Source: Candidatus Bathyarchaeota archaeon
Lineage (GTDB): Archaea; Thermoproteota; Bathyarchaeia; TCS64
Assembly (NCBI GenBank): GCA_030739585.1
Contig: JASLYX010000002.1
Coordinates: 186,001-250,000, forward strand
Reading direction: 5' to 3'
DNA length: 64,000 nt
Shown piece after piece: positions 1-64,000 of the stretch. Each line of letters begins with the position of its first letter. The first letter of the stretch is position 1. Made by a program: the position numbers and the translations under genes. A model generated the notes under the pieces. The model made no database searches, was not told the DNA's origin, and was given only the letters and a program-made list of their open reading frames with translations.

Positions 1-99
1 CACTGCGGCCTTCTCCAGTATATTAACAAGAAACTTGTCGTCATTGAGGTCGGCCTTGCAACCGTACAGGTCCACCAAGAGCTGTTTTATCCTGAGCAT
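1..99 (-). CDS. speH: S-adenosylmethionine decarboxylase proenzyme, N-terminal fragment (cut by window edge)
   Basis: Only the first 33 codons are inside the window. They begin with ATG at 99 and read a start typical of the prokaryotic AdoMet decarboxylase family, with the short motif LLVDLYGC near residues 7-14. The pyruvoyl-forming serine lies beyond the edge. The enzyme makes decarboxylated AdoMet, the aminopropyl donor for polyamine synthesis. It lies 56 bases downstream of bpsA on the same strand, which fits a polyamine operon. The fragment is short, so the call rests on the N-terminal motif together with the neighbour. Confidence 0.72.
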   Translation of the reverse strand, partial: MLRIKQLLVDLYGCKADLNDDKFLVNILEKAAV

Positions 100-155
100 C
101 TTCGATTTTATACTTTATACCCTCTATTTGGCTTTACGGTGATTTACCGATAGCC

Positions 156-1316
156 TCAATCGGCTCGCTGCTTCTCGGAGAGCCTGAATCCCTCTCTCCT
201 TCTACATTTTGGGCAGCCCCCCGCCTTGAGTTCCTCAATAGTTGTGAAACCCGTCGATGAACCCACCACTATCGCTTTCCCACACCGGCACCTGTACACC
301 CGGATCGTGGGCTTTAGTTCCCCCGTATATATACCTCCTTGGAATGGGCCTGTAATGACTGGTCTTGCCTCCCCAGTGACCACGAGCCGGAACATTGATG
401 TGGTATTGGCCAGTATTTCAGCTCCTAAATAGATGTTAAACCGAGGGATGATCTCGTCGACGTAGAGTCCCATCCAGTTTAAGGTCCCGTGGGCTTTAAG
501 CATCTCCAGAGGAGGCTTGTCAGGATAGGCCATATAGGCGATCGATGTCTTCCGCCACCTGAGCGCCTGGATGCCCCGGGAGATGAAGAGTTCTAACCCT
601 GGGATGGTATAAGGAGGATCGGTTAGGAAAGTATCAAAGGCTCCCCTAAGCGACTCTGGTAGGGGCTCCCTCAGGTCGTGGAGTACACACTGGATGCTGA
701 GTCCCTCCTCCTTGGAGACCCCCATGATGGTCTCGAGGAGTCTGCCGTCAATGTCTACAACAGTGATCCCCTTTGTCACCCTAAGAAGGCCCGCTGCCAC
801 CGATACCAGATCATCGTCCCCTAGGAAGAGGACGTTCCTCCCTGCAAGGTTTCCCCCATCAAGCATGTAAAGAGCCCTCCGCAGGGCTGTTTCAGGAGTG
901 GCGTGGGTCTGATCCAATTTGGGGTTGGCATTTGGCCGTCTGGATGATGCCTCCCGGATTTTTTCCAAGATCGGTTCGTACTCAGGAGCGATCTCCTGCG
1001 AGTCGTTCGTCTCCTTTGTTTTCGCTACCATGCCCAGTACCACCTCGACGAACTCTTTTCCCGTCACTGTGAGGATCGCCCCACCTTTTCTGGCGACTAG
1101 TCCCGCTTTCTCGAGTTCCCTGCGAATTGCTGCGGTGACGGGGGTAGGGAGCCTCGTGGCCCTTGCGATGTCCTTGGTACCCACCTTGCCTCTGTGATGG
1201 ATCTCCCTGAGAACTCGCCTTATGGCCTCCTCACCCTCTTTTAACCTCATCTTTTCTGCTAGTTTTCGGAGAAAGTCCTCAGGTGGTGCATAGCTGGAGG
1301 AGCCTATTTTCTGCAC
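156..1316 (-). CDS. bpsA: N4-bis(aminopropyl)spermidine synthase (branched-chain polyamine synthase, DUF43 family)
   Basis: A 386-residue protein of the BpsA family, which transfers aminopropyl groups from decarboxylated AdoMet to spermidine to make quaternary branched polyamines. Residues about 20-95 form a winged-helix-like N-terminal domain. A Rossmann methyltransferase-like core follows, with GDDDLVS near 165 and the catalytic-type motif DPPYT near 235. The C-terminus carries a cysteine cluster (CRCGK and CPKC) likely to bind zinc. Length and domain order match archaeal BpsA. The gene directly precedes the AdoMet decarboxylase fragment at the window edge, so substrate supply and use are encoded together. 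Branched polyamines are typical of thermophiles, though BpsA also occurs elsewhere. Confidence 0.9.
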   Translation of the reverse strand: MQKIGSSSYAPPEDFLRKLAEKMRLKEGEEAIRRVLREIHHRGKVGTKDIARATRLPTPVTAAIRRELEKAGLVARKGGAILTVTGKEFVEVVLGMVAKTKETNDSQEIAPEYEPILEKIREASSRRPNANPKLDQTHATPETALRRALYMLDGGNLAGRNVLFLGDDDLVSVAAGLLRVTKGITVVDIDGRLLETIMGVSKEEGLSIQCVLHDLREPLPESLRGAFDTFLTDPPYTIPGLELFISRGIQALRWRKTSIAYMAYPDKPPLEMLKAHGTLNWMGLYVDEIIPRFNIYLGAEILANTTSMFRLVVTGEARPVITGPFQGGIYTGELKPTIRVYRCRCGKAIVVGSSTGFTTIEELKAGGCPKCRRREGFRLSEKQRAD

Positions 1317-1368
1317 CTCCGAACGGCAGGCCCCATATAAAATTCGTGAAGAGCCATCATAAGCCTCG

Positions 1369-1980
1369 TTATTTGTTTCTCCTCCTTATCTCATCGCGAA
1401 TCCTCTTTATCTCTCCCTGGTTTGCCTCAATTTTATGGTCTGATTTGAGTCGCTCTGCAATCTCCGAGTCAGTGACTCCGTTTTTATCTATTTTCATGAT
1501 GATATTGGATATGTCCTCGATGTAGTTCCAGGGAAAGATCACCCAGCACCAGCTGATCTTTTCTCCAAAGTAGTCTGGGGTGAATTGGGAGCCGGTAATA
1601 TGTTGGAGCGTAGCGGTCTTTACCCCCAGGGGATTCAGGGTGTTAACATAGCTCATAGCGGCGATCATGCTGAGCCCAGTATCTGTGATATCATCCACCA
1701 CCAGCACCTTGTAGCCGGAGAGGTCAATGTTAAAGGGGTACTTGATACGGGCTTTCCCATCAGGGGTCGCTGTGACCCCCCAGTGCTCCACCTTGAGGCT
1801 CACAAGGTCCTTGACGCCGAGATAATCACAGAGGACCCTGCTAAGGACCCAGCCCCCCCGGGCAAGCCCCACGATTATGTCCGGTTTGTAACCGGAGTCT
1901 ACAACCTTCCGGGCGGTCTTCTCTGCGAGAAGCTGGAATCTGTACCAATCCATAACTTGGCAATCGAATTTGCTTGACAC
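1369..1980 (-). CDS. Purine-type phosphoribosyltransferase (Hpt1/Gpt-like)
   Basis: A 203-residue phosphoribosyltransferase. The PRPP-binding loop is visible as VVDDITDTG near residues 94-102, and a conserved GLARGGW segment lies near 38-44. Family members transfer a phosphoribosyl group to a purine base; the exact base cannot be read from the sequence. The last 45 or so residues form a charged helical extension resembling a small helix-turn-helix, not needed for catalysis in simpler members. The listed start is GTG at 1980, and an alternative is ATG at 1953. A TATA-like element at 2000-2009 lies about 25 bases upstream of the GTG, which would make the mRNA leaderless. Confidence 0.8.
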   Translation of the reverse strand: MSSKFDCQVMDWYRFQLLAEKTARKVVDSGYKPDIIVGLARGGWVLSRVLCDYLGVKDLVSLKVEHWGVTATPDGKARIKYPFNIDLSGYKVLVVDDITDTGLSMIAAMSYVNTLNPLGVKTATLQHITGSQFTPDYFGEKISWCWVIFPWNYIEDISNIIMKIDKNGVTDSEIAERLKSDHKIEANQGEIKRIRDEIRRRNK

Positions 1981-1999
1981 GGTGAAATAATGACTCTAA

Positions 2000-2009
2000 T
2001 AAATAAAAA
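2000..2009 (-). promoter_or_regulatory. TATA box of the phosphoribosyltransferase gene
   Basis: On the minus strand the sequence reads TTTTTATTTATTAG. Its centre lies about 25 bases before the GTG at 1980, the standard archaeal TATA-to-start distance, so transcription probably begins at or next to the start codon. Confidence 0.5.
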
Positions 2010-2032
2010 TCTGCACACTCAATTGAAATTTA

Positions 2033-2336
2033 TTACTCCACAGCAAGGAGTTTTCTCCCCCCTATGAGCAGCGCAGCGTATGCGAGGATTAGATTGAACC
2101 TAGAGTAGATGAGAGAGGTCTCGGTCGACAGGGGGATCGGTTCTCAGATTCTCATGCAACAGGTGGCGATGTATAGTAATGCGCCGAATATGGTTATGCC
2201 TCAGAACAAGACGATGAATAAATCGATAAAAGCGCTTAGGGGACTAATCTGATATGTCCGAGTTTACCAGGAAAAGCCCATTAATGAAGACCGCGTTTGC
2301 TGAGGTGAATACAATCATCAGCTCTATGTTCGCCAT
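2033..2336 (-). pseudogene. Decayed small membrane protein
   Basis: Reading the minus strand from ATG at 2336 gives a hydrophobic protein start (MANIELMIVF and onward). One frame change near 2240-2265 and two in-frame TGA codons interrupt an otherwise coherent coding sequence, which continues through two hydrophobic stretches to a TAA at 2033-2035. The total would be about 100 residues with roughly three membrane segments. The family is not recognised. The coherent hydrophobic periodicity across the breaks is the evidence that this was once a gene. Confidence 0.4.
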
Positions 2337-2660
2337 GACCTTTACGATGATGGTTTCCACTCGCGTCAAGAATGTCTAATATCGACATTATAATTGCAAG
2401 TTTAATCTCGTTTTCAAGGGGATCTTTCATCTTTACTATGAATGACAAAATGGATTGTAGTTTCTCATTCATTTGGTTCACTCTCGCGCGTGAAATCGAT
2501 GTTTATTGGCCTAGGAAATTCTTAAAAAACATCGTCTTTATGATAATATTGCTAACTTTCAGGCATAGATGTTTTCCCATATGTGTGTTGCCCCCATCTG
2601 TGTGTAGGCTCTGTCTGAATGATAGGGTCTGAGGCACTTTGCCTTTCGCGCGCTGTACTA

Positions 2661-2680
2661 ATAAAAATAATAAAAAAAGG
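2661..2680 (-). terminator. Poly-T terminator downstream of the small winged-helix gene
   Basis: On the minus strand, 15 bases after the stop codon at 2695, there is a run CCTTTTTTTATTATTTTTAT. Such oligo-T tracts end transcription in archaea without needing a hairpin. Confidence 0.45.
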
Positions 2681-2694
2681 GTCCTTTTTCCCAC

Positions 2695-2877
2695 TTACTC
2701 AGTTGGGGCGTAATAGCATCTCTTTGGGGAATGGACCTTACCGTCTTTCTTGAGGACTTTTATGGCTTTAGAGACTTCCTTGCTCTCAATGCCCAAAGCC
2801 TTGGCGACCTCACCAGGGCGCATGGGCTTTCCGGCGTCTTTCATTGTCTGGAGAACCGCTACAGCTTGCTCACTCAT
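2695..2877 (-). CDS. Small stand-alone winged-helix DNA-binding protein
   Basis: A 60-residue protein that is almost entirely one winged helix-turn-helix. Helix 2 and the recognition helix are visible around PGEVAKALGIESKEVSKAI (residues 21-39), followed by a wing ending in CYYAPTE. It resembles small archaeal MarR/ArsR-like regulators reduced to the DNA-binding unit; no ligand domain is present. A GGTGAT ribosome-binding site lies just before the ATG, and a TATA-like CTTTTATTATCC lies near 2912-2923. It is followed by a poly-T terminator, so it is probably a single-gene transcript. Its targets are unknown. Confidence 0.7.
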   Translation of the reverse strand: MSEQAVAVLQTMKDAGKPMRPGEVAKALGIESKEVSKAIKVLKKDGKVHSPKRCYYAPTE

Positions 2878-3289
2878 TAAATCACCTTAACACTTTGAAT
2901 GATCAGACGGAGGATAATAAAAGTTCCTCGCGCGCGAGCCGGAGACCCTTGACCTCACAGGTGTCATATATCATCACTAAGTACATTAGGGACCCCCTCC
3001 TAGTAAGTGATCTCGAGATAATTTGTCTGGTTACCCCCACAGAAACCACATATGTACACATAGATATGGACACTCTAACCCACAAGAGGTCCTATGCTAT
3101 AGCCTTCTGTAGCTGATAGCCTCCCCAGCAATTGGGTGGACGAAGCCTTGGAGATGATTTTTGATCATCCTTCTGCGGGTGCATCAGGAATCGCATTATA
3201 TCTCACCGACAAAGACCCGAGGAATATAGCTCTGGAACAGTCTACAATTTTATTGAGGGTATTATCAACGGCCTTAAGAACTGGGATCT
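2878..3289. other. Intergenic stretch with one weak ORF
   Basis: About 410 bases between the winged-helix gene and the flavoprotein. The only coherent reading is a plus-strand ORF from GTG 3137 to TGA 3295-3297 (52 residues, beginning VDEALEMIFD). Its composition is protein-like, but it overlaps the end of the convergent gene and has no recognised family. It may be a small gene or the tail of a lost one. The promoter of the winged-helix gene is at the left end. Confidence 0.3.
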
Positions 3290-4588
3290 TTAGATGATCA
3301 GGGTCTCCCGTTCCGCCTGCCGATTATTAATGCCTAAATCAGAGGCCCGGAATTTGCGCCCCCCGAACAGCTCCGCCTTTTCCTCCTTAGCATATAGTGC
3401 GGCAGCTATCCTCCCAATCGCGTCGGATTTCATGATTCCGCTCCCGCTAGCTGCTCCCACGTAGATCATCCCTGGGATCGATTTCACCACCGGCAGCTCG
3501 TCAAACCCATTAATCGCGTACTGACCTGCCCAACTGTTCATAGGCCTCAGGTCCTTAAAACACGGGAAATACTTAGCCAGCACGTGATATACACCATCTG
3601 TGTAATAATCCTCCTCAGCCTGGGGGTTGTCCTCCAACCTGAAACCCCGCCCTAAATCGTCGGCACATGCCATCCAAATGCTTCCCTCGCTCAACTCTGG
3701 CCTAAAGAGTATGTTAGACTTAGGCAGAACCGTAAGGGGCATTGACCCGTATTTGTTTAGCCCTTCTACGTGGAAAAGGGGTCCCAGTCTCGGGTCTTTG
3801 AACGCGAAGATCTGCCTCTTCTTAGGCCTCATATGGGATTCCACACCGATGGGATCCATGAGCATGCTCGACCAGACTCCCGCCGCAACCACTGTGGTCT
3901 CCGCCTCTATTGCGCCTCTATTCGTTTTGACCCCTTTGATCTGGGCGTCCTGCCAGACGAATGGCTCCCCCGGGATCTTCAGTTCCAGTTTAGGCTTCAC
4001 TACTAGATCTGTCACCTCCGTCCCGTATTGGACCTCCCCTCCTAGTCCTAAGAAAAGCTTCTCATAGGCCCGGGTAAACGCGTCCGCATTTACTGTTCCG
4101 CACTTTTCCCCTAATACCCCGTACTCAATGTCCCTGATCCCCATGAGCTCCGCCTCATCGTCCTCCTCAAACTGAGTGACAAGGGCGGGAATCCGCTTTT
4201 CTAGCTCCTCACGTTCTAGGACCTGTATCTCCGCTCGGGTTCCGATCCTGTCCCACGCCCTTCTCTGCTCCGAGTACTGCTTCTCGCTCAAAAGAAACAG
4301 GTATCCGATCCGTGACACTCCGACATGGTGATCCAGATTCCCCTCTAGATGCAACATCCAATCAATGGTGGAATCAGCCAGGAGAAAATTTGTCTCAGAT
4401 GTAAATAGATTCCGGAACCCTCCCTCACTCTTAGCGCTGTTTCCCTGGCCGGGCCCCCCGAACCGGTCCACCACAGTGACTCTGCTACCCGGATTCGCTA
4501 ACTTTGCATGGTAAGCCGTGCTCAACCCCAGGATACCCGCGCCAATGACGAGGATGTCGCAATCCATACCAATCAAATAGGAGTGCAC
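3290..4588 (-). CDS. FAD-dependent amino-acid-oxidase-type oxidoreductase (DAO family)
   Basis: A 432-residue flavoprotein of the D-amino acid oxidase / sarcosine oxidase fold. The N-terminal dinucleotide-binding motif GAGILGLS is at about residues 17-24, and the ADP-ribose-binding acidic end VVDRFG follows near 40. A second glycine-rich motif, GAASGSGIMKS, near 380-390 closes over FAD as in glycine/sarcosine oxidases. Such enzymes oxidise the C-N or C-O bond of amino acids or 2-hydroxyacids; many archaeal homologues act as L-2-hydroxyglutarate or amine dehydrogenases. The substrate cannot be assigned. The start may be the first Met (4588) or Met8 (4567), the latter giving a more typical N-terminus. 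It is transcribed alone. Confidence 0.8.
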   Translation of the reverse strand: MHSYLIGMDCDILVIGAGILGLSTAYHAKLANPGSRVTVVDRFGGPGQGNSAKSEGGFRNLFTSETNFLLADSTIDWMLHLEGNLDHHVGVSRIGYLFLLSEKQYSEQRRAWDRIGTRAEIQVLEREELEKRIPALVTQFEEDDEAELMGIRDIEYGVLGEKCGTVNADAFTRAYEKLFLGLGGEVQYGTEVTDLVVKPKLELKIPGEPFVWQDAQIKGVKTNRGAIEAETTVVAAGVWSSMLMDPIGVESHMRPKKRQIFAFKDPRLGPLFHVEGLNKYGSMPLTVLPKSNILFRPELSEGSIWMACADDLGRGFRLEDNPQAEEDYYTDGVYHVLAKYFPCFKDLRPMNSWAGQYAINGFDELPVVKSIPGMIYVGAASGSGIMKSDAIGRIAAALYAKEEKAELFGGRKFRASDLGINNRQAERETLII

Positions 4589-4968
4589 CCCCCATTTTTA
4601 ACCTGTGTCTCCAAAAACCTCTAATCCGTAGGCGGACCTAGAAAACACCGCGCGCGGACATCACCCCTAAAGATACAGCCATCGATCACGTCAATAGCGC
4701 AATCCATCCTGAAACGCCGCGGACTTACCCCCCTCCTCAGCGTTGCCATTACTGCAATGATATCCGTCTCAGAATGTTTTAAAGTTGCCAGTCAGGTCAC
4801 CAATATTTAGGGTTCTCCAGATTCGTCCTGGAAACTGCAAAATATAGAGGAAGGGGGTCTGCAGCTTCAAAGATGAGAATCAGTGTGGCTTATCGTTTAG
4901 CGATATATTTCCCTTAATATTCTTCCGATTAGAGGCTGAACACAGCTGTCAGAGGACCGTTTGGGTGG
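4589..4968. other. Intergenic stretch, no gene seen
   Basis: About 380 bases between the two divergent genes (flavoprotein and UspA). No coherent reading frame or RNA was recognised. The right end leads into the UspA promoter. Confidence 0.5.
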
Positions 4969-4969
4969 A

Positions 4970-4978
4970 TTTTATAAG
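4970..4978 (+). promoter_or_regulatory. TATA box of the universal stress protein gene
   Basis: TTTTATAAG about 31-39 bases upstream of the ATG at 5009. At the usual 25-base spacing the transcript would start only a few bases before the ATG, and no Shine-Dalgarno motif is present, so the mRNA is probably leaderless. Confidence 0.55.
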
Positions 4979-5008
4979 CAACCTTTCAAATATTCAAATG
5001 ATTAAACA

Positions 5009-5470
5009 ATGTACAATACGATCCTGGTAAGTATTGACGGCTCTGAGCCCTCTGACAACGCACTAGATCATGCCGTCATGCTAGCTACCACTTTCAAGGC
5101 AAGGCTAATCCTGCTTATTGTCGTCCAAAGGGTGATGATCCCTATGTTTCCAGACGAGGGGTTCGGGGGTGTACCCCTATCTGCGGCAAAGGATATGGCC
5201 CAATATCAGGATAAGATGCGGCGCGTTTACAAGAACGTTCTTGATGAGTCCAAAGCAAAGATTAGGAAAAAACATCCGAACCTCCTCATCGACTCTATTC
5301 TCAAGGAGGGGCGTCCCTCGGCGACCATTACTAAATACGCCCAAGAATACGGTGCAGATCTTATTGTGATGGGAAGCAGGGGAATAGGGGGCTATACGGG
5401 ATGGATATTAGGGAGCACAACCCGCAGAGTAGTGGACTCCTGCACCAAGCCCATCCTCATCGTTAAATGA
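5009..5470 (+). CDS. Universal stress protein, UspA family
   Basis: A 153-residue single-domain UspA protein. The N-terminus ILVSIDGSEPSDNAL is the classical first strand and loop. The ATP-binding signature G-2x-G-9x-G-S/T is present at the C-terminus as GSRGIGGY followed by LGSTTRRVV. It therefore belongs to the nucleotide-binding branch of the family, thought to act as a cytoplasmic stress or energy sensor. It has its own promoter (TATA box at 4970-4978) and is followed 78 bases later by methionine aminopeptidase on the same strand. No partner transporter is adjacent, so a specific role cannot be inferred. Confidence 0.9.
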   Translation: MYNTILVSIDGSEPSDNALDHAVMLATTFKARLILLIVVQRVMIPMFPDEGFGGVPLSAAKDMAQYQDKMRRVYKNVLDESKAKIRKKHPNLLIDSILKEGRPSATITKYAQEYGADLIVMGSRGIGGYTGWILGSTTRRVVDSCTKPILIVK

Positions 5471-5527
5471 AGATATCTGGGAAAGCTCTTTTTTCATCGG
5501 ACTACAACTTAACGTGGAGGTTATACA

Positions 5528-6403
5528 CTGGAGACTTTTGGACCCTTAATGAAAGCTGGACACATAGCATCCCAGGTGCGCGAAAAGACCCGGAGCTATG
5601 TTGAGGTGGAAAGACCTGTCATCGAGATCTGCAGCTTCGTTGAAGACAATATCAGAAAACTCGGGGGAGCCCCAGCATTTCCCTGTAACGTTGATATCGA
5701 CGGGGTCGCGGCCCACTACACATCCCCTTTAGGGGATCCAAAGGTAATCCCTGATGGGTCCCTTGTAAAAATTGATATAGGAGTCCACGTCGATGGTTAT
5801 ATCGCCGATACCGCCGTCACCATTTGCCTTGACCCCCAGTATATTCCGATGGCTGAGGCTGCTGTAGCTGGTCTGGAGGCCGCGATTAAGATAGCAAGAG
5901 CTGGCGTGGTTGCGTCTGATATCGGTGCAGCTATCGAGAAGGCCATTAAGTCCAGGGGCTTCACTCCCATTCGCAACCTTTCGGGCCACAGGCTCGGCAG
6001 ATACATAGTCCACGCCGGCAAATCTATACCTAATATCAGCGGCACCAATGGCCACAGGCTCAAGGAAGGCGAAGTATATGCAATTGAGCCATTTGCGGTT
6101 CCCCGAGACGCCTCAGCCTATGTCATAGACGGAGCCCCCAGCAATATTTATCGATTCTTGAAAAAGAGGAGAGTCCGGAGTGACGCCGCCAAGAAGATGC
6201 TCAAGCTGATCCAGACTCGCCATAGAACCCTACCTTTTGCATCTAGGTGGATCCCTGGAGATACCGAGGCTTTCGAGGAGCTGATAGAGGGGAAGTGCGT
6301 TCATTCGTATCCCCAACTCGTAGAGAAAAGTGGGGCTTCGGTGGCTCAGGCGGAGCACACGGTGATAATAGAGTCTGACGGATGTACAGTGACGACTGCC
6401 TAA
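5528..6403 (+). CDS. map: Methionine aminopeptidase, type 2 (archaeal)
   Basis: Removes the initiator methionine from new proteins. From the first ATG (5549) the protein has 284 residues. The metal-binding set of type 2 enzymes is visible: Asp in KIDIGVHVDG, Asp in ADTAVT, His in NLSGHRLG, Glu in YAIEPFAV and Glu in AQAEHTVI near the end. A strong GGAGGT Shine-Dalgarno at 5516-5521 is too far from the ATG but sits 6 bases before an in-frame CTG at 5528. Starting there adds seven residues and gives the family's usual N-terminus before KAGHIASQVRE. The CTG start is inferred from spacing, so 5549 remains the conservative alternative. The end overlaps the convergent gene by 4 bases. Confidence 0.9.
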   Translation: METFGPLMKAGHIASQVREKTRSYVEVERPVIEICSFVEDNIRKLGGAPAFPCNVDIDGVAAHYTSPLGDPKVIPDGSLVKIDIGVHVDGYIADTAVTICLDPQYIPMAEAAVAGLEAAIKIARAGVVASDIGAAIEKAIKSRGFTPIRNLSGHRLGRYIVHAGKSIPNISGTNGHRLKEGEVYAIEPFAVPRDASAYVIDGAPSNIYRFLKKRRVRSDAAKKMLKLIQTRHRTLPFASRWIPGDTEAFEELIEGKCVHSYPQLVEKSGASVAQAEHTVIIESDGCTVTTA

Positions 6404-6819
6404 CGTTTCTTTTTGGGTTCAGCTTTCCGGTGAATGCCCTTGATGGTCATGATTTCCTCGCATCTTGTGCAGTCCTCATCGCTCTTGTATATATAGTCTC
6501 CCCGTTGGAAATCCCTGACCCTTTTAAGATTGCAGCTGTGGCACTCAAGTATTGTGATGACCTCTGCCTTTTCAACGGGGGGCTTCTGGCTTGATACCGC
6601 CTTTGTTCTGAAGAACATGTAGCCGATCATGGCCAAGCCTGCTGTACCTAAGAGGATGTACATGTTTCCTTGATCGGAGTTCTCTCCTCCGTAAGTCTGG
6701 AATCCTAGCCCGAGGAAGAAGAGGCTGACTAACCCAAGGACAATTAAAGATATGCGGCTGATCCAGCTAAGACTCATTATTGGGGTACTGGATTTGGCGT
6801 TGGTCATGCGGGTGGTCAT
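6400..6819 (-). CDS. Small membrane protein with C-terminal zinc ribbon
   Basis: A 139-residue protein with two predicted membrane helices (about residues 20-38 and 51-69) and a cytoplasmic tail. The tail contains two paired cysteines (CHSC and CTRC, about residues 93-118) likely to hold zinc. The last residues are very basic (KAEPKKKR). Its ATG overlaps the stop of the DUF1512 gene by four bases (ATGA), so translation is probably coupled and the products may work together. The family is not recognised beyond this pairing. Confidence 0.7.
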   Translation of the reverse strand: MTTRMTNAKSSTPIMSLSWISRISLIVLGLVSLFFLGLGFQTYGGENSDQGNMYILLGTAGLAMIGYMFFRTKAVSSQKPPVEKAEVITILECHSCNLKRVRDFQRGDYIYKSDEDCTRCEEIMTIKGIHRKAEPKKKR

Positions 6820-7952
6820 TGGGCAACCCCCACAGTGTTACCAATGCCGGCCACGAGGACGGTGTCTCCCTCCTTGGTTCTATGGTCCACTATGCGTTTG
6901 ACCGTCTCAACGGCGGTGTCACAGGCGGTATAGAGCTCCTTTACCAAGGGGGCGACAACGTGGGTGATGTCCTGCTTGATGGCGATGGCGTATAGAGGGA
7001 TATTATGCTTCTTGATAGCTTCCTCTATCTTATGCTTCTCTACCCCGATGCCTCCGATGGCGGCTCCGACTCCCTCAGCGATGCCTCCAGTAGGTTCTCC
7101 CTCGAGTTTACCGGCGGCGTCTACCATTATAACTGCGTCCACTTTCTTACGTCCTTTTCGGCTGTTAAGTATGTTCTCAATCGCGTCTCCTGGCTTCCCC
7201 ACGGAGCCCCCGGGTCCCTTGGCCTTAGTGATAATGAGGGTACGTCCATTGTAGGGGACCTCTGCGACGACCATCTCCTTTGCGATTTCGCTCCATTTAT
7301 GGCCATGCATTAGACGAGCAGCAACGAGGGGGCCGACGCTGTCCCCTATGGGTATACCCTCTTTAAACGCTTGGAGGGCACGACTGTATGCCTCGATCTC
7401 CCTGACGATCATGGGGAGGATCATATGGATCTGCATGATGACATAGATGTTCATGGTCTTTTTGCCGAGGAGGTAAAAGTGTCGAATCACTTTATGGTAA
7501 ACATTTAGGGCGAGGCTTGCTTCCAGAAGGTTCTCTAAATTGTTAATCTCACTATCGGACGCCTTGGGTGCCATACTTCGCACCTCGGCCTCAAATATAT
7601 TCTCCCTGACGTTGAGGAGCTGCCCCATTTTACCGACAATCCCGGCAGGATCCAAACTCGTGGGAGGGATGAAAAAATGCTCGAGGAATCTCTCTACCTC
7701 TGGGGTGGGATCAAAATCATCCTCTGAGGCCTTTTTTACCTCCTCAATGGAGGTGTTGTACCCCTTGTCCCTAATCTCTTTGACCTTGCGGAGGGTACCT
7801 TCTATGGCCCTGAGCATGCTCATCGCCTGGATCCGTTGTGCATAGAATAGGTAGACAATAAAGCTTAGGCTAAAGAGGGTCTGGAGAACCATCCCGATAT
7901 CACTCTGATTCTGGAGAAGCTGGCCGACCTGAATATACATATAGATCAGCAA
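6816..7952 (-). CDS. DUF1512 family archaeal protein
   Basis: A 378-residue protein of the uncharacterised archaeal family DUF1512. One membrane helix lies near residues 22-42, placing the rest in the cytoplasm. A helical region (50-200) is followed by an alpha/beta domain containing glycine-rich stretches such as KGPGGSVGKPGDA and VDAAGKLEGEPTGG, which suggest a nucleotide- or phosphate-binding site. The annotated start is a TTG at 7952; an in-frame ATG at 7940 is an alternative. It is translationally coupled to the zinc-ribbon membrane protein that follows. Function is unknown; the anchored alpha/beta domain and zinc partner suggest a membrane-associated regulatory or hydrolytic role, which is inference. 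Confidence 0.8.
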   Translation of the reverse strand: MLIYMYIQVGQLLQNQSDIGMVLQTLFSLSFIVYLFYAQRIQAMSMLRAIEGTLRKVKEIRDKGYNTSIEEVKKASEDDFDPTPEVERFLEHFFIPPTSLDPAGIVGKMGQLLNVRENIFEAEVRSMAPKASDSEINNLENLLEASLALNVYHKVIRHFYLLGKKTMNIYVIMQIHMILPMIVREIEAYSRALQAFKEGIPIGDSVGPLVAARLMHGHKWSEIAKEMVVAEVPYNGRTLIITKAKGPGGSVGKPGDAIENILNSRKGRKKVDAVIMVDAAGKLEGEPTGGIAEGVGAAIGGIGVEKHKIEEAIKKHNIPLYAIAIKQDITHVVAPLVKELYTACDTAVETVKRIVDHRTKEGDTVLVAGIGNTVGVAQ

Positions 7953-8027
7953 CTGAAACTCTCTTCTTTTTTATAAATGTTCATCTTAGAGCCTTCCATA
8001 ATACTCGATTCTTTGATCTTTTAGAAT

Positions 8028-8154
8028 GGGTGGGCTACCAGCTTTCACGGTTTTGCGAGGCCGAAGACATCACTACCGCCGCAAACGGAGCGTGGTTTAA
8101 CTTCCGAGTTCGGAATGAGTTCGGGTGGAACCCACGCCCTTTGGCCGGCTACCC
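8028..8154 (-). rRNA. 5S ribosomal RNA (orphan)
   Basis: About 127 nt on the minus strand. The conserved 5S core is visible, with the loop region CGAACTCGGAAGTTAA and the segment around GAACTCATTCCGAACTCGG. The ends GGGTAGCC and GGTAGCCCACCC can pair as helix I. No 16S or 23S genes are adjacent, so it is transcribed separately, as in many archaea. A TATA box lies at 8179-8184. Exact ends are estimated from helix I. Confidence 0.92.
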
Positions 8155-8178
8155 ATAAAAACGGCACTGGTGCGCTTC

Positions 8179-8184
8179 TTTAAA
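8179..8184 (-). promoter_or_regulatory. TATA box of the 5S rRNA gene
   Basis: TTTAAA on the minus strand, 25-30 bases upstream of the 5S 5' end, preceded by an A-rich BRE-like CGAAATG. Confidence 0.6.
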
Positions 8185-8201
8185 CATTTCGGTGGTAAGC
8201 T

Positions 8202-9641
8202 TCAAAGAATATCCTTAGGTTCATATTGGGCCTCAGTAGAGTGCCTCTGGATGAGGGGTTGAACTTTCGCTTTCACTGCGTCGATCTGGTTGTACGCGTT
8301 CCCTATGAATCGTGTTCTATCCTTTAAGATCTCATTGAGCTCGTCAGCTGTTATTCCTGATGCCTTGAAGTCTGAGTCTTGGGCAAGGGAATGGACGAGT
8401 TTGTTCTTCTGGGTGCCCTGTTCTCGCATTCTGAGGGCTTCAGCTATAGCGTGAGTCTTGATGATGTTGTAGGCTTTCTCTCTGCCCATTCCATGACTAA
8501 GGGCTACGCCCAAGATGGACGTAGTCGCGAGGAACGGGAGGTATCTGTCGAGTTCCTCCTCTATGATGGTTGGGTATATTCCCATCTGGTTGAGTACTGT
8601 GAGGGCAGTTTCGACGAGGCCGTCGCTGGCGTAATACGCATCAGGTATTATGACTCTGCGGAGGGCAGAGCACGATACGTCTCCCTCCTCCCACTGGTCT
8701 CCCGCGAGACGGGAGGCACCATCTGAGTACATCTTTAGGAGGTGTGAGAATGCACAGATCCGCTCTGTGCTTCGGGTATTCATCTTGTGGGGCATAACGC
8801 TGCTCCCCACCTGGCCCTCCTTGAATCCTTCGGTGACAAGCTCATATCCCGCCATGAGACGGATGGTCTTAGCGAAGCTCTCACATGCCGAGGCGAGGGC
8901 TACAAGGTGGCTTATAAGCGTATAGTCGAGGCTCCTGGGATAGACTTGGCCGGGGGCATTCAAGATTTCTGTGAATCCCAGGGATTTGGCCACTTTCTCT
9001 TCAAGGAGGCTAGCTTTCTCCGGGGATCCCATTAGGTTAGCCATGTCGAATTGGGTGCCTACAGCGCCTTTGATGCCTCTGAGGGGGTATGAGTCTAGGT
9101 ACTTTTCATAGTTTGTTAGATGACTATGGAGCTCCTCAGCCCACATGGCGAATCGCCGTCCTAAGAGGGTAGGTTGGGCTGCCTGGTGGTGTGTCCTGGC
9201 GGCTATTCCAATGTGCCTGTACTCGTCGGCCTTGTCAAGGAGGTGCTGGAGGACCGAAACGTACTTTCCGAGGAGGATGCGTCCGGCCTTCTTGATCTGA
9301 AGCTGCTCTACATTGTCTGTGAGATCTCGGCTAGTCATTCCCATGTGGAGGTACTCGTAGTCCCCAGAGACGATGTTGTAGGCCTCGATTTTTGCCTTGA
9401 CATCGTGCTTAGTCCTCATCTCGATCTCCTTGATTAGGCCCAGGTCTATCTCGGCCTTTGCCTTCTGGTAAGCTTCGATAGCCTCCATGGGGATCTCAAG
9501 GCCCAGTTCTTTCTGGGCATTTAGGACAGCGAGCCAGAGGTCTCTCTCATATCTTGCTTTGCCTTCCTCTGAGAATATAGCGTTCATCTCCCGGGTGGCG
9601 TATCTCTGGGAGAGTATGTTGGGGTTGACCAAGGGATGCAC
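8202..9641 (-). CDS. purB: Adenylosuccinate lyase
   Basis: Cleaves SAICAR to AICAR and adenylosuccinate to AMP in purine synthesis. The fumarase/aspartase-superfamily signature GSSVMPHKMN is present in the middle of the protein, with the upstream catalytic-type histidines in HMGMTSRDLTD and RTHHQAAQPT. The longest frame starts at 9713 (503 residues). A TATA box (GTATAATTAAAT, 9668-9678) lies about 27-37 bases before an in-frame GTG at 9641, and that start gives 479 residues beginning VHPLVNP, as in relatives. I therefore favour a leaderless GTG start at 9641. The 5S gene follows 47 bases downstream on the same strand but has its own promoter. Confidence 0.92.
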   Translation of the reverse strand: MHPLVNPNILSQRYATREMNAIFSEEGKARYERDLWLAVLNAQKELGLEIPMEAIEAYQKAKAEIDLGLIKEIEMRTKHDVKAKIEAYNIVSGDYEYLHMGMTSRDLTDNVEQLQIKKAGRILLGKYVSVLQHLLDKADEYRHIGIAARTHHQAAQPTLLGRRFAMWAEELHSHLTNYEKYLDSYPLRGIKGAVGTQFDMANLMGSPEKASLLEEKVAKSLGFTEILNAPGQVYPRSLDYTLISHLVALASACESFAKTIRLMAGYELVTEGFKEGQVGSSVMPHKMNTRSTERICAFSHLLKMYSDGASRLAGDQWEEGDVSCSALRRVIIPDAYYASDGLVETALTVLNQMGIYPTIIEEELDRYLPFLATTSILGVALSHGMGREKAYNIIKTHAIAEALRMREQGTQKNKLVHSLAQDSDFKASGITADELNEILKDRTRFIGNAYNQIDAVKAKVQPLIQRHSTEAQYEPKDIL

Positions 9642-9667
9642 CTTGATTTCACAGGTACCTTTACTGG

Positions 9668-9678
9668 ATTTAATTATA
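9668..9678 (-). promoter_or_regulatory. TATA box of purB
   Basis: GTATAATTAAA on the minus strand, about 27-37 bases upstream of the GTG at 9641. It lies inside the longest open frame, which argues against the longer start at 9713. Confidence 0.55.
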
Positions 9679-9713
9679 CGGTCTGAAACAACCCTCTGTA
9701 CCGGAATCAACAA

Positions 9714-10090
9714 CCAAAACTGTCTGTTTGAGTTTACCTATTTTTTAAGATCGGAGGCTACTCTTCTCGGAATTTGTGGAGATAGAGTACCCCTTCTATT
9801 TTATCATCTTCTATGGTCATCTCATCCAGGGTTTGCCAATAAAGGCAGTGTATTTTGATAGAGTTGGGAACGGCTCTGAATAATTCAGTTTAGGGGTTGT
9901 ATCTGTTGCCTTCTTAACGTATGGTCTTGGTAGGGCTACAGGTTGCAGTCTTGTTGCTTTCCTTGATTTCGGGGAGCATGGGTCTCCTGAACCGGAGGAT
10001 CGTCCGTGGTGTTCTGATGTGGGGACAGGATAAGCATTGGATCTCGGGGGCGGGGAGGTTTCCGACTATAGGATTTCCTGGGGGTGGTAA
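9714..10090. other. Intergenic stretch, no gene seen
   Basis: About 380 bases between purB and tRNA-Trp. The GT-rich right half (9920-10090) is open in one frame but has no protein-like composition, start signal or family resemblance. Confidence 0.5.
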
Positions 10091-10091
10091 T

Positions 10092-10101
10092 GCTTATTTA
10101 T
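10092..10101 (+). promoter_or_regulatory. TATA box of tRNA-Trp
   Basis: CTTATTTAT about 27-36 bases upstream of the mature 5' end at 10128, the normal spacing for archaeal tRNA promoters. Confidence 0.5.
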
Positions 10102-10127
10102 CTGGTGGGTTGTAGCGGTGTCTGCAA

Positions 10128-10260
10128 GGGGCTGTGGTCTAGCCTGGCATGACGTTGGGCTCCAGAAAGTATATAGTTGGATGCTGACCCGTGAGGGGAT
10201 GACGAGTTTTTGGAGCGGGACACCCAAATGTCGAGGGTTCAAATCCTTCCGGCCCCACCA
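10128..10260 (+). tRNA. tRNA-Trp (CCA anticodon) with an intron
   Basis: Exon 1 is 10128-10165 and exon 2 is 10222-10260, including an encoded CCA end. The acceptor stem pairs GGGGCTG with CGGCCCC. The D arm is GTC...GAC, the anticodon stem is TTGGG/CCCAA, the anticodon loop is CTCCAGA giving anticodon CCA, and the T arm is GAGGG-TTCAAAT-CCTTC. A 56-nt intron (10166-10221) sits at the canonical 37/38 position. It contains TGGAGC, complementary to GCTCCA around the anticodon, as expected for the intron-exon pairing that forms the splicing endonuclease substrate. The exact splice points could shift by a few bases. Confidence 0.93.
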
Positions 10261-10366
10261 TTATAAAACATCATAAATATTTTCGCGCACGATGTTACAC
10301 ATTATATATTTTTTCAAACCGGTACGAATAGGATATAGGATTGAAGATTTTAACCATTGAAACTAT

Positions 10367-10633
10367 TTATTCATGAATATCCAAAGAACATAAATAAATG
10401 CAAAGTACCCGTTTTCTATCTAAAAGATCAGCAATTAGTCCTTCACCCAAACTTCTCATATTTGCTACCAACGCCATTCCTGTGAATATAATCCCCAGTT
10501 GTGCTGGGGGTGCCCCTAGTTTGCTCATATAGATAGTGAAACAAACGGTTAGTATGGCGGCGCTGAATGAGCGTAATCCTCGTGTTAATAGTAGAACCCG
10601 GAAATCTCTATCAAACTCTGTAAAGAATTACAT
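10367..10633 (-). pseudogene. Truncated MFS transporter remnant
   Basis: The minus strand from ATG 10633 has a TAA as its second codon. It then runs open for 86 codons with a clear major facilitator N-terminus: a charged start, RVLLLTRGLR, a first membrane helix, SKLGAPPAQLG, a second helix, and a loop GLIADLLDRKR resembling the MFS motif A. It stops at TAA 10367-10369 after about two helices out of twelve. The rest of the transporter is absent, so this is a gene remnant. Confidence 0.65.
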
Positions 10634-10787
10634 GTGTTTATCGGCTACAGGATTACGGATCATCGGCACATAGAGACCTTATGATAAAGATTTATTGGCA
10701 AATTTTGTCTTCTAACAATGTAATGTTTGTTGCGCTTGTAAGAGGAATTACAATAAAAACCTTAAGCCTATTGCCCTATTCCAAGTT
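10634..10787. promoter_or_regulatory. Upstream region of the LarA-like gene
   Basis: AT-rich spacer upstream of the gene at 10788. A TATA-like AATAAAAACC is near 10752-10761, about 30 bases before the ATG, and no Shine-Dalgarno motif is visible. Confidence 0.3.
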
Positions 10788-12047
10788 ATGAACCTCCCAA
10801 AGATGGCCGAGGCTAGGCAGATATTTCATCAACCTGAGATCTCTGATATCTCGGCTAAGATAAAATCTGAGCTAGCGAAGAAGAATCTCGGAGATCGGGT
10901 GAAACAGGGGCAACGCATCGCGGTGACCGCGGGGAGCAGGGGAATCACGGATATATCTTTGATCCTCAAGACTGTCGTGGCCGAACTCCAAGCAGTTGGA
11001 GCTGAGCCGTTCATAATAACCGCTATGGGGAGTCACGGAGGCGCCACTCCAGAAGGACAGATTGAGGTACTTAGTAGCCTGGGCATCAGTGAGGAATCTG
11101 TGGGTGCCCCTATCGAGGCTAGCATGGAGGTTCAGATGATCGGAACTCTACCAGACGGAGTTGATGTCTATCTCAGCCGTAAAGTCCTAGAGGCGGACGG
11201 GATCTTTGTCGTGGGTAGAGTCAAGCCTCATACAGACTTCAAGGGCGAGATTGAGTCGGGTCTCTTGAAGATGCTGGCGATAGGTCTCGGAAACCAGAAG
11301 GGGGCTGAGATGATCCACTGGCACAAATACGTTGGTTACCATCGAATACTCCCCGAGGCGGGGAGGGTCATCATAGAAAGAACCAACATTGTTATGGGCT
11401 TGGCGTTGCTGGAGAACGCTCATCACAAGACTGCAGAGATCCACGCATTGCTCCCTGAGGAGTTCTATGAGCAGGAAAAAAAGTTGCTGGAGATCGCAAA
11501 GAACCTGTTACCCCGACTGCCCTTCAGGGATATCGATGTGCTTGTGATTGAGGAAATCGGGAAAAATATTAGCGGGGTTGGGATGGATACCAACGTCACA
11601 GGGAAGTTCTGGATGCCAGGAGAATACGATCCGAGGGCGGCGGAGATCAAAAAGATAGTGGTGCTCGACCTCTCGGAGGAAACCCATGGGAACGCGATCG
11701 GTTTAGGGCTTGCAGACCTAACCACTAGAAGGGCTTTTGATAAGATCGATCATCATAAGACCTATGTGAACTGCCTCACCCAGGGAAGCGGTCACACGGG
11801 GAAGACTCCCCCCTATTTGGCAAATGACCGCGATGCTATAGCCACAGCCATTAGGATAAGCGGACCTATACACCCAAGAAAGTCGCGGATGATCCGCATC
11901 AGGAACACTCAGGAGCTTGAAACTCTCTATATCTCAGAGGCGCTCGTGGATGAGTTATTAGCGTGCCCCACGCTCCAGAGACGCCTGGTTCTCATAGAGG
12001 AGCTTAGGGAGATACAGTTCGACGTATTGGGTTATATGGCTAGATGA
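10788..12047 (+). CDS. LarA/DUF2088-type nickel-dependent racemase-like protein
   Basis: A 419-residue protein with the DUF2088/LarA N-terminal architecture. The early segment VTAGSRGITD and the later GSHGGATPEGQ resemble nucleotide-sugar-binding loops of the fold. The segment GRVKPHTDFKGEIESGLLKML carries the conserved His and Lys expected in the pincer-cofactor region. LarA enzymes use a nickel-pincer nucleotide to racemise or epimerise 2-hydroxyacids; many DUF2088 homologues have untested substrates. No larB, larC or larE homologue is in the window, so cofactor loading would depend on genes elsewhere. Lactate itself should not be assumed. The gene appears monocistronic. Confidence 0.7.
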   Translation: MNLPKMAEARQIFHQPEISDISAKIKSELAKKNLGDRVKQGQRIAVTAGSRGITDISLILKTVVAELQAVGAEPFIITAMGSHGGATPEGQIEVLSSLGISEESVGAPIEASMEVQMIGTLPDGVDVYLSRKVLEADGIFVVGRVKPHTDFKGEIESGLLKMLAIGLGNQKGAEMIHWHKYVGYHRILPEAGRVIIERTNIVMGLALLENAHHKTAEIHALLPEEFYEQEKKLLEIAKNLLPRLPFRDIDVLVIEEIGKNISGVGMDTNVTGKFWMPGEYDPRAAEIKKIVVLDLSEETHGNAIGLGLADLTTRRAFDKIDHHKTYVNCLTQGSGHTGKTPPYLANDRDAIATAIRISGPIHPRKSRMIRIRNTQELETLYISEALVDELLACPTLQRRLVLIEELREIQFDVLGYMAR

Positions 12048-12975
12048 ACGGCGAAATAGTGCTTAGCGATACCGTGGTGGTTGCATTGATCACGGCCTTT
12101 TTCAGAGCAACTCTCGAGCTCCTTTGGGTGAGCTCATAACAAGACCTGAATCTCCTGAGAACGTAGGATTTGACGAAGCATCTCTGGGGCATATAGGGAT
12201 GGAGTCAATGGATACGGTTTCATATGCGAGATTTTTCTATTTTCTATGTCATTCATATGATAGTTCATAATCTTGAGGATGTTCCTATCTGAGGTTGGTT
12301 TTTCCCAGTCTCATCTCTCTCTAGGGGATGACTTCCATGCTCCTTGCACCCTAATCGGCGTTCTCCGGTGATGAGGCCTCCTCAGGACTGGTGTGCTGTT
12401 CAATGAATTGTTTTTTCGGGGGTGCTTGGTTTGCGAGAGTATGCTCCTGGTTCAGCCGAAGAGGTGGGGGCCTCCTTCTAGCCTAGCGGGAGCAGCCGCT
12501 ATTTGATTGCTAAGTATTTATTTTTTATGAAAATATGGATAGCTGAGGAGATGATTGTGTCCTGTGAGCGAAGACAACCTTAAAGGCTGTCTAGAAAACA
12601 CATGTTTAAAAAGAATTATTATAATCTTTATATGATGTTAAAATAATATTTCAGTAATCACATGCGCATTAAACATAACAGATCCGTTAGGCAAGTTATT
12701 TTTCGATACAGAAGACGTTAAAGGGTAGACCTCGCCCCTGATGATCGTTTTCTTCGAGGAGCTGATGGTTGAGGTCCAGGAGTTGATCGAGGGTGGCTCT
12801 GTATCTTAGGATCTCCCAGCCCCTATCACTGGAAAAATGGGTGAGTCGAAAGAAAGCAGGTTCTAAAAGTCAAATAATGGTAATGCCTATTTGATCTGGA
12901 ATGGGTTATGGCCTAATTCTGAAAAAGGTTATAATTACAAACCATTAGAAAATATGATCTATGGGTTAGATTAGA
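12043..12975. other. Long intergenic region with coding relics
   Basis: Two weak coding traces are visible. A plus-strand frame from an ATG overlapping the LarA-like stop (ATGA at 12044) gives 32 residues (MNGEIVLSDTVVVALITAFF...), and with one frameshift it could continue to a stop near 12270. On the minus strand a frame ending at TAA 12696-12698 reads about 57 codons back to a stop near 12870, with a helical, charged composition (RGWEILRYRATLDQLL...). Neither matches a family I recognise. The rest is AT-rich and featureless up to the next gene. Confidence 0.3.
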
Positions 12976-15093
12976 ATGAACAGGAGAACTGGGGCAATTG
13001 TACTTATTCTAATGGCTTTTCTTCTGTCATCTCCAATAAGCGCTTGGATATTTGCCGTACCTGCTGGCTCCGGGAACGTTCACGGTACTGTTTTGGATGA
13101 AAAAGGGGAGCCTGTCTTCAACGTCAAGGTAATGGCCTATTCAGACTCGGGGAACCTCGCGTCCACACTTTACACAGATGAAGATGGATACTTTAGGTTC
13201 GCAATTGAAAATCCGGGGCAATACACGATATACTTTGAGAAGGATGGTTATTCGGGGGATCAGACTAGCATCAATTTACCTGCTGGGCTGTTCTTAGATG
13301 AAGAGAACGACCCCATAAAGATGGGGGAGATCGTTCTCCTCCAGAACCTACGGCTTGATGCATCCGTACTGAGCAGGATCGTCTCCCGGGGTGAAACGGC
13401 AAGCTTTCCCTTCACTGTAGGTATTTTGGATGAATCTGAAGTGACAGAGTTTAGCGTGGTCGGCCCGGAGGGATGGGATATTAGGGTTCTTGACTCCATG
13501 GGTGAAATTGGTAGAGTGCAACTTAGCTCCGGGGACCTTAGCCTCACTCTTGAAGTGGGTGTTCCGGAAAATGCGATCGAGATAGGGAGTGTTAATCTCA
13601 CTGTCATTGGCAGCTTGAACACCTCGTTAATATTCTTAGTTCAACCCACTCCGCTATCCCAGTCCGAGATCGGAGAACCCAAGCTGGCTTCTACTTATCC
13701 TTATATTACAGAGGAGCTAGGGAATGCCGTCAACTTCGCCGTCATGGCTACTAACACGGGTGAAGCTGATGAGACCGTCGAGTTCTCTATTGATGCTCCC
13801 GAGGGCTGGGAGACGAGTTTTATCACGGGGAGCGGCATGGAGGTCCTTAGTTTGTTTCTTGAATCTGGTGACTCGGAGGCTCTTAGTTTTGAGGTGCAGC
13901 CTTCTCCTACAGCTGATGTAGGCGTGTATGAGTTGGAGATCCTAATGGTCTCGGATAACGGGGTAATCTGGGACTCTCTGGTGTTGAAGGTAAGTCTCAA
14001 GGAGTCCGAGGGTGAGGTGGATCTCCTGAGCTCATTCACCGATGTTACTGTAGACGCCGGAACTGTTATCCACTACGCGCTAACAATTCGGAACAAAGGA
14101 GACATTGATGACCTGTTTATACTTACGGTTCTCTCTGCTCCTGAGACCTGGGATGCTGTCTTTATGTCAGAGACTGTCGAGGTTTCTAGTCTTTTAATAT
14201 CAGCCGGATCGTATTCAAACCTTGTCTTCGAGGTGATCTCCCCCGATGATTACGAGCCTGGAAGCTACTCTCTCATGGTACTCGTTGAGTCCGAAGGAGG
14301 GAGCGTAGGAGACACCCTCTCATTGGGGGTCGAACTGAAGGAGTCCTTCAGCGACATCGAGATTTTGAGCACCTTCACGGATGTCACAGTTGAAGCGGGG
14401 AACACCATCACATATCCCTTACAAGTCGAAAACAACGGAGATAACGACGACCAGCTCACTATGAATGTCGTCTCAGCTCCAGACAACTGGGACGCCGTCT
14501 TCATGTCGGGGAGCATCGAGGTATCCAGTTTCTACCTCCCAGTGGATGACTTTGAGCATCTAAACCTAGTCGTGGAGCCTCCGAGCAACACAGAGACCGG
14601 CGATTATGCTCTGGTGATTCAAGCTGAGTCGGCAGAGGGGGCACTGTCTGAGAAGATCGAACTCAAAGCCACTGTTGTGGGCTCCCACGATGTTGAACTC
14701 GAGCTCTCAACGCTCTTCACCACAATAACCATTGGAGACTCTGTAGAGTTCAATGTTGAGGTCACCAACGCTGGGCTTTCCCCCTTGACGTTCCTCCACC
14801 TTGAGACGACTGTCCCCGCGGATTGGGACGTCACGGTTTCTCCTTCACAACTAGCATCTCTGGCCCCAATGACATCGGCGATATTCACCTTATCGGCGGA
14901 GACGCCTTCGGACACCGTTGCGGGGGACTATATTGTCACTGTGCAGGCCTTAAGTGACCAAGCGGAATCCGAGGAGGCCGACCTCAGACTAACCGCGCAG
15001 GCATCAACTTCGTGGGGCTTCTTAGGGCTTGGGCTTGCAATAATAGCTGTAATCGGTCTCGCGATTGTGTTCACGAGATTCAAGAGGAGATAG
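12976..15093 (+). CDS. Secreted, membrane-anchored NEW3-repeat protein with carboxypeptidase-regulatory-like domain
   Basis: A 705-residue surface protein. Residues 1-27 are a signal peptide, and a carboxypeptidase-regulatory-like beta sandwich (about 33-100, GTVLDEKGEPVFNVKV) follows. About five Ig-like NEW3/alpha-galactosidase-associated repeats fill residues 120-675, each with a core like PEGWE or APDNWD. Two neighbouring repeats (about 350-560) share the motif FTDVTV-AG and WDAVFMS almost unchanged. A C-terminal membrane helix (about 680-700) ends in KRR, giving an outside-facing anchored topology. It is directly followed by an ABC-2 exporter in the same operon, a recurring archaeal arrangement in which the repeat protein probably acts outside with the transporter. 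The substrate is unknown. Confidence 0.82.
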   Translation: MNRRTGAIVLILMAFLLSSPISAWIFAVPAGSGNVHGTVLDEKGEPVFNVKVMAYSDSGNLASTLYTDEDGYFRFAIENPGQYTIYFEKDGYSGDQTSINLPAGLFLDEENDPIKMGEIVLLQNLRLDASVLSRIVSRGETASFPFTVGILDESEVTEFSVVGPEGWDIRVLDSMGEIGRVQLSSGDLSLTLEVGVPENAIEIGSVNLTVIGSLNTSLIFLVQPTPLSQSEIGEPKLASTYPYITEELGNAVNFAVMATNTGEADETVEFSIDAPEGWETSFITGSGMEVLSLFLESGDSEALSFEVQPSPTADVGVYELEILMVSDNGVIWDSLVLKVSLKESEGEVDLLSSFTDVTVDAGTVIHYALTIRNKGDIDDLFILTVLSAPETWDAVFMSETVEVSSLLISAGSYSNLVFEVISPDDYEPGSYSLMVLVESEGGSVGDTLSLGVELKESFSDIEILSTFTDVTVEAGNTITYPLQVENNGDNDDQLTMNVVSAPDNWDAVFMSGSIEVSSFYLPVDDFEHLNLVVEPPSNTETGDYALVIQAESAEGALSEKIELKATVVGSHDVELELSTLFTTITIGDSVEFNVEVTNAGLSPLTFLHLETTVPADWDVTVSPSQLASLAPMTSAIFTLSAETPSDTVAGDYIVTVQALSDQAESEEADLRLTAQASTSWGFLGLGLAIIAVIGLAIVFTRFKRR

Positions 15094-15098
15094 ACGAA

Positions 15099-16034
15099 AT
15101 GGTTGAAAATGTGATAGAGACATTCGATCTGACAAAAAGATACGGCGACTTCACAGCTGTTGAATCCTTAGATATGGCTGTGCAGAAAGGAGAGATATTC
15201 GGCTTCCTAGGCCCCAACGGGGCCGGGAAAACGACCACGATCCTTATGCTCATGGGTCTTTCTGTGCCTACCTCGGGGAAGGCTACCGTGGCGGGGTACG
15301 ACATAATCGATAATTCTAGGGAAATAAGGAGTGTCGCCAGTGTTCTCCCAGAATATAGCAGCCTATATGGTGAGCTCACGGCCGCCCAGAACCTTGAGTA
15401 CGTCGGGAAGCTCAATGACCTAACGAAAGATATACGTGAAGAGAGGATCGGCGAGATGCTAAAGATCGTAGGGATGTCTGATTGGGCAGACGAAAAATAT
15501 GAAAAATTCTCAAGGGGGATGAAGCAACGAGTCGGGATAGCCGCGACACTAGTCAAGCAGCCTAAACTCGTCTTTCTGGATGAGCCCACCTTGGGCCTGG
15601 ATCCAGTAGCCACCAAAGAGGTACGGGAGCTAATAATCCGTTTAAACAAGGAGCAGGGACTCACAGTCGTGCTAACTTCCCATATGCTCAACGAGGTTCA
15701 GATGACATGCGACCGTGTTGGTATCATTAACAAAGGGAAGCTCATAGTGATGGAGACTCTAGAGAACCTAACAAATGATATGATTGGGAGCGAGGAGAGG
15801 AACATCGAGTTCATGCTCTCTGAGGTGCCTCATGGACTTGTCAGGAACTTGGAGGCCGTTGAGGGAGTCAAGTCGGTGACTCAGAAAAGTAATCGGCTCT
15901 TTGTTTATGGGGGCGTTGAAAGCGACTACAAAGTATCCAAGACGATAACAGACAACGGCGCCGTGATTCTTATGATGAAACCCAAAGAGTACTCCATGGA
16001 AGAGATCTTTATGAAGTACTACGAGGAGGGCTGA
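15099..16034 (+). CDS. ABC transporter ATP-binding protein (ABC-2 type)
   Basis: About 311 residues from ATG 15099. The longer open frame from 15012 overlaps the previous gene, whereas the ATG is preceded by GAGGAGA at proper spacing. It has a complete nucleotide-binding domain: Walker A GPNGAGKTT, signature FSRGMKQRV, Walker B VFLDEPTLGLDP and switch histidine in TSHML. A C-terminal DUF4162-like extension (about 225-311) is typical of NatA/CcmA-like exporters. It powers the membrane subunits encoded immediately downstream (2-base gap) and is probably transcribed with the NEW3-repeat protein. The substrate cannot be read from the sequence. Confidence 0.9.
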   Translation: MVENVIETFDLTKRYGDFTAVESLDMAVQKGEIFGFLGPNGAGKTTTILMLMGLSVPTSGKATVAGYDIIDNSREIRSVASVLPEYSSLYGELTAAQNLEYVGKLNDLTKDIREERIGEMLKIVGMSDWADEKYEKFSRGMKQRVGIAATLVKQPKLVFLDEPTLGLDPVATKEVRELIIRLNKEQGLTVVLTSHMLNEVQMTCDRVGIINKGKLIVMETLENLTNDMIGSEERNIEFMLSEVPHGLVRNLEAVEGVKSVTQKSNRLFVYGGVESDYKVSKTITDNGAVILMMKPKEYSMEEIFMKYYEEG

Positions 16035-16036
16035 AA

Positions 16037-17002
16037 ATGGCGGGCACCTTCACTGTAGCCGCGAAAGAACTCAGGGACCAGTTTGGGAGCAAGCGATTCC
16101 TCATCCTGTTTGCCTTGGTCCTGCTCCTTTCTATACTCACTGCATATCAAGGCGTAGATTTCATCAGAGACAACGAAGCCGCCGGATTCGTCAATATATT
16201 CTCAGGAAGTCAGTTTGGATTTTCATTCATCCAGATCATGGTCTTCGCCGGCCCCCTGCTGGGTCTCGCCCTTGGCTTCGATGCCATTAACAAAGAGCGA
16301 GCTAACGGTACACTCTCAATACTCCTAGGGCAGCCAATCTTTAGAGACTCAGTGATCAACGGTAAATTCATCGCTGGAGCCGCAGCCTTGTTGACCATTT
16401 CGGTGGGCACCATCGTCATACTTTCAGGCTTGGCGATTCCCATGCTCGGGTTCGGGCCCACCGGTGCTGATGCTTTAAAGATATTAGTTCTCTCGCTGCT
16501 GACCATAGTATACCTGGTTTTCTGGTTGACCTTGGGTATCCTCTACTCGGTGTTAGCTAAAAAGACTTCAACGTCAATAATGGCATCTATCGCTACCTGG
16601 CTCATCTTCTCCATCGTGCTCAGTGTACTCGCATCTGCCATTGCAGGCATGATAGTGCCCCTTCCGGGAAGGGATCTCACGATGGGAGGACAGGGAGGAC
16701 AGGGAAGGCTCAGGATATCCCCTGAGTTCAGGGAGATGATGCAGAAGAGACAGGTGGTACGATCTACCATCCAGAAATTGTCGCCGACGAACCTTTACGC
16801 TGAGGCTGCATCGGATATTCTGGGCGTTACCGGGGGTTTCATGCATGGCATGGGCTTCCAAGAGTTTCGGAGGACACTTACGCTGACCGAGGCTCTCGTG
16901 GCCAACTGGGCTAACATCGCGACCCTCGTGGTGGGCATAGTCATCTGCTTCGCCATCTCCTACATGAGATTCCTACGGTCCGAGATACGTCCAGGGGATT
17001 AA
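16037..17002 (+). CDS. ABC-2 type permease, first tandem copy
   Basis: A 321-residue membrane protein with about six helices (near 22-40, 65-80, 110-165, 170-210 and the C-terminal helix near 290-310). The N-terminal cytoplasmic motif VAAKELRDQFGSKRF and the segment DAINKERANGTLSILLGQP are characteristic of NosY-type permeases. A glycine-rich extracellular loop near residues 212-235 distinguishes it from its paralogue. Together with the ATPase just upstream it should form an exporter. The second, closely related permease follows 21 bases later, so the complex may be a heterodimer. Confidence 0.87.
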   Translation: MAGTFTVAAKELRDQFGSKRFLILFALVLLLSILTAYQGVDFIRDNEAAGFVNIFSGSQFGFSFIQIMVFAGPLLGLALGFDAINKERANGTLSILLGQPIFRDSVINGKFIAGAAALLTISVGTIVILSGLAIPMLGFGPTGADALKILVLSLLTIVYLVFWLTLGILYSVLAKKTSTSIMASIATWLIFSIVLSVLASAIAGMIVPLPGRDLTMGGQGGQGRLRISPEFREMMQKRQVVRSTIQKLSPTNLYAEAASDILGVTGGFMHGMGFQEFRRTLTLTEALVANWANIATLVVGIVICFAISYMRFLRSEIRPGD

Positions 17003-17023
17003 CGCTCGTGAGAACTACTATGA

Positions 17024-17965
17024 GTGATTGATCTGGCCGGAACATTCACCGTAGCTGCCAAAGAACTCAGGGACCAGTTGGGAAGCAAGCGATTCCTCAT
17101 CCTGTTCGGTCTAGTTCTACTGCTATCGACTCTCTCAGCTTATCAGGGCGTAGATTTCATTCGGGACTATGAGGAGATGGGATTCCTAAACATCTTCTTG
17201 GGGACTAAATTCGACTTCTCTTTCCTTGAGATCATGGTATTCTTTTGGCCCTTTCTTGGACTGGCCTTAAGCTTTGACGCAATCAATAAGGAGCGTTCTA
17301 GCGGAACGCTATCAGTACTTTTTGGACAGCCTATCTTCAGAGACTCTGTAATCAATGGCAAATTTATCGCTGGTGCAACTGCTCTTGCCACCATGACCTT
17401 AGGCACAATCTTGATAGTATCCGGAATTGCCATTCCAATGCTTGGATTTGGGCCAACTGGCGTGGAAATCTCCAAGATCCTAATCTTTACGATGCTTACA
17501 ATGATCTATCTGTTTTTCTGGCTGAGTCTAGGCCTTTTCTATTCCGTCTTTACTAAGAAGCCGCCCATTTCGTTAATATCTTCTATTGCGACATGGCTGG
17601 TCTTCGTATTTGTGATCAGTATCTTTGCATCCGTAATTAGCAGTATAATAGTGCCACTCCCTGGAGGTGGTTTTCGAAGAATCTCGGGAGAGGAACTCAA
17701 GACATCACAAGAATTCGAGGAAACGGAGAAACAGAGGTATTTAATTCAATCAAGAATAGAGAAAATATCACCGACAAACCTGTATGAGAATACTGCATCT
17801 GACCTTTTGAGTTATGGCTACGATAAGTTTAAGAGGGTGCGGAGTCTGTCTGAGGTTCTCGTAGCCAACTGGGCTAACATCGCGACCCTTGTAGTTGGCA
17901 TAGGTATTTGCTTCTCCGCTTCCTACACGAAGTTTTTGAGGTTTGAGGTCAGACCTGGAGGTTGA
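17024..17965 (+). CDS. ABC-2 type permease, second tandem copy
   Basis: A 313-residue paralogue of the preceding permease, alike in nearly all helices. The shared block KELRDQLGSKRFLIL is also near-identical at the DNA level, which indicates a tandem duplication. It starts at GTG 17024; no better ATG is in frame. The extracellular loop between helices 5 and 6 differs and lacks the glycine-rich segment of copy one. The base composition is somewhat more AT-rich than copy one, so the two copies have diverged for some time. Expected to pair with copy one and the shared ATPase. Confidence 0.85.
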   Translation: MIDLAGTFTVAAKELRDQLGSKRFLILFGLVLLLSTLSAYQGVDFIRDYEEMGFLNIFLGTKFDFSFLEIMVFFWPFLGLALSFDAINKERSSGTLSVLFGQPIFRDSVINGKFIAGATALATMTLGTILIVSGIAIPMLGFGPTGVEISKILIFTMLTMIYLFFWLSLGLFYSVFTKKPPISLISSIATWLVFVFVISIFASVISSIIVPLPGGGFRRISGEELKTSQEFEETEKQRYLIQSRIEKISPTNLYENTASDLLSYGYDKFKRVRSLSEVLVANWANIATLVVGIGICFSASYTKFLRFEVRPGG

Positions 17966-18165
17966 TCAAGAACCCTCTTTTTTACTTACACATGCGTATA
18001 CGAGCCCGAACAGAAGCCTCTTAACAGATATTAATTACTTCCATTTTTTTCATATTCTATTTTGGATTGAAAAGTCTTTACAACAAAACGGAGAAACCAT
18101 CGTTGGGTCTCACAAGTCTTTTCAGAGTCAGGAAAAGAGTAAACACGTTGCATAAGGAGATTGAT

Positions 18166-19481
18166 ATGGTCAAACTTGTGATGATAGGAGCTGGGAGCCA
18201 CGTTTTCACCGCGAAACTTGTGGGGGACTTCCTCTCCTGGCCGGAGCTCAGGGACGGCACAATTGTCCTAGTTGATATCGACGAGGAGCGCCTTGACCTC
18301 ATAAAGGCGCATACCATGAAATTAGTGGGCCAAAATGACTTTAAGACAGATGTGGAGTCCACCTCGGACAGGAGGAAGGCCCTGGAGGGCGCCGATTATA
18401 TCATCCTCTCTATTAGAGTGGGTGGATTAGAGACAACCAGGCTTGACATCAGCATTCCTGCAAAATACGGCATTTACCAGGGGATCGGGGACACTGTTGG
18501 ACCTGGGGGAGTCTTTTATGGTCTCCGCCACATCCCCATCATCCTCGAGATCTGCAGGGACATTGAGGAGGTCTGTCCTGATGCTCTCCTTTTCAACTAC
18601 ACCAATCCTATGGCGATGATCACTTGGGCTATCAAAGACTATACCCGGGTTAGGAACATTGGACTTTGTCACAGCGTCCAGAACACATCCAAGGAGCTCG
18701 CCGCCTACCTAGGGGCCCCCTTGAGGAGATCACCTATAGGGTTGCAGGGATCAACCATATGTCCTGGTTCTTGGATTTCGAGTGGAATGGCAAGGACGCC
18801 TATCCCTCCTCAGGGAGAAGTTCACGGACCCTGAGGTCTATGATAGACCTGATGCCCACTGGGCAGGCTACGATGTCACCCGGATAGAGATATTCAAGGC
18901 CTTTGGCTACTTCGTCACGGATTCTAGCCAGCATATGTCAGAGTACGTCCCATATTTCAGGAAACGCCTCGACCTCCTAAAGAGGTTTAAGCTCGACTAT
19001 CGTCTCGACACTTTAAATGACTTCACTGTTAGCAGGATTAAGGCAGAGGAGATTATGAGGAGGACCCTGGAGCGGGGGGAGGTGATCCCCCTTAGGAGGA
19101 CAACAGAGTACTGCACCCATATCATTCATAGCATCGAAACGGGGATCCCCCGGAGGGTGAATGCTAATGTCAGTAACACGGGGCTCATCACCAACCTCCC
19201 TGGGAACTGTATTGTGGAGGTCCCTTGCCTTGTAGACGAGACGGGAATCCAACCCATTTTCGTCGTGGATCTGCCTCCCCAGTGCGCCGCCCTAAATAGG
19301 ACTAAATATAAGCGTCCAGGAGTTAGGGGCCTTAGCAGCCGTAAAGAAGGACAAGGAACTGGCGTTCCAGGCTATCCTTCTCGACCCCCTTACTAGTTCC
19401 ACGCTCACCATCGACGAAACCCTTAGGATGGTTGATGAGATGTTCGAGGCCGAGGCCCTTTTTCTCCCAGGTTACGAGTGA
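18166..19481 (+). pseudogene. Glycoside hydrolase family 4 (alpha-glucosidase/alpha-galactosidase type), three frameshifts
   Basis: Starts at ATG 18166 behind an AAGGAG ribosome-binding site. The NAD-binding motif GAGSHVF, the segment NYTNPMA and GLCHSVQ (metal and sugar binding), and GINHMSW are all present, so this is a GH4 NAD- and Mn-dependent glycosidase. The frame breaks near 18712-18722, near 18801-18810 and near 19301-19310; each shift is one base next to a short homopolymer. Joining the frames restores a full-length protein of about 438 residues ending at TGA 19479-19481. Nearby genes are intact, which favours real decay over poor sequence, but homopolymer errors cannot be ruled out. 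Confidence 0.8.
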
Positions 19482-19657
19482 ACTCACCATTTAGGGTCAA
19501 CATGAAGTTGGATTCCTCAGAATCCCAAGGGCTAATCTATCTCTGATATATCGGGGATCTACATTGGACCTGTAATAAGCACTATATAGATCCCGAAAGG
19601 TTATCTCTGGTATTATTCACGCCTAAGCTGAAAGCGCCAATCGCGCACGAGCTATAG

Positions 19658-19666
19658 TTTATTTAT
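19658..19666 (+). promoter_or_regulatory. TATA box of the lipoate-assembly operon
   Basis: GTTTATTTATGG about 45 bases upstream of the ATG at 19708, giving a short untranslated leader that includes GGAGATGGG as a possible ribosome-binding site. Confidence 0.45.
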
Positions 19667-19707
19667 GGAGTTCCGATCTTTATGTCGAAAACAGGTTTGG
19701 AGATGGG

Positions 19708-20805
19708 ATGGTTATACAAATGAAGACTGGGATTCGTCAGTCCCCTGATTGGGTCCGTACCAGTACTGCCGCAGTAATGACTATGGGAATAGCCCCAGGG
19801 AGGTTCCTCAACGATGCGAAGCTTCACTGCCTCAACTTGCTTCTCACATACGACGAGGGCTGCTCAGCAAGATGCGCTTATTGTGGCCTCTCTAGGAGCA
19901 GGGACTCGAAGACGCCCTGGGCCGATAACAGCTTCATCAGGGTCGAGTGGCCTACAGTCGCTGTTGATGAAGTCGTCTCCAAGATCAGGGACGGAGACTG
20001 CCCTGCTGTCGAGAGGGTTTGTGTCTCCATGGTTACCAATCCCCGAGCCTTCAATGATACCCTCACAGTCGTGGCTAGGATCAGCCCTGTGATGGAGAGG
20101 GTCTCGGCGTTGATCACTCCCACCATCATCGACAGGGACTGGCTCGTAGATCTCAAGGAGGCCGGGGCTGACATGGTGGGCATCGCCGTGGACGCCGCGA
20201 CCGAGGAGATCTTCGACGAGACTAGGGGCAGAGGCGTGCGGGGGCCTCACAGGTGGGATAGATATTGGGAGTCGGTCTCGGAGTCTGTAGAGGTCTTTGG
20301 CATCATGAATGCTGGAGTCCATCTCATTGTAGGCATTGGGGAGACCGAGAGGGAGATGATCGAGACGATCCAAAGGGTCCATGATATGGGGGCCTTCACC
20401 CACCTCTTCTCATTCTTTCCCGAGGTGGGATCCTTGATGCAGAACAGCCATCAGCCCCCAATAGAACAATATAGGAGAGTTCAGCTCGCGAGATATCTTA
20501 TTGATAACGGCTCCGCCGGGGCTTGTGAGATGACTTTTGACCACGACGGCAGACTCAATGACTATGGTATCAAGGAGACCGCCCTGGATAAGATCATATC
20601 CCAGGGTTACCCTTTTATGACCTCAGGGTGCCACGGGAAGACTCTCATGAATGCCTGTAATAGACCCTTCGGAAATTGCACCCCCCTTCAGGCTCTCCAG
20701 GGGCAGATGCGGAACTTTCCATACAAACCTCGAATCAACGATATCAAGATCGTGAGGGCCCAGATGGGGATACAAAGTGGTTTAGTCTCCTCAGAGAACA
20801 GCTAA
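19708..20805 (+). CDS. Radical SAM protein, lipoyl synthase LipS1/LipS2 type
   Basis: A 365-residue radical SAM enzyme with the cluster motif CSARCAYC near residues 53-60. The body resembles biotin-synthase-like radical SAM proteins, and the C-terminus contains additional cysteines (TSGCHGKTLMNAC and FGNCTP) that could bind an auxiliary iron-sulfur cluster, as needed for sulfur donation. Archaea such as Thermococcus use a pair of such proteins (LipS1 and LipS2) in place of LipA to insert two sulfurs into octanoyl groups. A second radical SAM gene, a lipoate ligase and a FAD oxidoreductase follow in one operon, which supports this role. I cannot tell which of the two is LipS1. Confidence 0.72.
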   Translation: MVIQMKTGIRQSPDWVRTSTAAVMTMGIAPGRFLNDAKLHCLNLLLTYDEGCSARCAYCGLSRSRDSKTPWADNSFIRVEWPTVAVDEVVSKIRDGDCPAVERVCVSMVTNPRAFNDTLTVVARISPVMERVSALITPTIIDRDWLVDLKEAGADMVGIAVDAATEEIFDETRGRGVRGPHRWDRYWESVSESVEVFGIMNAGVHLIVGIGETEREMIETIQRVHDMGAFTHLFSFFPEVGSLMQNSHQPPIEQYRRVQLARYLIDNGSAGACEMTFDHDGRLNDYGIKETALDKIISQGYPFMTSGCHGKTLMNACNRPFGNCTPLQALQGQMRNFPYKPRINDIKIVRAQMGIQSGLVSSENS

Positions 20806-20821
20806 CGGTGGCAGAAATCTC

Positions 20822-21838
20822 ATGATCAACGAATCCCTAAACCGATGTTTTGAACTCCCCTTCGATGAGCTCTACCCCCTGTTTGATGATGCATACCGAA
20901 TTTCGAGGGTACGGTTTTCAGATCAGATTTTCTTCTACGCCCCGGGGTTTATCCACTACGACACACCCTTCTATAGGGCGGTGAACAAATGGCGATTTCC
21001 AAGCGTTTCGGTGACCGGTACCGGTTGCCAGCTCCAGTGCGAGCACTGTAAGGGGAAGCTCCTAGAGACCATGATTCCGGCTACCACCCCTGAGATGCTT
21101 AGGGAGGTTTGCACCAGGATAATGGATAAGGGGGGGAAGGGTCTTCTTGTAAGCGGGGGGGCAACAAGCGATGGCGGGGTCCCCTTACAGAAATTCGTAC
21201 CGGCTATGGGATGGGCAAAAGAAGAGCTGGGTTTAGACATTGTCGTACATACCGGTTTGGTTGAGCCCGTTCTTGCCGAAGCCCTCGCAGATATTAACAT
21301 AGACGCCGTGATGCTTGACATCATTGGATCCGAGAAGACCATTAGTAGAATCTACCATATGGATCTAACCGTCGAGGCTTATGACCAATCTCTCTATATC
21401 CTCGAGGAACACGACATTCCGATAGTTCCCCACGTTGTTGTAGGGCTCCACTATGGGAGGCTGGAAGGTGAGAGGAGAGCCTTGGAGATTCTCTCCGGGC
21501 ACAATCTGGCCGCAGTTGTGGTCGTGGCCTTCATGCCGTTAGAGGGGACACCAATGGATGACATTACCCCGAGCTCCCCCGAAGAGATCACTAGGGTCGT
21601 TCTCGCCTCGAGGCTTGCCATGCCTGAGATCCCTATAATCCTAGGCTGCGCTAGGCCTAGAGGAGAACACAAGGCCCGTACCGATGTTCTTGCCATTAAA
21701 GCCGGGGTGAATGGTATAGCTTACCCCAGCGAAAAGGGCTACAACCACGCAAGAGAAAGGGGGCTAGGGATCCGATTCTCCGACGAATGCTGCTCCCTCC
21801 TTTTCAGGGACATAATGGCCTCCATCGGAGGGCATTGA
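20822..21838 (+). CDS. Radical SAM protein, lipoyl synthase LipS1/LipS2 type (second member)
   Basis: A 338-residue radical SAM protein with the cluster motif CQLQCEHC near residues 67-74 and a following GKLLETM. A conserved cysteine near the end of the barrel (LGCARPRGEHK) and a CC pair near the C-terminus (DECCSLLF) are further candidate cluster ligands. It starts 16 bases after the first radical SAM gene, and its stop lies just before the lipoate ligase start, so all are one transcript. In the LipS1/LipS2 system the two proteins add the C6 and C8 sulfurs in turn. Assignment to that pair rests on family appearance plus the operon. Confidence 0.72.
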   Translation: MINESLNRCFELPFDELYPLFDDAYRISRVRFSDQIFFYAPGFIHYDTPFYRAVNKWRFPSVSVTGTGCQLQCEHCKGKLLETMIPATTPEMLREVCTRIMDKGGKGLLVSGGATSDGGVPLQKFVPAMGWAKEELGLDIVVHTGLVEPVLAEALADINIDAVMLDIIGSEKTISRIYHMDLTVEAYDQSLYILEEHDIPIVPHVVVGLHYGRLEGERRALEILSGHNLAAVVVVAFMPLEGTPMDDITPSSPEEITRVVLASRLAMPEIPIILGCARPRGEHKARTDVLAIKAGVNGIAYPSEKGYNHARERGLGIRFSDECCSLLFRDIMASIGGH

Positions 21839-21840
21839 AC

Positions 21841-23445
21841 TTGACTAATCATGGACCTCAGGAATGGAGGCTTCTGGATACGGGGCCCCGGAACGCCGCA
21901 GAGAACATGGCCCTAGATGAGGCAATTCTTCAGGCTAGGGCCCAGGGGCTGGCGCCCAACACAATTAGGTTTCTGGAGTTTGACCCTGCAGCTGTCCTCG
22001 TGGGTTTCCACCAGTCAGTGGAGCAGGAGGTGAGAGCGGAGTTTTGCCTCGATAACGGAATTGACATCAATAGGAGGATCACCGGGGGAGGCTCTATCTA
22101 CTTCGGCTCCCGGACCCTAGGCTGGGAGATCATCGCCTCCAAGTCGGATCTTGCGACGAAGATACCCTCCTTCGCCGGACAAGGGACCTTCGAGAACCTC
22201 TGCAGGGGAGTCGTGAAAGCCTTAAGCTCTCTGGGAGTAGAGGCTGTGTACCGCCCCAAGAACGATATCGAAGTCGGGGGGAGGAAGATATCCGGGACCG
22301 GGGGGACTGAGAGGGAAGGGGCCTTCCTATTCCAGGGGACATTGCTGGTGGATTTCGATGTCGATACGATGCTCAGGGTCCTGAGGATCCCTGTGATGAA
22401 GCTTAAGGACAAGGAGATCGACTCGGTAAAGGAGAGAGTAACATGCCTCCGATGGGAGCTGGGATACGCCCCGTCTGCAGAGGAAATTAAGGCAGCCCTC
22501 ATAAGGGGGTTTGAGGAGACCTTCAACCTCATTCTTATCCCAGGGCTTTTAACGGGGGCCGAGAGCAGATTACTGGCTCAAAACCTCACCTTCTATGGAT
22601 CTACTGATTGGATCCACTCACAACGGCGTCCCCTTAAGGGCGTCGCTGAGGTGAAATCCGTTGCAAAGACCCCTGGTGGTCTCATTAGAGTTTCTCTTTC
22701 CTTGGACCGACCAGCGGGGTTGATCAAAACCTCCCTTATTACAGGGGATTTTTTTGTGTTTCCCTCTAGGGCAGTCATGGATCTAGAGGCGAGGCTCAAG
22801 AATACCTTGAGCAGGGAGGAGGATATCCGAGAGGTGGTGCACGGCTTCTTCGATGAAACCGGGTCCAAGATTCTTGGGGTCTCCCCCGGGGATCTCGTTG
22901 CGCTAATTATGGAGGCTCTAGAAAAGACGAGGTATGAGTCTCTAGGAATTAGCCTCCCGGAGGCGAATCATCTTAACATGGTAAACGGGCTGGGCCCCCT
23001 TCCCTTCTTGGAGGGATGCGACACAGTTTTACTCCCATACTGTGCTAAGCTCCCGTCCTGCGAATACAGGTTCTCCGATGGGTGCACCGACTGTGGGTTA
23101 TGCTCCTACGGGGAGGCTCACAGGCTCGTGGAAGAGGCGGGGATGAAACCTGTCACTATCCTCAACTTTGAGCACCTTATGGAGACCCTTCAGGGGCTCC
23201 GGGAGAGGGGCACCAAGAGCTACCTTGGGTGTTGCTGCGAAGGGTTCTACTGGAAGCATCAGGATGACTTTAAGGCAGCGAGCATCCAGGGTGTCCTAAT
23301 AGACATTGATGACCATACCTGCTACGACCTCGGGAAAGAGCAGGAGGCCCTCGCAGGCAGCTTCGAGAGCCAGACTGATCTCAAGACTGAACTCCTGGCC
23401 AAACTCCTTATGAACGCAGCGGGAAGAAGGGGAGGTCATGCCTGA
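21841..23445 (+). CDS. Fused lipoate-protein ligase: LplA + LplB-like + DUF116 domains
   Basis: About 534 residues from TTG 21841, which sits behind GGAGG at 21827; a longer frame from 21787 overlaps the previous gene. Residues about 1-235 are an LplA ligase with RRITGGGSIYFG and the catalytic-type lysine in GRKISGTGG. Residues about 245-375 resemble the LplB accessory domain (LKGVAEVKSVAKTPGG). The remainder is a DUF116 domain rich in cysteines: LPYCAKLPSC, GCTDCGLC, YLGCCCEGF and HTCYDLG. The ligase should attach octanoate or lipoate to carrier proteins for LipS1/LipS2. The DUF116 part may bind iron-sulfur or supply redox equivalents, which is inference. No E2 or GcvH gene is in the window. 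Confidence 0.8.
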   Translation: MTNHGPQEWRLLDTGPRNAAENMALDEAILQARAQGLAPNTIRFLEFDPAAVLVGFHQSVEQEVRAEFCLDNGIDINRRITGGGSIYFGSRTLGWEIIASKSDLATKIPSFAGQGTFENLCRGVVKALSSLGVEAVYRPKNDIEVGGRKISGTGGTEREGAFLFQGTLLVDFDVDTMLRVLRIPVMKLKDKEIDSVKERVTCLRWELGYAPSAEEIKAALIRGFEETFNLILIPGLLTGAESRLLAQNLTFYGSTDWIHSQRRPLKGVAEVKSVAKTPGGLIRVSLSLDRPAGLIKTSLITGDFFVFPSRAVMDLEARLKNTLSREEDIREVVHGFFDETGSKILGVSPGDLVALIMEALEKTRYESLGISLPEANHLNMVNGLGPLPFLEGCDTVLLPYCAKLPSCEYRFSDGCTDCGLCSYGEAHRLVEEAGMKPVTILNFEHLMETLQGLRERGTKSYLGCCCEGFYWKHQDDFKAASIQGVLIDIDDHTCYDLGKEQEALAGSFESQTDLKTELLAKLLMNAAGRRGGHA

Positions 23446-24508
23446 CCACGATGTCATCGTTGTGGGAGGAGGTCCAGCTGGAGCTTCGGCTGCTATCACG
23501 TGCGCGAGGAAGGGGCTGGATACCCTATTGGTGGAACGGGGCGGGACATACCGACACAAGCCGTGCGGAGGCATCCTACCTGGTGTCTGCATCGATCTGA
23601 TCACTGAACACCTCGGTGTTGATGTCCCTAATGAGGTCTACTCTCAGCCCAGGAATCTAGGTCTCTTCTATGTACCCCCTAGCGGCAGAGGTAATGGAGG
23701 AAAGGTCCAAGGCTACAAGCTCATCAGTGTCTACAGGGACATTCTTGACAAGACCTTACGCGATGCCGCTATGGAATTAGGTGTTGAGGTGCTTCTTTGG
23801 ACCTCTCTGACTGATTTCAAGGATAAAGGCGAAGTCGAGGCTACATTGGCTGAGTCGAATGGTGCAACCAAGAAGGTTACGGCGAGGACATTAGTGGGTG
23901 CTGATGGCGTGAACTCCCAGGTGAGGTGGCAGATCTACGGGTCTGAGGAAAGGAAGCTCTATGTCTACCAGGAACACGTGGAGGCCCATGGAGATATCGG
24001 GGACAACTTCTACGCCTTCTTCAAGAGTACTGTCTCCCCCTCCTATGGATATGTGTTGCCCAGGGACGACTTTCTTATCATGGGTGTAGGTGTGCTAGCT
24101 GAGAGCCTGGGAGCCAATCCTGATCCTTTAGCTTCCCTCAAAATCTGGTTGTCTCAAGAGTTCGGGTATAAGGAAGAGAAGGTGAAGACCCAAGAGGTCT
24201 GGCCAATCCCATATGGATTTTTCCGGATAGGTCGTGGGTCAGTCCTCCTTGTAGGGGATGCTGCGGGGCTCTGCAACCCTATGTCGGGTGAGGGGATCAG
24301 GTGGTCTGTGGAAAGCGGTATTGCTGCGGGGGAGGCTATTGCCACCGCAATGCTTGATGGGAGATCACCTGATGAGATTTATGGCGAGGAGATCCGGCAG
24401 ATCCAGCGAGTCTTGAGGAGGATCTATGAATTCACAAAGAGCCTATCGGATGAGAGGAGGGAGATCTTCGTGAAAAATGAGCTCAGGCGCTTGAGTCTCG
24501 TACGATAA
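23438..24508 (+). CDS. FAD-dependent oxidoreductase, geranylgeranyl-reductase-like (LipT type)
   Basis: A 356-residue flavoprotein with the N-terminal FAD motif VGGGPAGASAA, the GADGVNS segment near 153 and the second FAD motif LLVGDAAGLCNPMSGEG near 270, as in geranylgeranyl reductases. It starts inside the end of the ligase gene (8-base overlap) behind GGAGGTC, so it is translationally coupled to it. In recently described lipoate-assembly clusters a comparable oxidoreductase, LipT, sits between or beside lipS1 and lipS2. I propose the same here. An alternative is an archaeal lipid double-bond reductase, but its place inside this operon makes that less likely. Confidence 0.68.
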   Translation: MPDHDVIVVGGGPAGASAAITCARKGLDTLLVERGGTYRHKPCGGILPGVCIDLITEHLGVDVPNEVYSQPRNLGLFYVPPSGRGNGGKVQGYKLISVYRDILDKTLRDAAMELGVEVLLWTSLTDFKDKGEVEATLAESNGATKKVTARTLVGADGVNSQVRWQIYGSEERKLYVYQEHVEAHGDIGDNFYAFFKSTVSPSYGYVLPRDDFLIMGVGVLAESLGANPDPLASLKIWLSQEFGYKEEKVKTQEVWPIPYGFFRIGRGSVLLVGDAAGLCNPMSGEGIRWSVESGIAAGEAIATAMLDGRSPDEIYGEEIRQIQRVLRRIYEFTKSLSDERREIFVKNELRRLSLVR

Positions 24509-24585
24509 CCGCTTTATTCAGGTATTCTTGCTCATGGATCCCTAAGAGAAGCTATACATATCTCCGTTCGTGAAATTTTCACATC

Positions 24586-25021
24586 GTGGCAGACCTCAAC
24601 GGCCTCATCTTCGATTTTACAAGATTCTACATCCTCATCATCCTCTAAGCGGGTCCTACCCATGGTTACGGTATCATAAGGAAGTTCCAAAGAAGGGTGG
24701 GAAAAAAGATCAGCCCGGTCTCGTCTAACCCTTCCGCCAGCACCTCGCGGAGAATGGTCTAGCCGACCAGAACATCGAGATGGTGGGGAAGAAGGAACGG
24801 AAGGTTCATTATCTCACCGAGGATGGGCGGGTCTTACCCAAAAGCTCTTTCAACGCTTTTTTCAACTCGTCTCCATTGCCTTAAAACCAAGCCTCAATAT
24901 ATACACTCATTGCGCCTGTAAGATCTATGAGGGGGGCCATCGGGAGGATATCACCGGGGAAGAGACCGTTTTCTACTGCTCTCCCTATGCTGCATCGTTT
25001 AAACGAGAACTCGTCAAATAG
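24586..25021 (+). pseudogene. Decayed PadR-type regulator with cysteine-rich tail
   Basis: From GTG 24586 a PadR-like winged helix reads FDFTRFYILIIL, then an in-frame TAA, then GPTHGYGIIRKFQRR. After a frame change near 24715-24745 it continues QHLAENGLADQN-EMVGKKERKVHYLTEDGR, the PadR wing. A further frame change near 24865-24890 leads to a tail THCACKIYEGG...YCSPY ending at TAG 25019-25021. The tail carries a paired-cysteine pattern, possibly a lost zinc site. At least one stop and two frameshifts mean it is not functional. Confidence 0.65.
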
Positions 25022-25046
25022 GCCTAGAAACTAATAATTCTAGGCC
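25021..25046 (+). terminator. Hairpin after the PadR remnant
   Basis: GGCCTAGAA and TTCTAGGCC pair perfectly over 9 bases around an 8-base loop, and an A-rich tract follows at 25059. It sits exactly at the stop codon of the decayed regulator. It may be a terminator or simply a surviving inverted repeat. Confidence 0.4.
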
Positions 25047-25337
25047 ATCTACTGGTGAAAAAAAAGTTCCGGATAGCTCAAACCTTTTAACGCGCGGGCC
25101 TCGCCATCGTGGAGGTGCCCACGTTATTATCACTATCTGTTGGGTAACCTAACTGTTCTCGATTTCAGTGTATCAACTACATTCTCCACAGGGATTTCCT
25201 CCTTTGGTGGGGTCACAGGCATCACGTTCGTTGCGCTGGTCCTCGGATAAAGATCTAATAGAAATCCCAAGGCGTATTACTAAGTTTTATTCGAGACCGA
25301 GTAGAGAAGCTAGCATTTAAGGGAGTTAAGCGAGAAG
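25047..25337. other. Intergenic stretch with a short hydrophobic relic
   Basis: About 290 bases upstream of the thioredoxin gene. A plus-strand frame to a TAA near 25250 reads a glycine/serine-rich hydrophobic end (SSFGGVTGITFVALVLG), which looks like the tail of a lost membrane protein. No start or family is recognisable. Confidence 0.3.
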
Positions 25338-25853
25338 TTGATCTCAGGTTCCACAAGCAGAAACCTTAGCCTCATGATCGCTACTATTATCGGAGTTTCT
25401 ATCCTCAGCGGTGGCTGGTTCCTGATGCAGATCCAGAGAGAGAGGATGGACTTTTCGATCCCAGATATCAACGGGAATACCGTGACTCTCAGCGACTACA
25501 GCGGAGAGGTTGTGCTCATCGACTTCATGGCAACTTGGTGTGGTCCATGCCGGGCCTCCATGCCTAGTCTAGTCTCTCTCCATGAGGAGATAGGGGACCA
25601 TTTTGTTATAATCTCGATATCCGTTGATCCGGCATACGACACTATTCAAGTCCTAGAAGATTGGTCCGAGACCTTTGGGGCAACATGGATCCACGCTAGA
25701 GACCTCTCCGACCCCCCTGTGACTCAACAGTTCAAGATCTCTAGTATCCCCACATTCGTCATCATTGACCGAGAGGGGGAGATAAGATACAAGCACGGCC
25801 CTGTCCCCCCTCTGAAACTAAAAACCGAAATATTATCTCTTATCAACGAGTAG
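25338..25853 (+). CDS. Membrane-anchored TlpA/ResA-like thiol-disulfide protein
   Basis: A 171-residue protein beginning at TTG 25338. One N-terminal membrane helix (about residues 10-28) anchors a thioredoxin-fold domain outside the membrane. The active site is WCGPC (near residue 63), and the cis-proline segment SSIPTFVI is in place. Such proteins reduce or exchange disulfides outside the cell, for example during cytochrome c maturation. The CcdA-like membrane protein 8 bases downstream is the expected partner that would pass electrons across the membrane. No cytochrome c or haem-handling gene is in the window, so the final substrate is open. Confidence 0.85.
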   Translation: MISGSTSRNLSLMIATIIGVSILSGGWFLMQIQRERMDFSIPDINGNTVTLSDYSGEVVLIDFMATWCGPCRASMPSLVSLHEEIGDHFVIISISVDPAYDTIQVLEDWSETFGATWIHARDLSDPPVTQQFKISSIPTFVIIDREGEIRYKHGPVPPLKLKTEILSLINE

Positions 25854-25861
25854 AAAATAGG

Positions 25862-26518
25862 ATGGCATTCCAACTCTCGGGGCTGGTCTTCGCTTTCTCC
25901 GCCGGCGTCTTCTCCCTCTTCTCTCCATGCAGTTATGCTCTTCTCCCCGGATATGTTTCCTACTACCTGGGTGCTGAGTTCGGGGTCGTGAAGGCCCTCA
26001 CCGGGGGCCTCGCATGTACTTTGGGGCTCATTACTGTTTTCGCCGTTGTAGGAGGACTTGCCTCGAGCCTCGGGGAACTCGTCCCCCAGATCATACCACA
26101 GTTGGACATCGTAGCCGGAATCATCATCATTATAATGGGGCTAAGGAACCTCTTAGACCTCAAGATGCCATTCATCTACCCTGACATCATGCCATCCGTG
26201 AAGCAGGGATTTCTAGGCCTATACATCTTTGGCATAGTCTATGGGCTTGTAGGGGTGGGATGCTCCGCCCCCATCTTCGTCAGCGTTCTCTTCTACTCCA
26301 TGTCCAAGGGGATCTTCTATGGGGTCCTCAGCTTCATCACCTACGCCTTGGGTATGGGGGTACCCCTAATCGTAACCACGGTCCTCCTCTCCCAGGCTAG
26401 GGATTATCTAATTCAGAGGATTAACATGGCCACGGAGAGGATCCAGCGATCCAGTGGAGCGGTCCTCATCATAGTGGGGCTCTACCTTATCTACTTCTAC
26501 TATGCCACCTATCTTTGA
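25862..26518 (+). CDS. CcdA-type transmembrane thiol-electron carrier
   Basis: A 218-residue integral membrane protein with about six helices of the DsbD/CcdA family. The conserved cysteines are visible in helix 1 (LFSPCSYALLPGY) and helix 4 (VGVGCSAPIF), each followed by proline-containing segments typical of the family. It moves reducing equivalents from cytoplasmic thioredoxin to an external thioredoxin-like protein, here most likely the TlpA-like protein encoded just upstream in the same operon. Length and helix number match short CcdA proteins. The DUF362 gene follows 29 bases later and may be co-transcribed. Confidence 0.88.
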   Translation: MAFQLSGLVFAFSAGVFSLFSPCSYALLPGYVSYYLGAEFGVVKALTGGLACTLGLITVFAVVGGLASSLGELVPQIIPQLDIVAGIIIIIMGLRNLLDLKMPFIYPDIMPSVKQGFLGLYIFGIVYGLVGVGCSAPIFVSVLFYSMSKGIFYGVLSFITYALGMGVPLIVTTVLLSQARDYLIQRINMATERIQRSSGAVLIIVGLYLIYFYYATYL

Positions 26519-26547
26519 GCGTTTGGTCAAGGATTATTAATATCTAA

Positions 26548-27708
26548 ATGGAATCAGTGATCAGTATCTACACTTTAATTGAGGACGGAATCATGTACGA
26601 CGTATTGGAATTAGAGCTCAAAGAGGCAAAGGCTGCGAGCAAGATACCCTCTGACATCTTCGTAGTCAAGAACACAGATGGCAAAGATGGTGGATTCAAG
26701 AGACTTATAGACCTAATGGGGGAGAAAGGCATTGATTTCTACGGAATGGTGCAATCTGACTCTATAGTCCTCCTCAAGGTCAATTCCCAATGGGACCAAC
26801 GGGGTGGCACTAACACAGACCTCGTTAAGGCGATTATTGAAGCCATCGTTTCGCATCCTGATGGTTTCACTGGGGAGGTGGTCATCGCCGACAACGGTCA
26901 GGCCCAGTATGGCTCGACGCGCCACGGGGGGAGCTTTGATTATGAGGTGAATAACGCCGAGGACAGGGCCCAGTCAAACCGTGTCGTCGCCGAGTCCTTC
27001 CCAGGATACAGGGTCTCCACATATCTTTGGGATGAGATAACCTCGAACGAGGTGGGGGAATACTCGGAGGGAGATGATTGTGACGGCTATGTAATCCAGA
27101 GCTTCGCTGACTCAATCACGGGGATCAGGGTCTCCTACCCTAAGTTTAAGACGGCTCACGGCACTTTGACCAGCTTCAAGGAGGGGGTTTGGGACCCAGA
27201 GACCAAGACCTACGACTCCAATAGGCTGAAACTCATCAACGTTCCCGTGCTCAAGGCCCACTTTATCTATGGTGTTACTGGTTGTGTCAAGCACTACATG
27301 GGAGTAGTGAGCGACAAGCTACAAGGTGGTGGCGCCCACAGGAGCGTTCGGACCGGAGGAATGGGGATCCAGATCGCCCGGACCCGGGCCCCCGACCTCA
27401 ACGTTCTTGACGCTATCTGGGTCAACTCTACCCCCGGGAAGGGGCCCCGGTGCAACGACGACGACGCAACGAGACTCAACATTATCATGGCTAGCACCGA
27501 TCCGTGCGCCATGGATGCCTGGGCTACTCGGAACGTTCTGATGCAAGCCGCGAGGCTTCAGGGACACGAGGAACTTTCCAAGCTCGACCTTAGTAATGAT
27601 GATCCCGAATCCCACGGAAAGTGGTTAAGACTTTCCGCTGAGAAGCTAAGGGAGGCGGGTCACAATGCGGTTCTTGATAAGGAAAAAATGAACGTCTATA
27701 TCACGTGA
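26548..27708 (+). CDS. DUF362 family protein
   Basis: A 386-residue soluble protein of the DUF362 family. The conserved central segments VKNTDGKDGG, VLLKVNSQWD, VIADNGQAQ, VPVLKAHFIYGVTGCVKHYMG and the late STDPCAMDAWATRNVL are recognisable. No ferredoxin-like cysteine clusters are fused to it, unlike many DUF362 proteins. The biochemical role of the family is not established; members often sit near redox and cofactor genes, and here the TlpA/CcdA pair precedes it closely. An in-frame ATG at 26593 is an alternative start that would drop the first 15 residues. Confidence 0.78.
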   Translation: MESVISIYTLIEDGIMYDVLELELKEAKAASKIPSDIFVVKNTDGKDGGFKRLIDLMGEKGIDFYGMVQSDSIVLLKVNSQWDQRGGTNTDLVKAIIEAIVSHPDGFTGEVVIADNGQAQYGSTRHGGSFDYEVNNAEDRAQSNRVVAESFPGYRVSTYLWDEITSNEVGEYSEGDDCDGYVIQSFADSITGIRVSYPKFKTAHGTLTSFKEGVWDPETKTYDSNRLKLINVPVLKAHFIYGVTGCVKHYMGVVSDKLQGGGAHRSVRTGGMGIQIARTRAPDLNVLDAIWVNSTPGKGPRCNDDDATRLNIIMASTDPCAMDAWATRNVLMQAARLQGHEELSKLDLSNDDPESHGKWLRLSAEKLREAGHNAVLDKEKMNVYIT

Positions 27709-27734
27709 GCCTCAGCTGAGGCGCTTTCTCTTCC

Positions 27735-28976
27735 TTACATGGTTCTAAGCTGCCTCTTCGCCAGCGTAGGCCCAACTGATGAGACAAAGATAATAGTCAA
27801 CAAGACGATGAGATAGGCAAAGTTCTTGTAGATATCGAGGTCAAGGTGTTGCCCCATGGGATCCAGGAGCCCTGGTAGCTCACTTAAAACCAGGGCTGAG
27901 GTCCCTTGGAGATAGATCACTCTGCTTAACACCCTCTCCCCCACGGTGAAGTTGAGGAGGCTCCCCACTCCTGAGGCCACCATGTAACGTACGCAAAGCA
28001 TCAGAGTAACAATCCCTAGGGCCACCAGAGAGTACTCTAGGCTCAGCTCCACTGTGAGCCCGAGGTAAACGAAGAAGAAGGCCTTGATCAGGAATGTAAT
28101 TTCCATATTAAACTCTCGGATCCTTTTCTTATTGATCCTGACCTTACGGTTGGATCCTATCTTTCGGGAGATGTATCGATAATTGGTGATAGTTAGCCCA
28201 AAGGCGAGGGCTGTTATTGGGCCTCCTCCGGTGCCCGCGATCGATTCAGAGGCGATATAGATAGGGAAAAGGGCCGCTACTGTCATCATATAGTTGAAGG
28301 GCCTGCCCCAGAGGAAGTTGAGGACTTCAGCCCACAGCAGCCCTACTATAAGGCCGAAGAGGATCGAGACCGTGAATGTGAACACAATGTCCTTGAACCC
28401 ATCCTCAAGGCTGAGCCCAGGGGACATTATCATTCGGATAAGAGTGACGCAGGCCACCACCTTAATAGGGTCGCTGATAGTCGATTCTAATTTCAGGACG
28501 ATCCCTTCATCCTCAATGAATGGGATCAGCGTCTTGAGCTGGTCTAGGATCCCCGTTACGGAGATACCTCCGAGTCCCCCTATCATCGCCCCCAACAGTA
28601 AACCTTCTAGAAGCTTGAAATGTTGGGGGAAGAGGAAGCTCACAGAGAAACCTATGATAAAGGTGACGGCGAGGAATGTGGTCATGGAGAGGATTAGGGC
28701 TTTAACCGCTGTCCTCATCACTGATGAAATGTCGACGTTGATTCCCGTATCAAAACTAAAGATAGAGACCGTGACTAAGATTAACAGGGGAAAGATCGAC
28801 ATGAAAGTCCCGATCTCAAAAAAGCCCAGTACCGGACCTATGAGATAGCCAAATCCAAGGAGCCAGACGATATCGGGAATCCGGGTCTTTGCGTAGAAAA
28901 GGTTGCTGATGTAGCTTAAAAAGAGGGTCGCGGAGATAAGTATAAGGAAGCTCTGAACGAAACTCTGGGTTACCAT
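27735..28976 (-). CDS. Cation:proton antiporter (CPA family, NhaP/Kef-like)
   Basis: A 413-residue polytopic membrane protein with about twelve helices. The central segment GLGGISVTGILDQL and the acidic SFDTGINVD near residue 75 lie where CPA-family exchangers place their ion-binding region. No cytoplasmic TrkA-type domain is attached. It should exchange Na+ or K+ for protons; the ion cannot be decided. It is convergent with the DUF362 gene (26-base gap) and has no co-transcribed partner. Confidence 0.8.
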   Translation of the reverse strand: MVTQSFVQSFLILISATLFLSYISNLFYAKTRIPDIVWLLGFGYLIGPVLGFFEIGTFMSIFPLLILVTVSIFSFDTGINVDISSVMRTAVKALILSMTTFLAVTFIIGFSVSFLFPQHFKLLEGLLLGAMIGGLGGISVTGILDQLKTLIPFIEDEGIVLKLESTISDPIKVVACVTLIRMIMSPGLSLEDGFKDIVFTFTVSILFGLIVGLLWAEVLNFLWGRPFNYMMTVAALFPIYIASESIAGTGGGPITALAFGLTITNYRYISRKIGSNRKVRINKKRIREFNMEITFLIKAFFFVYLGLTVELSLEYSLVALGIVTLMLCVRYMVASGVGSLLNFTVGERVLSRVIYLQGTSALVLSELPGLLDPMGQHLDLDIYKNFAYLIVLLTIIFVSSVGPTLAKRQLRTM

Positions 28977-29492
28977 ACTGCCTCACAATTTACTCCCATT
29001 TAAGACTCTGATACACGAATCAGGATTAATTCGATATTTAGCATCTGGAAGAGTCAGTGTAAAAAGGTTACTTGACCGAGAAAGATAGTTTATCGACCCG
29101 TTTTTCCAACTATCACAAAGGAAAACTATTTTCTTTGATATCAACCTGAACGGAAAATACAAAGATGGAATTACATGGGACATGATATCTGGTCCCAAGG
29201 GGCGTCCTCTAACATCTTCCATGTACTCGTTTTCGACGCCATTTTCATCTTCCAGGCGCGTGTGTGGAAATATCAGTCAGAAAATGGCTAAAGGGCACTG
29301 AACAAGTTTCTCTTCTGTTTCCAAGGCCTATGTTGCTTGCTGGTCTTGCACCAACGGCTTAATCTTAGATGTTATCGGCTTTATCATGTATCGGTAAAAA
29401 CAGAGATACGATAACCAAGTATAGATAAAAGTACTAGGCTCTACAATGTTTCGAACGGCCACGAATGAAGATGATTTAATTTCCGTTATCCT
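28977..29492. other. Intergenic stretch, no convincing gene
   Basis: About 515 bases. A minus-strand frame at 28983-29222 (79 codons) is open but has no ribosome-binding site or family resemblance. The AT-rich part near 29380-29480 has no inverted repeat that I could see. Confidence 0.4.
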
Positions 29493-29756
29493 TTATTCAT
29501 CGAGTAATTGGGGAATCAGGACCTCGACGATATAGTGAGTCATAGCGGGAGGCCTGATGACTGAGTTTGTGGTCTCAATAAACTTGTCAACACTTTCGCT
29601 CTCTATGATCCAAGTAAAGTTAAACTTTTGACCCATTGGTCCATAAAGGCCCTTAAAGATCATACCGTGCTTCCTGCAAGCTTCCTTGAATTGATTGTTC
29701 CATCTCCTAAGCTCCTTGCCGGAGGAGTTCCAGTCAAAAAAGACAAGAATTATCAT
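29493..29756 (-). CDS. Small hypothetical protein, probable ferredoxin-like fold
   Basis: An 87-residue protein with alternating strands and helices: MIILVFFDW, a helix with FKEACRKHG, a strand FTWIIESES, a helix KFIETTNSV and a final strand YIVEVLIPQ. This beta-alpha-beta pattern resembles small dimeric alpha-beta barrel proteins of the DUF3303 kind, but I do not recognise the exact family. A TATA-like AGTATTTACTT lies about 25-35 bases upstream (near 29783-29793), consistent with a leaderless single-gene transcript. Function unknown. Confidence 0.6.
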   Translation of the reverse strand: MIILVFFDWNSSGKELRRWNNQFKEACRKHGMIFKGLYGPMGQKFNFTWIIESESVDKFIETTNSVIRPPAMTHYIVEVLIPQLLDE

Positions 29757-30121
29757 TCAGCACGAAACAAACGCTGAGAAGTAAATACTTTTCGTTTTTG
29801 ATCCATAATCTCACGAGTATCAGCCCTCTTCAGCTATGACGAGGGTCCTAGCAGTAATGAGGAGTAGGGGTATATTATGAGGAACACGTTCACGAACCTG
29901 TAAAACAATAATTGGGGCAGCGGGAACGAGTTCTCGAGTGAGAGTCAACTTTGTGGGCAATTGACTTAGGAAATTTCAAACTATAGCCTGGAACATATGC
30001 GTCGGTCCCAAGTGATATCCCCTACAGGACCCAAAGTGAAGAAAGGTCCACTCGCCTTTGAGGTCTTCTTACCTAAGATGTTCAAAGCGAGTGTTAATCA
30101 CAGTTAGGTTTTTTTCATTAA
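29757..30121. other. Intergenic stretch, no gene seen
   Basis: About 365 bases. Apart from the promoter of the small gene at its left end, nothing coherent is visible. Confidence 0.5.
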
Positions 30122-31432
30122 CTAAATGGCGAAGACGGCATACCGCAAATACAAGTAAAACGTGGATATGATGAAATATAGTATGGTGAGGGTCGATCCC
30201 AGCTTCAGGAACATTGTGAAGCTAATGGGGTATCCTTCTTGCTCCGAAATCCCAATAGTGATTACATTACTCGGGGACCCGATTGGAGTCATATTTCCTC
30301 CCAGATTTGCCCCTATCACCAGTCCCCACCAGAGCAGCTTTGAGGTCGCATTTGCCGCAAGATCCCTCACGATTGGAGACAGGGAGGAGGAGAGGGGGAT
30401 ATTATCCACAACCGAGGAGACGAACCCTGAGAGCCACATCAGGTTTATGGAGGCGTAAAGTGGGTCAGCTCCAATGAGGTTCGAGAGCCACACTGCGAGG
30501 GCGCCAATTACACCGATTTCATTTAGGCCATTGATCATGATAAAAAGCCCTGCGAGGAAGAAGATTGTGGACCAATCTACCTCCCTGAGCACCCCCTGGG
30601 GTTCACGGGTTTGGTTGAACATCATAAGTAAACCCCCCGTCAATGCGATGAATGCGGGGGTCAGATTAAAGACTTCGTAGGTCATGAAGCCTATAATCGT
30701 AAGTACTAGTATCGCTGCAGCAGAGGCGCTACTTTGGTTGATTCCGTCAACTTTTAGGCCGCTCACCTCTATGGCCCTGTCGATCCATTCATCAAACTCC
30801 ATATCCTTGAATTCATCCATGGGTTGGGGAGTGAAATCCTTCTTGAAGAGTCGGACGAAAATGATTAGTGTTGTTATATAGAGGATGATCCCAAGGGGCA
30901 TTATGTGAACTATGAAATCCATAAAACTGAGATTCCCCTCAATTCCGATGATGATGTTGGGAATAGACCCCGTCCAGAGGGTCATCCCTCCTATGTTGAT
31001 TACTACCGCCTGGAAAATCATGAGGATCTGAGGCCTGATTTTTAGGCTCCGTGCCATCGTAATAGTGATGCTCGCCATGATCAGCATCGCCCCAATGTTG
31101 CTCACGAAGATTGCGAGGAAAACCGTGAAGGAGAGCAGTATCGCTGCGAAGGCGGTGGGGGTTTTAGAGTTCTTCATTATTTTGGCCGCTAGAAATTGAA
31201 ATAGCCCTGACCTTTCAGCCCCTCGTACGAGGAGAAATAGCCCTAACACCACAGCCAAGATCTCCATGTCTAATAAGTCTCGTGCGATGATGTCCTCCGG
31301 TTTGATCGCACCTAAAATAACGAAGATCAACGCGCCTAGCATAGAAGCGTAGGTCCGGTGGATTGCTTCAATTGCAATTAGTATGAAAACGACAACAAAT
31401 ACGAGAACCGCGAGACCTTGGGAAACCGTCAT
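30122..31432 (-). CDS. ArsB/NhaD-type ion transporter (citrate transporter-like domain)
   Basis: A 436-residue membrane protein with about 11-12 helices of the ion transporter superfamily. Typical segments are SNIGAMLIMASIT near residue 105, VDNIPLSSSLSPIV near 345 and ANLGGNMTPIGSPSNVI near 375-391, the paired re-entrant motifs of the ArsB/NhaD/SLC13 group. Substrate could be arsenite, Na+/H+ or a dicarboxylate. Its start overlaps the stop of a coiled-coil protein by four bases (ATGA), so the two are translationally coupled, an unusual pairing for this family. Confidence 0.82.
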   Translation of the reverse strand: MTVSQGLAVLVFVVVFILIAIEAIHRTYASMLGALIFVILGAIKPEDIIARDLLDMEILAVVLGLFLLVRGAERSGLFQFLAAKIMKNSKTPTAFAAILLSFTVFLAIFVSNIGAMLIMASITITMARSLKIRPQILMIFQAVVINIGGMTLWTGSIPNIIIGIEGNLSFMDFIVHIMPLGIILYITTLIIFVRLFKKDFTPQPMDEFKDMEFDEWIDRAIEVSGLKVDGINQSSASAAAILVLTIIGFMTYEVFNLTPAFIALTGGLLMMFNQTREPQGVLREVDWSTIFFLAGLFIMINGLNEIGVIGALAVWLSNLIGADPLYASINLMWLSGFVSSVVDNIPLSSSLSPIVRDLAANATSKLLWWGLVIGANLGGNMTPIGSPSNVITIGISEQEGYPISFTMFLKLGSTLTILYFIISTFYLYLRYAVFAI

Positions 31433-31884
31433 TCTTCTATTTTCTCATCCGTTTCGTTTTTCCCCGGGCGCATATTAATGGTTAACCGCTTATATTCAGA
31501 CATAAGCTGGTCTAGTGTGTACTTTCTGAGCTTGACAACGAGGCTCCAGCGGTTGCTAATTTCATCATCAAACGTCTCAATCCTACTGGTAAGGATCGTA
31601 AGGGTCTCGTCAAGGCTGTCCAACTGCCCTGTCAAGGTCTCGATGTCATCTTTAACCTTGATGTGCTCCTTTTTATCCTGAGCCGAGATATTCTCTATCT
31701 CCGCTTTCAGGTTTGTATTTAGCTCCCCGATCTGAGTTGCTATATCCTCCAAGTCCGCCTTCAGGCTGATGTTCTGCCGGCTAAAGGAGGTTTTTAGACT
31801 TTTTTTGACTTCATCTAATGGTTCCTCGAGTTCTTGCTTCACAATTGCCCTGATTCGTTCTTCTTCTCTCATCTGTACCCCCAT
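31429..31884 (-). CDS. Coiled-coil protein coupled to the ion transporter
   Basis: A 151-residue soluble protein that is nearly all helical. Heptad spacing of Leu, Ile and Val runs from about residue 10 to 105 (for example VKKSLKTSF, IGELNTNLKAEIENI, VKDDIETLTGQLDSLDETLTIL), so it should form a long coiled coil. There is no signal peptide or membrane helix. An in-frame ATG at 31872 is an alternative start. The four-base overlap with the transporter gene implies joint translation and suggests a structural or regulatory partner of the transporter. No known family was recognised. Confidence 0.65.
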   Translation of the reverse strand: MGVQMREEERIRAIVKQELEEPLDEVKKSLKTSFSRQNISLKADLEDIATQIGELNTNLKAEIENISAQDKKEHIKVKDDIETLTGQLDSLDETLTILTSRIETFDDEISNRWSLVVKLRKYTLDQLMSEYKRLTINMRPGKNETDEKIEE

Positions 31885-31998
31885 CTATAGCCTCCTTATG
31901 ACAATGTGTCTATCCAAAAAACATTTGTACTTAAATAAAAAAGATCCCCTCTGATAAAAGAACCAATTTTCTATGAACCTTGAGAATAATACCCTGAT

Positions 31999-33663
31999 TC
32001 AGGAGATATATCCCAGTTTCCTAAGTCTCTCCTCTATGAGTGATTTCTCCTCTTTATCGAAGCTGTATGCATCCAAATTCTGATTCGTTATTTTCTTGCC
32101 TGCCGATCTCATGGAAAACTTTGAATCATCCGTGAAGATCTCATCTAGAACTCTTCCATCCATCATATCTTGCATAGGGATTCCAAAGGAGTGTAGCAGC
32201 GTTGGTGTAATATCAAGGATAGATGCCTTCTCTACTCTGAATCCTTGTTTCACTCCAGGACCGTGGGCAATGAAGATCCCGTCTCTAGTGTGGGTCCCCT
32301 TCCATCCCGTGAGAGGGGCACCCTTTACAAAGAGCCGTTCCTCACCAACTTTGGCATCAATCTCGCACCTTCCCCCGTCTATCATGAAAACGATTTCCGG
32401 TGCCTCGTCAAGATAGGAACCAGTATAGACGTCTCGGGAACTGTACACATCGACATTAACAAGTGCTCCGGTCCTAGGGTCCTTTAGCCCTCTGAGCTTT
32501 TTCTTTAGATCTGACACGAGCTCATCCCGCTCGTTCTCTTGGACACATCCCTCTAGCATTGTCCCTTTGGTGTTGAGATAGATCTGACCGAAATGGGGAG
32601 TGTGGACGGCGCTGAACGCCCTCGTCTTTTTCCAGTTGACTCTGCCCTCAAGCCTGGCATTTGAGAGATAGGTGTAGGTATACCTCTGGAGCCTCTCAAT
32701 GCCAACCACCTTGAAGAGTGCCCCAGCTACAGGCTTTAGAAGCTCTCTCCTACCGAGGAATCTATAGAGTCTCTCTGCGATTCGCCCCAGCTTAACTATA
32801 GTCCTCTCATTGATTTTTCTCTTCGCCTTTAGGAAGCCGTTCCTGCGGAGCCACTCGTTCACGAAAAAGGTCTTTTTAAGGGGCCCGAAGCCGTGATCTG
32901 AGACCACGAAAACTGTTGTCTCCTGCCCAACTGCCTCAAGGAGTTTCCCGAGAACCTTGTCCAGTTCCTCCCAGTAAGATTCCACAGTTTCCCGTTTATT
33001 CCACAGAAGGTGGTGGATCCTGTCGGGGCTAGTGAAAACAACCATGTTGAAGTCGCATGAGATGTGCTTCATCAGATATTCCGCGGCCCTGCCCCTTTTT
33101 TTTGTGACCTTGAGGGCGTCTTTATAGAAGCTCACCTCGTCGAAGTATTGCCAACTAGGTAGATCGATCTCGTAGTCGAGACCGGATTCTAGGACCCTCT
33201 GGAGCTCTGAGGGGTAGCTGAAGGTGCTCTCACTTGAGGGCGTCATCATTCCCGTTACCATGAATCCCTCAACCTCCTCGGGAGGATATGTCCCGGGGAT
33301 GTTAATCATTCCCGTTTTTATATCGTAGCTGTTAAGGACCCTCCAGATGGGGTGGTGGTTTGAGAAACAGAAGCCGTTGGGCTCCACCCCATAGCCTGCC
33401 CGTTTCAGGAGGTCAAAGAATCCAAGCCGCCCTGGATTCATCCCTGTCATCATACTCACCCAGGCGGGGATAGTCACAGGGGGTAATGTGGAGTCGAGGT
33501 TTCCCCAGGTCCCCTCTTCCATGAGCCTCGCCAGATTCGGCAGTCTCCCATCTTCCGTGAGGGGACGGATTATGTCGAATGTGCCACCATCAAGCCCTAG
33601 GACCAAAACTTTGCGGCGTGGGAACTCGGCCTTCGACATGCTAAATTTGTGTCCCCATATCAA
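31999..33663 (-). CDS. Alkaline-phosphatase-superfamily phosphodiesterase/nucleotide pyrophosphatase-like protein (copy 1)
   Basis: A 554-residue protein of the type I phosphodiesterase/nucleotide pyrophosphatase group. The nucleophile region is GLDGGTFDIIRPL (Thr near residue 27), followed by IPAWVSMMTGMNPGRLG. Metal-binding motifs VVSDHGFGP near 255 and GTHTRDGIFIAHGPG near 455 complete the two-metal site. No signal peptide is evident, so it is probably cytoplasmic. Relatives hydrolyse phosphodiesters or transfer phospho-groups; archaeal members often sit near glycan genes. It shares its architecture with the gene at 54639-56147. It is transcribed alone, upstream of the coiled-coil/transporter pair. 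Confidence 0.82.
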   Translation of the reverse strand: MIWGHKFSMSKAEFPRRKVLVLGLDGGTFDIIRPLTEDGRLPNLARLMEEGTWGNLDSTLPPVTIPAWVSMMTGMNPGRLGFFDLLKRAGYGVEPNGFCFSNHHPIWRVLNSYDIKTGMINIPGTYPPEEVEGFMVTGMMTPSSESTFSYPSELQRVLESGLDYEIDLPSWQYFDEVSFYKDALKVTKKRGRAAEYLMKHISCDFNMVVFTSPDRIHHLLWNKRETVESYWEELDKVLGKLLEAVGQETTVFVVSDHGFGPLKKTFFVNEWLRRNGFLKAKRKINERTIVKLGRIAERLYRFLGRRELLKPVAGALFKVVGIERLQRYTYTYLSNARLEGRVNWKKTRAFSAVHTPHFGQIYLNTKGTMLEGCVQENERDELVSDLKKKLRGLKDPRTGALVNVDVYSSRDVYTGSYLDEAPEIVFMIDGGRCEIDAKVGEERLFVKGAPLTGWKGTHTRDGIFIAHGPGVKQGFRVEKASILDITPTLLHSFGIPMQDMMDGRVLDEIFTDDSKFSMRSAGKKITNQNLDAYSFDKEEKSLIEERLRKLGYIS

Positions 33664-34423
33664 ATAATAAGTCTTCAGGTAAATAACGTCATAACATTAA
33701 ATGATAGATGCGTTAAGCGATACACATTATTTTATGCACAAAATACGTTAAAATCCCCCGAGACCGGGTAGTGATCCTTGCTTTCTTCGTTTTGAACTAG
33801 GTCCTTTGAGACAAGTAGAATGGAAGCTGTGCCATAAGGACTAGCATCATCTAAGAAAGAATTACCCTTCTCCTAAAGTACGGTGTAGGAATTATATAAT
33901 AGAGATGCCTTTAGCAAAGCCAAAAAGTAACTTCTAGACTTGTAAAAAAAGAGGCCTCTTGTGACAATCCCCTGAGTTAAAATAGATATGCCTGGGGACC
34001 ACCATGAAAATTGGAAACCTCCTAGAGAACGGAACCCTCAGGTTAATAGCGATACTATGATTTAATGCTCTATAATATGTAGAATGGGAGAAAACAAGAC
34101 GCACTTGCAAAGTAAATTCATACAAGCCCTAACTTAGGAGAAGCGGGAAAAGGACTTTGTCCTAGCTATTGGCGTAGGATAGAGGGAACGATGAGCTTAG
34201 CCTTGCCGAGACTATCCTCTCTAATTAAGGGCTGACCGTACAACGTTGATTTTAAAACCTCGAAAACCTCTCCCTAGCTGATCGTGGAAACTGTTATAAA
34301 AACCGCCTATAACTTCAAAAACGATGACAGGATACTCGCTTGTACATGGTAATATATTTCAACAGTAATTTGACCGGAACTATACTTTATTGATATTAAA
34401 CAGATAATATGTGAGATAGGTTC
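33664..34423. other. Gene-free AT-rich stretch
   Basis: About 760 bases with no coherent reading frame, RNA fold or repeat that I could recognise. Composition shifts to AT-rich here and stays so to about 36.5 kb. Confidence 0.5.
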
Positions 34424-34675
34424 TCACATTTTTTCAAGGTAGGTAATATTATTGACAACAGAGACTTTTACTCTTTCGTTAATATCCCTAGCCTCAATTC
34501 TTTTGTTTAATTGAGTTCTCAGATAATTAGCGTCTTTATTTTCGACCTCAACCTTTACGAGGTTATCTGTACGACTTAGAAAGTCATCAAGAATCGGATC
34601 ATATTTGCTGCCCTTGCGGTACTTTCTCGAAGGCTTTTTTGATATTGCGTATAATTTATAATTTACCTCATTCAA
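34424..34675 (-). CDS. Small hypothetical protein
   Basis: An 83-residue basic protein. It starts MNEVNYKLYAISKKPSRKYRKG, then a mixed region with ILDDFLSRTDNLVKVEVEN, a helix DANYLRTQLNKRIEARD and a closing strand VKVSVVNNITYLEK. The alternating strand-helix-strand order and charge pattern look like a genuine small cytoplasmic protein rather than random sequence, despite the AT-rich surroundings. No family was recognised and there are no close neighbours to suggest a role. Confidence 0.5.
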   Translation of the reverse strand: MNEVNYKLYAISKKPSRKYRKGSKYDPILDDFLSRTDNLVKVEVENKDANYLRTQLNKRIEARDINERVKVSVVNNITYLEKM

Positions 34676-35184
34676 CTATAATTCACTGTGTCAAATCTGA
34701 CATTCAATCCTATTTAAATATATTCATCATCTGAAGAAGACATAACATTGTGGTTTAATACTCCATCTAATTATGTTTCTAATTTATTTTTTGAAGATAC
34801 CGAGATTTTATCGGGATAATCTACTAAATAAAAGTAGGTTATACTTATTCTAATACAATCCCCACTTTTAATATCGTTATAAATTAGGTTCAAATAATAG
34901 GAGGAACTCTATTTTTTCTATTATACATTCATATCTCTGACATAATCTCCTCTTTATTATAGATGAATAACTCTGATATTCCTTTTTTCCTATTCTTGGT
35001 ATTTTTTTTGAGGAAAAAAAATTTGAGCTAGATATATGAGGATAAATTAATTTCAGGCATCTCGTTTAATAGCTGGAATACTGGGAGGGCGGTTTAATTT
35101 TCTCCATTCCGATGAGACTTCAAGGGCGCAGTCACTCGGTAGTTATTCAACTTGTGTTGTCTGATAAACTGTGCATTGGGGTGG
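34676..35184. other. AT-rich gene-free stretch
   Basis: About 500 bases rich in A/T runs. I looked for direct or inverted repeats, replication-origin boxes and small RNAs and found none that are convincing. Confidence 0.45.
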
Positions 35185-35260
35185 TGGTGCGGCCGCCGGG
35201 ATTCGAACCCGGGTCGTCTGGATGGCAACCAGATATCTTGCCAGGCTGGACTACGGCCGC
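35185..35260 (-). tRNA. tRNA-Gly (GCC anticodon)
   Basis: A 76-nt intronless tRNA with an encoded CCA. The acceptor stem GCGGCCG pairs perfectly with CGGCCGC, the anticodon stem TCTGG with CCAGA, and the T arm CCGGG-TTCGAAT-CCCGG is canonical. The anticodon loop TTGCCAT gives GCC, which reads GGC and GGT glycine codons. Confidence 0.95.
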
Positions 35261-35284
35261 TGGCATCCCTCATATGATCTTGTA

Positions 35285-35294
35285 GAATATTAAT
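35285..35294 (-). promoter_or_regulatory. TATA box of tRNA-Gly
   Basis: TTAATATTCT on the minus strand, 25-34 bases upstream of the tRNA 5' end at 35260. Confidence 0.5.
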
Positions 35295-36057
35295 CTGTTA
35301 CTCCCGGTTCAATTTGTGTTTTCATGAGATGTTGAGCTGGCAAAGTCAATAACCATGAATTGCGCGCTCCACTAGATCTTGGAAACAGACTCCTGCTAGT
35401 AGACCATGGGGATCACTGCTTCTCCTAATTCAAGGATTGTGGTCTCAAGGTCTTCTACTAGTCTACTACTGCTTCGAGCCTTGTCCACCGGAACTCTAAT
35501 CTCATTTCACTGCAAAGGAGTTTTAAGGCCCGTAATGTTCAGGGTCTAGACCTCCTGTATCACGACAAAGCGTTGAAGCCCTCACTATCTTCTAGAAGGC
35601 ACTTGTCGAGGTTTATGACTTTGATCCTCCTGGCTATTTTATCAAGGGACTAGGCAGCGAGATGCCCTGTAAAGAACTTATAGATTACTTATACAACGCT
35701 CCTTAGCTAATGTCAACAGGGCGTGTCTTGTTTTAGTCTCTCTCCGCCAATGACTATGGATAGCCACCTGACACCTAGCAGGGCAAACTAGGCCTTAATT
35801 AATCAAAGGAATAGGGTTTCTATGATGTATGAACCCATCTTTCCAACCTAGCTGGGGGAATAACCTAGCTAATCCTTGGAATTATATTCTCTATTTTTAT
35901 GCAGTAGGTGGACTCCCCGTGCCTTTCCCTCCACAGTTTTTCCACCATGGTCCCATATTTGATCTTCAATCTCTAGAAGAGGGGCTAGTAAATTATTCTT
36001 TTCTTATGCGAGGTGCTGAAATGATAACTAGTTATGATAAATTTTTTAAAGACCGTT
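35295..36057. other. Intergenic stretch with decayed coding traces
   Basis: On the minus strand between about 35330 and 35650, coding-like segments appear in shifting frames with several stops, for example IARRIKVINLDKCLLEDSEGF and VPVDKARSSSRLVEDLETTI. They look like one decayed gene of unknown family. The plus-strand frame at 35829-36104 is open for 91 codons but runs into the eL38 gene and was not accepted. Confidence 0.35.
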
Positions 36058-36252
36058 TTAGATCTCTTCGGTGGGACATTGGATCTTTCCAAGAACCGTT
36101 TTAGCCTCGGCTGAGTCCATGACTATGGTGTAAAGATACCGATTTGTGCGGAGTTTAAGCTTTGTCTGACCATCATTCTTCTTGATGATACAACTGATAG
36201 CGTCTTCAGCTAGGGCGAGGAACTCTTCGGTGTCAAAGACCTGTTTAGGCAT
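36058..36252 (-). CDS. rpl38e: Ribosomal protein eL38
   Basis: A 64-residue protein beginning MPKQVFDTEEFLALAEDA and containing the family hallmark KLKLRTNRYLYTIV near residues 34-47. These features match eukaryotic and archaeal eL38, a small large-subunit ribosomal protein. The frame is open upstream to 36336, but the ATG at 36252 has TTGGAGAT seven bases before it and gives the standard length. In archaea this protein is known mainly from TACK lineages, which helps place the organism. It is short and stands apart from other ribosomal genes. Confidence 0.85.
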   Translation of the reverse strand: MPKQVFDTEEFLALAEDAISCIIKKNDGQTKLKLRTNRYLYTIVMDSAEAKTVLGKIQCPTEEI

Positions 36253-36574
36253 CCCATATATCTCCAATCTTCTCATTTGGACGGGGGCAAGATAATAGGT
36301 CCTTGTAATCTTACAAGTTCCGGATACTAGTAGCATCCTCCCCGTTTCTTGGACAGAAACATCAGGCGAATAAAAACATATGGGCGCATCATGGATAATT
36401 ACCCTATTGATATCTTGGCTTGTTTGAACGCTTTATTTTGTAGGAAATCATATCATACACACCTTTAAATATACCAAGTACTTTTCGTTTTTATACACAA
36501 TAAATGGTAATTTAAATGGTGCTTAAGTGGAACCTGGCGGATAAGCAGTTCCATGATTGTAGTATTCTAAGATT

Positions 36575-36718
36575 ATGGACAAAGAAACTTTTGGAGTCCT
36601 TTTTATGAAGTGCCCTTTATGTGAAACCGTGATGGAGGAGGAAATCGACCTGAAATTGTCATCTCGGAATATTCCACTGTTGTGCTATCAATGCCCAGAG
36701 TGTGGTCATGAGAACTGA
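36575..36718 (+). CDS. Very small zinc-ribbon protein
   Basis: A 47-residue ORF from ATG 36575 to TGA 36716-36718. It has two paired cysteines, CPLC near residue 13 and CPEC near 40, spaced as in a zinc ribbon, with a strand-like stretch DLKLSSRNIPLLCYQ between. An alternative start is the internal ATG at 36605, just before KCPLC. Small free zinc ribbons are common in archaea and often bind nucleic acid or assist other enzymes. It diverges from eL38. Confidence 0.5.
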   Translation: MDKETFGVLFMKCPLCETVMEEEIDLKLSSRNIPLLCYQCPECGHEN

Positions 36719-36891
36719 GAGCGCATACTATCCCCTTCAGAGATTTTTCGTGTGACCAAAGCGTGTTTTTGACTGAGAAAAAATCTATTTGTTTTTAAGA
36801 TCGCGACCTTTGATTATTAGTCTACCCCTCATTATCTGGCAGGAGTACGGATTGCATCATTCGAGGGCTGGTGGCCAAGGAAAGAGCGAGT

Positions 36892-38151
36892 TCAGATTGT
36901 GAACTCGTCACCCTCGTTTGGAGCAGTGGCGTTCACGTCAAGCTCGTCTCGTGCCCACTGGGCTAAGGATTCGCAGTTCTCGGGCTCCCCGTGGACTACA
37001 TAAACGTCAGGTTTTCCTTTAACCCCCCGGATGAAAGCCTCTAGGGAGCTTCGCCCGCAGTGACTGCTGAAATCAAAGTGCCTAACCTTGGCCTTAACCT
37101 CGACGTCCATTTCCTTGATCGTGAAAAAGCCTGTTTCCATGAGCTTTGCCCCTCCGGTTCCGGGGACTTGAAAGCTCACGAGGAAAATTGCGTTCTCCTC
37201 CCTAAGGGCTAGTTTCTCTGTGTAGAACATTGCTGTGCCTCCTTGGAGCATCCCTGATGGGGCTACTATAACGTCGCTACGACGTATCGCATTACGCCTG
37301 TCTCTCCAGCCCGTCATTTCCTGGGTCGAGTTGATCGTCTTTGCAAAGGACTTTGGAGTCCTCATAAAGTTTGGGTTCTCCATGTAGACCCTGTTCACAG
37401 CCCTAGCCATGCCGTCGACCACTCTTTTGGCCTTGAGCTTGTGTGAATACATTATGGATAGCATCTCCTGGCTCCGCCCGACAGCAAAAGCGGGCACCAA
37501 GACTTTTCCCTTGTCGTGGATGACTGTCTTTATGGCGTCCACAAACTCTAACTCGAGCTTCTTCCGGTCCGGATGATCCTTGTTAGCGTAGGTGCTCTCG
37601 ATAACTATAGCGTCGAATCTTTTCCGTGGGATTTTAGCGCCCTGACAGAGTCGGGTGGTGTCCGTGTTCATATCTCCCGTATAAAGAACTCGTTTCCCTC
37701 CCGTAGTGAGTTCCACCATGGCGCTTCCAGGGATATGCCCGGCGTCCAAGAGGTTGAACTCGATGTTTTTCATTTTCACCTTCTCCCCGTAAGCGAGATC
37801 GCGACTCTGCTTCAACATCATTTCGAACTCTATATTGTCGAAGGGAAGATAGTACCCGCTTAGCTTGATCATGTCCCTTATTAGAATCCTCATGAGCCCG
37901 GTGGTCACTGACGTGGCGAAGAGAGGCTTCTCTCCCCTAAGATAAAACTGGGGCACTCCTCCAGAGTGATCTAAGTGGGCATGACTTACAATGATCCCAT
38001 CAACATCCTTCGCCCTAATATGACCGGGGAACTGAGGTTTTTCGCCTATCTTGACTCCGTAATCTAGAAGGACATTCGACCCATTTGTTTCTACGAGGAT
38101 AGCGTTCCTGCCTACCTCTTGGGTCCCTCCCATGAAACGCAAATTTACCAT
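36892..38151 (-). CDS. Beta-CASP metallo-beta-lactamase ribonuclease (aCPSF2-like)
   Basis: A 419-residue nuclease with the metallo-beta-lactamase core: motif 2 HAHLDHSGG near 56-64, motif 3 LLDAGHIPGSA and motif 4 YTGDMN. The beta-CASP motifs follow: A as VIEST, B as DFSSHCGR with its His, and C as VVHGEPEN near the end. There are no N-terminal KH domains, so it resembles archaeal aCPSF2 more than aCPSF1, acting as endo- or exoribonuclease in RNA processing and decay. It is followed on the same strand side by another metallo-beta-lactamase gene upstream (38365-39573), and the two may be functionally linked. Confidence 0.87.
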   Translation of the reverse strand: MVNLRFMGGTQEVGRNAILVETNGSNVLLDYGVKIGEKPQFPGHIRAKDVDGIIVSHAHLDHSGGVPQFYLRGEKPLFATSVTTGLMRILIRDMIKLSGYYLPFDNIEFEMMLKQSRDLAYGEKVKMKNIEFNLLDAGHIPGSAMVELTTGGKRVLYTGDMNTDTTRLCQGAKIPRKRFDAIVIESTYANKDHPDRKKLELEFVDAIKTVIHDKGKVLVPAFAVGRSQEMLSIMYSHKLKAKRVVDGMARAVNRVYMENPNFMRTPKSFAKTINSTQEMTGWRDRRNAIRRSDVIVAPSGMLQGGTAMFYTEKLALREENAIFLVSFQVPGTGGAKLMETGFFTIKEMDVEVKAKVRHFDFSSHCGRSSLEAFIRGVKGKPDVYVVHGEPENCESLAQWARDELDVNATAPNEGDEFTI

Positions 38152-38364
38152 AAATTTTCTTACCTGTAGTCCTGTTTTTGAAACGAGGCCTCCTTTTCAA
38201 GGGTTCTTATAGGGAACCTTTAGCCTACGATCCTTTCCCTGGCGCCTAACGACTCCTAGGGGGATGCTGTGAAGTTGGTCTCCCTTGACTTAACCGTTCC
38301 TATTTGGTGACGATCCTTATTTTATCCTCTGGTTTTGAAAGCCGTATTGTTTTATTCTTAATAT

Positions 38365-39573
38365 TTAAGATAGTCTAACCCCTGTAGCGGTTGGCTCTAG
38401 GACTCCCACATCGAAGAGGTTTTTAAGGGCGGCTTCTGTCTCGCCTTTAGAGAAGCCCCTACGGGCCATTTCTCGCACCATCCAGGGCCCCGTGTATACG
38501 AATCCGGGAATCCGGACTGCCCGCATGATGTGCTCAGCGCATGCCTTATGTCTAGTCTCTTTTTGTCTCACAATTCCCCTAAGGGTCTCCCGGCTTGTCG
38601 TAAGGGCCCCGGCATCGATGCCCAGCCGCTTCTTAATGTATTCAGCGAATCCTTGGGTCATTTTTCCGCCGTGAAACGTTAGAACTCTTTTTGGGCGACA
38701 GCGTCTTATGAAGCTGAGGAGTTCCCGGAAATCGGCGTGATCACTCAGAGGAAAGGCTTTTTCCCTGTTGCGCATGATCGCGGCCCATCCCGAGGCAAGG
38801 GCAGTGTCTAGGTTTTTGATTCCCAGCTTCGCGGATTTTGGCGCAACAACGACACATTTGCCACTATTCAATAGTTCCTGGCCCTCTGGAGTGCACGCGT
38901 CAACGTAGTAAAGCTTGTGCCCGAACTGTCTGTAAACGTCGCTTACCTTCGTTGCGCTCTTAGCGGTGACTACCGGGAGGTTAGTCATTTGGTTGAAAAT
39001 GCTGATGACCTCTTGGGCGTTTCCTATGGAGTCCGTTCGGAACGCCGGAATATATCCTGTGGGGATTGCCTCCATTACAGCCCATCGGATCATCTCGAGG
39101 GCGACCTTGTCCCGCTTGGGGAATTTGAACTGGGGGGCCCCGAAAGTCGTTTCGATGATGAGGAGATCGCAATTTACGGTACACGCAGGCTCCATGGTAT
39201 AGCTGTTTCCCATGCTGATGTCCCCAGTGTAGAGGACTGTACCCTCCGGGGTGTAGACCTCATACTGGACGCTCCCAAGGACGTGCCCCGCATTGAGGGG
39301 TCGAACCTCAATTTCACCAATCTTTACCTTATCCCCGATGGAGATGGGCTTCCAGTTATCAAGCTTCTTCCAATTAAGAGCCTCAAGGAGCCTGTAGGTA
39401 GGCTCTGTGGCGTGTTTCACGGGCTTAGGATTCCTGAATGATGAGGCGTGGTCTCCGTGAGCGTGAGTGACGAAGATTGGAAGGTCCATAACTTTCCTGT
39501 CGGGGTCGAGGGCGATCCTGTCTTCCCCATACTCAACGAAGATTCCCTTTCTCTGTCTGATAGTTAATGCCAC
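38365..39573 (-). CDS. Metallo-beta-lactamase fold exonuclease (mRNA 3'-end processing/Snm1-like)
   Basis: A 402-residue nuclease of the archaeal putative mRNA 3'-end processing factor family, also close to DNA-ligase-associated exonucleases. Motifs seen are THAHGDHAS near 34-42, LNAGHVLGSV near 94, LYTGDISM near 114 and the late SDHADF and TFHGGKMT. The typical beta-CASP insert is short. The last 60 residues resemble a winged helix (MVREMARRGFSKGETEAALKNLF), which could bind nucleic acid. Whether RNA or DNA is the substrate cannot be read from the sequence. It lies between the beta-CASP ribonuclease and NAC. Confidence 0.8.
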   Translation of the reverse strand: MALTIRQRKGIFVEYGEDRIALDPDRKVMDLPIFVTHAHGDHASSFRNPKPVKHATEPTYRLLEALNWKKLDNWKPISIGDKVKIGEIEVRPLNAGHVLGSVQYEVYTPEGTVLYTGDISMGNSYTMEPACTVNCDLLIIETTFGAPQFKFPKRDKVALEMIRWAVMEAIPTGYIPAFRTDSIGNAQEVISIFNQMTNLPVVTAKSATKVSDVYRQFGHKLYYVDACTPEGQELLNSGKCVVVAPKSAKLGIKNLDTALASGWAAIMRNREKAFPLSDHADFRELLSFIRRCRPKRVLTFHGGKMTQGFAEYIKKRLGIDAGALTTSRETLRGIVRQKETRHKACAEHIMRAVRIPGFVYTGPWMVREMARRGFSKGETEAALKNLFDVGVLEPTATGVRLS

Positions 39574-39708
39574 ACGGGGGACCTCAAACTTATGAATGAC
39601 TACTTGAAATCTGGATTGTCCTACTTACATCGCAGGGGATTATTAACCCATATGCCGATTATTCAAGGAACTTAGTCAATCCCTTATCCATGATAGGAGT
39701 TTCAATGG

Positions 39709-40053
39709 TCAACTGGTGGAAAGCACAAGTATCGCCCGGGCAAGGTCCCCCTCCGCGTTCTCAAGGGCGGCTCGTGCCCTCTCTAAGTTGACATTGGCTT
39801 GCTGAGCCACTAGGAGCACGTCCTCCTCCGGAATATCGAGTTTCTGTTTTTTCTTGGTTTCCGTTGTGGAGCCGCCACTGATCTGGTACATGTTTTGCCC
39901 CTGCATATTAATGGAGGTTACAGAGGCCCCCCGGATAATGATCTCCCGCTCGGAGCCTTTAAGGATGACAGTGTCTATGTCGCTGAGTTCGCCCATCTTC
40001 ATACCCATCTGTTTCATCATGCGGCGGGCGCGCCGGGAATTAACCTTGGACAA
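39709..40053 (-). CDS. nac: Nascent polypeptide-associated complex protein (archaeal NAC alpha)
   Basis: A 114-residue homodimeric NAC. The basic ribosome-binding N-terminus (RRARRMMKQMGMKM) is followed by the NAC beta-barrel domain (about residues 25-70) and a C-terminal UBA domain (IPEEDVLLVAQQANVNLERARAALENAEGDLARAI). It binds nascent chains at the ribosome exit. The start is TTG at 40053; an in-frame TGA two codons earlier rules out an upstream start, and the next Met lies inside the basic segment. It is encoded between the nuclease gene and folD on the same strand. Confidence 0.93.
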   Translation of the reverse strand: MSKVNSRRARRMMKQMGMKMGELSDIDTVILKGSEREIIIRGASVTSINMQGQNMYQISGGSTTETKKKQKLDIPEEDVLLVAQQANVNLERARAALENAEGDLARAILVLSTS

Positions 40054-40086
40054 TGGCTTTCACTGAATGTGTTGTAGAGACGGAAT

Positions 40087-40929
40087 TTAAGCGATACTTT
40101 TACCGGCGGCCTTAAGGGTGTTCGCAAGGAGCATTGTGATAAGGAGGGGCCCCAAGCCCCCGGGCACCGGGGTTATAGCCTCAGCCACCTCAACAACCGC
40201 GTCCATATCAACGTCTCCGAAGACCTTCTTTTCCTCGTAGTTGTTCCCATTGTCTAGGATGATTACTCCAGGTTTCACCATGCCTGCTGTAATCGCATGC
40301 TTCCGGTAGAGTTCTGTGCAGAGGACATCTGCCTTCATTACTAGCTCAGGCATCATCGAGTCATCCTTGTCGAAGAATGTTGCTTGGACGCCCATGTTTG
40401 AGAGATGCGCGATCAGTGGCTTTCCCAGCCAGTTTGTTGAACCAGCAACGACCCAGTGCTTTCCCTCTGGGTCGAGGCCATACCGCCTGAAAAGTTCAAA
40501 TATCGCATCGACGCCGGCTGGGAGAAAAGACGCCTCACCTAGTAGGATTTTCCCTAGGGTTAACGGAGAGATCCCGTCGACGTCCTTCTCTGGGTTAATC
40601 GTCTTGACTATCGTTCCCTCGTTTAGTCCCTTGGCTACGGGAAGCTGGATCATAACCCCGTGGATCTTTGGGTCGCCGCATAACCTCTCGACGAGCTCTA
40701 CAGTCTCCTTGGTTGTTGTCTCCTTGAGGTGGTGGAGATGGGTCTCAATGCCTATCCGCTCCGCTCGCTTCACCTTCATTTTGACGTAGCGGCGGCTGTA
40801 CTTGTCCCCTCCCGTTAGGATCAATGCTAGGGTGGGGGTGACTTCCTTGGCCTTTAGCTCTTCTACTCTGACCTGGAGCTCTTCCATCATAGTCTCCGAG
40901 GTCTTTTTCCCGTCCAGAATAATGGCCAT
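40087..40929 (-). CDS. folD: Methylene-tetrahydrofolate dehydrogenase/cyclohydrolase
   Basis: A 280-residue bifunctional enzyme converting methylene-H4F to formyl-H4F with NAD(P). Catalytic features include KYSRRYVKMKVKRAERIG (Tyr and Lys of the active site), MIQLPVAKGL and the C-terminal signature VPGGLGPLLITML. The cofactor loop reads VVAGSTNWLGKP. Its ATG follows the fhs stop after a single base, so the two enzymes form one transcription and translation unit. The products act in sequence on tetrahydrofolate, which is notable in an archaeon that also has the methanopterin enzyme Mtd next door. Confidence 0.94.
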   Translation of the reverse strand: MAIILDGKKTSETMMEELQVRVEELKAKEVTPTLALILTGGDKYSRRYVKMKVKRAERIGIETHLHHLKETTTKETVELVERLCGDPKIHGVMIQLPVAKGLNEGTIVKTINPEKDVDGISPLTLGKILLGEASFLPAGVDAIFELFRRYGLDPEGKHWVVAGSTNWLGKPLIAHLSNMGVQATFFDKDDSMMPELVMKADVLCTELYRKHAITAGMVKPGVIILDNGNNYEEKKVFGDVDMDAVVEVAEAITPVPGGLGPLLITMLLANTLKAAGKSIA

Positions 40930-40930
40930 T

Positions 40931-42607
40931 TCAGCTCAGTCCTTTAATGACACCGTTCCCGTCGATGTCCATTTCCAGCGCCGCAGGCTTTGAAGGGTGA
41001 GCTGGCATCGTGTTGATATCCCCGCAGAATGCGACGATGAACCCGACGCCCGTGCTTGGCTTAAGGTTGGTGATAGGAAGGACGTACCCTTCCGGCGGAA
41101 TCCCCCTGATGTTGGCCTTGTCAGTAAGACTGAGCGGTGTCTTCGCCATGCAGATGGGCATCTTATCGAAGCCCAGCTTCACGATTCTCCTCAGGGCCTT
41201 CCTTGCCTTAGGGAGGAGCCGGATGTCGGAGACCTGATACATATTGGTGGCAATGGACCTGATCTTCTCTTCTACTGGGAGGTCCAGTTCATAGAGGGGG
41301 TGAAAGTCGCTAGGATTCTCCAGCTCCTTGAGGACAAGGTTTGCTAGCTCAACTCCCCCGGGTCCACCCTTTAGAACAGTGTCCGTAAAGGCGGCAGGGA
41401 CATTGTTCGACCTGCACCAGTCAAGGACCGCATCGATCTCCTTTTTGGAGTCATTAGCAAAGTGGTTCATGCAAACCACAACCCTAAGCCCGAACTTTCG
41501 GGCATTCTTAATCTCGTTCTCTAACATAGGGAGGCCTGCTTTAACAGCCTCGACGTTGGTCTCCCTGAGTTGCCTCTTCTTGACGCCGCTATGTGTTTTG
41601 AGGGCCTTTATAGTGGCGACAATGACCGCTATATGGGGCTTAAGGCCGCCTGCTCTGGCCACTATGTTACAGAACTTTTCAAGGCCCAAATTTGCTCCGA
41701 ATCCTGGCTCCACTACGACATAATCGGTGAGCTTGAGGGCGGTCTTTATAGCGATGAGGCTCGGGCAGCCGTGGGCGATGTTCGCGAAAGGCCCCCCGTG
41801 GATTATAGCCGGAGTGTTCTCAAGAGTCTGGACTAGGTTGGGTTTGGTCGCCTCCTTCATGAGGATTGCCATGGCACCCTCAGCACCGAGGGCCTTCGCC
41901 TTTACGGGTTCCCCAGATTTGTTGAAAGCGACAGTGATCTCTCCTATACGCCCCTTCAGGTCCATAAGGTCGGACGCTATGGCGTGTATCGCTGCGACCT
42001 CGCTGGCCGTGGTGATCTCAAAGCTGGTCTCGTAGGGGATGCCTCCCATCCTCCCTCCTAGGCCTGCTACGATATTCCTGAGGAATCTGCTCTCAATGTC
42101 CAGGACACGCTTCCACATGATCTCATGAATGTTGATGTTGAGCTTGTTCCCCCTGTAGATAGAGTTCTCCATTAGGCTAGTGAGGAGGTCGTGGGCTGCA
42201 GTGATGGCGTGGAGATCCCCGGTGAAGTGGATATTGATGTCCTCCATTGGGAGAACTTGGGCATAACCGCCCCCTGCAGCGCCCCCCTTGATGCCGAAGA
42301 CAGGGCCTAGGGAGGGCTGCCTCAGAACCACGATGCTCTTCTTCCCAAGCTGACCTAACGCTTGGGCCAAACCCACAGCCATAGTCGTCTTCCCCTCTCC
42401 GGACTTTGTTGGGGTGATGGCTGTCACGGCGATGAGTTTTCCATCTGGTTTGTCTAGCCTATCTTTAAAGACGGACGGGTTAATTTTGGCCTTATATCTG
42501 CCGTAGGGCTCTATATCGGTCTCGTTGAGCCCGAGGGTGGCAGCTATTTCGGTTATAGGTTTGAGCTTAGCACTCTGAGCGATTACGATATCAGGGGGAA
42601 TTGCCAT
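40931..42607 (-). CDS. fhs: Formate-tetrahydrofolate ligase
   Basis: About 558 residues from ATG 42607; a TTG at 42616 is the alternative. It ligates formate to tetrahydrofolate with ATP. The nucleotide-binding loop TPTKSGEGKTTMAVGL near residue 65 and the family segments VLRQPSLGPVFGIKGGAAGGG and HGGPFANIAHGCPS are present. It is transcribed with folD. A TATA-like element at 42636-42647 serves this direction and also lies at a usable distance for the divergent mtd. In archaea Fhs is patchy and is often thought to come from bacteria. Confidence 0.95.
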   Translation of the reverse strand: MAIPPDIVIAQSAKLKPITEIAATLGLNETDIEPYGRYKAKINPSVFKDRLDKPDGKLIAVTAITPTKSGEGKTTMAVGLAQALGQLGKKSIVVLRQPSLGPVFGIKGGAAGGGYAQVLPMEDINIHFTGDLHAITAAHDLLTSLMENSIYRGNKLNINIHEIMWKRVLDIESRFLRNIVAGLGGRMGGIPYETSFEITTASEVAAIHAIASDLMDLKGRIGEITVAFNKSGEPVKAKALGAEGAMAILMKEATKPNLVQTLENTPAIIHGGPFANIAHGCPSLIAIKTALKLTDYVVVEPGFGANLGLEKFCNIVARAGGLKPHIAVIVATIKALKTHSGVKKRQLRETNVEAVKAGLPMLENEIKNARKFGLRVVVCMNHFANDSKKEIDAVLDWCRSNNVPAAFTDTVLKGGPGGVELANLVLKELENPSDFHPLYELDLPVEEKIRSIATNMYQVSDIRLLPKARKALRRIVKLGFDKMPICMAKTPLSLTDKANIRGIPPEGYVLPITNLKPSTGVGFIVAFCGDINTMPAHPSKPAALEMDIDGNGVIKGLS

Positions 42608-42635
42608 CTCAATCAAAACATGAGGTATTGAGGGG

Positions 42636-42647
42636 TTATTTTAATAG
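42636..42647. promoter_or_regulatory. Shared AT-rich promoter element between fhs and mtd
   Basis: TTATTTTAATAG in the 80-base spacer between the divergent starts. Read leftward it is about 30 bases from the fhs TTG/ATG; read rightward it is about 45 bases from the mtd ATG, with AAGGTGAT as ribosome-binding site in between. One element may serve both directions. Confidence 0.4.
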
Positions 42648-42687
42648 TTTCATAAAGCCCTTCAGTGATGTGTAAGGTGATTAGAAA

Positions 42688-43518
42688 ATGGTCAAGATCA
42701 CCATAGTCAAGACAGGATACATCGCTACAACAACCCTGATCGACGCCCTTCTTGACGAGAGGGCCTCCCGAAAGAATATCTCTGTGAGGGTCATCTCCTC
42801 AGGGTGCAAGATGAACGAAGGAGAGGCGGCAGACATCGGGAACATCGCAGCCCAGGTCCCCACGGACCTCTATGTGATAATTTCACCCAACGCGGGGCTC
42901 CCTGGCCCCTCGAGGGTGAGGGAGATCCTCAAGGTGACTGGGAAACCCATCATCATCATCTCCGATGAGCCCAGCCGCAAGATAGCCAAGCAGCTTGGGG
43001 AGGAGGAGGGGATCGGATATCTAGTCCTCTACGGAGATCCCATGATCGGCGCGAAACGGCCGTTTCTCGACCCCATCGAAATGGCCCTATTTAACGCCGA
43101 TGCTATACGGGTCCTCTCAGTTACGGGGGTATTCAGGCTCATTCACAGCGAACTGGACCGGGTCATCGACGAGATCGAGCATGACAAGGAGCCCGTGCTT
43201 CCTATGATGATTGTGAACAAGACGAGGGCGCTGGAGCATAGCGGGCTCAGGAACCCCTACGCCAGGGCGAAGGCAATGGCCGCCTTTGAGGCAGCTAGAA
43301 AGGTAGCAACCCTCGACGTCGAGGGTTGCTTCAAGATCAAAGGGGCTTCTAACTACCTTCCTATAGTCGCCGCTGCTCACGAGCTAATGAGAACCGCAGC
43401 GAGGCTCTGTGATCAGGCCAGGGAGATCGAGAAAGCAAACGACTCAGTGGAGCGACTTGTCCACTTCAAAGACGGAACCCTCAAAAGGAAGACAAAGCTT
43501 CTCGGAAAGTTTGAATAA
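42688..43518 (+). CDS. mtd: F420-dependent methylene-tetrahydromethanopterin dehydrogenase
   Basis: A 276-residue enzyme of the archaeal Mtd family, interconverting methylene- and methenyl-H4MPT with coenzyme F420. The N-terminus VKITIVKTGYIATTTLIDALLDERA and the segments ISPNAGLPGPSRVREIL and YGDPMIGAKRPFLDP are family hallmarks. The length matches the usual 275-280 residues. It diverges from fhs-folD, so methanopterin and folate C1 chemistry meet here. The coding region includes a perfect 26-base palindrome at 43305-43330. Confidence 0.93.
   Translation: MVKITIVKTGYIATTTLIDALLDERASRKNISVRVISSGCKMNEGEAADIGNIAAQVPTDLYVIISPNAGLPGPSRVREILKVTGKPIIIISDEPSRKIAKQLGEEEGIGYLVLYGDPMIGAKRPFLDPIEMALFNADAIRVLSVTGVFRLIHSELDRVIDEIEHDKEPVLPMMIVNKTRALEHSGLRNPYARAKAMAAFEAARKVATLDVEGCFKIKGASNYLPIVAAAHELMRTAARLCDQAREIEKANDSVERLVHFKDGTLKRKTKLLGKFE
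43305..43330. repeat. Perfect 26-base palindrome inside mtd
   Basis: The half AGCAACCCTCGAC is followed immediately by its exact complement, with no loop. It encodes part of VATLDVEGCF on the plus strand and, because of symmetry, ATLDVEGC on the minus strand too. It lies within conserved coding sequence. Confidence 0.9.
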
Positions 43519-43520
43519 GC

Positions 43521-43991
43521 CTAACGATCTCTATCTCGGCCACGCCTGATCCTTACCGCAACGCCTGTCTGGAAAACGGACATCTCTTTTCCGGTGAGGA
43601 GGGCCCGCCCTACTGCTTGGACCACTTTTTTCGAGTCTAAAACTATGACCTCGTCTCCAGGCCTGATGTTGCCCCCCACCGAGACCACGTGCCTTGCCAT
43701 CACATTTTTTCCCTGAGCGATGACCTCAGCGACTTTGTCCTGGATTGTAACCGTGCATTCCAGTGGATTCATAATTGAGACTAGCCTCTCTGCACCAGCT
43801 ATGGTGAATGTAAAGAACCCGTCGGTGGGCCTCAGAGCTGAAATGAGGGTCTTACCGATCCAGATGAACCTGATCTTACCGGTCCTTTTGGACCGCTCAA
43901 ATGAGGTATCCTCCGGAAACAGTGCTTCGCCGATACCAAACCCGAACTGATAATCAGCGATAGCCCTAATACGTTTGAGATCCGAATCCAT
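43521..43991 (-). CDS. ArcTGT C2-PUA domain protein (split archaeosine tRNA-guanine transglycosylase, small subunit)
   Basis: About 156 residues from ATG 43991; the longer frame to 44054 would run into the promoter of the divergent MBF1 gene. The first half (IRAIADYQFGFGIGEALFP, IGKTLISALRPTDGFFT) resembles the C2 domain of archaeal tRNA-guanine transglycosylase. The second half is a PUA domain (DEVIVLDSKKVVQAVGRALL). In full-length ArcTGT these domains follow the catalytic core and bring G15 of the tRNA into reach. The catalytic gene at 46003-47625 lacks them, so the two probably form one split enzyme. Confidence 0.78.
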   Translation of the reverse strand: MDSDLKRIRAIADYQFGFGIGEALFPEDTSFERSKRTGKIRFIWIGKTLISALRPTDGFFTFTIAGAERLVSIMNPLECTVTIQDKVAEVIAQGKNVMARHVVSVGGNIRPGDEVIVLDSKKVVQAVGRALLTGKEMSVFQTGVAVRIRRGRDRDR

Positions 43992-44056
43992 CCGGTAACT
44001 TTCTATACACTGAGCATTTATAGCGGATTCGCCCCCCCCTTTAGTGAGGCTCAACG

Positions 44057-44557
44057 ATGCGTTGTGAAGTCTGCGGAGACGAGATCAGGGGACAACCCCA
44101 AAGGAGGGTCATCGAGGGTGGAAGACTCACTGTCTGCGGCCGATGCGCCGGCTTCGGATCAAGTGAGTGGTCTCCTAACATGCCTTCCCGGAGGAGAAGG
44201 GGCGGATCACCGCCGCCCCCGAGGCGCCCTAGAAGTGAGGTGGAGGCTACCGAGGGACTAGAGCTCATTATAGACTACGGGGTGACGATCAGAAAGGCCA
44301 GGCAGAAGAAAAGATTGAATATTGAGGACTTTTCGCGGATGATTAGGGAGAAAGAGTCCGTAATCAAAAAACTCGAGCAGGAGTCCCTAAACCCGGATCG
44401 AAAGCTCATCAAGAAGCTAGAGAACGCCCTTAACATCAAACTTCTGGAGGCCTCAACACCCACTGCTGTGCCGGTGGCCAGGAGGGTATCCAGCGGGAGG
44501 ACCCTGGGGGACCTCTGGAAGCAGAGTCAAGCCGAGGAAGATGAAGACGAAGACTAA
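44057..44557 (+). CDS. Multiprotein bridging factor 1 (MBF1)-type transcription factor
   Basis: A 166-residue protein with an N-terminal zinc ribbon (CEVCGDE and CGRCAGFG, residues 3-36), a basic linker and a Cro/C1-type helix-turn-helix (about residues 75-135: IRKARQKKRLNIEDFSRMIREKESVIKKLEQ). The C-terminus ends in an acidic tail. MBF1 proteins link DNA-bound regulators to the basal machinery and, in archaea, also associate with ribosomes. It heads a compact cluster with AK6, a zinc ribbon and Lsm. Confidence 0.9.
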   Translation: MRCEVCGDEIRGQPQRRVIEGGRLTVCGRCAGFGSSEWSPNMPSRRRRGGSPPPPRRPRSEVEATEGLELIIDYGVTIRKARQKKRLNIEDFSRMIREKESVIKKLEQESLNPDRKLIKKLENALNIKLLEASTPTAVPVARRVSSGRTLGDLWKQSQAEEDEDED

Positions 44558-44601
44558 CGGAGAGATCGTCTGAGCCTAATGCCTGTTTATGGTTGCCTGT
44601 A

Positions 44602-45180
44602 ATGAATGATCGGAGAGCTATAATCATCGCCGGTGTCCCGGGAGTAGGAAAAACCACCGTAGCTAGGGCTTTGGCGGAGAGGTTTGGATGGCAGAATATC
44701 GGCGTCTCAGAGCTCGTAGTCAGGGAGGGCTCTTTATTGGGCAAAGATGATCATAGGGACACAGACATCGTAGACCTCTCCAGACTTAATGAGATAATGG
44801 CTGAGGCGATCTCTGCATCGGATGGCCCCCTTATCATCGAGGGACACTATGCATATGACGTGGTCCCTAGTAGCCTCGTTTACTGCGCAATCGTGCTGAG
44901 GAGGGCTCCCTGGATCATAAAGGAAGAGCTCCAGGGGAGAGGCTACTCCGACGAGAAAACACACGAGAACGTTGAGGCCGAACTCCTGGACGTGCCCCTA
45001 GTCGAGGCTATAGACGCTCTAGGACCCGATTTGATATGCGAAGTGGACACAACCGGTAGGACCCCAGGGGAGACATTAGACGAGGTGATAGGAATCATCA
45101 AAGGGACAAGACTATGTCGATATAACCTTGTGGACTGGCTGGGGAGTCCTGAGGCTAGGGTGCTCCTGGGGGTTAAATAG
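44602..45180 (+). CDS. AK6/Fap7-type adenylate kinase
   Basis: About 192 residues from ATG 44602; a TTG at 44593 is an alternative. The P-loop reads AGVPGVGKTT, and the following GVSELVVREGSLLGKDDHRDTDIVD and IIEGHYAYDV are typical of AK6/Fap7 enzymes. LRRAPWIIKEELQGRGYSDEKTHENVEAE carries the lid and second nucleotide site. In eukaryotes Fap7 takes part in 18S rRNA maturation together with uS11, and archaeal homologues are thought to do likewise. It sits between MBF1 and a zinc-ribbon gene. Confidence 0.88.
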   Translation: MNDRRAIIIAGVPGVGKTTVARALAERFGWQNIGVSELVVREGSLLGKDDHRDTDIVDLSRLNEIMAEAISASDGPLIIEGHYAYDVVPSSLVYCAIVLRRAPWIIKEELQGRGYSDEKTHENVEAELLDVPLVEAIDALGPDLICEVDTTGRTPGETLDEVIGIIKGTRLCRYNLVDWLGSPEARVLLGVK

Positions 45181-45181
45181 A

Positions 45182-45370
45182 TTGTATGTAGTGGTGAGCT
45201 GTAAAAGATGTAACAACCTTCTACTAGGGGACACGCGGCACAGAACCCGGGCATGTCCCCATTGCGGCCTTAGGATGGTGCTTCGGGGACAGAAGGTGTT
45301 GGCGAGGACAGAGTTCTCCCAGGATGCGGTAGCGATGATCCAAGAGCTCAAGAAGAGGGACGTAAAATAA
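45182..45370 (+). CDS. DUF1922-type zinc-ribbon protein
   Basis: A 62-residue protein starting at TTG 45182, immediately after the AK6 stop; an open frame from 45128 overlaps AK6 and is not needed. It carries CKRC and CPHC pairs around LLLGDTRHRTRA (residues 8-28) and a helical C-terminus (KVLARTEFSQDAVAMIQELKKRD). This matches a conserved small archaeal zinc-ribbon family of unknown function, often found with translation and RNA-processing genes, as here. Confidence 0.75.
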   Translation: MYVVVSCKRCNNLLLGDTRHRTRACPHCGLRMVLRGQKVLARTEFSQDAVAMIQELKKRDVK

Positions 45371-45423
45371 TCTTAGACGACCCTCCACCTTGGTATATAT
45401 TACACAATTCCAGACTTTGTCAT

Positions 45424-45433
45424 TTTTATAGGA
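45424..45433 (+). promoter_or_regulatory. TATA box of the Lsm gene
   Basis: TTTTTATAGG about 35-44 bases before the ATG at 45468, followed by the ribosome-binding site CTGGAGGT at 45452-45459. Confidence 0.5.
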
Positions 45434-45467
45434 CGACGTAGTATTCTCTCCTCTGGAGGTTTACAAA

Positions 45468-45890
45468 ATGGCCACTGTAGCCAGCAGGAAATTCTTCGAC
45501 GAGCTTGGACTCCTGGTAGATAAGGCCGTCAAAGTTGAGATCAACGATGGTAACGCCTATGAAGGGGTCCTCTTGGGGTACGACGGAGGGTCCCTTGGCG
45601 TTGTCCTAGGCGACGTGACCGGGGATCAGGGGACAAAAATCCACAGGATCTTTGTCTACGGGTCCACTATCACTAAGATATCTGCCTTGGATCGACCCTT
45701 TAATCTAGACGGGCTCGCAGCGAGACTCGATAGGGTCTTCCCCAAGATGACTCGAATCTTCTATGACGCTGGGGTCATCGTCGTCATGGACAAGATCAGG
45801 GTTAACGAGTCTGGGGTGATCGAGGGGAGCGGTCCCTCTGCGGACAGGGTCCGCGACATCCATCAAAGGTTCGTTAATGAGGCATCCTAG
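45468..45890 (+). CDS. Sm-like archaeal protein with C-terminal extension (SmAP3 type)
   Basis: A 140-residue protein. The Sm fold occupies residues about 10-75, with VKVEINDGNAYEGVLLGYDGGSLGVVLGD as Sm motif 1 and IFVYGSTITKISAL as motif 2. The C-terminal half (residues 78-140) is an additional alpha/beta domain, as in SmAP3, unlike the short Lsm proteins. Sm-like proteins form rings that bind U-rich RNA. It has its own promoter and a strong Shine-Dalgarno sequence and lies next to tRNA-modification and translation genes. Confidence 0.85.
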   Translation: MATVASRKFFDELGLLVDKAVKVEINDGNAYEGVLLGYDGGSLGVVLGDVTGDQGTKIHRIFVYGSTITKISALDRPFNLDGLAARLDRVFPKMTRIFYDAGVIVVMDKIRVNESGVIEGSGPSADRVRDIHQRFVNEAS

Positions 45891-46002
45891 CGGAGTCTAA
45901 CTCTCTTCTTTTTATAGATCCACGCCAGCTGAGACTAGGAGCTGTCGCGAGAATCCGAGCACCAAGGTGAAATACAGGACCCCTGTTTAATCTCTGGGTG
46001 CC

Positions 46003-47625
46003 ATGTCTTTCGAGTTGCGCGACCGAGACCTAATGGGGCGTATCGGGAGGCTTAAGACCAGGAGGGGAATTGTAGAGACTCCTGCATTTATGCCGGTTGT
46101 AAACCCCGTGAAGCAAATAATACCTCCTCGGAGGATGCTTGAGAAGTTCGGCTGTGGGATCATCATCACCAACTCCTATATCATCATGAAAAACTTCGGT
46201 TGCGAGCCGGGACTCGACGTTCACCGTCTCATCGAGTACGACGGCATCGTCACTACTGACTCCGGGGCCTATCAGCTCCTCGTCTACGGGGAGGTAGAGA
46301 CCAATCCCAAGGAGATCATCAGGTTCCAGCAGGGAATTGGTTCTGACATCGCAGTAATACTGGATATTCCCACAGGCTGGGGAGAACCTAGGGAGCGGGT
46401 TGAGTACACAGTTCAAGAAACCCTCCGCAGGGCCCGAGAGGCGTTATCCCTAATTAAGGGAGATGATACCCTCTGGGTGGGACCTGTACAGGGAGGTGCC
46501 CACCTCGACCTTGTGGAGCGTTCCGCTCGAGAGATCGGGGCAATGCCCTTCCAGGTCCACGCCCTGGGGAGCCCCACTGAGGTAATGGAGAACTATCAGT
46601 TCTCAGTGCTTGTGGACATGATCATGGCGGCAAAGCTTAACCTCCCTGTCGACAGGCCCTTTCACCTCTTCGGGGCCGGCCATCCCATGATGTTTAGCCT
46701 CGCCGTTGCTCTGGGTTGCGATCTATTCGATTCTGCAGCCTACGCTCTCTACGCCAAAGCGGGGCGCTACTTGACCCCTTTAGGTACATTAAAGCTTAAG
46801 GACCTAAACTATCTTCCGTGCTGCTGCCCCGTTTGCAGCGGGACCAGCTCTCAAACGCTCAAGAGGATGATCAAGGGTGAGCGGGAGAGGCTCCTCTCAG
46901 AGCACAACCTGTGGGTCACCATGGCGGAGATGAGGAGGGTGAAGCAAAACATAGTGGAAGGGACTCTTTGGGATCTCGTGGAGGCAAGGAGTCGCGCTCA
47001 TCCTGCCATGGCCTCCGCCCTAAAGAGGCTACACATCTATAGGAAGAAGATAGAGGAGCGGAGCCCCGGGTACAAGGGACGGGGCGCATTTTATTTCAGC
47101 TACGATAGTACTGCCCGGCCTGATGTGACCCGTCACGTATGGAGGCTGAGAAGGAGCCATAGCCCCTCTGAGACCGAGAAGACCCTCCTCCTAGCCAGCG
47201 CACCCAGCTGGAGACCCTACTCTAAGTCCAATGGGTTCCAGGCGCTTAAGAAAGACCTCGATAATAACCTCGGTGAGGCCATTGAGAGGCTCCAGATCTC
47301 TTTCTTCGCAGCCCCCTACGGGGTCGTCCCGCTGGAACTCGCCGAGACTTATCCCCTCAGCCAGAGCGAGATAACAGAGCCATTTGACAGGGAGACCATT
47401 GATTTCACAGCGGAGATCGCTGTCTCTTACGTCTTAGAGAGCGGATTCCCTGAGGTTCTGCTTCTCGTGGGGGAGGGGGACCTAGACTTTACCGTTCAGA
47501 AAAGGTTCACGGAGCTCGGTGAGGATTCAGAGAGAGGCATCCATATACTCTTGGCTGATGGGCTATGGAGCAATGAGACCCGGGGGAGGGTCGTCGCCGC
47601 CTTGAAGAGTGTCCTCGGTGTCTAA
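46003..47625 (+). CDS. tgtA: Archaeosine tRNA-guanine transglycosylase, catalytic subunit
   Basis: A 540-residue protein that exchanges guanine-15 of tRNA for preQ0. The TIM-barrel core is residues about 1-330, with TDSGAYQLLVYG (nucleophile region), DIPTGWG and VQGGAHLDL. The zinc site reads CCCPVCSG with a later His. The remaining 200 residues correspond to the C1/DUF5591-like part. The C2 and PUA domains that normally end the protein are missing; they are encoded separately at 43521-43991. The start ATG at 46003 aligns with relatives. Confidence 0.88.
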   Translation: MSFELRDRDLMGRIGRLKTRRGIVETPAFMPVVNPVKQIIPPRRMLEKFGCGIIITNSYIIMKNFGCEPGLDVHRLIEYDGIVTTDSGAYQLLVYGEVETNPKEIIRFQQGIGSDIAVILDIPTGWGEPRERVEYTVQETLRRAREALSLIKGDDTLWVGPVQGGAHLDLVERSAREIGAMPFQVHALGSPTEVMENYQFSVLVDMIMAAKLNLPVDRPFHLFGAGHPMMFSLAVALGCDLFDSAAYALYAKAGRYLTPLGTLKLKDLNYLPCCCPVCSGTSSQTLKRMIKGERERLLSEHNLWVTMAEMRRVKQNIVEGTLWDLVEARSRAHPAMASALKRLHIYRKKIEERSPGYKGRGAFYFSYDSTARPDVTRHVWRLRRSHSPSETEKTLLLASAPSWRPYSKSNGFQALKKDLDNNLGEAIERLQISFFAAPYGVVPLELAETYPLSQSEITEPFDRETIDFTAEIAVSYVLESGFPEVLLLVGEGDLDFTVQKRFTELGEDSERGIHILLADGLWSNETRGRVVAALKSVLGV

Positions 47626-48944
47626 ATGCATTTAGCATCCGCGAGCTTAAGGACCTCATCAATAACGGCTACGCCCTCATCTATCTCCTCTTCAGTGACT
47701 ATAAGGGGCGGGCTGAAGATCATGGTATTGAGTATGGTGAAAAAATAGACTCCTCTCTTGAGGGCCTCACCGGCCATCTTTCCGAGCATAGTGGTCTCAA
47801 AGCGCTGCTTTCTAGTGGCGAAGGGCTCCTTGGTCTCTCTGTTCTTGACGGGCTCGATGCCCCAGAACAATCCTTTTCCCCTGACCTCCCCCACAGACGG
47901 ATGAGAATCTTGGAGCTCACCGAGGCGCTTCCCGAGGTACCTCCCCATCTTCTTGGTTCGTGAGACTAGGTCGAGGCGCTGGTACTCTTCGACGGCGGCG
48001 AGCCCGGCGGCACATCCTATGGGATGGTTAGCGTAGGTCTGCCCGTGACAAAAGAGGTTGTCATCCTCGAAATAGTCTGCTATAGGTTTTCGTACCATTG
48101 TAGCGCTGAAGGGGACATAAGCCGATGTGAGCCCCTTTGCCATGGTGATTATGTCTGGAACGACGTCCCAGTGGTTAACGCAGAACCACTCCCCGGTCCT
48201 GCCAAATCCTGTCATAACCTCGTCGGCGACCAGCAGCGTGCCTGTCTCGGTGCAGATCTCCCGGAGTCTGGGCATGTAGTCGTCAGGGGGCACCAAGATG
48301 CCGTTGCTCCCAACTATTGGCTCTATAAAGAGAGCGGCGACGTTACCTGCCCCCTCCATCTCGATTATATCTCCAATATATTCAGCGCACTGGACCCCGC
48401 ATCCCGGGTGCTCCAGACCAAAGGGGCATCGGTAGCAGTAAACATCGGGAGCGTGGACCGTCCCGGGGATGACTGGGGCGTAGAGGCGCCGGGGGTCTCC
48501 AGTGAGACTGATTGCCCCGCTTGTAGCGCCATGGTAGCTCCTAAAGCGGGCAATGAGCTTTGGAGCTCTCGTATAGAAGCGGGCGATCTTCATAGCCGCC
48601 TCGTTTGCCTCAGCGCCTCCTAGAGAGAAGTAGCTCTTGCAGATATCCCCTGGGGCCACCTCGGCTAGCTTTCGTGCCAGCTTTGCAGCCGCTGGGGTTG
48701 TGAATCCCGGGGCGATGTATGATAACTTTGCCCCCTGGGCCGCTATCGCCTTCTTGACGGCCTTGTTGCTGTGTCCTAGGTTGGAGCAGACGAGTTGGCT
48801 TGAGAAATCGAGATAGGTCATCCCAGTCGAGTCTGTGAATCGTGAGCCCTCAGCTTTCACAATGACCTTTGGGTTCCATGTTTTCTGGTACTTCCAGGTG
48901 CCAAAAAGGTACTCCCGGGTCACCTTCGAGTAGTTTTCACACAT
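47622..48944 (-). CDS. Class III (omega) aminotransferase
   Basis: A 440-residue PLP enzyme. The PLP lysine lies in TMAKGLTSAYVPFSA (near residue 255), preceded by LLVADEVMTGFGRTG; YHGATSGAISLTG near 138 binds the cofactor phosphate. Members act on 4-aminobutyrate, beta-alanine, taurine or similar omega-amines. An insert with several cysteines (CYRCPFGLEHPGCGVQCAEY, near 165-185) is unusual but shared by some taurine- and beta-alanine-type members. It overlaps the end of tgtA by four bases on the opposite strand. Its neighbour comDE would make sulfoacetaldehyde or phosphonoacetaldehyde, a possible amino acceptor. Confidence 0.85.
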   Translation of the reverse strand: MCENYSKVTREYLFGTWKYQKTWNPKVIVKAEGSRFTDSTGMTYLDFSSQLVCSNLGHSNKAVKKAIAAQGAKLSYIAPGFTTPAAAKLARKLAEVAPGDICKSYFSLGGAEANEAAMKIARFYTRAPKLIARFRSYHGATSGAISLTGDPRRLYAPVIPGTVHAPDVYCYRCPFGLEHPGCGVQCAEYIGDIIEMEGAGNVAALFIEPIVGSNGILVPPDDYMPRLREICTETGTLLVADEVMTGFGRTGEWFCVNHWDVVPDIITMAKGLTSAYVPFSATMVRKPIADYFEDDNLFCHGQTYANHPIGCAAGLAAVEEYQRLDLVSRTKKMGRYLGKRLGELQDSHPSVGEVRGKGLFWGIEPVKNRETKEPFATRKQRFETTMLGKMAGEALKRGVYFFTILNTMIFSPPLIVTEEEIDEGVAVIDEVLKLADAKCI

Positions 48945-49387
48945 AATAGTGAACTCCTAGATATGGATAGACGATTCTTTGGATAAGCGTTGGCACCAAG
49001 ATGATTCTTAAGCATGAGACATGTGAAGTTTTCCCCACCGCACGCGAAGGCCCCAATCACGTACGCCACCACCGTCATTTCTTAACCCTAACATGAGGAT
49101 GATTTTTCTTGAGGCTCACTCATACGGCATTTTAGGGAGTGACAAAATCTGAGGCGAACATTTCCCGTCCCATGATCTTTACGACTTAGTCGTTTCTGAT
49201 CGTCTTCTTGCTAACCCCTTGAACTTATTACTAGTTTCAGCTCATTAGGTGGGGAATAGCGTTCAGCTTGTTTTCCGATATGAGACGATCTTATATTTCT
49301 GTATTCAAGAACAACTTCCTGAGAATCAGTCCTCCCCTTTCACAACATAGAGGCCCAATCTGGAAAGAAAGACCAGAAAGGTGAATC
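48945..49387. other. Intergenic stretch, no gene seen
   Basis: About 440 bases between the aminotransferase and the regulator, both on the minus strand. It presumably contains the aminotransferase promoter. No coherent frame or repeat was recognised. Confidence 0.45.
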
Positions 49388-49894
49388 TCAGATCTTCTCC
49401 ACTAGCTTGACTATAGCATCCAACATCAGCCCTTCATCAAACCTGAACGATGTGATGGGTATGTTCACGACTCTCTCCAGAGTGGTCGCTGCTATCGGGC
49501 CACATATTATTCCCTTTACTCCCTCCTTCTCGGCCCTTACCCCCTGGATGATTGACTCTTCAATAGTGGTAGCCGGAAACTCCTTAATCTTAACGGACCC
49601 CCCATCGATTTCGATGGTTCTCCCAATTGTATCAAGGGCGGTCCTCGTCGTGATGATGCCCACCACGTTCTCTTCGTTGACCCCCTCCAGGCGCCTGACG
49701 CCTTGGATTATCTGCCTCAAAGTGGACCTCCGAAAATCTTTATTTTCATCTGAAACGATCTTGTACAGAGTGCTAGCCGGGATCTCCGCTTCCTCAGAAA
49801 AATCTCTGATGCTCATACCTAGGGCGTTCAGGGTCTTCCTTAATAGCTCGCCGAAACCGTCGGTGACACAGTTCATTAATAGTTCGGACCACAT
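49388..49894 (-). CDS. HTH regulator with PrpR-like sensor domain, divergent from comDE
   Basis: A 168-residue protein. Residues about 15-70 form a Cro/C1-type helix-turn-helix (FGELLRKTLNALGMSIRDFSEEAEIPASTLYKIV). The rest is an alpha/beta domain (IDGGSVKIKEFPATTIEESIIQGVRAEKEGVKGIICGPIAATTLERVVNIPITSF) that resembles PrpR-type ligand-sensing domains. Methanogens carry similar regulators beside comDE. It diverges from comD across 139 bases that contain three copies of an AAGGATAA-type motif, so autoregulation together with comDE is likely. Confidence 0.72.
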   Translation of the reverse strand: MWSELLMNCVTDGFGELLRKTLNALGMSIRDFSEEAEIPASTLYKIVSDENKDFRRSTLRQIIQGVRRLEGVNEENVVGIITTRTALDTIGRTIEIDGGSVKIKEFPATTIEESIIQGVRAEKEGVKGIICGPIAATTLERVVNIPITSFRFDEGLMLDAIVKLVEKI

Positions 49895-49902
49895 AGTCTA
49901 CT

Positions 49903-49964
49903 AAAAGGATAAATTAGTATAATAAGTTTCCTTATCCTATTCATTTTCTATTTTAAAAGGATAA
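49903..49964. promoter_or_regulatory. Repeated AAAAGGATAA operator candidate
   Basis: AAAAGGATAA occurs at 49903-49912 and again at 49955-49964, exactly 52 bases apart, with an inverted TTATCCT at 49932-49938 between them. The three sites lie between the regulator and comD and overlap likely TATA elements, as expected for a repressor binding site. Confidence 0.5.
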
Positions 49965-50033
49965 TATATATTAAGGAGTTATGAGGTCTTATATTATTGG
50001 ATAAACGCCAGTATCTCCTATTATGGGGGTTAG

Positions 50034-50612
50034 ATGAGAGTCATGGAAATCAACAACGTAGTGTACATGGTAGCCAAAGAGGAACATCAATACAAACTAA
50101 CCGACACTCAGAACCTTCCAATAGCACATCATGTGGTGGGAACACAAATAATCTCATTTCTAAAAGATAATGGATTCGATTTTGGAGTCACCTTTCCCTC
50201 GGGCAAGCTCAATAACCTCCTTGAGATGATTGAGGACGACGAAGAGATTTTCACAGTTCCTGTCACCAGAGAGGAGGAGGGCGTTGGGGTTTGTGCTGGT
50301 GCCTACCTGGCAGGGAAGAAGCCGTTCATGCTCATCCAGAGCTCGGGCCTGGGTAATTCATTTAACGCCATCGCCTCGCTCCTTAAGACCTATAGGATAC
50401 CCGTCCTCATCCTCGCAGAGCATAGGGGAATATATAACGAGACGATCTCTGCCCAAGTTCCTCTTGGAGAGGCTCTCCCTGGGATGCTGGATGCTATGAA
50501 TATACCATTCATCATGGTCCGCTCTCAGTTGGACTCTCTGGAGGAGTTCTCAGCCGACAACTTCAGAAATGGGGAACCCCACGTCGTGCTCCTATCCCCT
50601 GAGTTGTTCTAA
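50034..50612 (+). CDS. comD: Sulfopyruvate (or phosphonopyruvate) decarboxylase, alpha subunit
   Basis: A 192-residue protein corresponding to the pyrimidine-binding domain of a thiamine diphosphate decarboxylase. The glutamate that activates the cofactor lies in VTREEEGVGVCAGAYLAGKKP, and SSGLGNSFNAIASL follows. ComD and ComE together decarboxylate sulfopyruvate to sulfoacetaldehyde in coenzyme M synthesis; close relatives act on phosphonopyruvate. comABC are absent from the window, so which substrate is used is open. The subunits are encoded in order with one base between stop and start. Confidence 0.82.
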   Translation: MRVMEINNVVYMVAKEEHQYKLTDTQNLPIAHHVVGTQIISFLKDNGFDFGVTFPSGKLNNLLEMIEDDEEIFTVPVTREEEGVGVCAGAYLAGKKPFMLIQSSGLGNSFNAIASLLKTYRIPVLILAEHRGIYNETISAQVPLGEALPGMLDAMNIPFIMVRSQLDSLEEFSADNFRNGEPHVVLLSPELF

Positions 50613-50613
50613 G

Positions 50614-51171
50614 ATGATGCGGTGTCAGGCACTGAGGGTCATCATGGATCTTGTCGAGGACGAGTTGGTAGTCTCAAACCTGGGGGATCCTAGCAAGGAG
50701 CTATATCATACGAGAGACCGGCCAAAGAATTTCTACATGCTAGGCTCTATGGGACTCGCCTCATCCATTTCCCTCGGATTGGCCTTATCTCAGGACAGAA
50801 GGGTCGTTTGTCTCGATGGTGACGGCTCCATATTGATGAATATGGGCTCCCTTTCCACTATAGCAAACATAAAACCCAACAACCTGATCCTGATAGCCCT
50901 CGACAACGGAGCGTATGGAACTACAGGAAATCAAAACAGCTTCGCCGCGGGTTTAACGGACTTGGGAGAGGTAGCTAAAGCCTGTGGCTTTAATCGATGC
51001 ATTACTGCAGATAATGATACAGAGTTGACCAGGGCCTTCAAAGAATCTCTTGGGAGAGCCGAATTATGTTTGATTCACGCATCCATAGACCGGGACGACA
51101 CAAAGATGGATGAGATACCCCTTGACCCGGAATTGATCAAGAGACGTTTCATGAGTTCCATTTCTTCATGA
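50614..51171 (+). CDS. comE: Sulfopyruvate (or phosphonopyruvate) decarboxylase, beta subunit
   Basis: About 185 residues from ATG 50614, one base after the comD stop; an open frame from 50569 overlaps comD and is unlikely. The thiamine diphosphate/Mg motif reads GDGSILMNMGSLSTIANIKPNNLILIALDN (GDG at the start, N about 29 residues on). LGSMGLASSISLGLAL precedes it. Together with ComD it makes the complete active site. A second in-frame ATG at 50617 is an equally possible start. Confidence 0.82.
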   Translation: MMRCQALRVIMDLVEDELVVSNLGDPSKELYHTRDRPKNFYMLGSMGLASSISLGLALSQDRRVVCLDGDGSILMNMGSLSTIANIKPNNLILIALDNGAYGTTGNQNSFAAGLTDLGEVAKACGFNRCITADNDTELTRAFKESLGRAELCLIHASIDRDDTKMDEIPLDPELIKRRFMSSISS

Positions 51172-51278
51172 AAAGGTCTGTAATAGGATCATTTATTGAA
51201 AACCTTTCGAAGATGCTCTTCTGTCATATCCCAAGAGATATATCCAATTCTGTAGTTGTAGACTAGAGAACAGATAAA

Positions 51279-52106
51279 ATGGGATATGAAGTCATCATCC
51301 CCGCCAGAAATGAGGAAAAATATATCGAAAAGACACTTCTCGCGATAACCAAGCAAAGCATTAAGCCTGATCGAATCATTGTCGTAAATGATGGGTCCAG
51401 GGACCGGACATCAGAGATTTCCAATAAATACGCGGACGTAGTTGTTGACCTCCCTGATAGAGGATTTAGCGCGTTGGGGACCACCGAGATCCCTAAGGTT
51501 TTCAATAAAGGCCTAGAACGGGTGTCACCCAAATCAGAATATGTACTAATATGTGGGGGCGACGCTGTTATCCCCGAGAAATTCTTTGAGACCATCCGAA
51601 ACCATATGATCAAAGACCCTGCACTGGTGATAGCAAGCGGCAGGCTTGAAAGTAACCCAAGCTACGAAGGCGCCCCGCCAAGAGGCACGCGGGTGGTCAA
51701 GGCTGATTTCTGGATGAATGCAAACGGTCTTCGATACCCTGAGATTCTCGGTTGGGAGAGCTGGTTGGTTTTTAAAGCTCTCCAAATGGGAAAATCAGTC
51801 AAGCGTTTACCTAATCTGATAACCGAGGCCCAGAGATCCCCCTCATCAGGTAAAATAAAGACCGCTTGGAGTAAAGGTAAGGGTATGCGCCTACTAGGAT
51901 ATGATTGGAAATATACTCTAGCCCGTGCTGGGACATTTTTTATTGAGAAACCAAGTGCAGGAATTAAAATGATAGCCGGATACATATCTACAACAAACGA
52001 AAGGAGATCTGATGTCGCCGAATGGGTAGGTGACCATCAGAGGAGGAGGTTTTGGCGACGAGTCTATTTTCAAATTAAGTTATTTACTGAAAAACGAGGT
52101 CAATAG
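51279..52106 (+). CDS. Family 2 glycosyltransferase
   Basis: A 275-residue GT-A fold enzyme. The N-terminal motif IPARNEEKYIEKTL and IIVVNDGSRDRTSEI bind the nucleotide-sugar, and CGGDAVIPEKF near residue 90 provides the metal-binding acidic site. No membrane helix is present, so it should work at the inner face on a lipid or protein acceptor. It starts 107 bases after comE on the same strand. Downstream are a convergent PIG-L deacetylase and an ATP-grasp enzyme, which together suggest assembly of a modified sugar. Confidence 0.85.
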   Translation: MGYEVIIPARNEEKYIEKTLLAITKQSIKPDRIIVVNDGSRDRTSEISNKYADVVVDLPDRGFSALGTTEIPKVFNKGLERVSPKSEYVLICGGDAVIPEKFFETIRNHMIKDPALVIASGRLESNPSYEGAPPRGTRVVKADFWMNANGLRYPEILGWESWLVFKALQMGKSVKRLPNLITEAQRSPSSGKIKTAWSKGKGMRLLGYDWKYTLARAGTFFIEKPSAGIKMIAGYISTTNERRSDVAEWVGDHQRRRFWRRVYFQIKLFTEKRGQ

Positions 52107-52150
52107 CGATCAAAATAATATTGTAGTTTACGTATATTTTGACTGGGGAT

Positions 52151-52774
52151 TCAGCTCAAGACCAGCTTGATTACCTCAAAGGATTCTGCATATTTCTCCC
52201 CAATATGAAGGCCTTTCGCCCTAAGTAATCCATGTAGATATTCTCTATCAAAATATAGGCGGGTCTTTTGAGTGTCATAACATTTGAGGGCTTTAAGTTT
52301 TTTTTCGACGTGGGCCCCGTTAAGGGATATAAAACAATTTTCGTGAAATATGATGTTATTCCAAGGAAGTTCATATCCAAAGATGGTGCTATGCTTGAAA
52401 GCCCTCATCACTTCGTTCGTTACTGTTTGATGATCCTGATGTAGGTCCTGCGTGGAGGGCGTTAGTACTAAGTCGACTTGATGCTCCTTGTTATAGTCGA
52501 AAAGATACTGAAGGATCTCCTGACGTTTTTCAGGGAAACGTCTCCTGGGAAAATCTAAAATGAAATAGTCTTCAACACCTAATATTCCGAGACATTCTGC
52601 GCATTCTTCTTTTAGCTCTTTACGGGGGGCTGAGAGGGCGATATAACTTACGTTGGATCCCTCTTCGACGAATCGTCTTATAGTTCCTCCGGCTGCTAGT
52701 TCACCGTCATCTGTGTGAGGGCTTATGACCAAGATATTTTCGAAAAAATTGTTTCTCATAGGACCTCTCTCCAT
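52151..52774 (-). CDS. PIG-L family N-deacetylase
   Basis: A 207-residue zinc-dependent deacetylase. The metal-binding motif appears as SPHTDDGELAAGG near residues 15-27, with DLHQDHQTV near 110 supplying the second histidine group. PIG-L enzymes remove acetyl groups from N-acetylglucosamine-type sugars, as in mycothiol, bacillithiol and GPI pathways. Its start lies inside the end of the ATP-grasp gene (19-base overlap), so the two are co-expressed. Confidence 0.83.
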   Translation of the reverse strand: MERGPMRNNFFENILVISPHTDDGELAAGGTIRRFVEEGSNVSYIALSAPRKELKEECAECLGILGVEDYFILDFPRRRFPEKRQEILQYLFDYNKEHQVDLVLTPSTQDLHQDHQTVTNEVMRAFKHSTIFGYELPWNNIIFHENCFISLNGAHVEKKLKALKCYDTQKTRLYFDREYLHGLLRAKGLHIGEKYAESFEVIKLVLS

Positions 52775-53838
52775 TCTTTATGGAATACCTGATCCATGTA
52801 ACGTATCATTCTTCTGCCATAATCTATTCGTTCTTGGTATGCGATAACATCCTCTTCCGAGAGTTCTCCGAGGGCAAGTTTAATCGCCAGGTATGGGGCG
52901 ATGAGATTCTGTTGGTATATGAATGTGCTCACCCTGGGATTTATCTCCACTAACCTTCCCGCAATAAACTGTACGTTAACACAATAACTTAGGGGGATAG
53001 AGTTTAACACATGTTCTGTCTGCTCAACTAGAAAATCATCCCGCACTAACGCCCCCTCGGCAATAACACCCCACCGTGCTTTCTCCACGGTCTTAATAGT
53101 GGTCAATAAGGCTCTTCCGTCTAATGCAAGAGTATCAGCGGTTTTCTCTTTCCCCTCTAGATATTCCATCAACAAGAAATCCGGGAAATCAGTGTCCTCA
53201 ACATCCTTGAAAATCTCAATGAACTCATCGAAACTCATGTACTTACTCGTTGGCTTCTCATCCATCAGTTGACTTTTCCGGTCAGCCTTTGGGTCGATAA
53301 TCCTCACCCCTCTGCTCCCTTTCCCAAAATGGGGTTTAAAAACAATAGGGGACTCTGGATATCCAAGCCTCTCAGAAGCGGCAACGAAGTCGTCCAAATT
53401 CGATGCAGAAGAATACTCAGGCAGATCTACTTTTCCCGATTGTTTAACGGTCTCATACATGAGATATTTGTTGCTCGAAGCTTGGATCGCCTCTGGAGAT
53501 GAAACAATAACCTTTGTCTCCATCTCTTCAAATTTTTTTCTAGCCTTTGCTAAAGCAAGAACTTCGTTGCTGGATTCTGGAAAGATAAGCGCGGGGTTTT
53601 CTTTTTCGACGATGTCTATCATTGCGGGGATGAACTCGTTTGAGGTCCCGCTGGGAACCCTGTAAAAACCATCGCATAGAAATCTCCCAATGGCTTCGTT
53701 ATTTATATCAGTCCCAATTATCGTGACCTCTCTTTCCCCGTTCCCTTTGAGACGCTTGATCAGGGTGGAGGCGCCAGGGCATCCGCATGCTGTTAAAATG
53801 ATCTTAATCGGGGGGGGCTGTAGGTTCGACATTAACAC
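52756..53838 (-). CDS. ATP-grasp ligase (carbamoyl-phosphate-synthase-like)
   Basis: A 360-residue enzyme. The N-terminal pre-ATP-grasp domain starts KIILTACGCPGASTLIKRLKG and includes GTDINNEAIG. The ATP-grasp core runs from about 120 to 320, with VFKPHFGKGSRGVRII as the nucleotide loop, LLMEYLEGKE and the Mg-binding LVEINPRVSTF. Such enzymes join a carboxylate to an amine or other nucleophile. Paired with PIG-L it could add an amino acid to a freed amino sugar, a cysteine- or aspartate-ligase-like step; that is inference. Confidence 0.82.
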   Translation of the reverse strand: MLMSNLQPPPIKIILTACGCPGASTLIKRLKGNGEREVTIIGTDINNEAIGRFLCDGFYRVPSGTSNEFIPAMIDIVEKENPALIFPESSNEVLALAKARKKFEEMETKVIVSSPEAIQASSNKYLMYETVKQSGKVDLPEYSSASNLDDFVAASERLGYPESPIVFKPHFGKGSRGVRIIDPKADRKSQLMDEKPTSKYMSFDEFIEIFKDVEDTDFPDFLLMEYLEGKEKTADTLALDGRALLTTIKTVEKARWGVIAEGALVRDDFLVEQTEHVLNSIPLSYCVNVQFIAGRLVEINPRVSTFIYQQNLIAPYLAIKLALGELSEEDVIAYQERIDYGRRMIRYMDQVFHKEWREVL

Positions 53839-54163
53839 AATCCTTCTGATAACGTGTTCAGAATAATGCTTTTAAAATATATATAACCTCTATCAGATTC
53901 TAGAAGACTCTCAAAGGACAGATCCATAAAAGCTGTAAAATAAAATAAGTTGGTTTCTGTATTAAGCGAATTGGGGAAGGTGACAGCCCAATTTACCATA
54001 GATACTTTGCAATAAATCTCAAAGCCTTTCTTATAATAAGAAACAGGTATTGTTATTTTAACTCCAATCGATAAAATTTAATCATAATTGTATGTTTTGA
54101 CAATACCTAACAAATCTTTCATGAATTGGTATATACTGCTTTTGATCGGTATAATTGAAAAAG
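53839..54163. other. AT-rich gene-free stretch
   Basis: About 325 bases, AT-rich, upstream of the ATP-grasp gene. It contains that gene's promoter region and no other recognisable feature. Confidence 0.45.
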
Positions 54164-54349
54164 TCAATAATGCATTTCAATAAGATCCTGCTCCTCTAAT
54201 GAATCAAAAAATTTTCCAGACCAGATCGATTTAATATAGTTGATTACCTCCACGGGTTGGAGATCAGAATACAGTGACATTTCAAAGAGAAACTGTGCTG
54301 CTAAGTGCTATTTCTGCAGATATGTTTGGGCATTTATTACTCTCTTCAT
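54164..54349 (-). pseudogene. Small ORF interrupted by one in-frame TAG
   Basis: From ATG 54349 the minus strand reads 61 codons of protein-like sequence (MKRVINAQTYLQK, stop TAG, HLAAQFLFEMSLYSDLQP...) to TGA 54164-54166. Only one codon (TAG near 54311) breaks the frame, and the second part is a good amphipathic helix pattern. It could be a recent pseudogene. Reading through the amber codon is possible in principle, but no supporting element is seen. Confidence 0.35.
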
Positions 54350-54638
54350 TTTAAATAGACCGTTTGGCTATTTTATAGCCTGCTGGTTTAATGTATTCCC
54401 CTTCTTGAATCCCTTTTTTCAAAAGTGTCACACTATGATGATTAGGGTTAAACTTCGTTAAACTACCAAATCTTGTCCCTCGTTTACTTTTTTGCTTCTT
54501 TTCAGAGATCTTGGAAAAATTGTATCCCCAGGTCATATTTTTTTCATACTCAGTTATAGCGAAAAATGGTTTCGCGATATATTTTCCTCATTTCTATCAG
54601 GGATGATGACTTTGTATATTCTTTTTAACCTCTGATAT
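54350..54638. other. AT-rich stretch with a doubtful ORF
   Basis: A minus-strand frame at 54351-54536 (61 codons, lysine-rich: MTWGYNFSKISEKKQK...) directly precedes the interrupted ORF and may belong to the same unknown locus. No family was recognised. Confidence 0.3.
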
Positions 54639-56147
54639 TCACCTTATTATCTCTGAAAGGACCCTTCCATCAAGGTCCCCTGGGATTTCGACGGAGAGTA
54701 ACTTTAGTATCGTTGGCATAACGTCTAGAATATTTGCTCCATCGATCTTTTTTCCTTTAACAATGTCTGGACCGGAAGCGATGAAAATTCCGTCCATTCT
54801 ATGTGATCCCTTTATATCGTTTCCTGAGTTAACGCCAAACACTTTCTCCGCTGTCAAAGAATTGGATACCTTATACTTGCCTTTAAGGGATAACACAATA
54901 TCCGGGGCATCATCTACATATGGGCCGGAATATAGCTCCTCTCTTTTATAGACCTTCTCGATGATCTCTTCGTTCGTTTCAGGGTTTTTTAATTTCTGCA
55001 GTTTTGAAATAATTTCTTCTCGTAGAATTTCATATTCCCACGGTTCTACGATCCCCAGAGGTTCTCTTCCCCTCATATTTATCATGATATTTCTTAACCA
55101 ATTCGACGCTACTGCAGCTTTTGTATTCTCCCAGTCTATCGCTACAGTGTCTGTGGGTATTTTCGAATACATCTTTGTGACTAATGACGGCATCCATTTT
55201 TTTATTAAATTGTATCCGGGCATTCTCTTAATAAATCTAAGCGATCTCTTTGTCATCCCGAATTTACTGAACGTTTCACTAATCCCGCTCTCTTTCTTCC
55301 GTAAGTTCCTGATTTTATAGCTAGTTGTAGATTCATAATCGGTGGTTTCAGTGGATAGTAATCCGATTTCCTCAAGCCATTTATTTATATAAAAAGTGTT
55401 TTCGGACGATCCAAATCCATGGTCTGACATTATTATAATGTTAGGATCATCCTCGACCTTATCTAGGACTTCCCCCACGATTTTGTCCACTTCATAATAA
55501 TAGTCGTCTATCTTATCCTTATCTCCCCATAGTTTATGCTGAATAGTATCTGATCCAACGATTGTGAGCATAAAAAACTCCCAATTAAAAATATTCATAA
55601 GAGATAACGCAATCTCTTTTCGCTTAATCTCTAAATCTAATAATTCCTGATAAATTTTCTCTGAACGTACATATCCCCCGATATCCGTGTACACCTTATA
55701 TCCCATTTCGTCCAGTTCCTCTTTCAGAATTTCAGGATAGACATAATTCACGCCCTGCGGTGTAAGTAACCCGGAGATGAGACATCCTCTGACCACTTTT
55801 GGGGGGTAAGTACCTGTGACGTTTATCACGACACTTGTCTTTCCCCCTTTGCCGAGAATATCATAGACCGTCGGGCTTTTCAGGTCTTTAGAAGTCGACA
55901 GTGCGCCGATATATTTACCTGGGACTTTTTTCAAGAAATCATAGACGCCGTGTTTACCCGGGTTCATCCCCGTCAAGAATGATGGCCATGCTGGAATTGA
56001 CGAAGGTGGGATTGTAGATTGGAGGACACCATGTACCCCCCCCGCTATCAACTTGGAGATGTGTGGTAGACGCCCCTCTGAGATCAATGGTCTAATGATG
56101 TCGAATGTGGCACCATCAATACCAATTACTACACATCTATTAGCCAA
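54639..56147 (-). CDS. Alkaline-phosphatase-superfamily phosphodiesterase-like protein (copy 2)
   Basis: A 502-residue paralogue of the protein at 31999-33663. The nucleophile segment IGIDGATFDIIRPL and IPAWPSFLTGMNPGKHG correspond closely. The metal motifs IMSDHGFGSSE near 245 and GSHRMDGIFIASGPD near 435 are intact. It differs by AT-rich codon use and lies in the island with glycosyltransferase, PIG-L and ATP-grasp genes. No signal peptide is visible. Likely substrates are phosphodiester- or phosphonate-linked metabolites; the closeness to comDE makes a phosphonate-related role worth considering, but that is inference. Confidence 0.8.
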   Translation of the reverse strand: MANRCVVIGIDGATFDIIRPLISEGRLPHISKLIAGGVHGVLQSTIPPSSIPAWPSFLTGMNPGKHGVYDFLKKVPGKYIGALSTSKDLKSPTVYDILGKGGKTSVVINVTGTYPPKVVRGCLISGLLTPQGVNYVYPEILKEELDEMGYKVYTDIGGYVRSEKIYQELLDLEIKRKEIALSLMNIFNWEFFMLTIVGSDTIQHKLWGDKDKIDDYYYEVDKIVGEVLDKVEDDPNIIIMSDHGFGSSENTFYINKWLEEIGLLSTETTDYESTTSYKIRNLRKKESGISETFSKFGMTKRSLRFIKRMPGYNLIKKWMPSLVTKMYSKIPTDTVAIDWENTKAAVASNWLRNIMINMRGREPLGIVEPWEYEILREEIISKLQKLKNPETNEEIIEKVYKREELYSGPYVDDAPDIVLSLKGKYKVSNSLTAEKVFGVNSGNDIKGSHRMDGIFIASGPDIVKGKKIDGANILDVMPTILKLLSVEIPGDLDGRVLSEIIR

Positions 56148-56839
56148 AGCGGTGCACCACTAAAACACTGCATGTAGTGGGTATCTTGTATATTCGATGC
56201 GAGATCGCGGGGTCTGAAAGGATTTCTGAAAAACATTTTGGACTATAACATTCTCCGCCAAATCCATGTGGATCTATTTTCTTCATGAAAAAGTTTTCTA
56301 ACATCAATCTCAAAAATACTACGATCATTAAATATATTTGGATACCATATTTTTATCGCTTCTTTTATTCCCCTCATAAATTCAATCCACATTTTTTGTC
56401 ATCAAAACTAACTCTTTTCTTACTAAATCACATATTTCATTTGTAAAATTTATTTTAATTTCATTGGATAATAAAAAAAATTACTTAATATCTACTCTAC
56501 TTGATTATGATTTGTGGTGAAAAAGATTATCCTAATCATAAAGGACTAAGTTATTTTCCATCTGACATTTATTCAATTTATAATGTTTTCCTATGTATTG
56601 TATATGGTTATATGTCTTTTTTCATTTTTATTTAAACAGAAAAGCGCAAATTTTTGAAATTTTATCTGCTAAATTGCAGAATATTCTCAAGCCATTTCAC
56701 AACGATCATAACGTTTTTTCCAAAATGGATAGGTACCAAAAAAATATTCCTCAAAATTGGCAGTTACTGGTTAGTTTGCTTGAAACAGCCTCCTATCTTT
56801 TTTTGAAATCCATTTATATATCCTTGTTGCGATTGCGGG
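56148..56839. other. Very AT-rich gene-free stretch
   Basis: About 690 bases, the most AT-rich part of the window. Open frames here are short and lack ribosome-binding sites. No terminal inverted repeats or transposase traces were found. Confidence 0.45.
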
Positions 56840-57250
56840 TTATCTTGTTTTTCTCCATTTCCTCATAACAAAAATACTTTTCTCAATTTTAGCTTTAGCC
56901 ATGTCCATATCTCCATCATAATAGCTCTGAAGACTCTCGCTCTGGAGAATAGTTGCTTCGTTTCTGTCTCTGATATAAGGATTTAGCATGGGTTTCCTTG
57001 TCATCTCCCCTTTTCTGAACTCAAAGTACCCCATTAACACAGCGAGAGGGATGTACGTTAGAAAGAATAACGCTACGAACGTGCTCAACTTGTTTAGATA
57101 CTTGTCAAGGAATGGGACGTATTGGATGAGAAGTCTGTGCTGGAGCACAACGAAATTCATTATACTCATAGAATACACGAGGTAGCCCCCATGCCCTGCT
57201 TTGAAATATATCCACATGTCCCTAACTTTCCTACCAAAATTCCTCATCAT
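56840..57250 (-). CDS. Small membrane protein, unknown function
   Basis: About 136 residues from the Met at 57250 (or 57265 for a 141-residue form). Two hydrophobic helices are visible (about residues 25-45 and 57-80), separated by a short loop with LLIQYVPFLDKYLNKL. A basic, hydrophilic C-terminal region follows, with a helix DGDMDMAKAKIEKSIFVMRKW. No family was recognised. It lies alone between the AT-rich region and the PDCD5-like gene. Confidence 0.55.
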   Translation of the reverse strand: MMRNFGRKVRDMWIYFKAGHGGYLVYSMSIMNFVVLQHRLLIQYVPFLDKYLNKLSTFVALFFLTYIPLAVLMGYFEFRKGEMTRKPMLNPYIRDRNEATILQSESLQSYYDGDMDMAKAKIEKSIFVMRKWRKTR

Positions 57251-57613
57251 TACAGGTCGTTCCAAAAGATACTATTCCTATCAGTATTTTGCTCCTTCCC
57301 TCTTAACGCAAGAATCATTGTCGTCTATGTTAGGGGTACCTAGAAATCAATTAAGGATTATGTGTTCATCTTAGGGATAAATATGAAATTCTTGACTTCC
57401 TAGCAGTCATCCCCTGCCTAAAGCATTAAGGGCGATGACAATATCCTTCTGGGCGGCTATCCAGAGAGGGCTTGGTGTTCCAAAAGAAAAATGCAATGGT
57501 TCGAGTGTGCATTCACTAATATCTTCGATGATCGTCTTCGGCAGAGGAAACTTTATCCTTGAGCCTTTAAACTTATAGGTTGAGACTAAGGAAAAGTCGT
57601 TTGAGGCTGCTGA

Positions 57614-57991
57614 ATGGACGCAGAGCTGGACCGATTGAAGAGGCTAAGGATGCTGGAACTCCAGAGGCGGATGCTTCAAGACGAGAATGCGGAGAAGGAG
57701 CCGGAGAAGTCCAAGGATCCTAGCCCCCGGGAGATCCTGGAAACCATGTTCTCCGGAAGGGCTTGGGAGGTCTACGAAACTGCAAAGGTCCAGTACTCTA
57801 CAGTTATGCCCCAGATTGAGCAAACTCTGGTAGAGGGGATCAAATCGGGCAAGATCAAGGACAGCATCGACGGGGAGAGCCTTTTCGTCTTCCTAAGGCG
57901 ACTGGGACTCAATGTGAGGCTGAATACCAAGATCCGTTACAAAGAGCATGGGGAGCTTAAAACAATCGGGCAGCGGATCCAGGAGACATAA
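57614..57991 (+). CDS. PDCD5/TFAR19-like DNA-binding protein
   Basis: A 125-residue protein of the archaeal-eukaryotic PDCD5 family. It opens with the basic helix MDAELDRLKRLRMLELQRRM and has the three-helix core ILETMFSGRAWEVYETAKVQY ... MPQIEQTLVEGIKSGKIKDSIDGESLFVFLRRL. Family members bind DNA and, in eukaryotes, also chaperonin; archaeal members are usually near ribosomal genes, which is not the case here. The C-terminus is a little longer than usual (IRYKEHGELKTIGQ...). Confidence 0.85.
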   Translation: MDAELDRLKRLRMLELQRRMLQDENAEKEPEKSKDPSPREILETMFSGRAWEVYETAKVQYSTVMPQIEQTLVEGIKSGKIKDSIDGESLFVFLRRLGLNVRLNTKIRYKEHGELKTIGQRIQET

Positions 57992-58161
57992 ACAATGCAG
58001 ATGAGGCTCCGGGACAAAAATATGACCTTTTGATTTTCATCCTGTAGTAAATTTCTCAAACAGCTTTCTTTGAACCACCCAACGTGATTTTATCTACACT
58101 TTAGTGTAATAATTTCATTTAGTTTAAAAGAGCGAGGATTTCATCCTTTTCTCCCAGAGGA

Positions 58162-60006
58162 TTAACGTAGTTCTTCGAGGTCTGAATTAACGTAGCCGAT
58201 ACCAAGTCCTTCTAGGGTCTCGGGAAGGGGTATCCCTGTTGCTGGGTCCCAACCCATCAACGTGTAGTAATTCGTTAGCATGTCGTTCCAGTGGGGGAGA
58301 ATACTGATTCCGGAGGTGAGCCCATCGACCGGGGTGGACCCATATCGGACCGATGGGCGGTCATACTCTGCACCTATCCCGGCCCTAAGGTTGTATGCTC
58401 TCATTAGGTTGATGGCCCTAAGGCCGACCCGCCTTCCCTCCTCCCCTGTAAAGTCCCAGCCTGTGGCAGAAGAGATTGCAGCTGCTAGGTTCTTTGCATT
58501 CATCCCGGTGTTAAAGCGGCAAGCGCCAGTAGAGTCGTCTAGCTGCATTAACCCCTTAGTTTCCGCAACCTCTGTAGAGACCACCTTCCAGTTTCCAGGT
58601 CCCTGGGCGTCTGGGCCCATCATGCTCATATGAGTCTCAATGGTGCTTGTGCTGCTCACACAGGTGTCGAACATTTCGGCCCATCGGGTTCTATGATCGT
58701 GGCCCCTTGGGATATTCCCTTTCATAGTGTAAATCGCGGCGTCAGCTGCAAGACCACCGATCTTCTCTGAGGCCCTCTTTATTCCCTCAGCGAGGAGTAA
58801 TCCGAAGCCCTCGCGCTTGGAAATCATCTCGAGAAGCTCTACAACTGCCCAGACATCTCCCCAGGCTATCTTAAATCCCCCGGATTGTTCCTCCGTGATC
58901 CAACCCTTCTCAAAACACTCCATAAGCCAGCCGGTTATCCAGCCCGCCTCGTTATTCTCAAGGCCGAGGCGGTCGGTGAGACCGCTGAGCATAAAGGAGG
59001 CCTCGACATCGTCGACCCCAATTGCTGGGCCCCAGGCTGCAAGCTGCTCGTACTCGGGCTCCTCAACTATCCCTGCGTAAGGACCAGTCTTCACCTCCAT
59101 CCAGGCGCAGTGGAGAAGGCGACATCCCCAACAAGGTTCCCTCCCTACTTGATATGTATCCCTCAGATACATTTCCCCGTAGGCATCGATCTTCTCGTCT
59201 GAGATATCCCAGAGGTTGGTGGTATAATTTTTTACGGGAAGAGTGCTGTTTTCCGCCTTTTGATTTGTCTCGACGCCTCCGATGGTTCCTTTAAAGTACT
59301 CGACCTCCTCGTACATTTCTTGGGCGACTTTTTTAAGGGTCCTAGGATCGTGGACGTTGATCTTTCTACTACCGGGAAAAGCAATTATGGCCTTGAGCTT
59401 TTTACATCCCAATACAGCACCCGTACCGTTATGGGAGGCGCTGTGTCCCTTGTCCACAAATACTCCCGCCCAGCGAATTAGATTCTCCCCGGCCGGACCA
59501 ATTGAAAGGACAGCGGCGTCCCGCCCTCTAGCATTGTGGATCTCCTTAAGGGCGTTGCTTACCTCATATGTATCGAGTCCCATGATCTCCGAAGCATCCC
59601 TTAACTCGGCCGTTCCATCTTTAAGCATAAGATACGTCCATTTGTCGGATGCGCCCTGGATCACCAAACCATCAAAGCCAGAGAACTTCATATATGCTCC
59701 AAAAAGGCCGTTAGCTTGGACCGACGTAGCACCGCCAGTCAAAGCGCCTTTGGTGACTAGTGAGATTGTACCAGTGCCCCCTACACTGGTTCCCCCAAGG
59801 GGGCCGCTTGCGATGACCATTCGATTCTCAGGATCAGACCAGTTAGCATTCAGGGGGACCTCGTCGTAGAGCACCCTAGCCCCAGCGCCTGTCCCACCGA
59901 GGTATGATCTGTAGGCTTCCTCATCCCAGATCCAGTCCTCAAGGGTTCCTTTGGTAAGGTCCACGCGCAAGAACTTTCCTGCGTATCCCTTTATCTCAGT
60001 TTGCAT
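58162..60006 (-). CDS. Aldehyde:ferredoxin oxidoreductase (tungstopterin family)
   Basis: About 614 residues from Met 60006 (the open frame begins at 60018). It oxidises aldehydes to acids with ferredoxin, using a tungsten-bis-pterin and one iron-sulfur cluster. The N-terminus GYAGKFLRVDLTKG is typical. The cluster cysteines are visible as CWGCRLLHC near residue 290 with a fourth in DSTGACRFN near 500. The family's central GHSASHNGTGAVLG and GNIPRGHDHR segments are present. Specificity within the AOR group (AOR, FOR, GOR, WOR) cannot be decided. No maturation genes are in the window. Confidence 0.92.
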   Translation of the reverse strand: MQTEIKGYAGKFLRVDLTKGTLEDWIWDEEAYRSYLGGTGAGARVLYDEVPLNANWSDPENRMVIASGPLGGTSVGGTGTISLVTKGALTGGATSVQANGLFGAYMKFSGFDGLVIQGASDKWTYLMLKDGTAELRDASEIMGLDTYEVSNALKEIHNARGRDAAVLSIGPAGENLIRWAGVFVDKGHSASHNGTGAVLGCKKLKAIIAFPGSRKINVHDPRTLKKVAQEMYEEVEYFKGTIGGVETNQKAENSTLPVKNYTTNLWDISDEKIDAYGEMYLRDTYQVGREPCWGCRLLHCAWMEVKTGPYAGIVEEPEYEQLAAWGPAIGVDDVEASFMLSGLTDRLGLENNEAGWITGWLMECFEKGWITEEQSGGFKIAWGDVWAVVELLEMISKREGFGLLLAEGIKRASEKIGGLAADAAIYTMKGNIPRGHDHRTRWAEMFDTCVSSTSTIETHMSMMGPDAQGPGNWKVVSTEVAETKGLMQLDDSTGACRFNTGMNAKNLAAAISSATGWDFTGEEGRRVGLRAINLMRAYNLRAGIGAEYDRPSVRYGSTPVDGLTSGISILPHWNDMLTNYYTLMGWDPATGIPLPETLEGLGIGYVNSDLEELR

Positions 60007-60280
60007 CGAATCGATCATAAAAGCTTCATTCTGGTACTAATAATTTCTCATCTTTGTAAGAGATTCGAGCGGGTGACAATTATGGCATTGTATATATTAT
60101 CCAGGAGACTTTACTTCTCCATTCGTAACTCAAGCGGTATTCCCCGAAGGGGCCTCTTCTGTGAGAATCATCATAATCAGCTTCCATCGCTTAGCCTGGG
60201 AGTTCAGATTAATTGTCTAAACTCTACTATATAGGAGCGAGACCAGGCCAGAGGCATTCGACATTTAGATTTTTTTACGG

Positions 60281-62224
60281 TTACTTCTTGAGGATCTCAG
60301 GGCTGTCCCCAAGGGCCCAGGGGGAGATGAGGGAGATCTGTTTTCGATACCGCCTGTCTAGGAGCCAATAGTGGCACCAGTCGTCAATGCCTCTGATCCC
60401 CCGACCAAGAGCCTGATTCGCGGCTTTGAAGGCGTCCATAGTGTACCAGCGCTGCCCCAATCCGTCCCCCTGCCTGTCATAATAATTGATTTGGGCTTGA
60501 ACCAATGGATCCCCATAGTTAGCGTATGGAACCCCGACTAGTATGATGCCCCGGGCCTGATCCCCAGGAAAGTTGGATCCCTCTGAGTTCCGGCCTCGGA
60601 AAACCCCGCATAGTACAGCACCGTTCAGAGAGACCGCGGCCCGCTTGTACCGTGTCACCAAGGCCCTGTTAGAGACCGCGGTTCTCCCCTCCACAAATAG
60701 CTGCTTCCTCCCTAGGTAGAGGAGACCCCGGCGGGCCCTGATAATACCCTTGTCTAACCATTCATTAATGCTCTTTTCCATGAGTCCCCTCTGGGGGAAG
60801 AAGATGAGGACCCCGCAGTCGACCTTGGTAAGCTCAATGGCAATACGCCTTCCGATGGCGCAGATCATCTTGGGGGTCCTCTCCCTGTAGGTGGTTGTGA
60901 CCCGAGGATCCACATACATTCTGATGTTTTCTGGGTTCTGGATGATTGGATATGACTTCTTCTCAGTGCTCTCTAGGCCTAGAATCTCCGCGAATAGGTC
61001 CAGAGGCGACATGGTCCCCGACATGATGAGGGTTCCAGCTGCCGCCTCCACGATGGGTCTGATAGCAAGGCTCGGATCTAAGCACCTGTAGTCGACGGTG
61101 GCATCCCCTCGGCGGTTCTTATGGTAGAGAGCGACATATTTTGACTTGTCGCTTCCCTGAACGAGGCTTAGAAAGACAATGACCCCGTTGAGGTAACTTG
61201 CTGGTGGCTCTCCAAGCTTTTGCTTGTGGGCCCTGATCTTCTGCACATGGTCATAGTAGCCCTCTGTGATGGAGCCCAGATCCCCCCCTAGTGCTGTTTC
61301 TAAGTCCTTTTGGAGGGTCTCTGCCTGTTGTAGTTTGGGCCTGTCCTTCGTTTTCTTACGGAGCAGCCTTCCAAGGTGAACGATATGGGTCGTCGGGGCC
61401 TTGATAACTTTAAGCTCCTCCCCCGCCATGTTAAGGATGAACTCGCTGAGGCTATCACTCATATTATCCTGGCCCACTTTATCGAGGTTGTGTCCCTCGT
61501 CCAGTACTAGGATTTTCCCGGGGATCTCGAGGCCGACGCTTGCCCTCACATTACCATCAAAGACATATGGATAGGGGACTACGACTATCCTAGAGCTAGA
61601 GGCAGCCCTCCTTGCAATATAGTAGGGGCAAAGTCCCTTTCTTTTTCCTGTTGATATGAGAATTTTCTTAGTCATAACCGGAGGCATCCTCTTGGGTGGA
61701 GCATCGATCTCATGGGTCCATGGGCACTCCCTGGACTCTCTGAGATTCCTGCAGAGCTCTATGGCGTCCCCCTGGGGAAGGTCACTGCAATCTGGGTTTA
61801 TGCAGAGGTGGCTCCTACTGGCGAGGTTGACTGCTGTGAACCGCTCCCCTGACGCCCCGTTGATCTTAGAGACTTCTTCGAGGACCTGCTGGACCTGCTC
61901 GTGGGTCCGGGTCGCGTAAATGATGGGGAGCCCTAAGGTGAGGAGCGCGGCCAGGCTGGATACGGTCTTCCCGAAGCCATTGCACGCCTCGGCCATGAGG
62001 ACGCCTTTATTGCCCACCACGGCCTCGACATCATTCATGAGTTTCACCTGTTGGGGGTATGGTTCATACGGGAAGAAAGAACGCCATCCCGCACCCCTCT
62101 TTTTTTTCGTCTTTCCTCGCTTCCTCCTGAGGAGGGTATCACAGTCTCTGCAGAATCTGTCATCAACGTATTCGTTAACTGTGTATTCTCGTCTACAAGA
62201 GGGGCAGTTGTACACTTGAGGCAT
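60281..62224 (-). CDS. XPD/Rad3-type DNA helicase with N-terminal zinc ribbon
   Basis: A 647-residue superfamily 2 iron-sulfur helicase. Walker A is EACNGFGKTVSS, the DEAH-type box is VLDEGHNLD, and motif VI is ALGRGIRGIDDW. Candidate cluster cysteines are in SHLCINPDC, IELCRNLRESRECPW and LCPYYIARR. Residues 1-30 add a zinc ribbon (CPSCRREY and CRDCDTLL) not found in the standard archaeal XPD, followed by a basic linker (RRKRGKTKKKRG). XPD unwinds DNA 5'-3' in repair. The extra ribbon may guide it to a partner or substrate. Confidence 0.85.
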   Translation of the reverse strand: MPQVYNCPSCRREYTVNEYVDDRFCRDCDTLLRRKRGKTKKKRGAGWRSFFPYEPYPQQVKLMNDVEAVVGNKGVLMAEACNGFGKTVSSLAALLTLGLPIIYATRTHEQVQQVLEEVSKINGASGERFTAVNLASRSHLCINPDCSDLPQGDAIELCRNLRESRECPWTHEIDAPPKRMPPVMTKKILISTGKRKGLCPYYIARRAASSSRIVVVPYPYVFDGNVRASVGLEIPGKILVLDEGHNLDKVGQDNMSDSLSEFILNMAGEELKVIKAPTTHIVHLGRLLRKKTKDRPKLQQAETLQKDLETALGGDLGSITEGYYDHVQKIRAHKQKLGEPPASYLNGVIVFLSLVQGSDKSKYVALYHKNRRGDATVDYRCLDPSLAIRPIVEAAAGTLIMSGTMSPLDLFAEILGLESTEKKSYPIIQNPENIRMYVDPRVTTTYRERTPKMICAIGRRIAIELTKVDCGVLIFFPQRGLMEKSINEWLDKGIIRARRGLLYLGRKQLFVEGRTAVSNRALVTRYKRAAVSLNGAVLCGVFRGRNSEGSNFPGDQARGIILVGVPYANYGDPLVQAQINYYDRQGDGLGQRWYTMDAFKAANQALGRGIRGIDDWCHYWLLDRRYRKQISLISPWALGDSPEILKK

Positions 62225-62681
62225 TTCCCTAGGAGATGGTCGACATATAATTTAAACGAAATGCAGCTTGGATTTATGGCATAAATTATAGAGGCTATTG
62301 TTCCCCCCCCGAGATTCATCTTATTTTCCTGATTTTGAACCGGCAGAGCCCTTAATCTAATTTTCTTTGGTTTATTATCGCGCCTGTGCAACAAACGAAA
62401 ATATTAGTTTGTATCTATTGAGACAGTTGTGATTATATCTCCGGTCTGGTGGTATGTATCAACAAACTCTTGCCTCTGTACCGAGTCTACTGTCTCCTTC
62501 TGAACCTTCTGGATGCTAGTGGTAGACGAGCAACTATGGCTATTCCTCTGTCATCGCCTACAAGATATGGTCATCTAGGTGGTAGCTGAACTTTTCCGCA
62601 TCATGGTCGGTATAAGTAAGAAGCCCAAATACTTCGTTAGAATGTAGCTTCATCTCATGTAAATTATCATCACGACAGTGG
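62225..62681. other. Intergenic region between helicase and dipeptidase
   Basis: About 455 bases between the divergent starts. TATA-like stretches are present near 62250 (for the helicase) and near 62620, but no gene, RNA or repeat was recognised. Confidence 0.4.
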
Positions 62682-62699
62682 TTGACTATCCTAACCACC

Positions 62700-63854
62700 A
62701 TGGAATGCGAGTCTCGCCTGTTTATTGCCTTTCTTCTGATTTTGATCGTGGTCCTCGATGATGATATAAACCGTAACAGTCAGATACAGTCTTCAAGGTG
62801 TAAAAACTTGTTCAAACTCACCCAGGAGCAGGAGGAGAGGGCTAAGGCCATCCATAGAAGTTCAGTAGTGGTGGATACTCATAACGACACTATCCTCCAA
62901 ATCATCAGAGCGCCCCCCTTCGCCGATAATGGCACCAGGGTGCTACCCCCAAGGAGGACTTTGGGCGAGAGGTCCAAAGACGGCCAGATCGACATTCCCC
63001 GAGCACGTGACGGGGGCGTTAACGTCCTCCTCTTTGCGATGTATGTAAGTCCTCATCATAGGGCCCGTCTACGACGTCTTCTCCAAATGCTGGACGCCTT
63101 TTATACTGAGGTCGAGGCGAACCCTGATACTATCGCTCTCGCTACCAACTATGATGAGATCATCTACGCACTAAAAGCCAAAAAGATAGCTGCCATCATC
63201 ACTATAGAGGGCGGTGAGCCATTAGAGGAGGATATTGGGGCCCTTAGGATGATGTATAGGCTTGGGGTTAGATCCCTTACTTTAACCCACTTCCCCAGAA
63301 ACGAGCTGGGGGACGGCTCAGGGGCTGACTCGGGGAGCCATCTCTCAAAATTCGGGCGGGAAGTAGTTGAGGAGATGAACCGCCTGGGTATGCTCATAGA
63401 CATCAGCCATCTTAACGAAACAGGGTTCTGGGATGTTATGGAACTCTCCCAGGATCCAGTTCTAGCTTCTCACAGTAACTGCAGGGCTTTATGTAGCCAT
63501 CATAGGAACCTTACTGATGATCAGATCAAGGCCCTTGCAGATAATGGGGGGGTAATGAACCTCAGTTTTTGCGCCGGGTTTATCAAGGAAGGCGTCAACA
63601 ACCGCGAAACTCTTTACAAGGTCACTCTCAATGATTGGCTTGATCACCTTGATCATGCAGTCAACCTCGTTGGCCCCAACCACATTGGCCTAGGCTCGGA
63701 TCTAGACGGGGGATGCGGCTTTCCAGGGTTAGATGACGTCACAATGTTTCCTGAACTCACCCGTGGCATGATCTCTAGGGGCTACGCCGACCATGAAATC
63801 AAAAAGATCCTCGGGACAAACGATCTCAGGGTCTTCAAGAAGGTGCTTTCTTAA
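62700..63854 (+). CDS. Membrane dipeptidase-like zinc peptidase, family M19
   Basis: About 384 residues from ATG 62700. M19 metal and active-site features are present: HxD in VVDTHNDT, Glu in TIEGGEPL, LTHFPRNELGDGSG and ISHLNETGFWD with a His, ASHSNCRAL, and GLGSDLDGG. It hydrolyses dipeptides, or D-amino-acid-containing analogues, with a binuclear zinc site. The start is uncertain: a TTG at 62808 has AAGGTG seven bases upstream and gives 348 residues, the usual size. The longer version has a hydrophobic stretch (LFIAFLLILIVVL) that could be a signal or may just be untranslated sequence. Confidence 0.85.
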   Translation: MECESRLFIAFLLILIVVLDDDINRNSQIQSSRCKNLFKLTQEQEERAKAIHRSSVVVDTHNDTILQIIRAPPFADNGTRVLPPRRTLGERSKDGQIDIPRARDGGVNVLLFAMYVSPHHRARLRRLLQMLDAFYTEVEANPDTIALATNYDEIIYALKAKKIAAIITIEGGEPLEEDIGALRMMYRLGVRSLTLTHFPRNELGDGSGADSGSHLSKFGREVVEEMNRLGMLIDISHLNETGFWDVMELSQDPVLASHSNCRALCSHHRNLTDDQIKALADNGGVMNLSFCAGFIKEGVNNRETLYKVTLNDWLDHLDHAVNLVGPNHIGLGSDLDGGCGFPGLDDVTMFPELTRGMISRGYADHEIKKILGTNDLRVFKKVLS

Positions 63855-63927
63855 TCTAATCCATCACTTAGCCCCAAACCCTTCCCAGCATTATCAAATG
63901 ATATTTTCGGTGCCTCCCCACTTTTAT

Positions 63928-64000
63928 CTACAAGTTTTCCAAGCTAATCTTGTATCTCCAGAGAATATCCCCTTTAACCAGACGATTTCTAGCGCGCGCG
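63928..64000 (-). CDS. Possible C-terminal end of a gene cut by the window edge
   Basis: The minus strand is open from the edge to a TAG at 63928-63930 and reads a protein-like end (ARNRLVKGDILWRYKISLENL). It is only about 23 codons, so the call is tentative and no family can be named. Confidence 0.3.
   Translation of the reverse strand, partial: ARARNRLVKGDILWRYKISLENL

Follow-up and report, generated by a model that had tools for sequence, protein, structure and literature searches.

A block of six genes in the order HTH regulator-comD-comE-GT2-PIG-L-ATP-grasp was identified in the window, the whole 64,000-nt stretch analyzed here (Candidatus Bathyarchaeota archaeon, GCA_030739585.1, contig JASLYX010000002.1, forward strand 186,001-250,000; genome G000). 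The same genes occur in identical order and orientation, at 61-86% identity, in Bathyarchaeota QDN_3 (G001), a second genome of the same genus, and the block is well supported. We propose, tentatively and with rather less than even confidence, that the block is a sulfonate-responsive cassette that would make sulfoacetaldehyde and join a derivative of it to an amino sugar. The results support the ComDE family, the shared gene block, the ATP-grasp/PIG-L overlap, and the family context of the regulator. The block and its surroundings comprise the following features.

47622-48944, minus strand: class III aminotransferase, a backbone neighbor that stays with the tRNA-guanine transglycosylase (TGT) gene
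49388-49894, minus strand: HTH regulator with a Cro/C1-type HTH and a small alpha/beta domain, divergent from comD; 86% identical in G001
49895-50033, no strand: divergent intergenic region with repeats, a candidate operator, or promoter elements
50034-50612, plus strand: ComD, sulfopyruvate decarboxylase alpha subunit (TIGR03845)
50614-51171, plus strand: ComE, sulfopyruvate decarboxylase beta subunit (TIGR03846); start moved from 50569
51279-52106, plus strand: GT2-type glycosyltransferase, on the comDE strand, 107 bp after comE; 61% in G001
52151-52759, minus strand: PIG-L/LmbE-type N-deacetylase with HTDD and HQDH motifs; 74% in G001
52756-53838, minus strand: ATP-grasp ligase with a PylC-like N domain, its stop overlapping the PIG-L start; 73% in G001
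53982-54149, minus strand: short ATP-grasp-like fragment, perhaps a decayed gene, resembling a G001 glycan-cluster gene
54639-56147, minus strand: type I phosphodiesterase of the alkaline-phosphatase superfamily, a neighbor; 82% relative in G001
58162-60018, minus strand: aldehyde:ferredoxin oxidoreductase with backbone GC; 88% in G001

Profile searches revealed that the genes named in the first-pass annotation are intact ORFs of the named families, namely the class III aminotransferase, ComD, ComE, the GT2, the PIG-L deacetylase, the ATP-grasp ligase, and the alkaline-phosphatase-superfamily protein. The exception was the supposedly PrpR-like regulator, which matched only HTH models in Pfam (best PF13443, 23.0 bits; cut-off, 22) and gave no PrpR_N match at an E value of 0.01.

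Both decarboxylase subunits exceeded the cut-offs of their curated models: ComD scored 185.7 bits against TIGR03845 (cut-off, 147.95), and ComE scored 233.7 bits against TIGR03846 (cut-off, 221.5). The comE start most likely lies at 50614, one base past the comD stop, and ComD carries an N-terminal extension of approximately 28 aa that is likewise long in G001. In a midpoint-rooted tree of 28 decarboxylase rows, from which RhiEF was absent, the window's ComDE grouped with three fused ComDE in a 5-row clade (support, 96/96), and cysteate synthase adjoins two of these three. Judged from sequence, the assignment of ComDE to the sulfopyruvate decarboxylase type is well supported.

The first-pass annotation had also allowed for a phosphonate equivalent, in which ComDE would be a phosphonopyruvate decarboxylase supplying 2-aminoethylphosphonate to a glycan. 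The closest solved relative of both subunits is PDB 9iz3, the two-subunit ThDP enzyme RhiEF, which PMC12141560 describes as a heterodimeric phosphonopyruvate decarboxylase, and split decarboxylases of the same superfamily adjoin PEP-mutase-like genes in L058, L059, and six genomes of the phylum. However, the PepM-linked decarboxylases fell outside the clade of the window's ComDE, whose motifs (REEEGVG, EHRG, and TTGNQ) differ from those of eight PepM-linked pairs, which are mostly RE(D/E)EA, (S/G)WRG(Y/F), and STGGQ. The genome search for PepM in G000 returned a single PEP_mutase match, which lies below the cut-off and is PanB (280.9 bits against its own cut-off of 207.55). Against TIGR03297, a model of the one-chain phosphonopyruvate decarboxylase, the subunits scored 68.3 and 157.0 bits, below the cut-off of 312.5. 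The phosphonate reading was dropped on the PEP_mutase search, the diagnostic residues, and the tree clade, and we regard it as highly improbable.

The window's ComDE shares its motifs with the methanogen ComDE of coenzyme M synthesis and joins fused ComDE in the tree, but its partners are GT2, PIG-L, and ATP-grasp genes, and Pro-Ser replaces Pro-Cys near the N-terminus of ComD, in the window as in G001. Pro-Cys was present in rows whose neighboring genes include comA, comC, or cysteate synthase. Because it also occurs in the PepM-linked ComD-type rows L058 and L059, and Pro-Asp occupies the site elsewhere (six PepM-linked genomes of the phylum, plus L049 and L053), the Cys does not define the ComDE family; the change to Pro-Ser could point to another substrate.

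The searches for other genes tied to coenzyme M covered ComA, cysteate synthase, MMP16/ComF, and MCR. The profile search found ComA in none of 10 genomes, G000 among them, which bears out the comA part of the earlier statement that comABC is missing, and hence no complete comABC locus was found. MMP16/ComF exceeded its cut-off in none of the 10 genomes: G000 and G001 match in the ferredoxin part only and lack the COG1900 domain, and matches to the COG1900 part in G002, G004, G006, G071, and G120 are below the cut-off. The best cysteate synthase match in G000 reached 86.9 of the 324.9 bits required, and among the genomes searched only G054 exceeded the cut-off. The genome search for MCR was negative in G000 and G001 and positive in G327, G359, and G428. 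Since no MCR, ComA, MMP16/ComF, or cysteate synthase over its cut-off was found, ordinary coenzyme M synthesis is unlikely in G000 and was set aside, and the sulfonate rather than coenzyme M reading of comDE in the first-pass annotation is upheld. Literature searches that combined Bathyarchaeia with sulfopyruvate or coenzyme M gave nothing relevant among the matches and passages listed. Leisingera plasmids likewise carry ComDE outside methanogens and outside coenzyme M synthesis; there, comDE adjoins genes for a TRAP transporter, a hisD-annotated dehydrogenase, and a hydroxy-acid oxidase, none of which is in the window's block, and these loci look like DHPS/sulfolactate catabolism.

The proposed link of comDE with glycan-type genes gained support from the same six genes standing adjacent in the one related genome. 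The GC content of the block is below that of the flanking backbone genes in both G000 and G001; it drops at the regulator (0.497) and decreases further toward GT2, PIG-L, and ATP-grasp (0.42-0.46). The aminotransferase, by contrast, has the same GC (0.556) as the TGT gene beside it. In G001 only, the block is flanked by YjbQ and a GSAM-like aminotransferase gene on one side and by xanthine-dehydrogenase-type genes on the other. The GSAM-like gene and YjbQ were rejected as block members on their backbone GC (0.636 and 0.596, respectively); within the window, the former matches the class III aminotransferase alone (28%), and the latter has no match. The aldehyde:ferredoxin oxidoreductase gene lies 4.3 kb from the block here and 2.7 kb from it in G001, where the phosphodiesterase relative is approximately 8 kb away; the window's phosphodiesterase has no sequence relative in the PDB at 1e-6.

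The block in the two genomes is one shared locus, not repeated independent evidence, and therefore the shared gene order counts once; it may reflect one single acquisition. Co-occurrence of comDE with PIG-L/ATP-grasp independent of this locus was not found, the block being known only in two genomes of one genus. This bears on a less likely alternative, in which the regulator and comDE would form a sulfonate module, GT2 and ATP-grasp/PIG-L would be an unrelated piece of a surface-glycan cluster, and the two would be inherited together because a single acquisition or insertion event placed them next to each other in one variable, low-GC locus. Paralogues of PIG-L and ATP-grasp stand without comDE in a second, glycan cluster of G001, where they are adjacent, and in G154 and G171, where they are one gene apart; three more distantly related genomes have a relative of the ATP-grasp gene, and one of them, G113, shows no PIG-L within the 17 kb examined. 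Moreover, the fragment in the gap beside the block is 34% identical over 56 aa (E value, 8e-6) to another ATP-grasp gene in the glycan cluster of G001 and is perhaps a decayed gene. Against two unrelated modules, the block has been kept intact although its flanks differ between G000 and G001, and in each of them GT2 comes next after comDE in the same orientation. The 107-bp gap between comE and GT2 does not show co-transcription.

The preferred single-cassette reading assigns the second half of the block to amino-sugar chemistry. The PIG-L start most likely lies at 52759, in an ATGA overlap with the ATP-grasp stop, and the coordinates in G001 reveal a 4-base overlap of the two genes as well. 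The best NCBIfam match of PIG-L is BshB1, at 53.6 bits and below the cut-off of 182.5. A fold search with the ATP-grasp protein also ranked carboxylases and carbamoyl-phosphate synthases high. Viral contigs contained no relative of the ATP-grasp protein or of the regulator, and a search of phages with ComE gave two partial matches.

The class III aminotransferase, 0.44 kb from the regulator, had been counted as part of the island and assigned to a taurine route, in which ComDE would form sulfoacetaldehyde, the aminotransferase would convert it to taurine, and taurine would then go onto a sugar. Its best PDB match is the taurine:2-oxoglutarate aminotransferase 6jix of Bifidobacterium kashiwanohense (2.1e-86), which ranks first of 104 PDB sequences at an E value of 1e-40 or better; the activity of the window's enzyme is predicted. 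A NitT/TauT-type binding protein also lies near one of 29 aminotransferase loci (L159, G120; 25% identity). Class III aminotransferases vary in substrate, and the best NCBIfam model scored 448.8 bits, below its cut-off of 472. Linkage argues against the route: orthologues (76-92%) lie beside TGT in G002, G003, and G005, where comE was not found, and no block gene lies in the 19 kb examined around the orthologue in G003 or in the 4.8 kb examined in G005. The G002 contig breaks off immediately ahead of the expected block site, and absence of the block there is unsure. In G001, the two genes are on different contigs that, judging from G002 DNA, adjoin; this would place the aminotransferase approximately 10.5 kb from the regulator. 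The aminotransferase is an older backbone neighbor that stays beside TGT also in relatives where no block was found, and its membership in the island was rejected on this linkage; the gene is not tied to comDE across relatives. A taurine step may still occur, because the best solved relative of the enzyme is a taurine:2-oxoglutarate aminotransferase, but linkage no longer supports it, and we consider the route as a whole improbable.

The family context of the regulator points to sulfonates. NitT/TauT (sulfonate-type) ABC genes lie within 1.5 kb in 25 of 27 loci homologous to the regulator, and in 23 of 24 once the source loci of the queries are left out; two sets of control loci gave 1 of 29 and 0 of 24. 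Two binding proteins encoded beside regulator homologues were scored, and for both SsuA (aliphatic-sulfonate) was the best family, below its cut-off; the SsuA family was found in neither G000 nor G001. In G253, a glycan cluster surrounds a regulator homologue (60%) together with its transporter genes, a second association of a sulfonate-type regulator context with glycan genes that also speaks against two unrelated modules; PIG-L is absent from the stretch of that cluster examined, and its ATP-grasp protein is only 23% like that of the window. In the window, a sulfonate is the most probable signal for the regulator, and comDE its most probable target. Literature searches returned no description of such a regulator among the matches listed.

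The same family also bears on a further alternative, that a non-methanogenic archaeon makes coenzyme M or a coenzyme M-like thiol from sulfoacetaldehyde and sulfide without a dedicated ComF, possibly in a glycosylated, bacillithiol-like form. mcrB adjoins 20 of the 27 homologous regulator loci, and the homologue in G359 is 2 kb from an MMP16 gene. In bacillithiol and mycothiol synthesis (BshA/B/C and MshA/B/C), a glycosyltransferase and a PIG-L deacetylase are followed by a ligase acting on the freed amine. The same three kinds of enzyme are encoded in the window, and BshB1 is the top NCBIfam match of its PIG-L deacetylase, but its glycosyltransferase is a GT2, an ATP-grasp ligase replaces BshC/MshC, and the BshB1 cut-off is missed. 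Sulfide and sulfoacetaldehyde are reported to react uncatalyzed (cited in PMC12068725). The negative searches for MCR, ComA, and the COG1900 domain of MMP16 in G000 and G001 and the cysteate synthase score below its cut-off weigh against such a thiol, which we judge unlikely.

Under the cassette reading, the divergent regulator would sense a sulfonate and control comDE, and ComDE would convert sulfopyruvate to sulfoacetaldehyde, in an archaeon of Bathyarchaeia type for which the MCR search was negative. PIG-L would free the amine of an N-acetylhexosamine, the ATP-grasp enzyme would form an amide, and GT2 with the ATP-grasp/PIG-L pair would thereby yield an amino-sugar conjugate bearing a sulfoacetaldehyde-derived sulfonate (an oxidized, reduced, or aminated derivative). 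We infer the regulator's control of comDE, the order in which the sugar is modified, and the nature of the product. We likewise infer a sulfopyruvate source, none having been identified in G000 when ComA and cysteate synthase over the cut-off were looked for; no enzyme that turns sulfoacetaldehyde into the ligase partner was found inside the block.

The block and the regulator context suggest an undescribed sulfur-bearing sugar product. More speculatively, and on balance rather unlikely, this would be an undescribed class of natural product in archaea without methanogenesis: a sulfonated amino-sugar conjugate, which might be a small thiol-like glycoside or might decorate the envelope. ComDE would supply the sulfoacetaldehyde for it, and the switch would be a regulator family that, in MCR-bearing Thermoproteota, responds to how much coenzyme M or sulfonate is available and governs the import of sulfonates next to mcr. 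G253 would use this regulator to the same end through import, and G000 and G001 would do so through synthesis. Literature searches on taurine, glycans, and polysaccharides with archaea returned no sulfonate-bearing archaeal glycan among the matches listed. If the proposal is true, comDE gains a biosynthetic role outside coenzyme M, organosulfonates are tied to sugar chemistry in uncultured archaea, and a regulator family is named beside sulfonate-type importers and mcr genes, so that the way in which MCR-bearing Thermoproteota control their supply of coenzyme M or sulfonate becomes directly testable.

Fold comparison of the regulator recovered its HTH plus weak LacI/Rex-like matches (TM approximately 0.3). 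The divergent intergenic region contains an inverted repeat, AAGGATAA / TTTCCTTA, at 49905-49934 and a third repeat copy, AAAGGATAA, at 49956-49964; these repeats are candidates for an operator or for promoter elements.

The genes named in the first-pass annotation were found to be intact open reading frames of the families it had proposed. The draft genome that carries them (G000; 1.69 Mb, 95% complete) belongs to the Bathyarchaeia, whose phylum is Thermoproteota, and the nearest named relative with the window locus is 'Candidatus Bathyarchaeota archaeon isolate QDN_3' (L036). We compared the six-gene block (HTH regulator, comD, comE, GT2, PIG-L, and ATP-grasp; 49388-53838) with related genomes. 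ComE matches at E <= 3.2e-57 occurred in 6 of 121 relatives (G000, G001, G054, G071, G079, and G120), and within the same family in G000 and G001 only. The locus of G001, a second genome of the genus, contains all six genes in the order and orientations of the window, with identities of 86% (regulator), 81% (comD), 78% (comE), 61% (GT2), 74% (PIG-L), and 73% (ATP-grasp); the ComE neighbours in the other four genomes differ from the block. The GC content of the block genes was 0.42-0.50 in the window, compared with 0.53-0.56 for the tRNA-guanine transglycosylase (TGT), aminotransferase, PDCD5-like, and aldehyde:ferredoxin oxidoreductase (AOR; 58162-60018) genes, and 0.50-0.56 in G001, compared with 0.60-0.65 for its AOR, YjbQ, GSAM-like, and XDH-like genes. 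Low GC was also seen in the window's alkaline-phosphatase-superfamily gene (54639-56147) and its neighbour at 56840-57265. A paralogue of the former lies at 31999-33663 (33%, tblastn with the G001 copy).

The class III aminotransferase (47622-48944) has orthologues in G001 (92%), G002 (92%), G003 (79%), and G005 (76%), each adjoining a TGT gene. No comE was found in G002, G003, or G005, and no block genes were seen near the aminotransferase in the 19 kb of G003 or the 4.8 kb of G005 examined. The absence of the block from G002 is uncertain because the contig begins at the base matching L031:11684, inside the gene next after the regulator in G001. The ends of the G001 contigs C48 and C34 are bridged by G002 DNA (93% identity), so that in G001 the aminotransferase and the regulator lie approximately 10.5 kb apart. 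Therefore, G000 and G001 have the whole locus in common, and their matching gene order in the block represents one event. The strongest rival explanation is that the block genes became adjacent by chance and were inherited once.

Pairing of PIG-L with ATP-grasp was also seen outside the block. Few class genomes carry an ATP-grasp homologue (5 of 256 at 1e-15). A second ATP-grasp of G001 (61%) adjoins a second PIG-L (33%) inside a glycan cluster that also contains an MraY-type transferase, DUF354, a polysaccharide deacetylase-like gene, and a third ATP-grasp, and the gap beside the window block holds a 56-aa fragment resembling this third copy. PIG-L lies one gene away from ATP-grasp in G154 and G171, and none was seen in the stretch examined around the relative in G113. 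In the window, the PIG-L start and the ATP-grasp stop overlap as ATGA, and PIG-L retains the HTDD and HQDH motifs. A fold search with the predicted ATP-grasp structure (pLDDT 84) returned 2pn1 as the closest match and the amino-acid ligase RizA second; biotin carboxylases and carbamoyl-phosphate synthases were numerous among the best 50, which also included PylC. Read from this predicted fold, the protein may be a carboxyl-to-amine ligase. Thiol pathways are known to combine PIG-L with a ligase.

Both ComD and ComE of the window passed the curated sulfopyruvate decarboxylase models, and the best comE start (50614) lies 1 base past the comD stop. To place the pair, 34 loci were tried, which yielded both subunits in 27, ComE only in 6, and neither in 1. 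Several loci had coenzyme M-type neighbours: comA over the cut-off at L037 and L040 (with adjoining comB-like genes below their own cut-off), comC over the cut-off at L038, and cysteate synthase beside ComDE at L033 and, all over the cut-off, at L043, L046, L047, L048, L050, L054, and L056. ComDE motifs at these loci were REE(E/D)G, (H/W/L)RG, and mostly STGNQ. Eight decarboxylase pairs (L058, L059, and L223-L228) stand next to a gene that scores highest with the PEP mutase model (above the cut-off of 319.55 in one case and at 290-318 bits in seven), and the motifs of these pairs were mostly RE(D/E)EA, (S/G)WRG(Y/F), and STGGQ, with L059 and L227 deviating in part. The window motifs are REEEGVG, EHRG, and TTGNQ. 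In the midpoint-rooted tree of 28 rows, window included (L059 and L060 being long branches and L223-L228 left out), the window and G001 grouped together (100/100) and then (96/96) with three fused ComDE, from G054, G120, and a Methanomicrobiales MAG, of which two adjoin cysteate synthase; the PEP-mutase-linked L058 and L059 fell outside this clade. ComD has Pro-Ser in the window and G001, compared with Pro-Cys in rows with coenzyme M-type neighbours, a replacement that could change the substrate or leave it as it is; Pro-Asp was seen in L049 and L053, both from Chloroflexi, and in L223-L228. The latter six loci (family f29), from six phylum genomes, carry two-subunit phosphonopyruvate-decarboxylase-like genes beside PEP-mutase-like and nucleotidyltransferase-like genes. 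The same-class ComDE of G071 (L032; ComE 46%, ComD 42%) adjoins a zinc-type dehydrogenase gene, a second similar gene, and an apparent CoA-transferase-like gene, and bacterial relatives in Chloroflexi (L049 and L053) and Alphaproteobacteria (L042, L044, L051, and L052) have varied neighbours.

The searches for pathway genes revealed no methyl-coenzyme M reductase (MCR) in G000 or G001, no ComA in 10 genomes, and, among the genomes searched, cysteate synthase over the cut-off in G054 only. MMP16 exceeded the cut-off in 0 of 10 genomes; G000 and G001 gave ferredoxin-domain matches only, and five others, including the same-genus G002, matched its COG1900 part below the cut-off. The model works in the phylum (L221, 499.6 bits; L222, 525.1 bits). 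The SsuA family was absent from G000-G003 at 1e-15. The single PEP mutase match in G000, below the cut-off, was PanB. Because G000 and G001 are drafts (95% and 96% complete), one missing gene could be due to chance; the absences agree in both.

Regulator homologues were found in 28 of 398 phylum genomes, the window's own included. Leaving the window aside, 27 loci remained, and at 25 of them NitT/TauT-type ABC genes lay in the flanking sequence examined (up to 1.5 kb on either side). The two exceptions were L208, with only 2.1 kb of sequence, and L214, whose wider region (L221) contains the ABC genes and also MMP16 at a distance of 2-6 kb. mcrB was nearby at 20 of the 27 (L192-L210 and L212), 19 of which, all but the truncated L208, also had the ABC genes. 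The queries were drawn from three of the 27 loci; without these three the count was 23/24 for ABC, and without the source of its own query it was 19/26 for mcrB. Among control loci, the same queries matched at 1 of 29 for the aminotransferase and at 0 of 24 for other ThDP enzymes. MCR was confirmed in all three genomes tested (G327, G359, and G428). The best model for the binding proteins of L218, L220, and L033 was SsuA_fam (136.9, 147.9, and 103.3; none reached the cut-off of 163.5), and that of L033 adjoins cysteate synthase. The mcrB-adjoining regulator is a candidate for controlling coenzyme M or sulfonate uptake. In the closest homologue (G253, 60%), the regulator and transporter genes are flanked by UDP-sugar dehydrogenase, epimerase, DUF354, MraY-like, and ATP-grasp genes.

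The window gap between the regulator and comD contains a AAGGATAA / TTTCCTTA repeat, a pattern chosen post hoc that occurs once in the window and in 0 of 100 shuffles; single AAAGGATAA copies are not rare (3 observed, 0.99 expected). The corresponding gaps of G001 and G253 align to it in part. The repeats may also represent archaeal promoter elements.

In the favoured reading, ComDE would produce sulfoacetaldehyde, the ATP-grasp/PIG-L pair and GT2 would form an amino-sugar conjugate, and the regulator would couple conjugate synthesis to sulfonate supply. Sulfoacetaldehyde might enter through amination to taurine by the neighbouring aminotransferase, through reduction, or through oxidation to sulfoacetate; an AOR gene is near in G000 and G001 but has backbone GC. 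comDE in non-methanogens is already known from bacteria, and two Leisingera plasmids carry it with TRAP transporter and dehydrogenase genes. The top-ranked literature, including parts of PMC12068725, PMC12141560, PMC11489063, PMC11237513, and PMC12713407, yielded no comDE/amino-sugar combination and, in the portions covered, no description of a regulator family common to mcr loci and the block.

Elsewhere in the window, 18067-19396 appears to encode a family-4 glycosidase-like protein in two overlapping reading frames (18067-18834 and 18782-19396), a split possibly reflecting a frameshift or an assembly error. Two radical-SAM-type reading frames followed by an apparent lipoate-ligase-like one (19708-23445) are perhaps an archaeal lipoate synthesis cluster.
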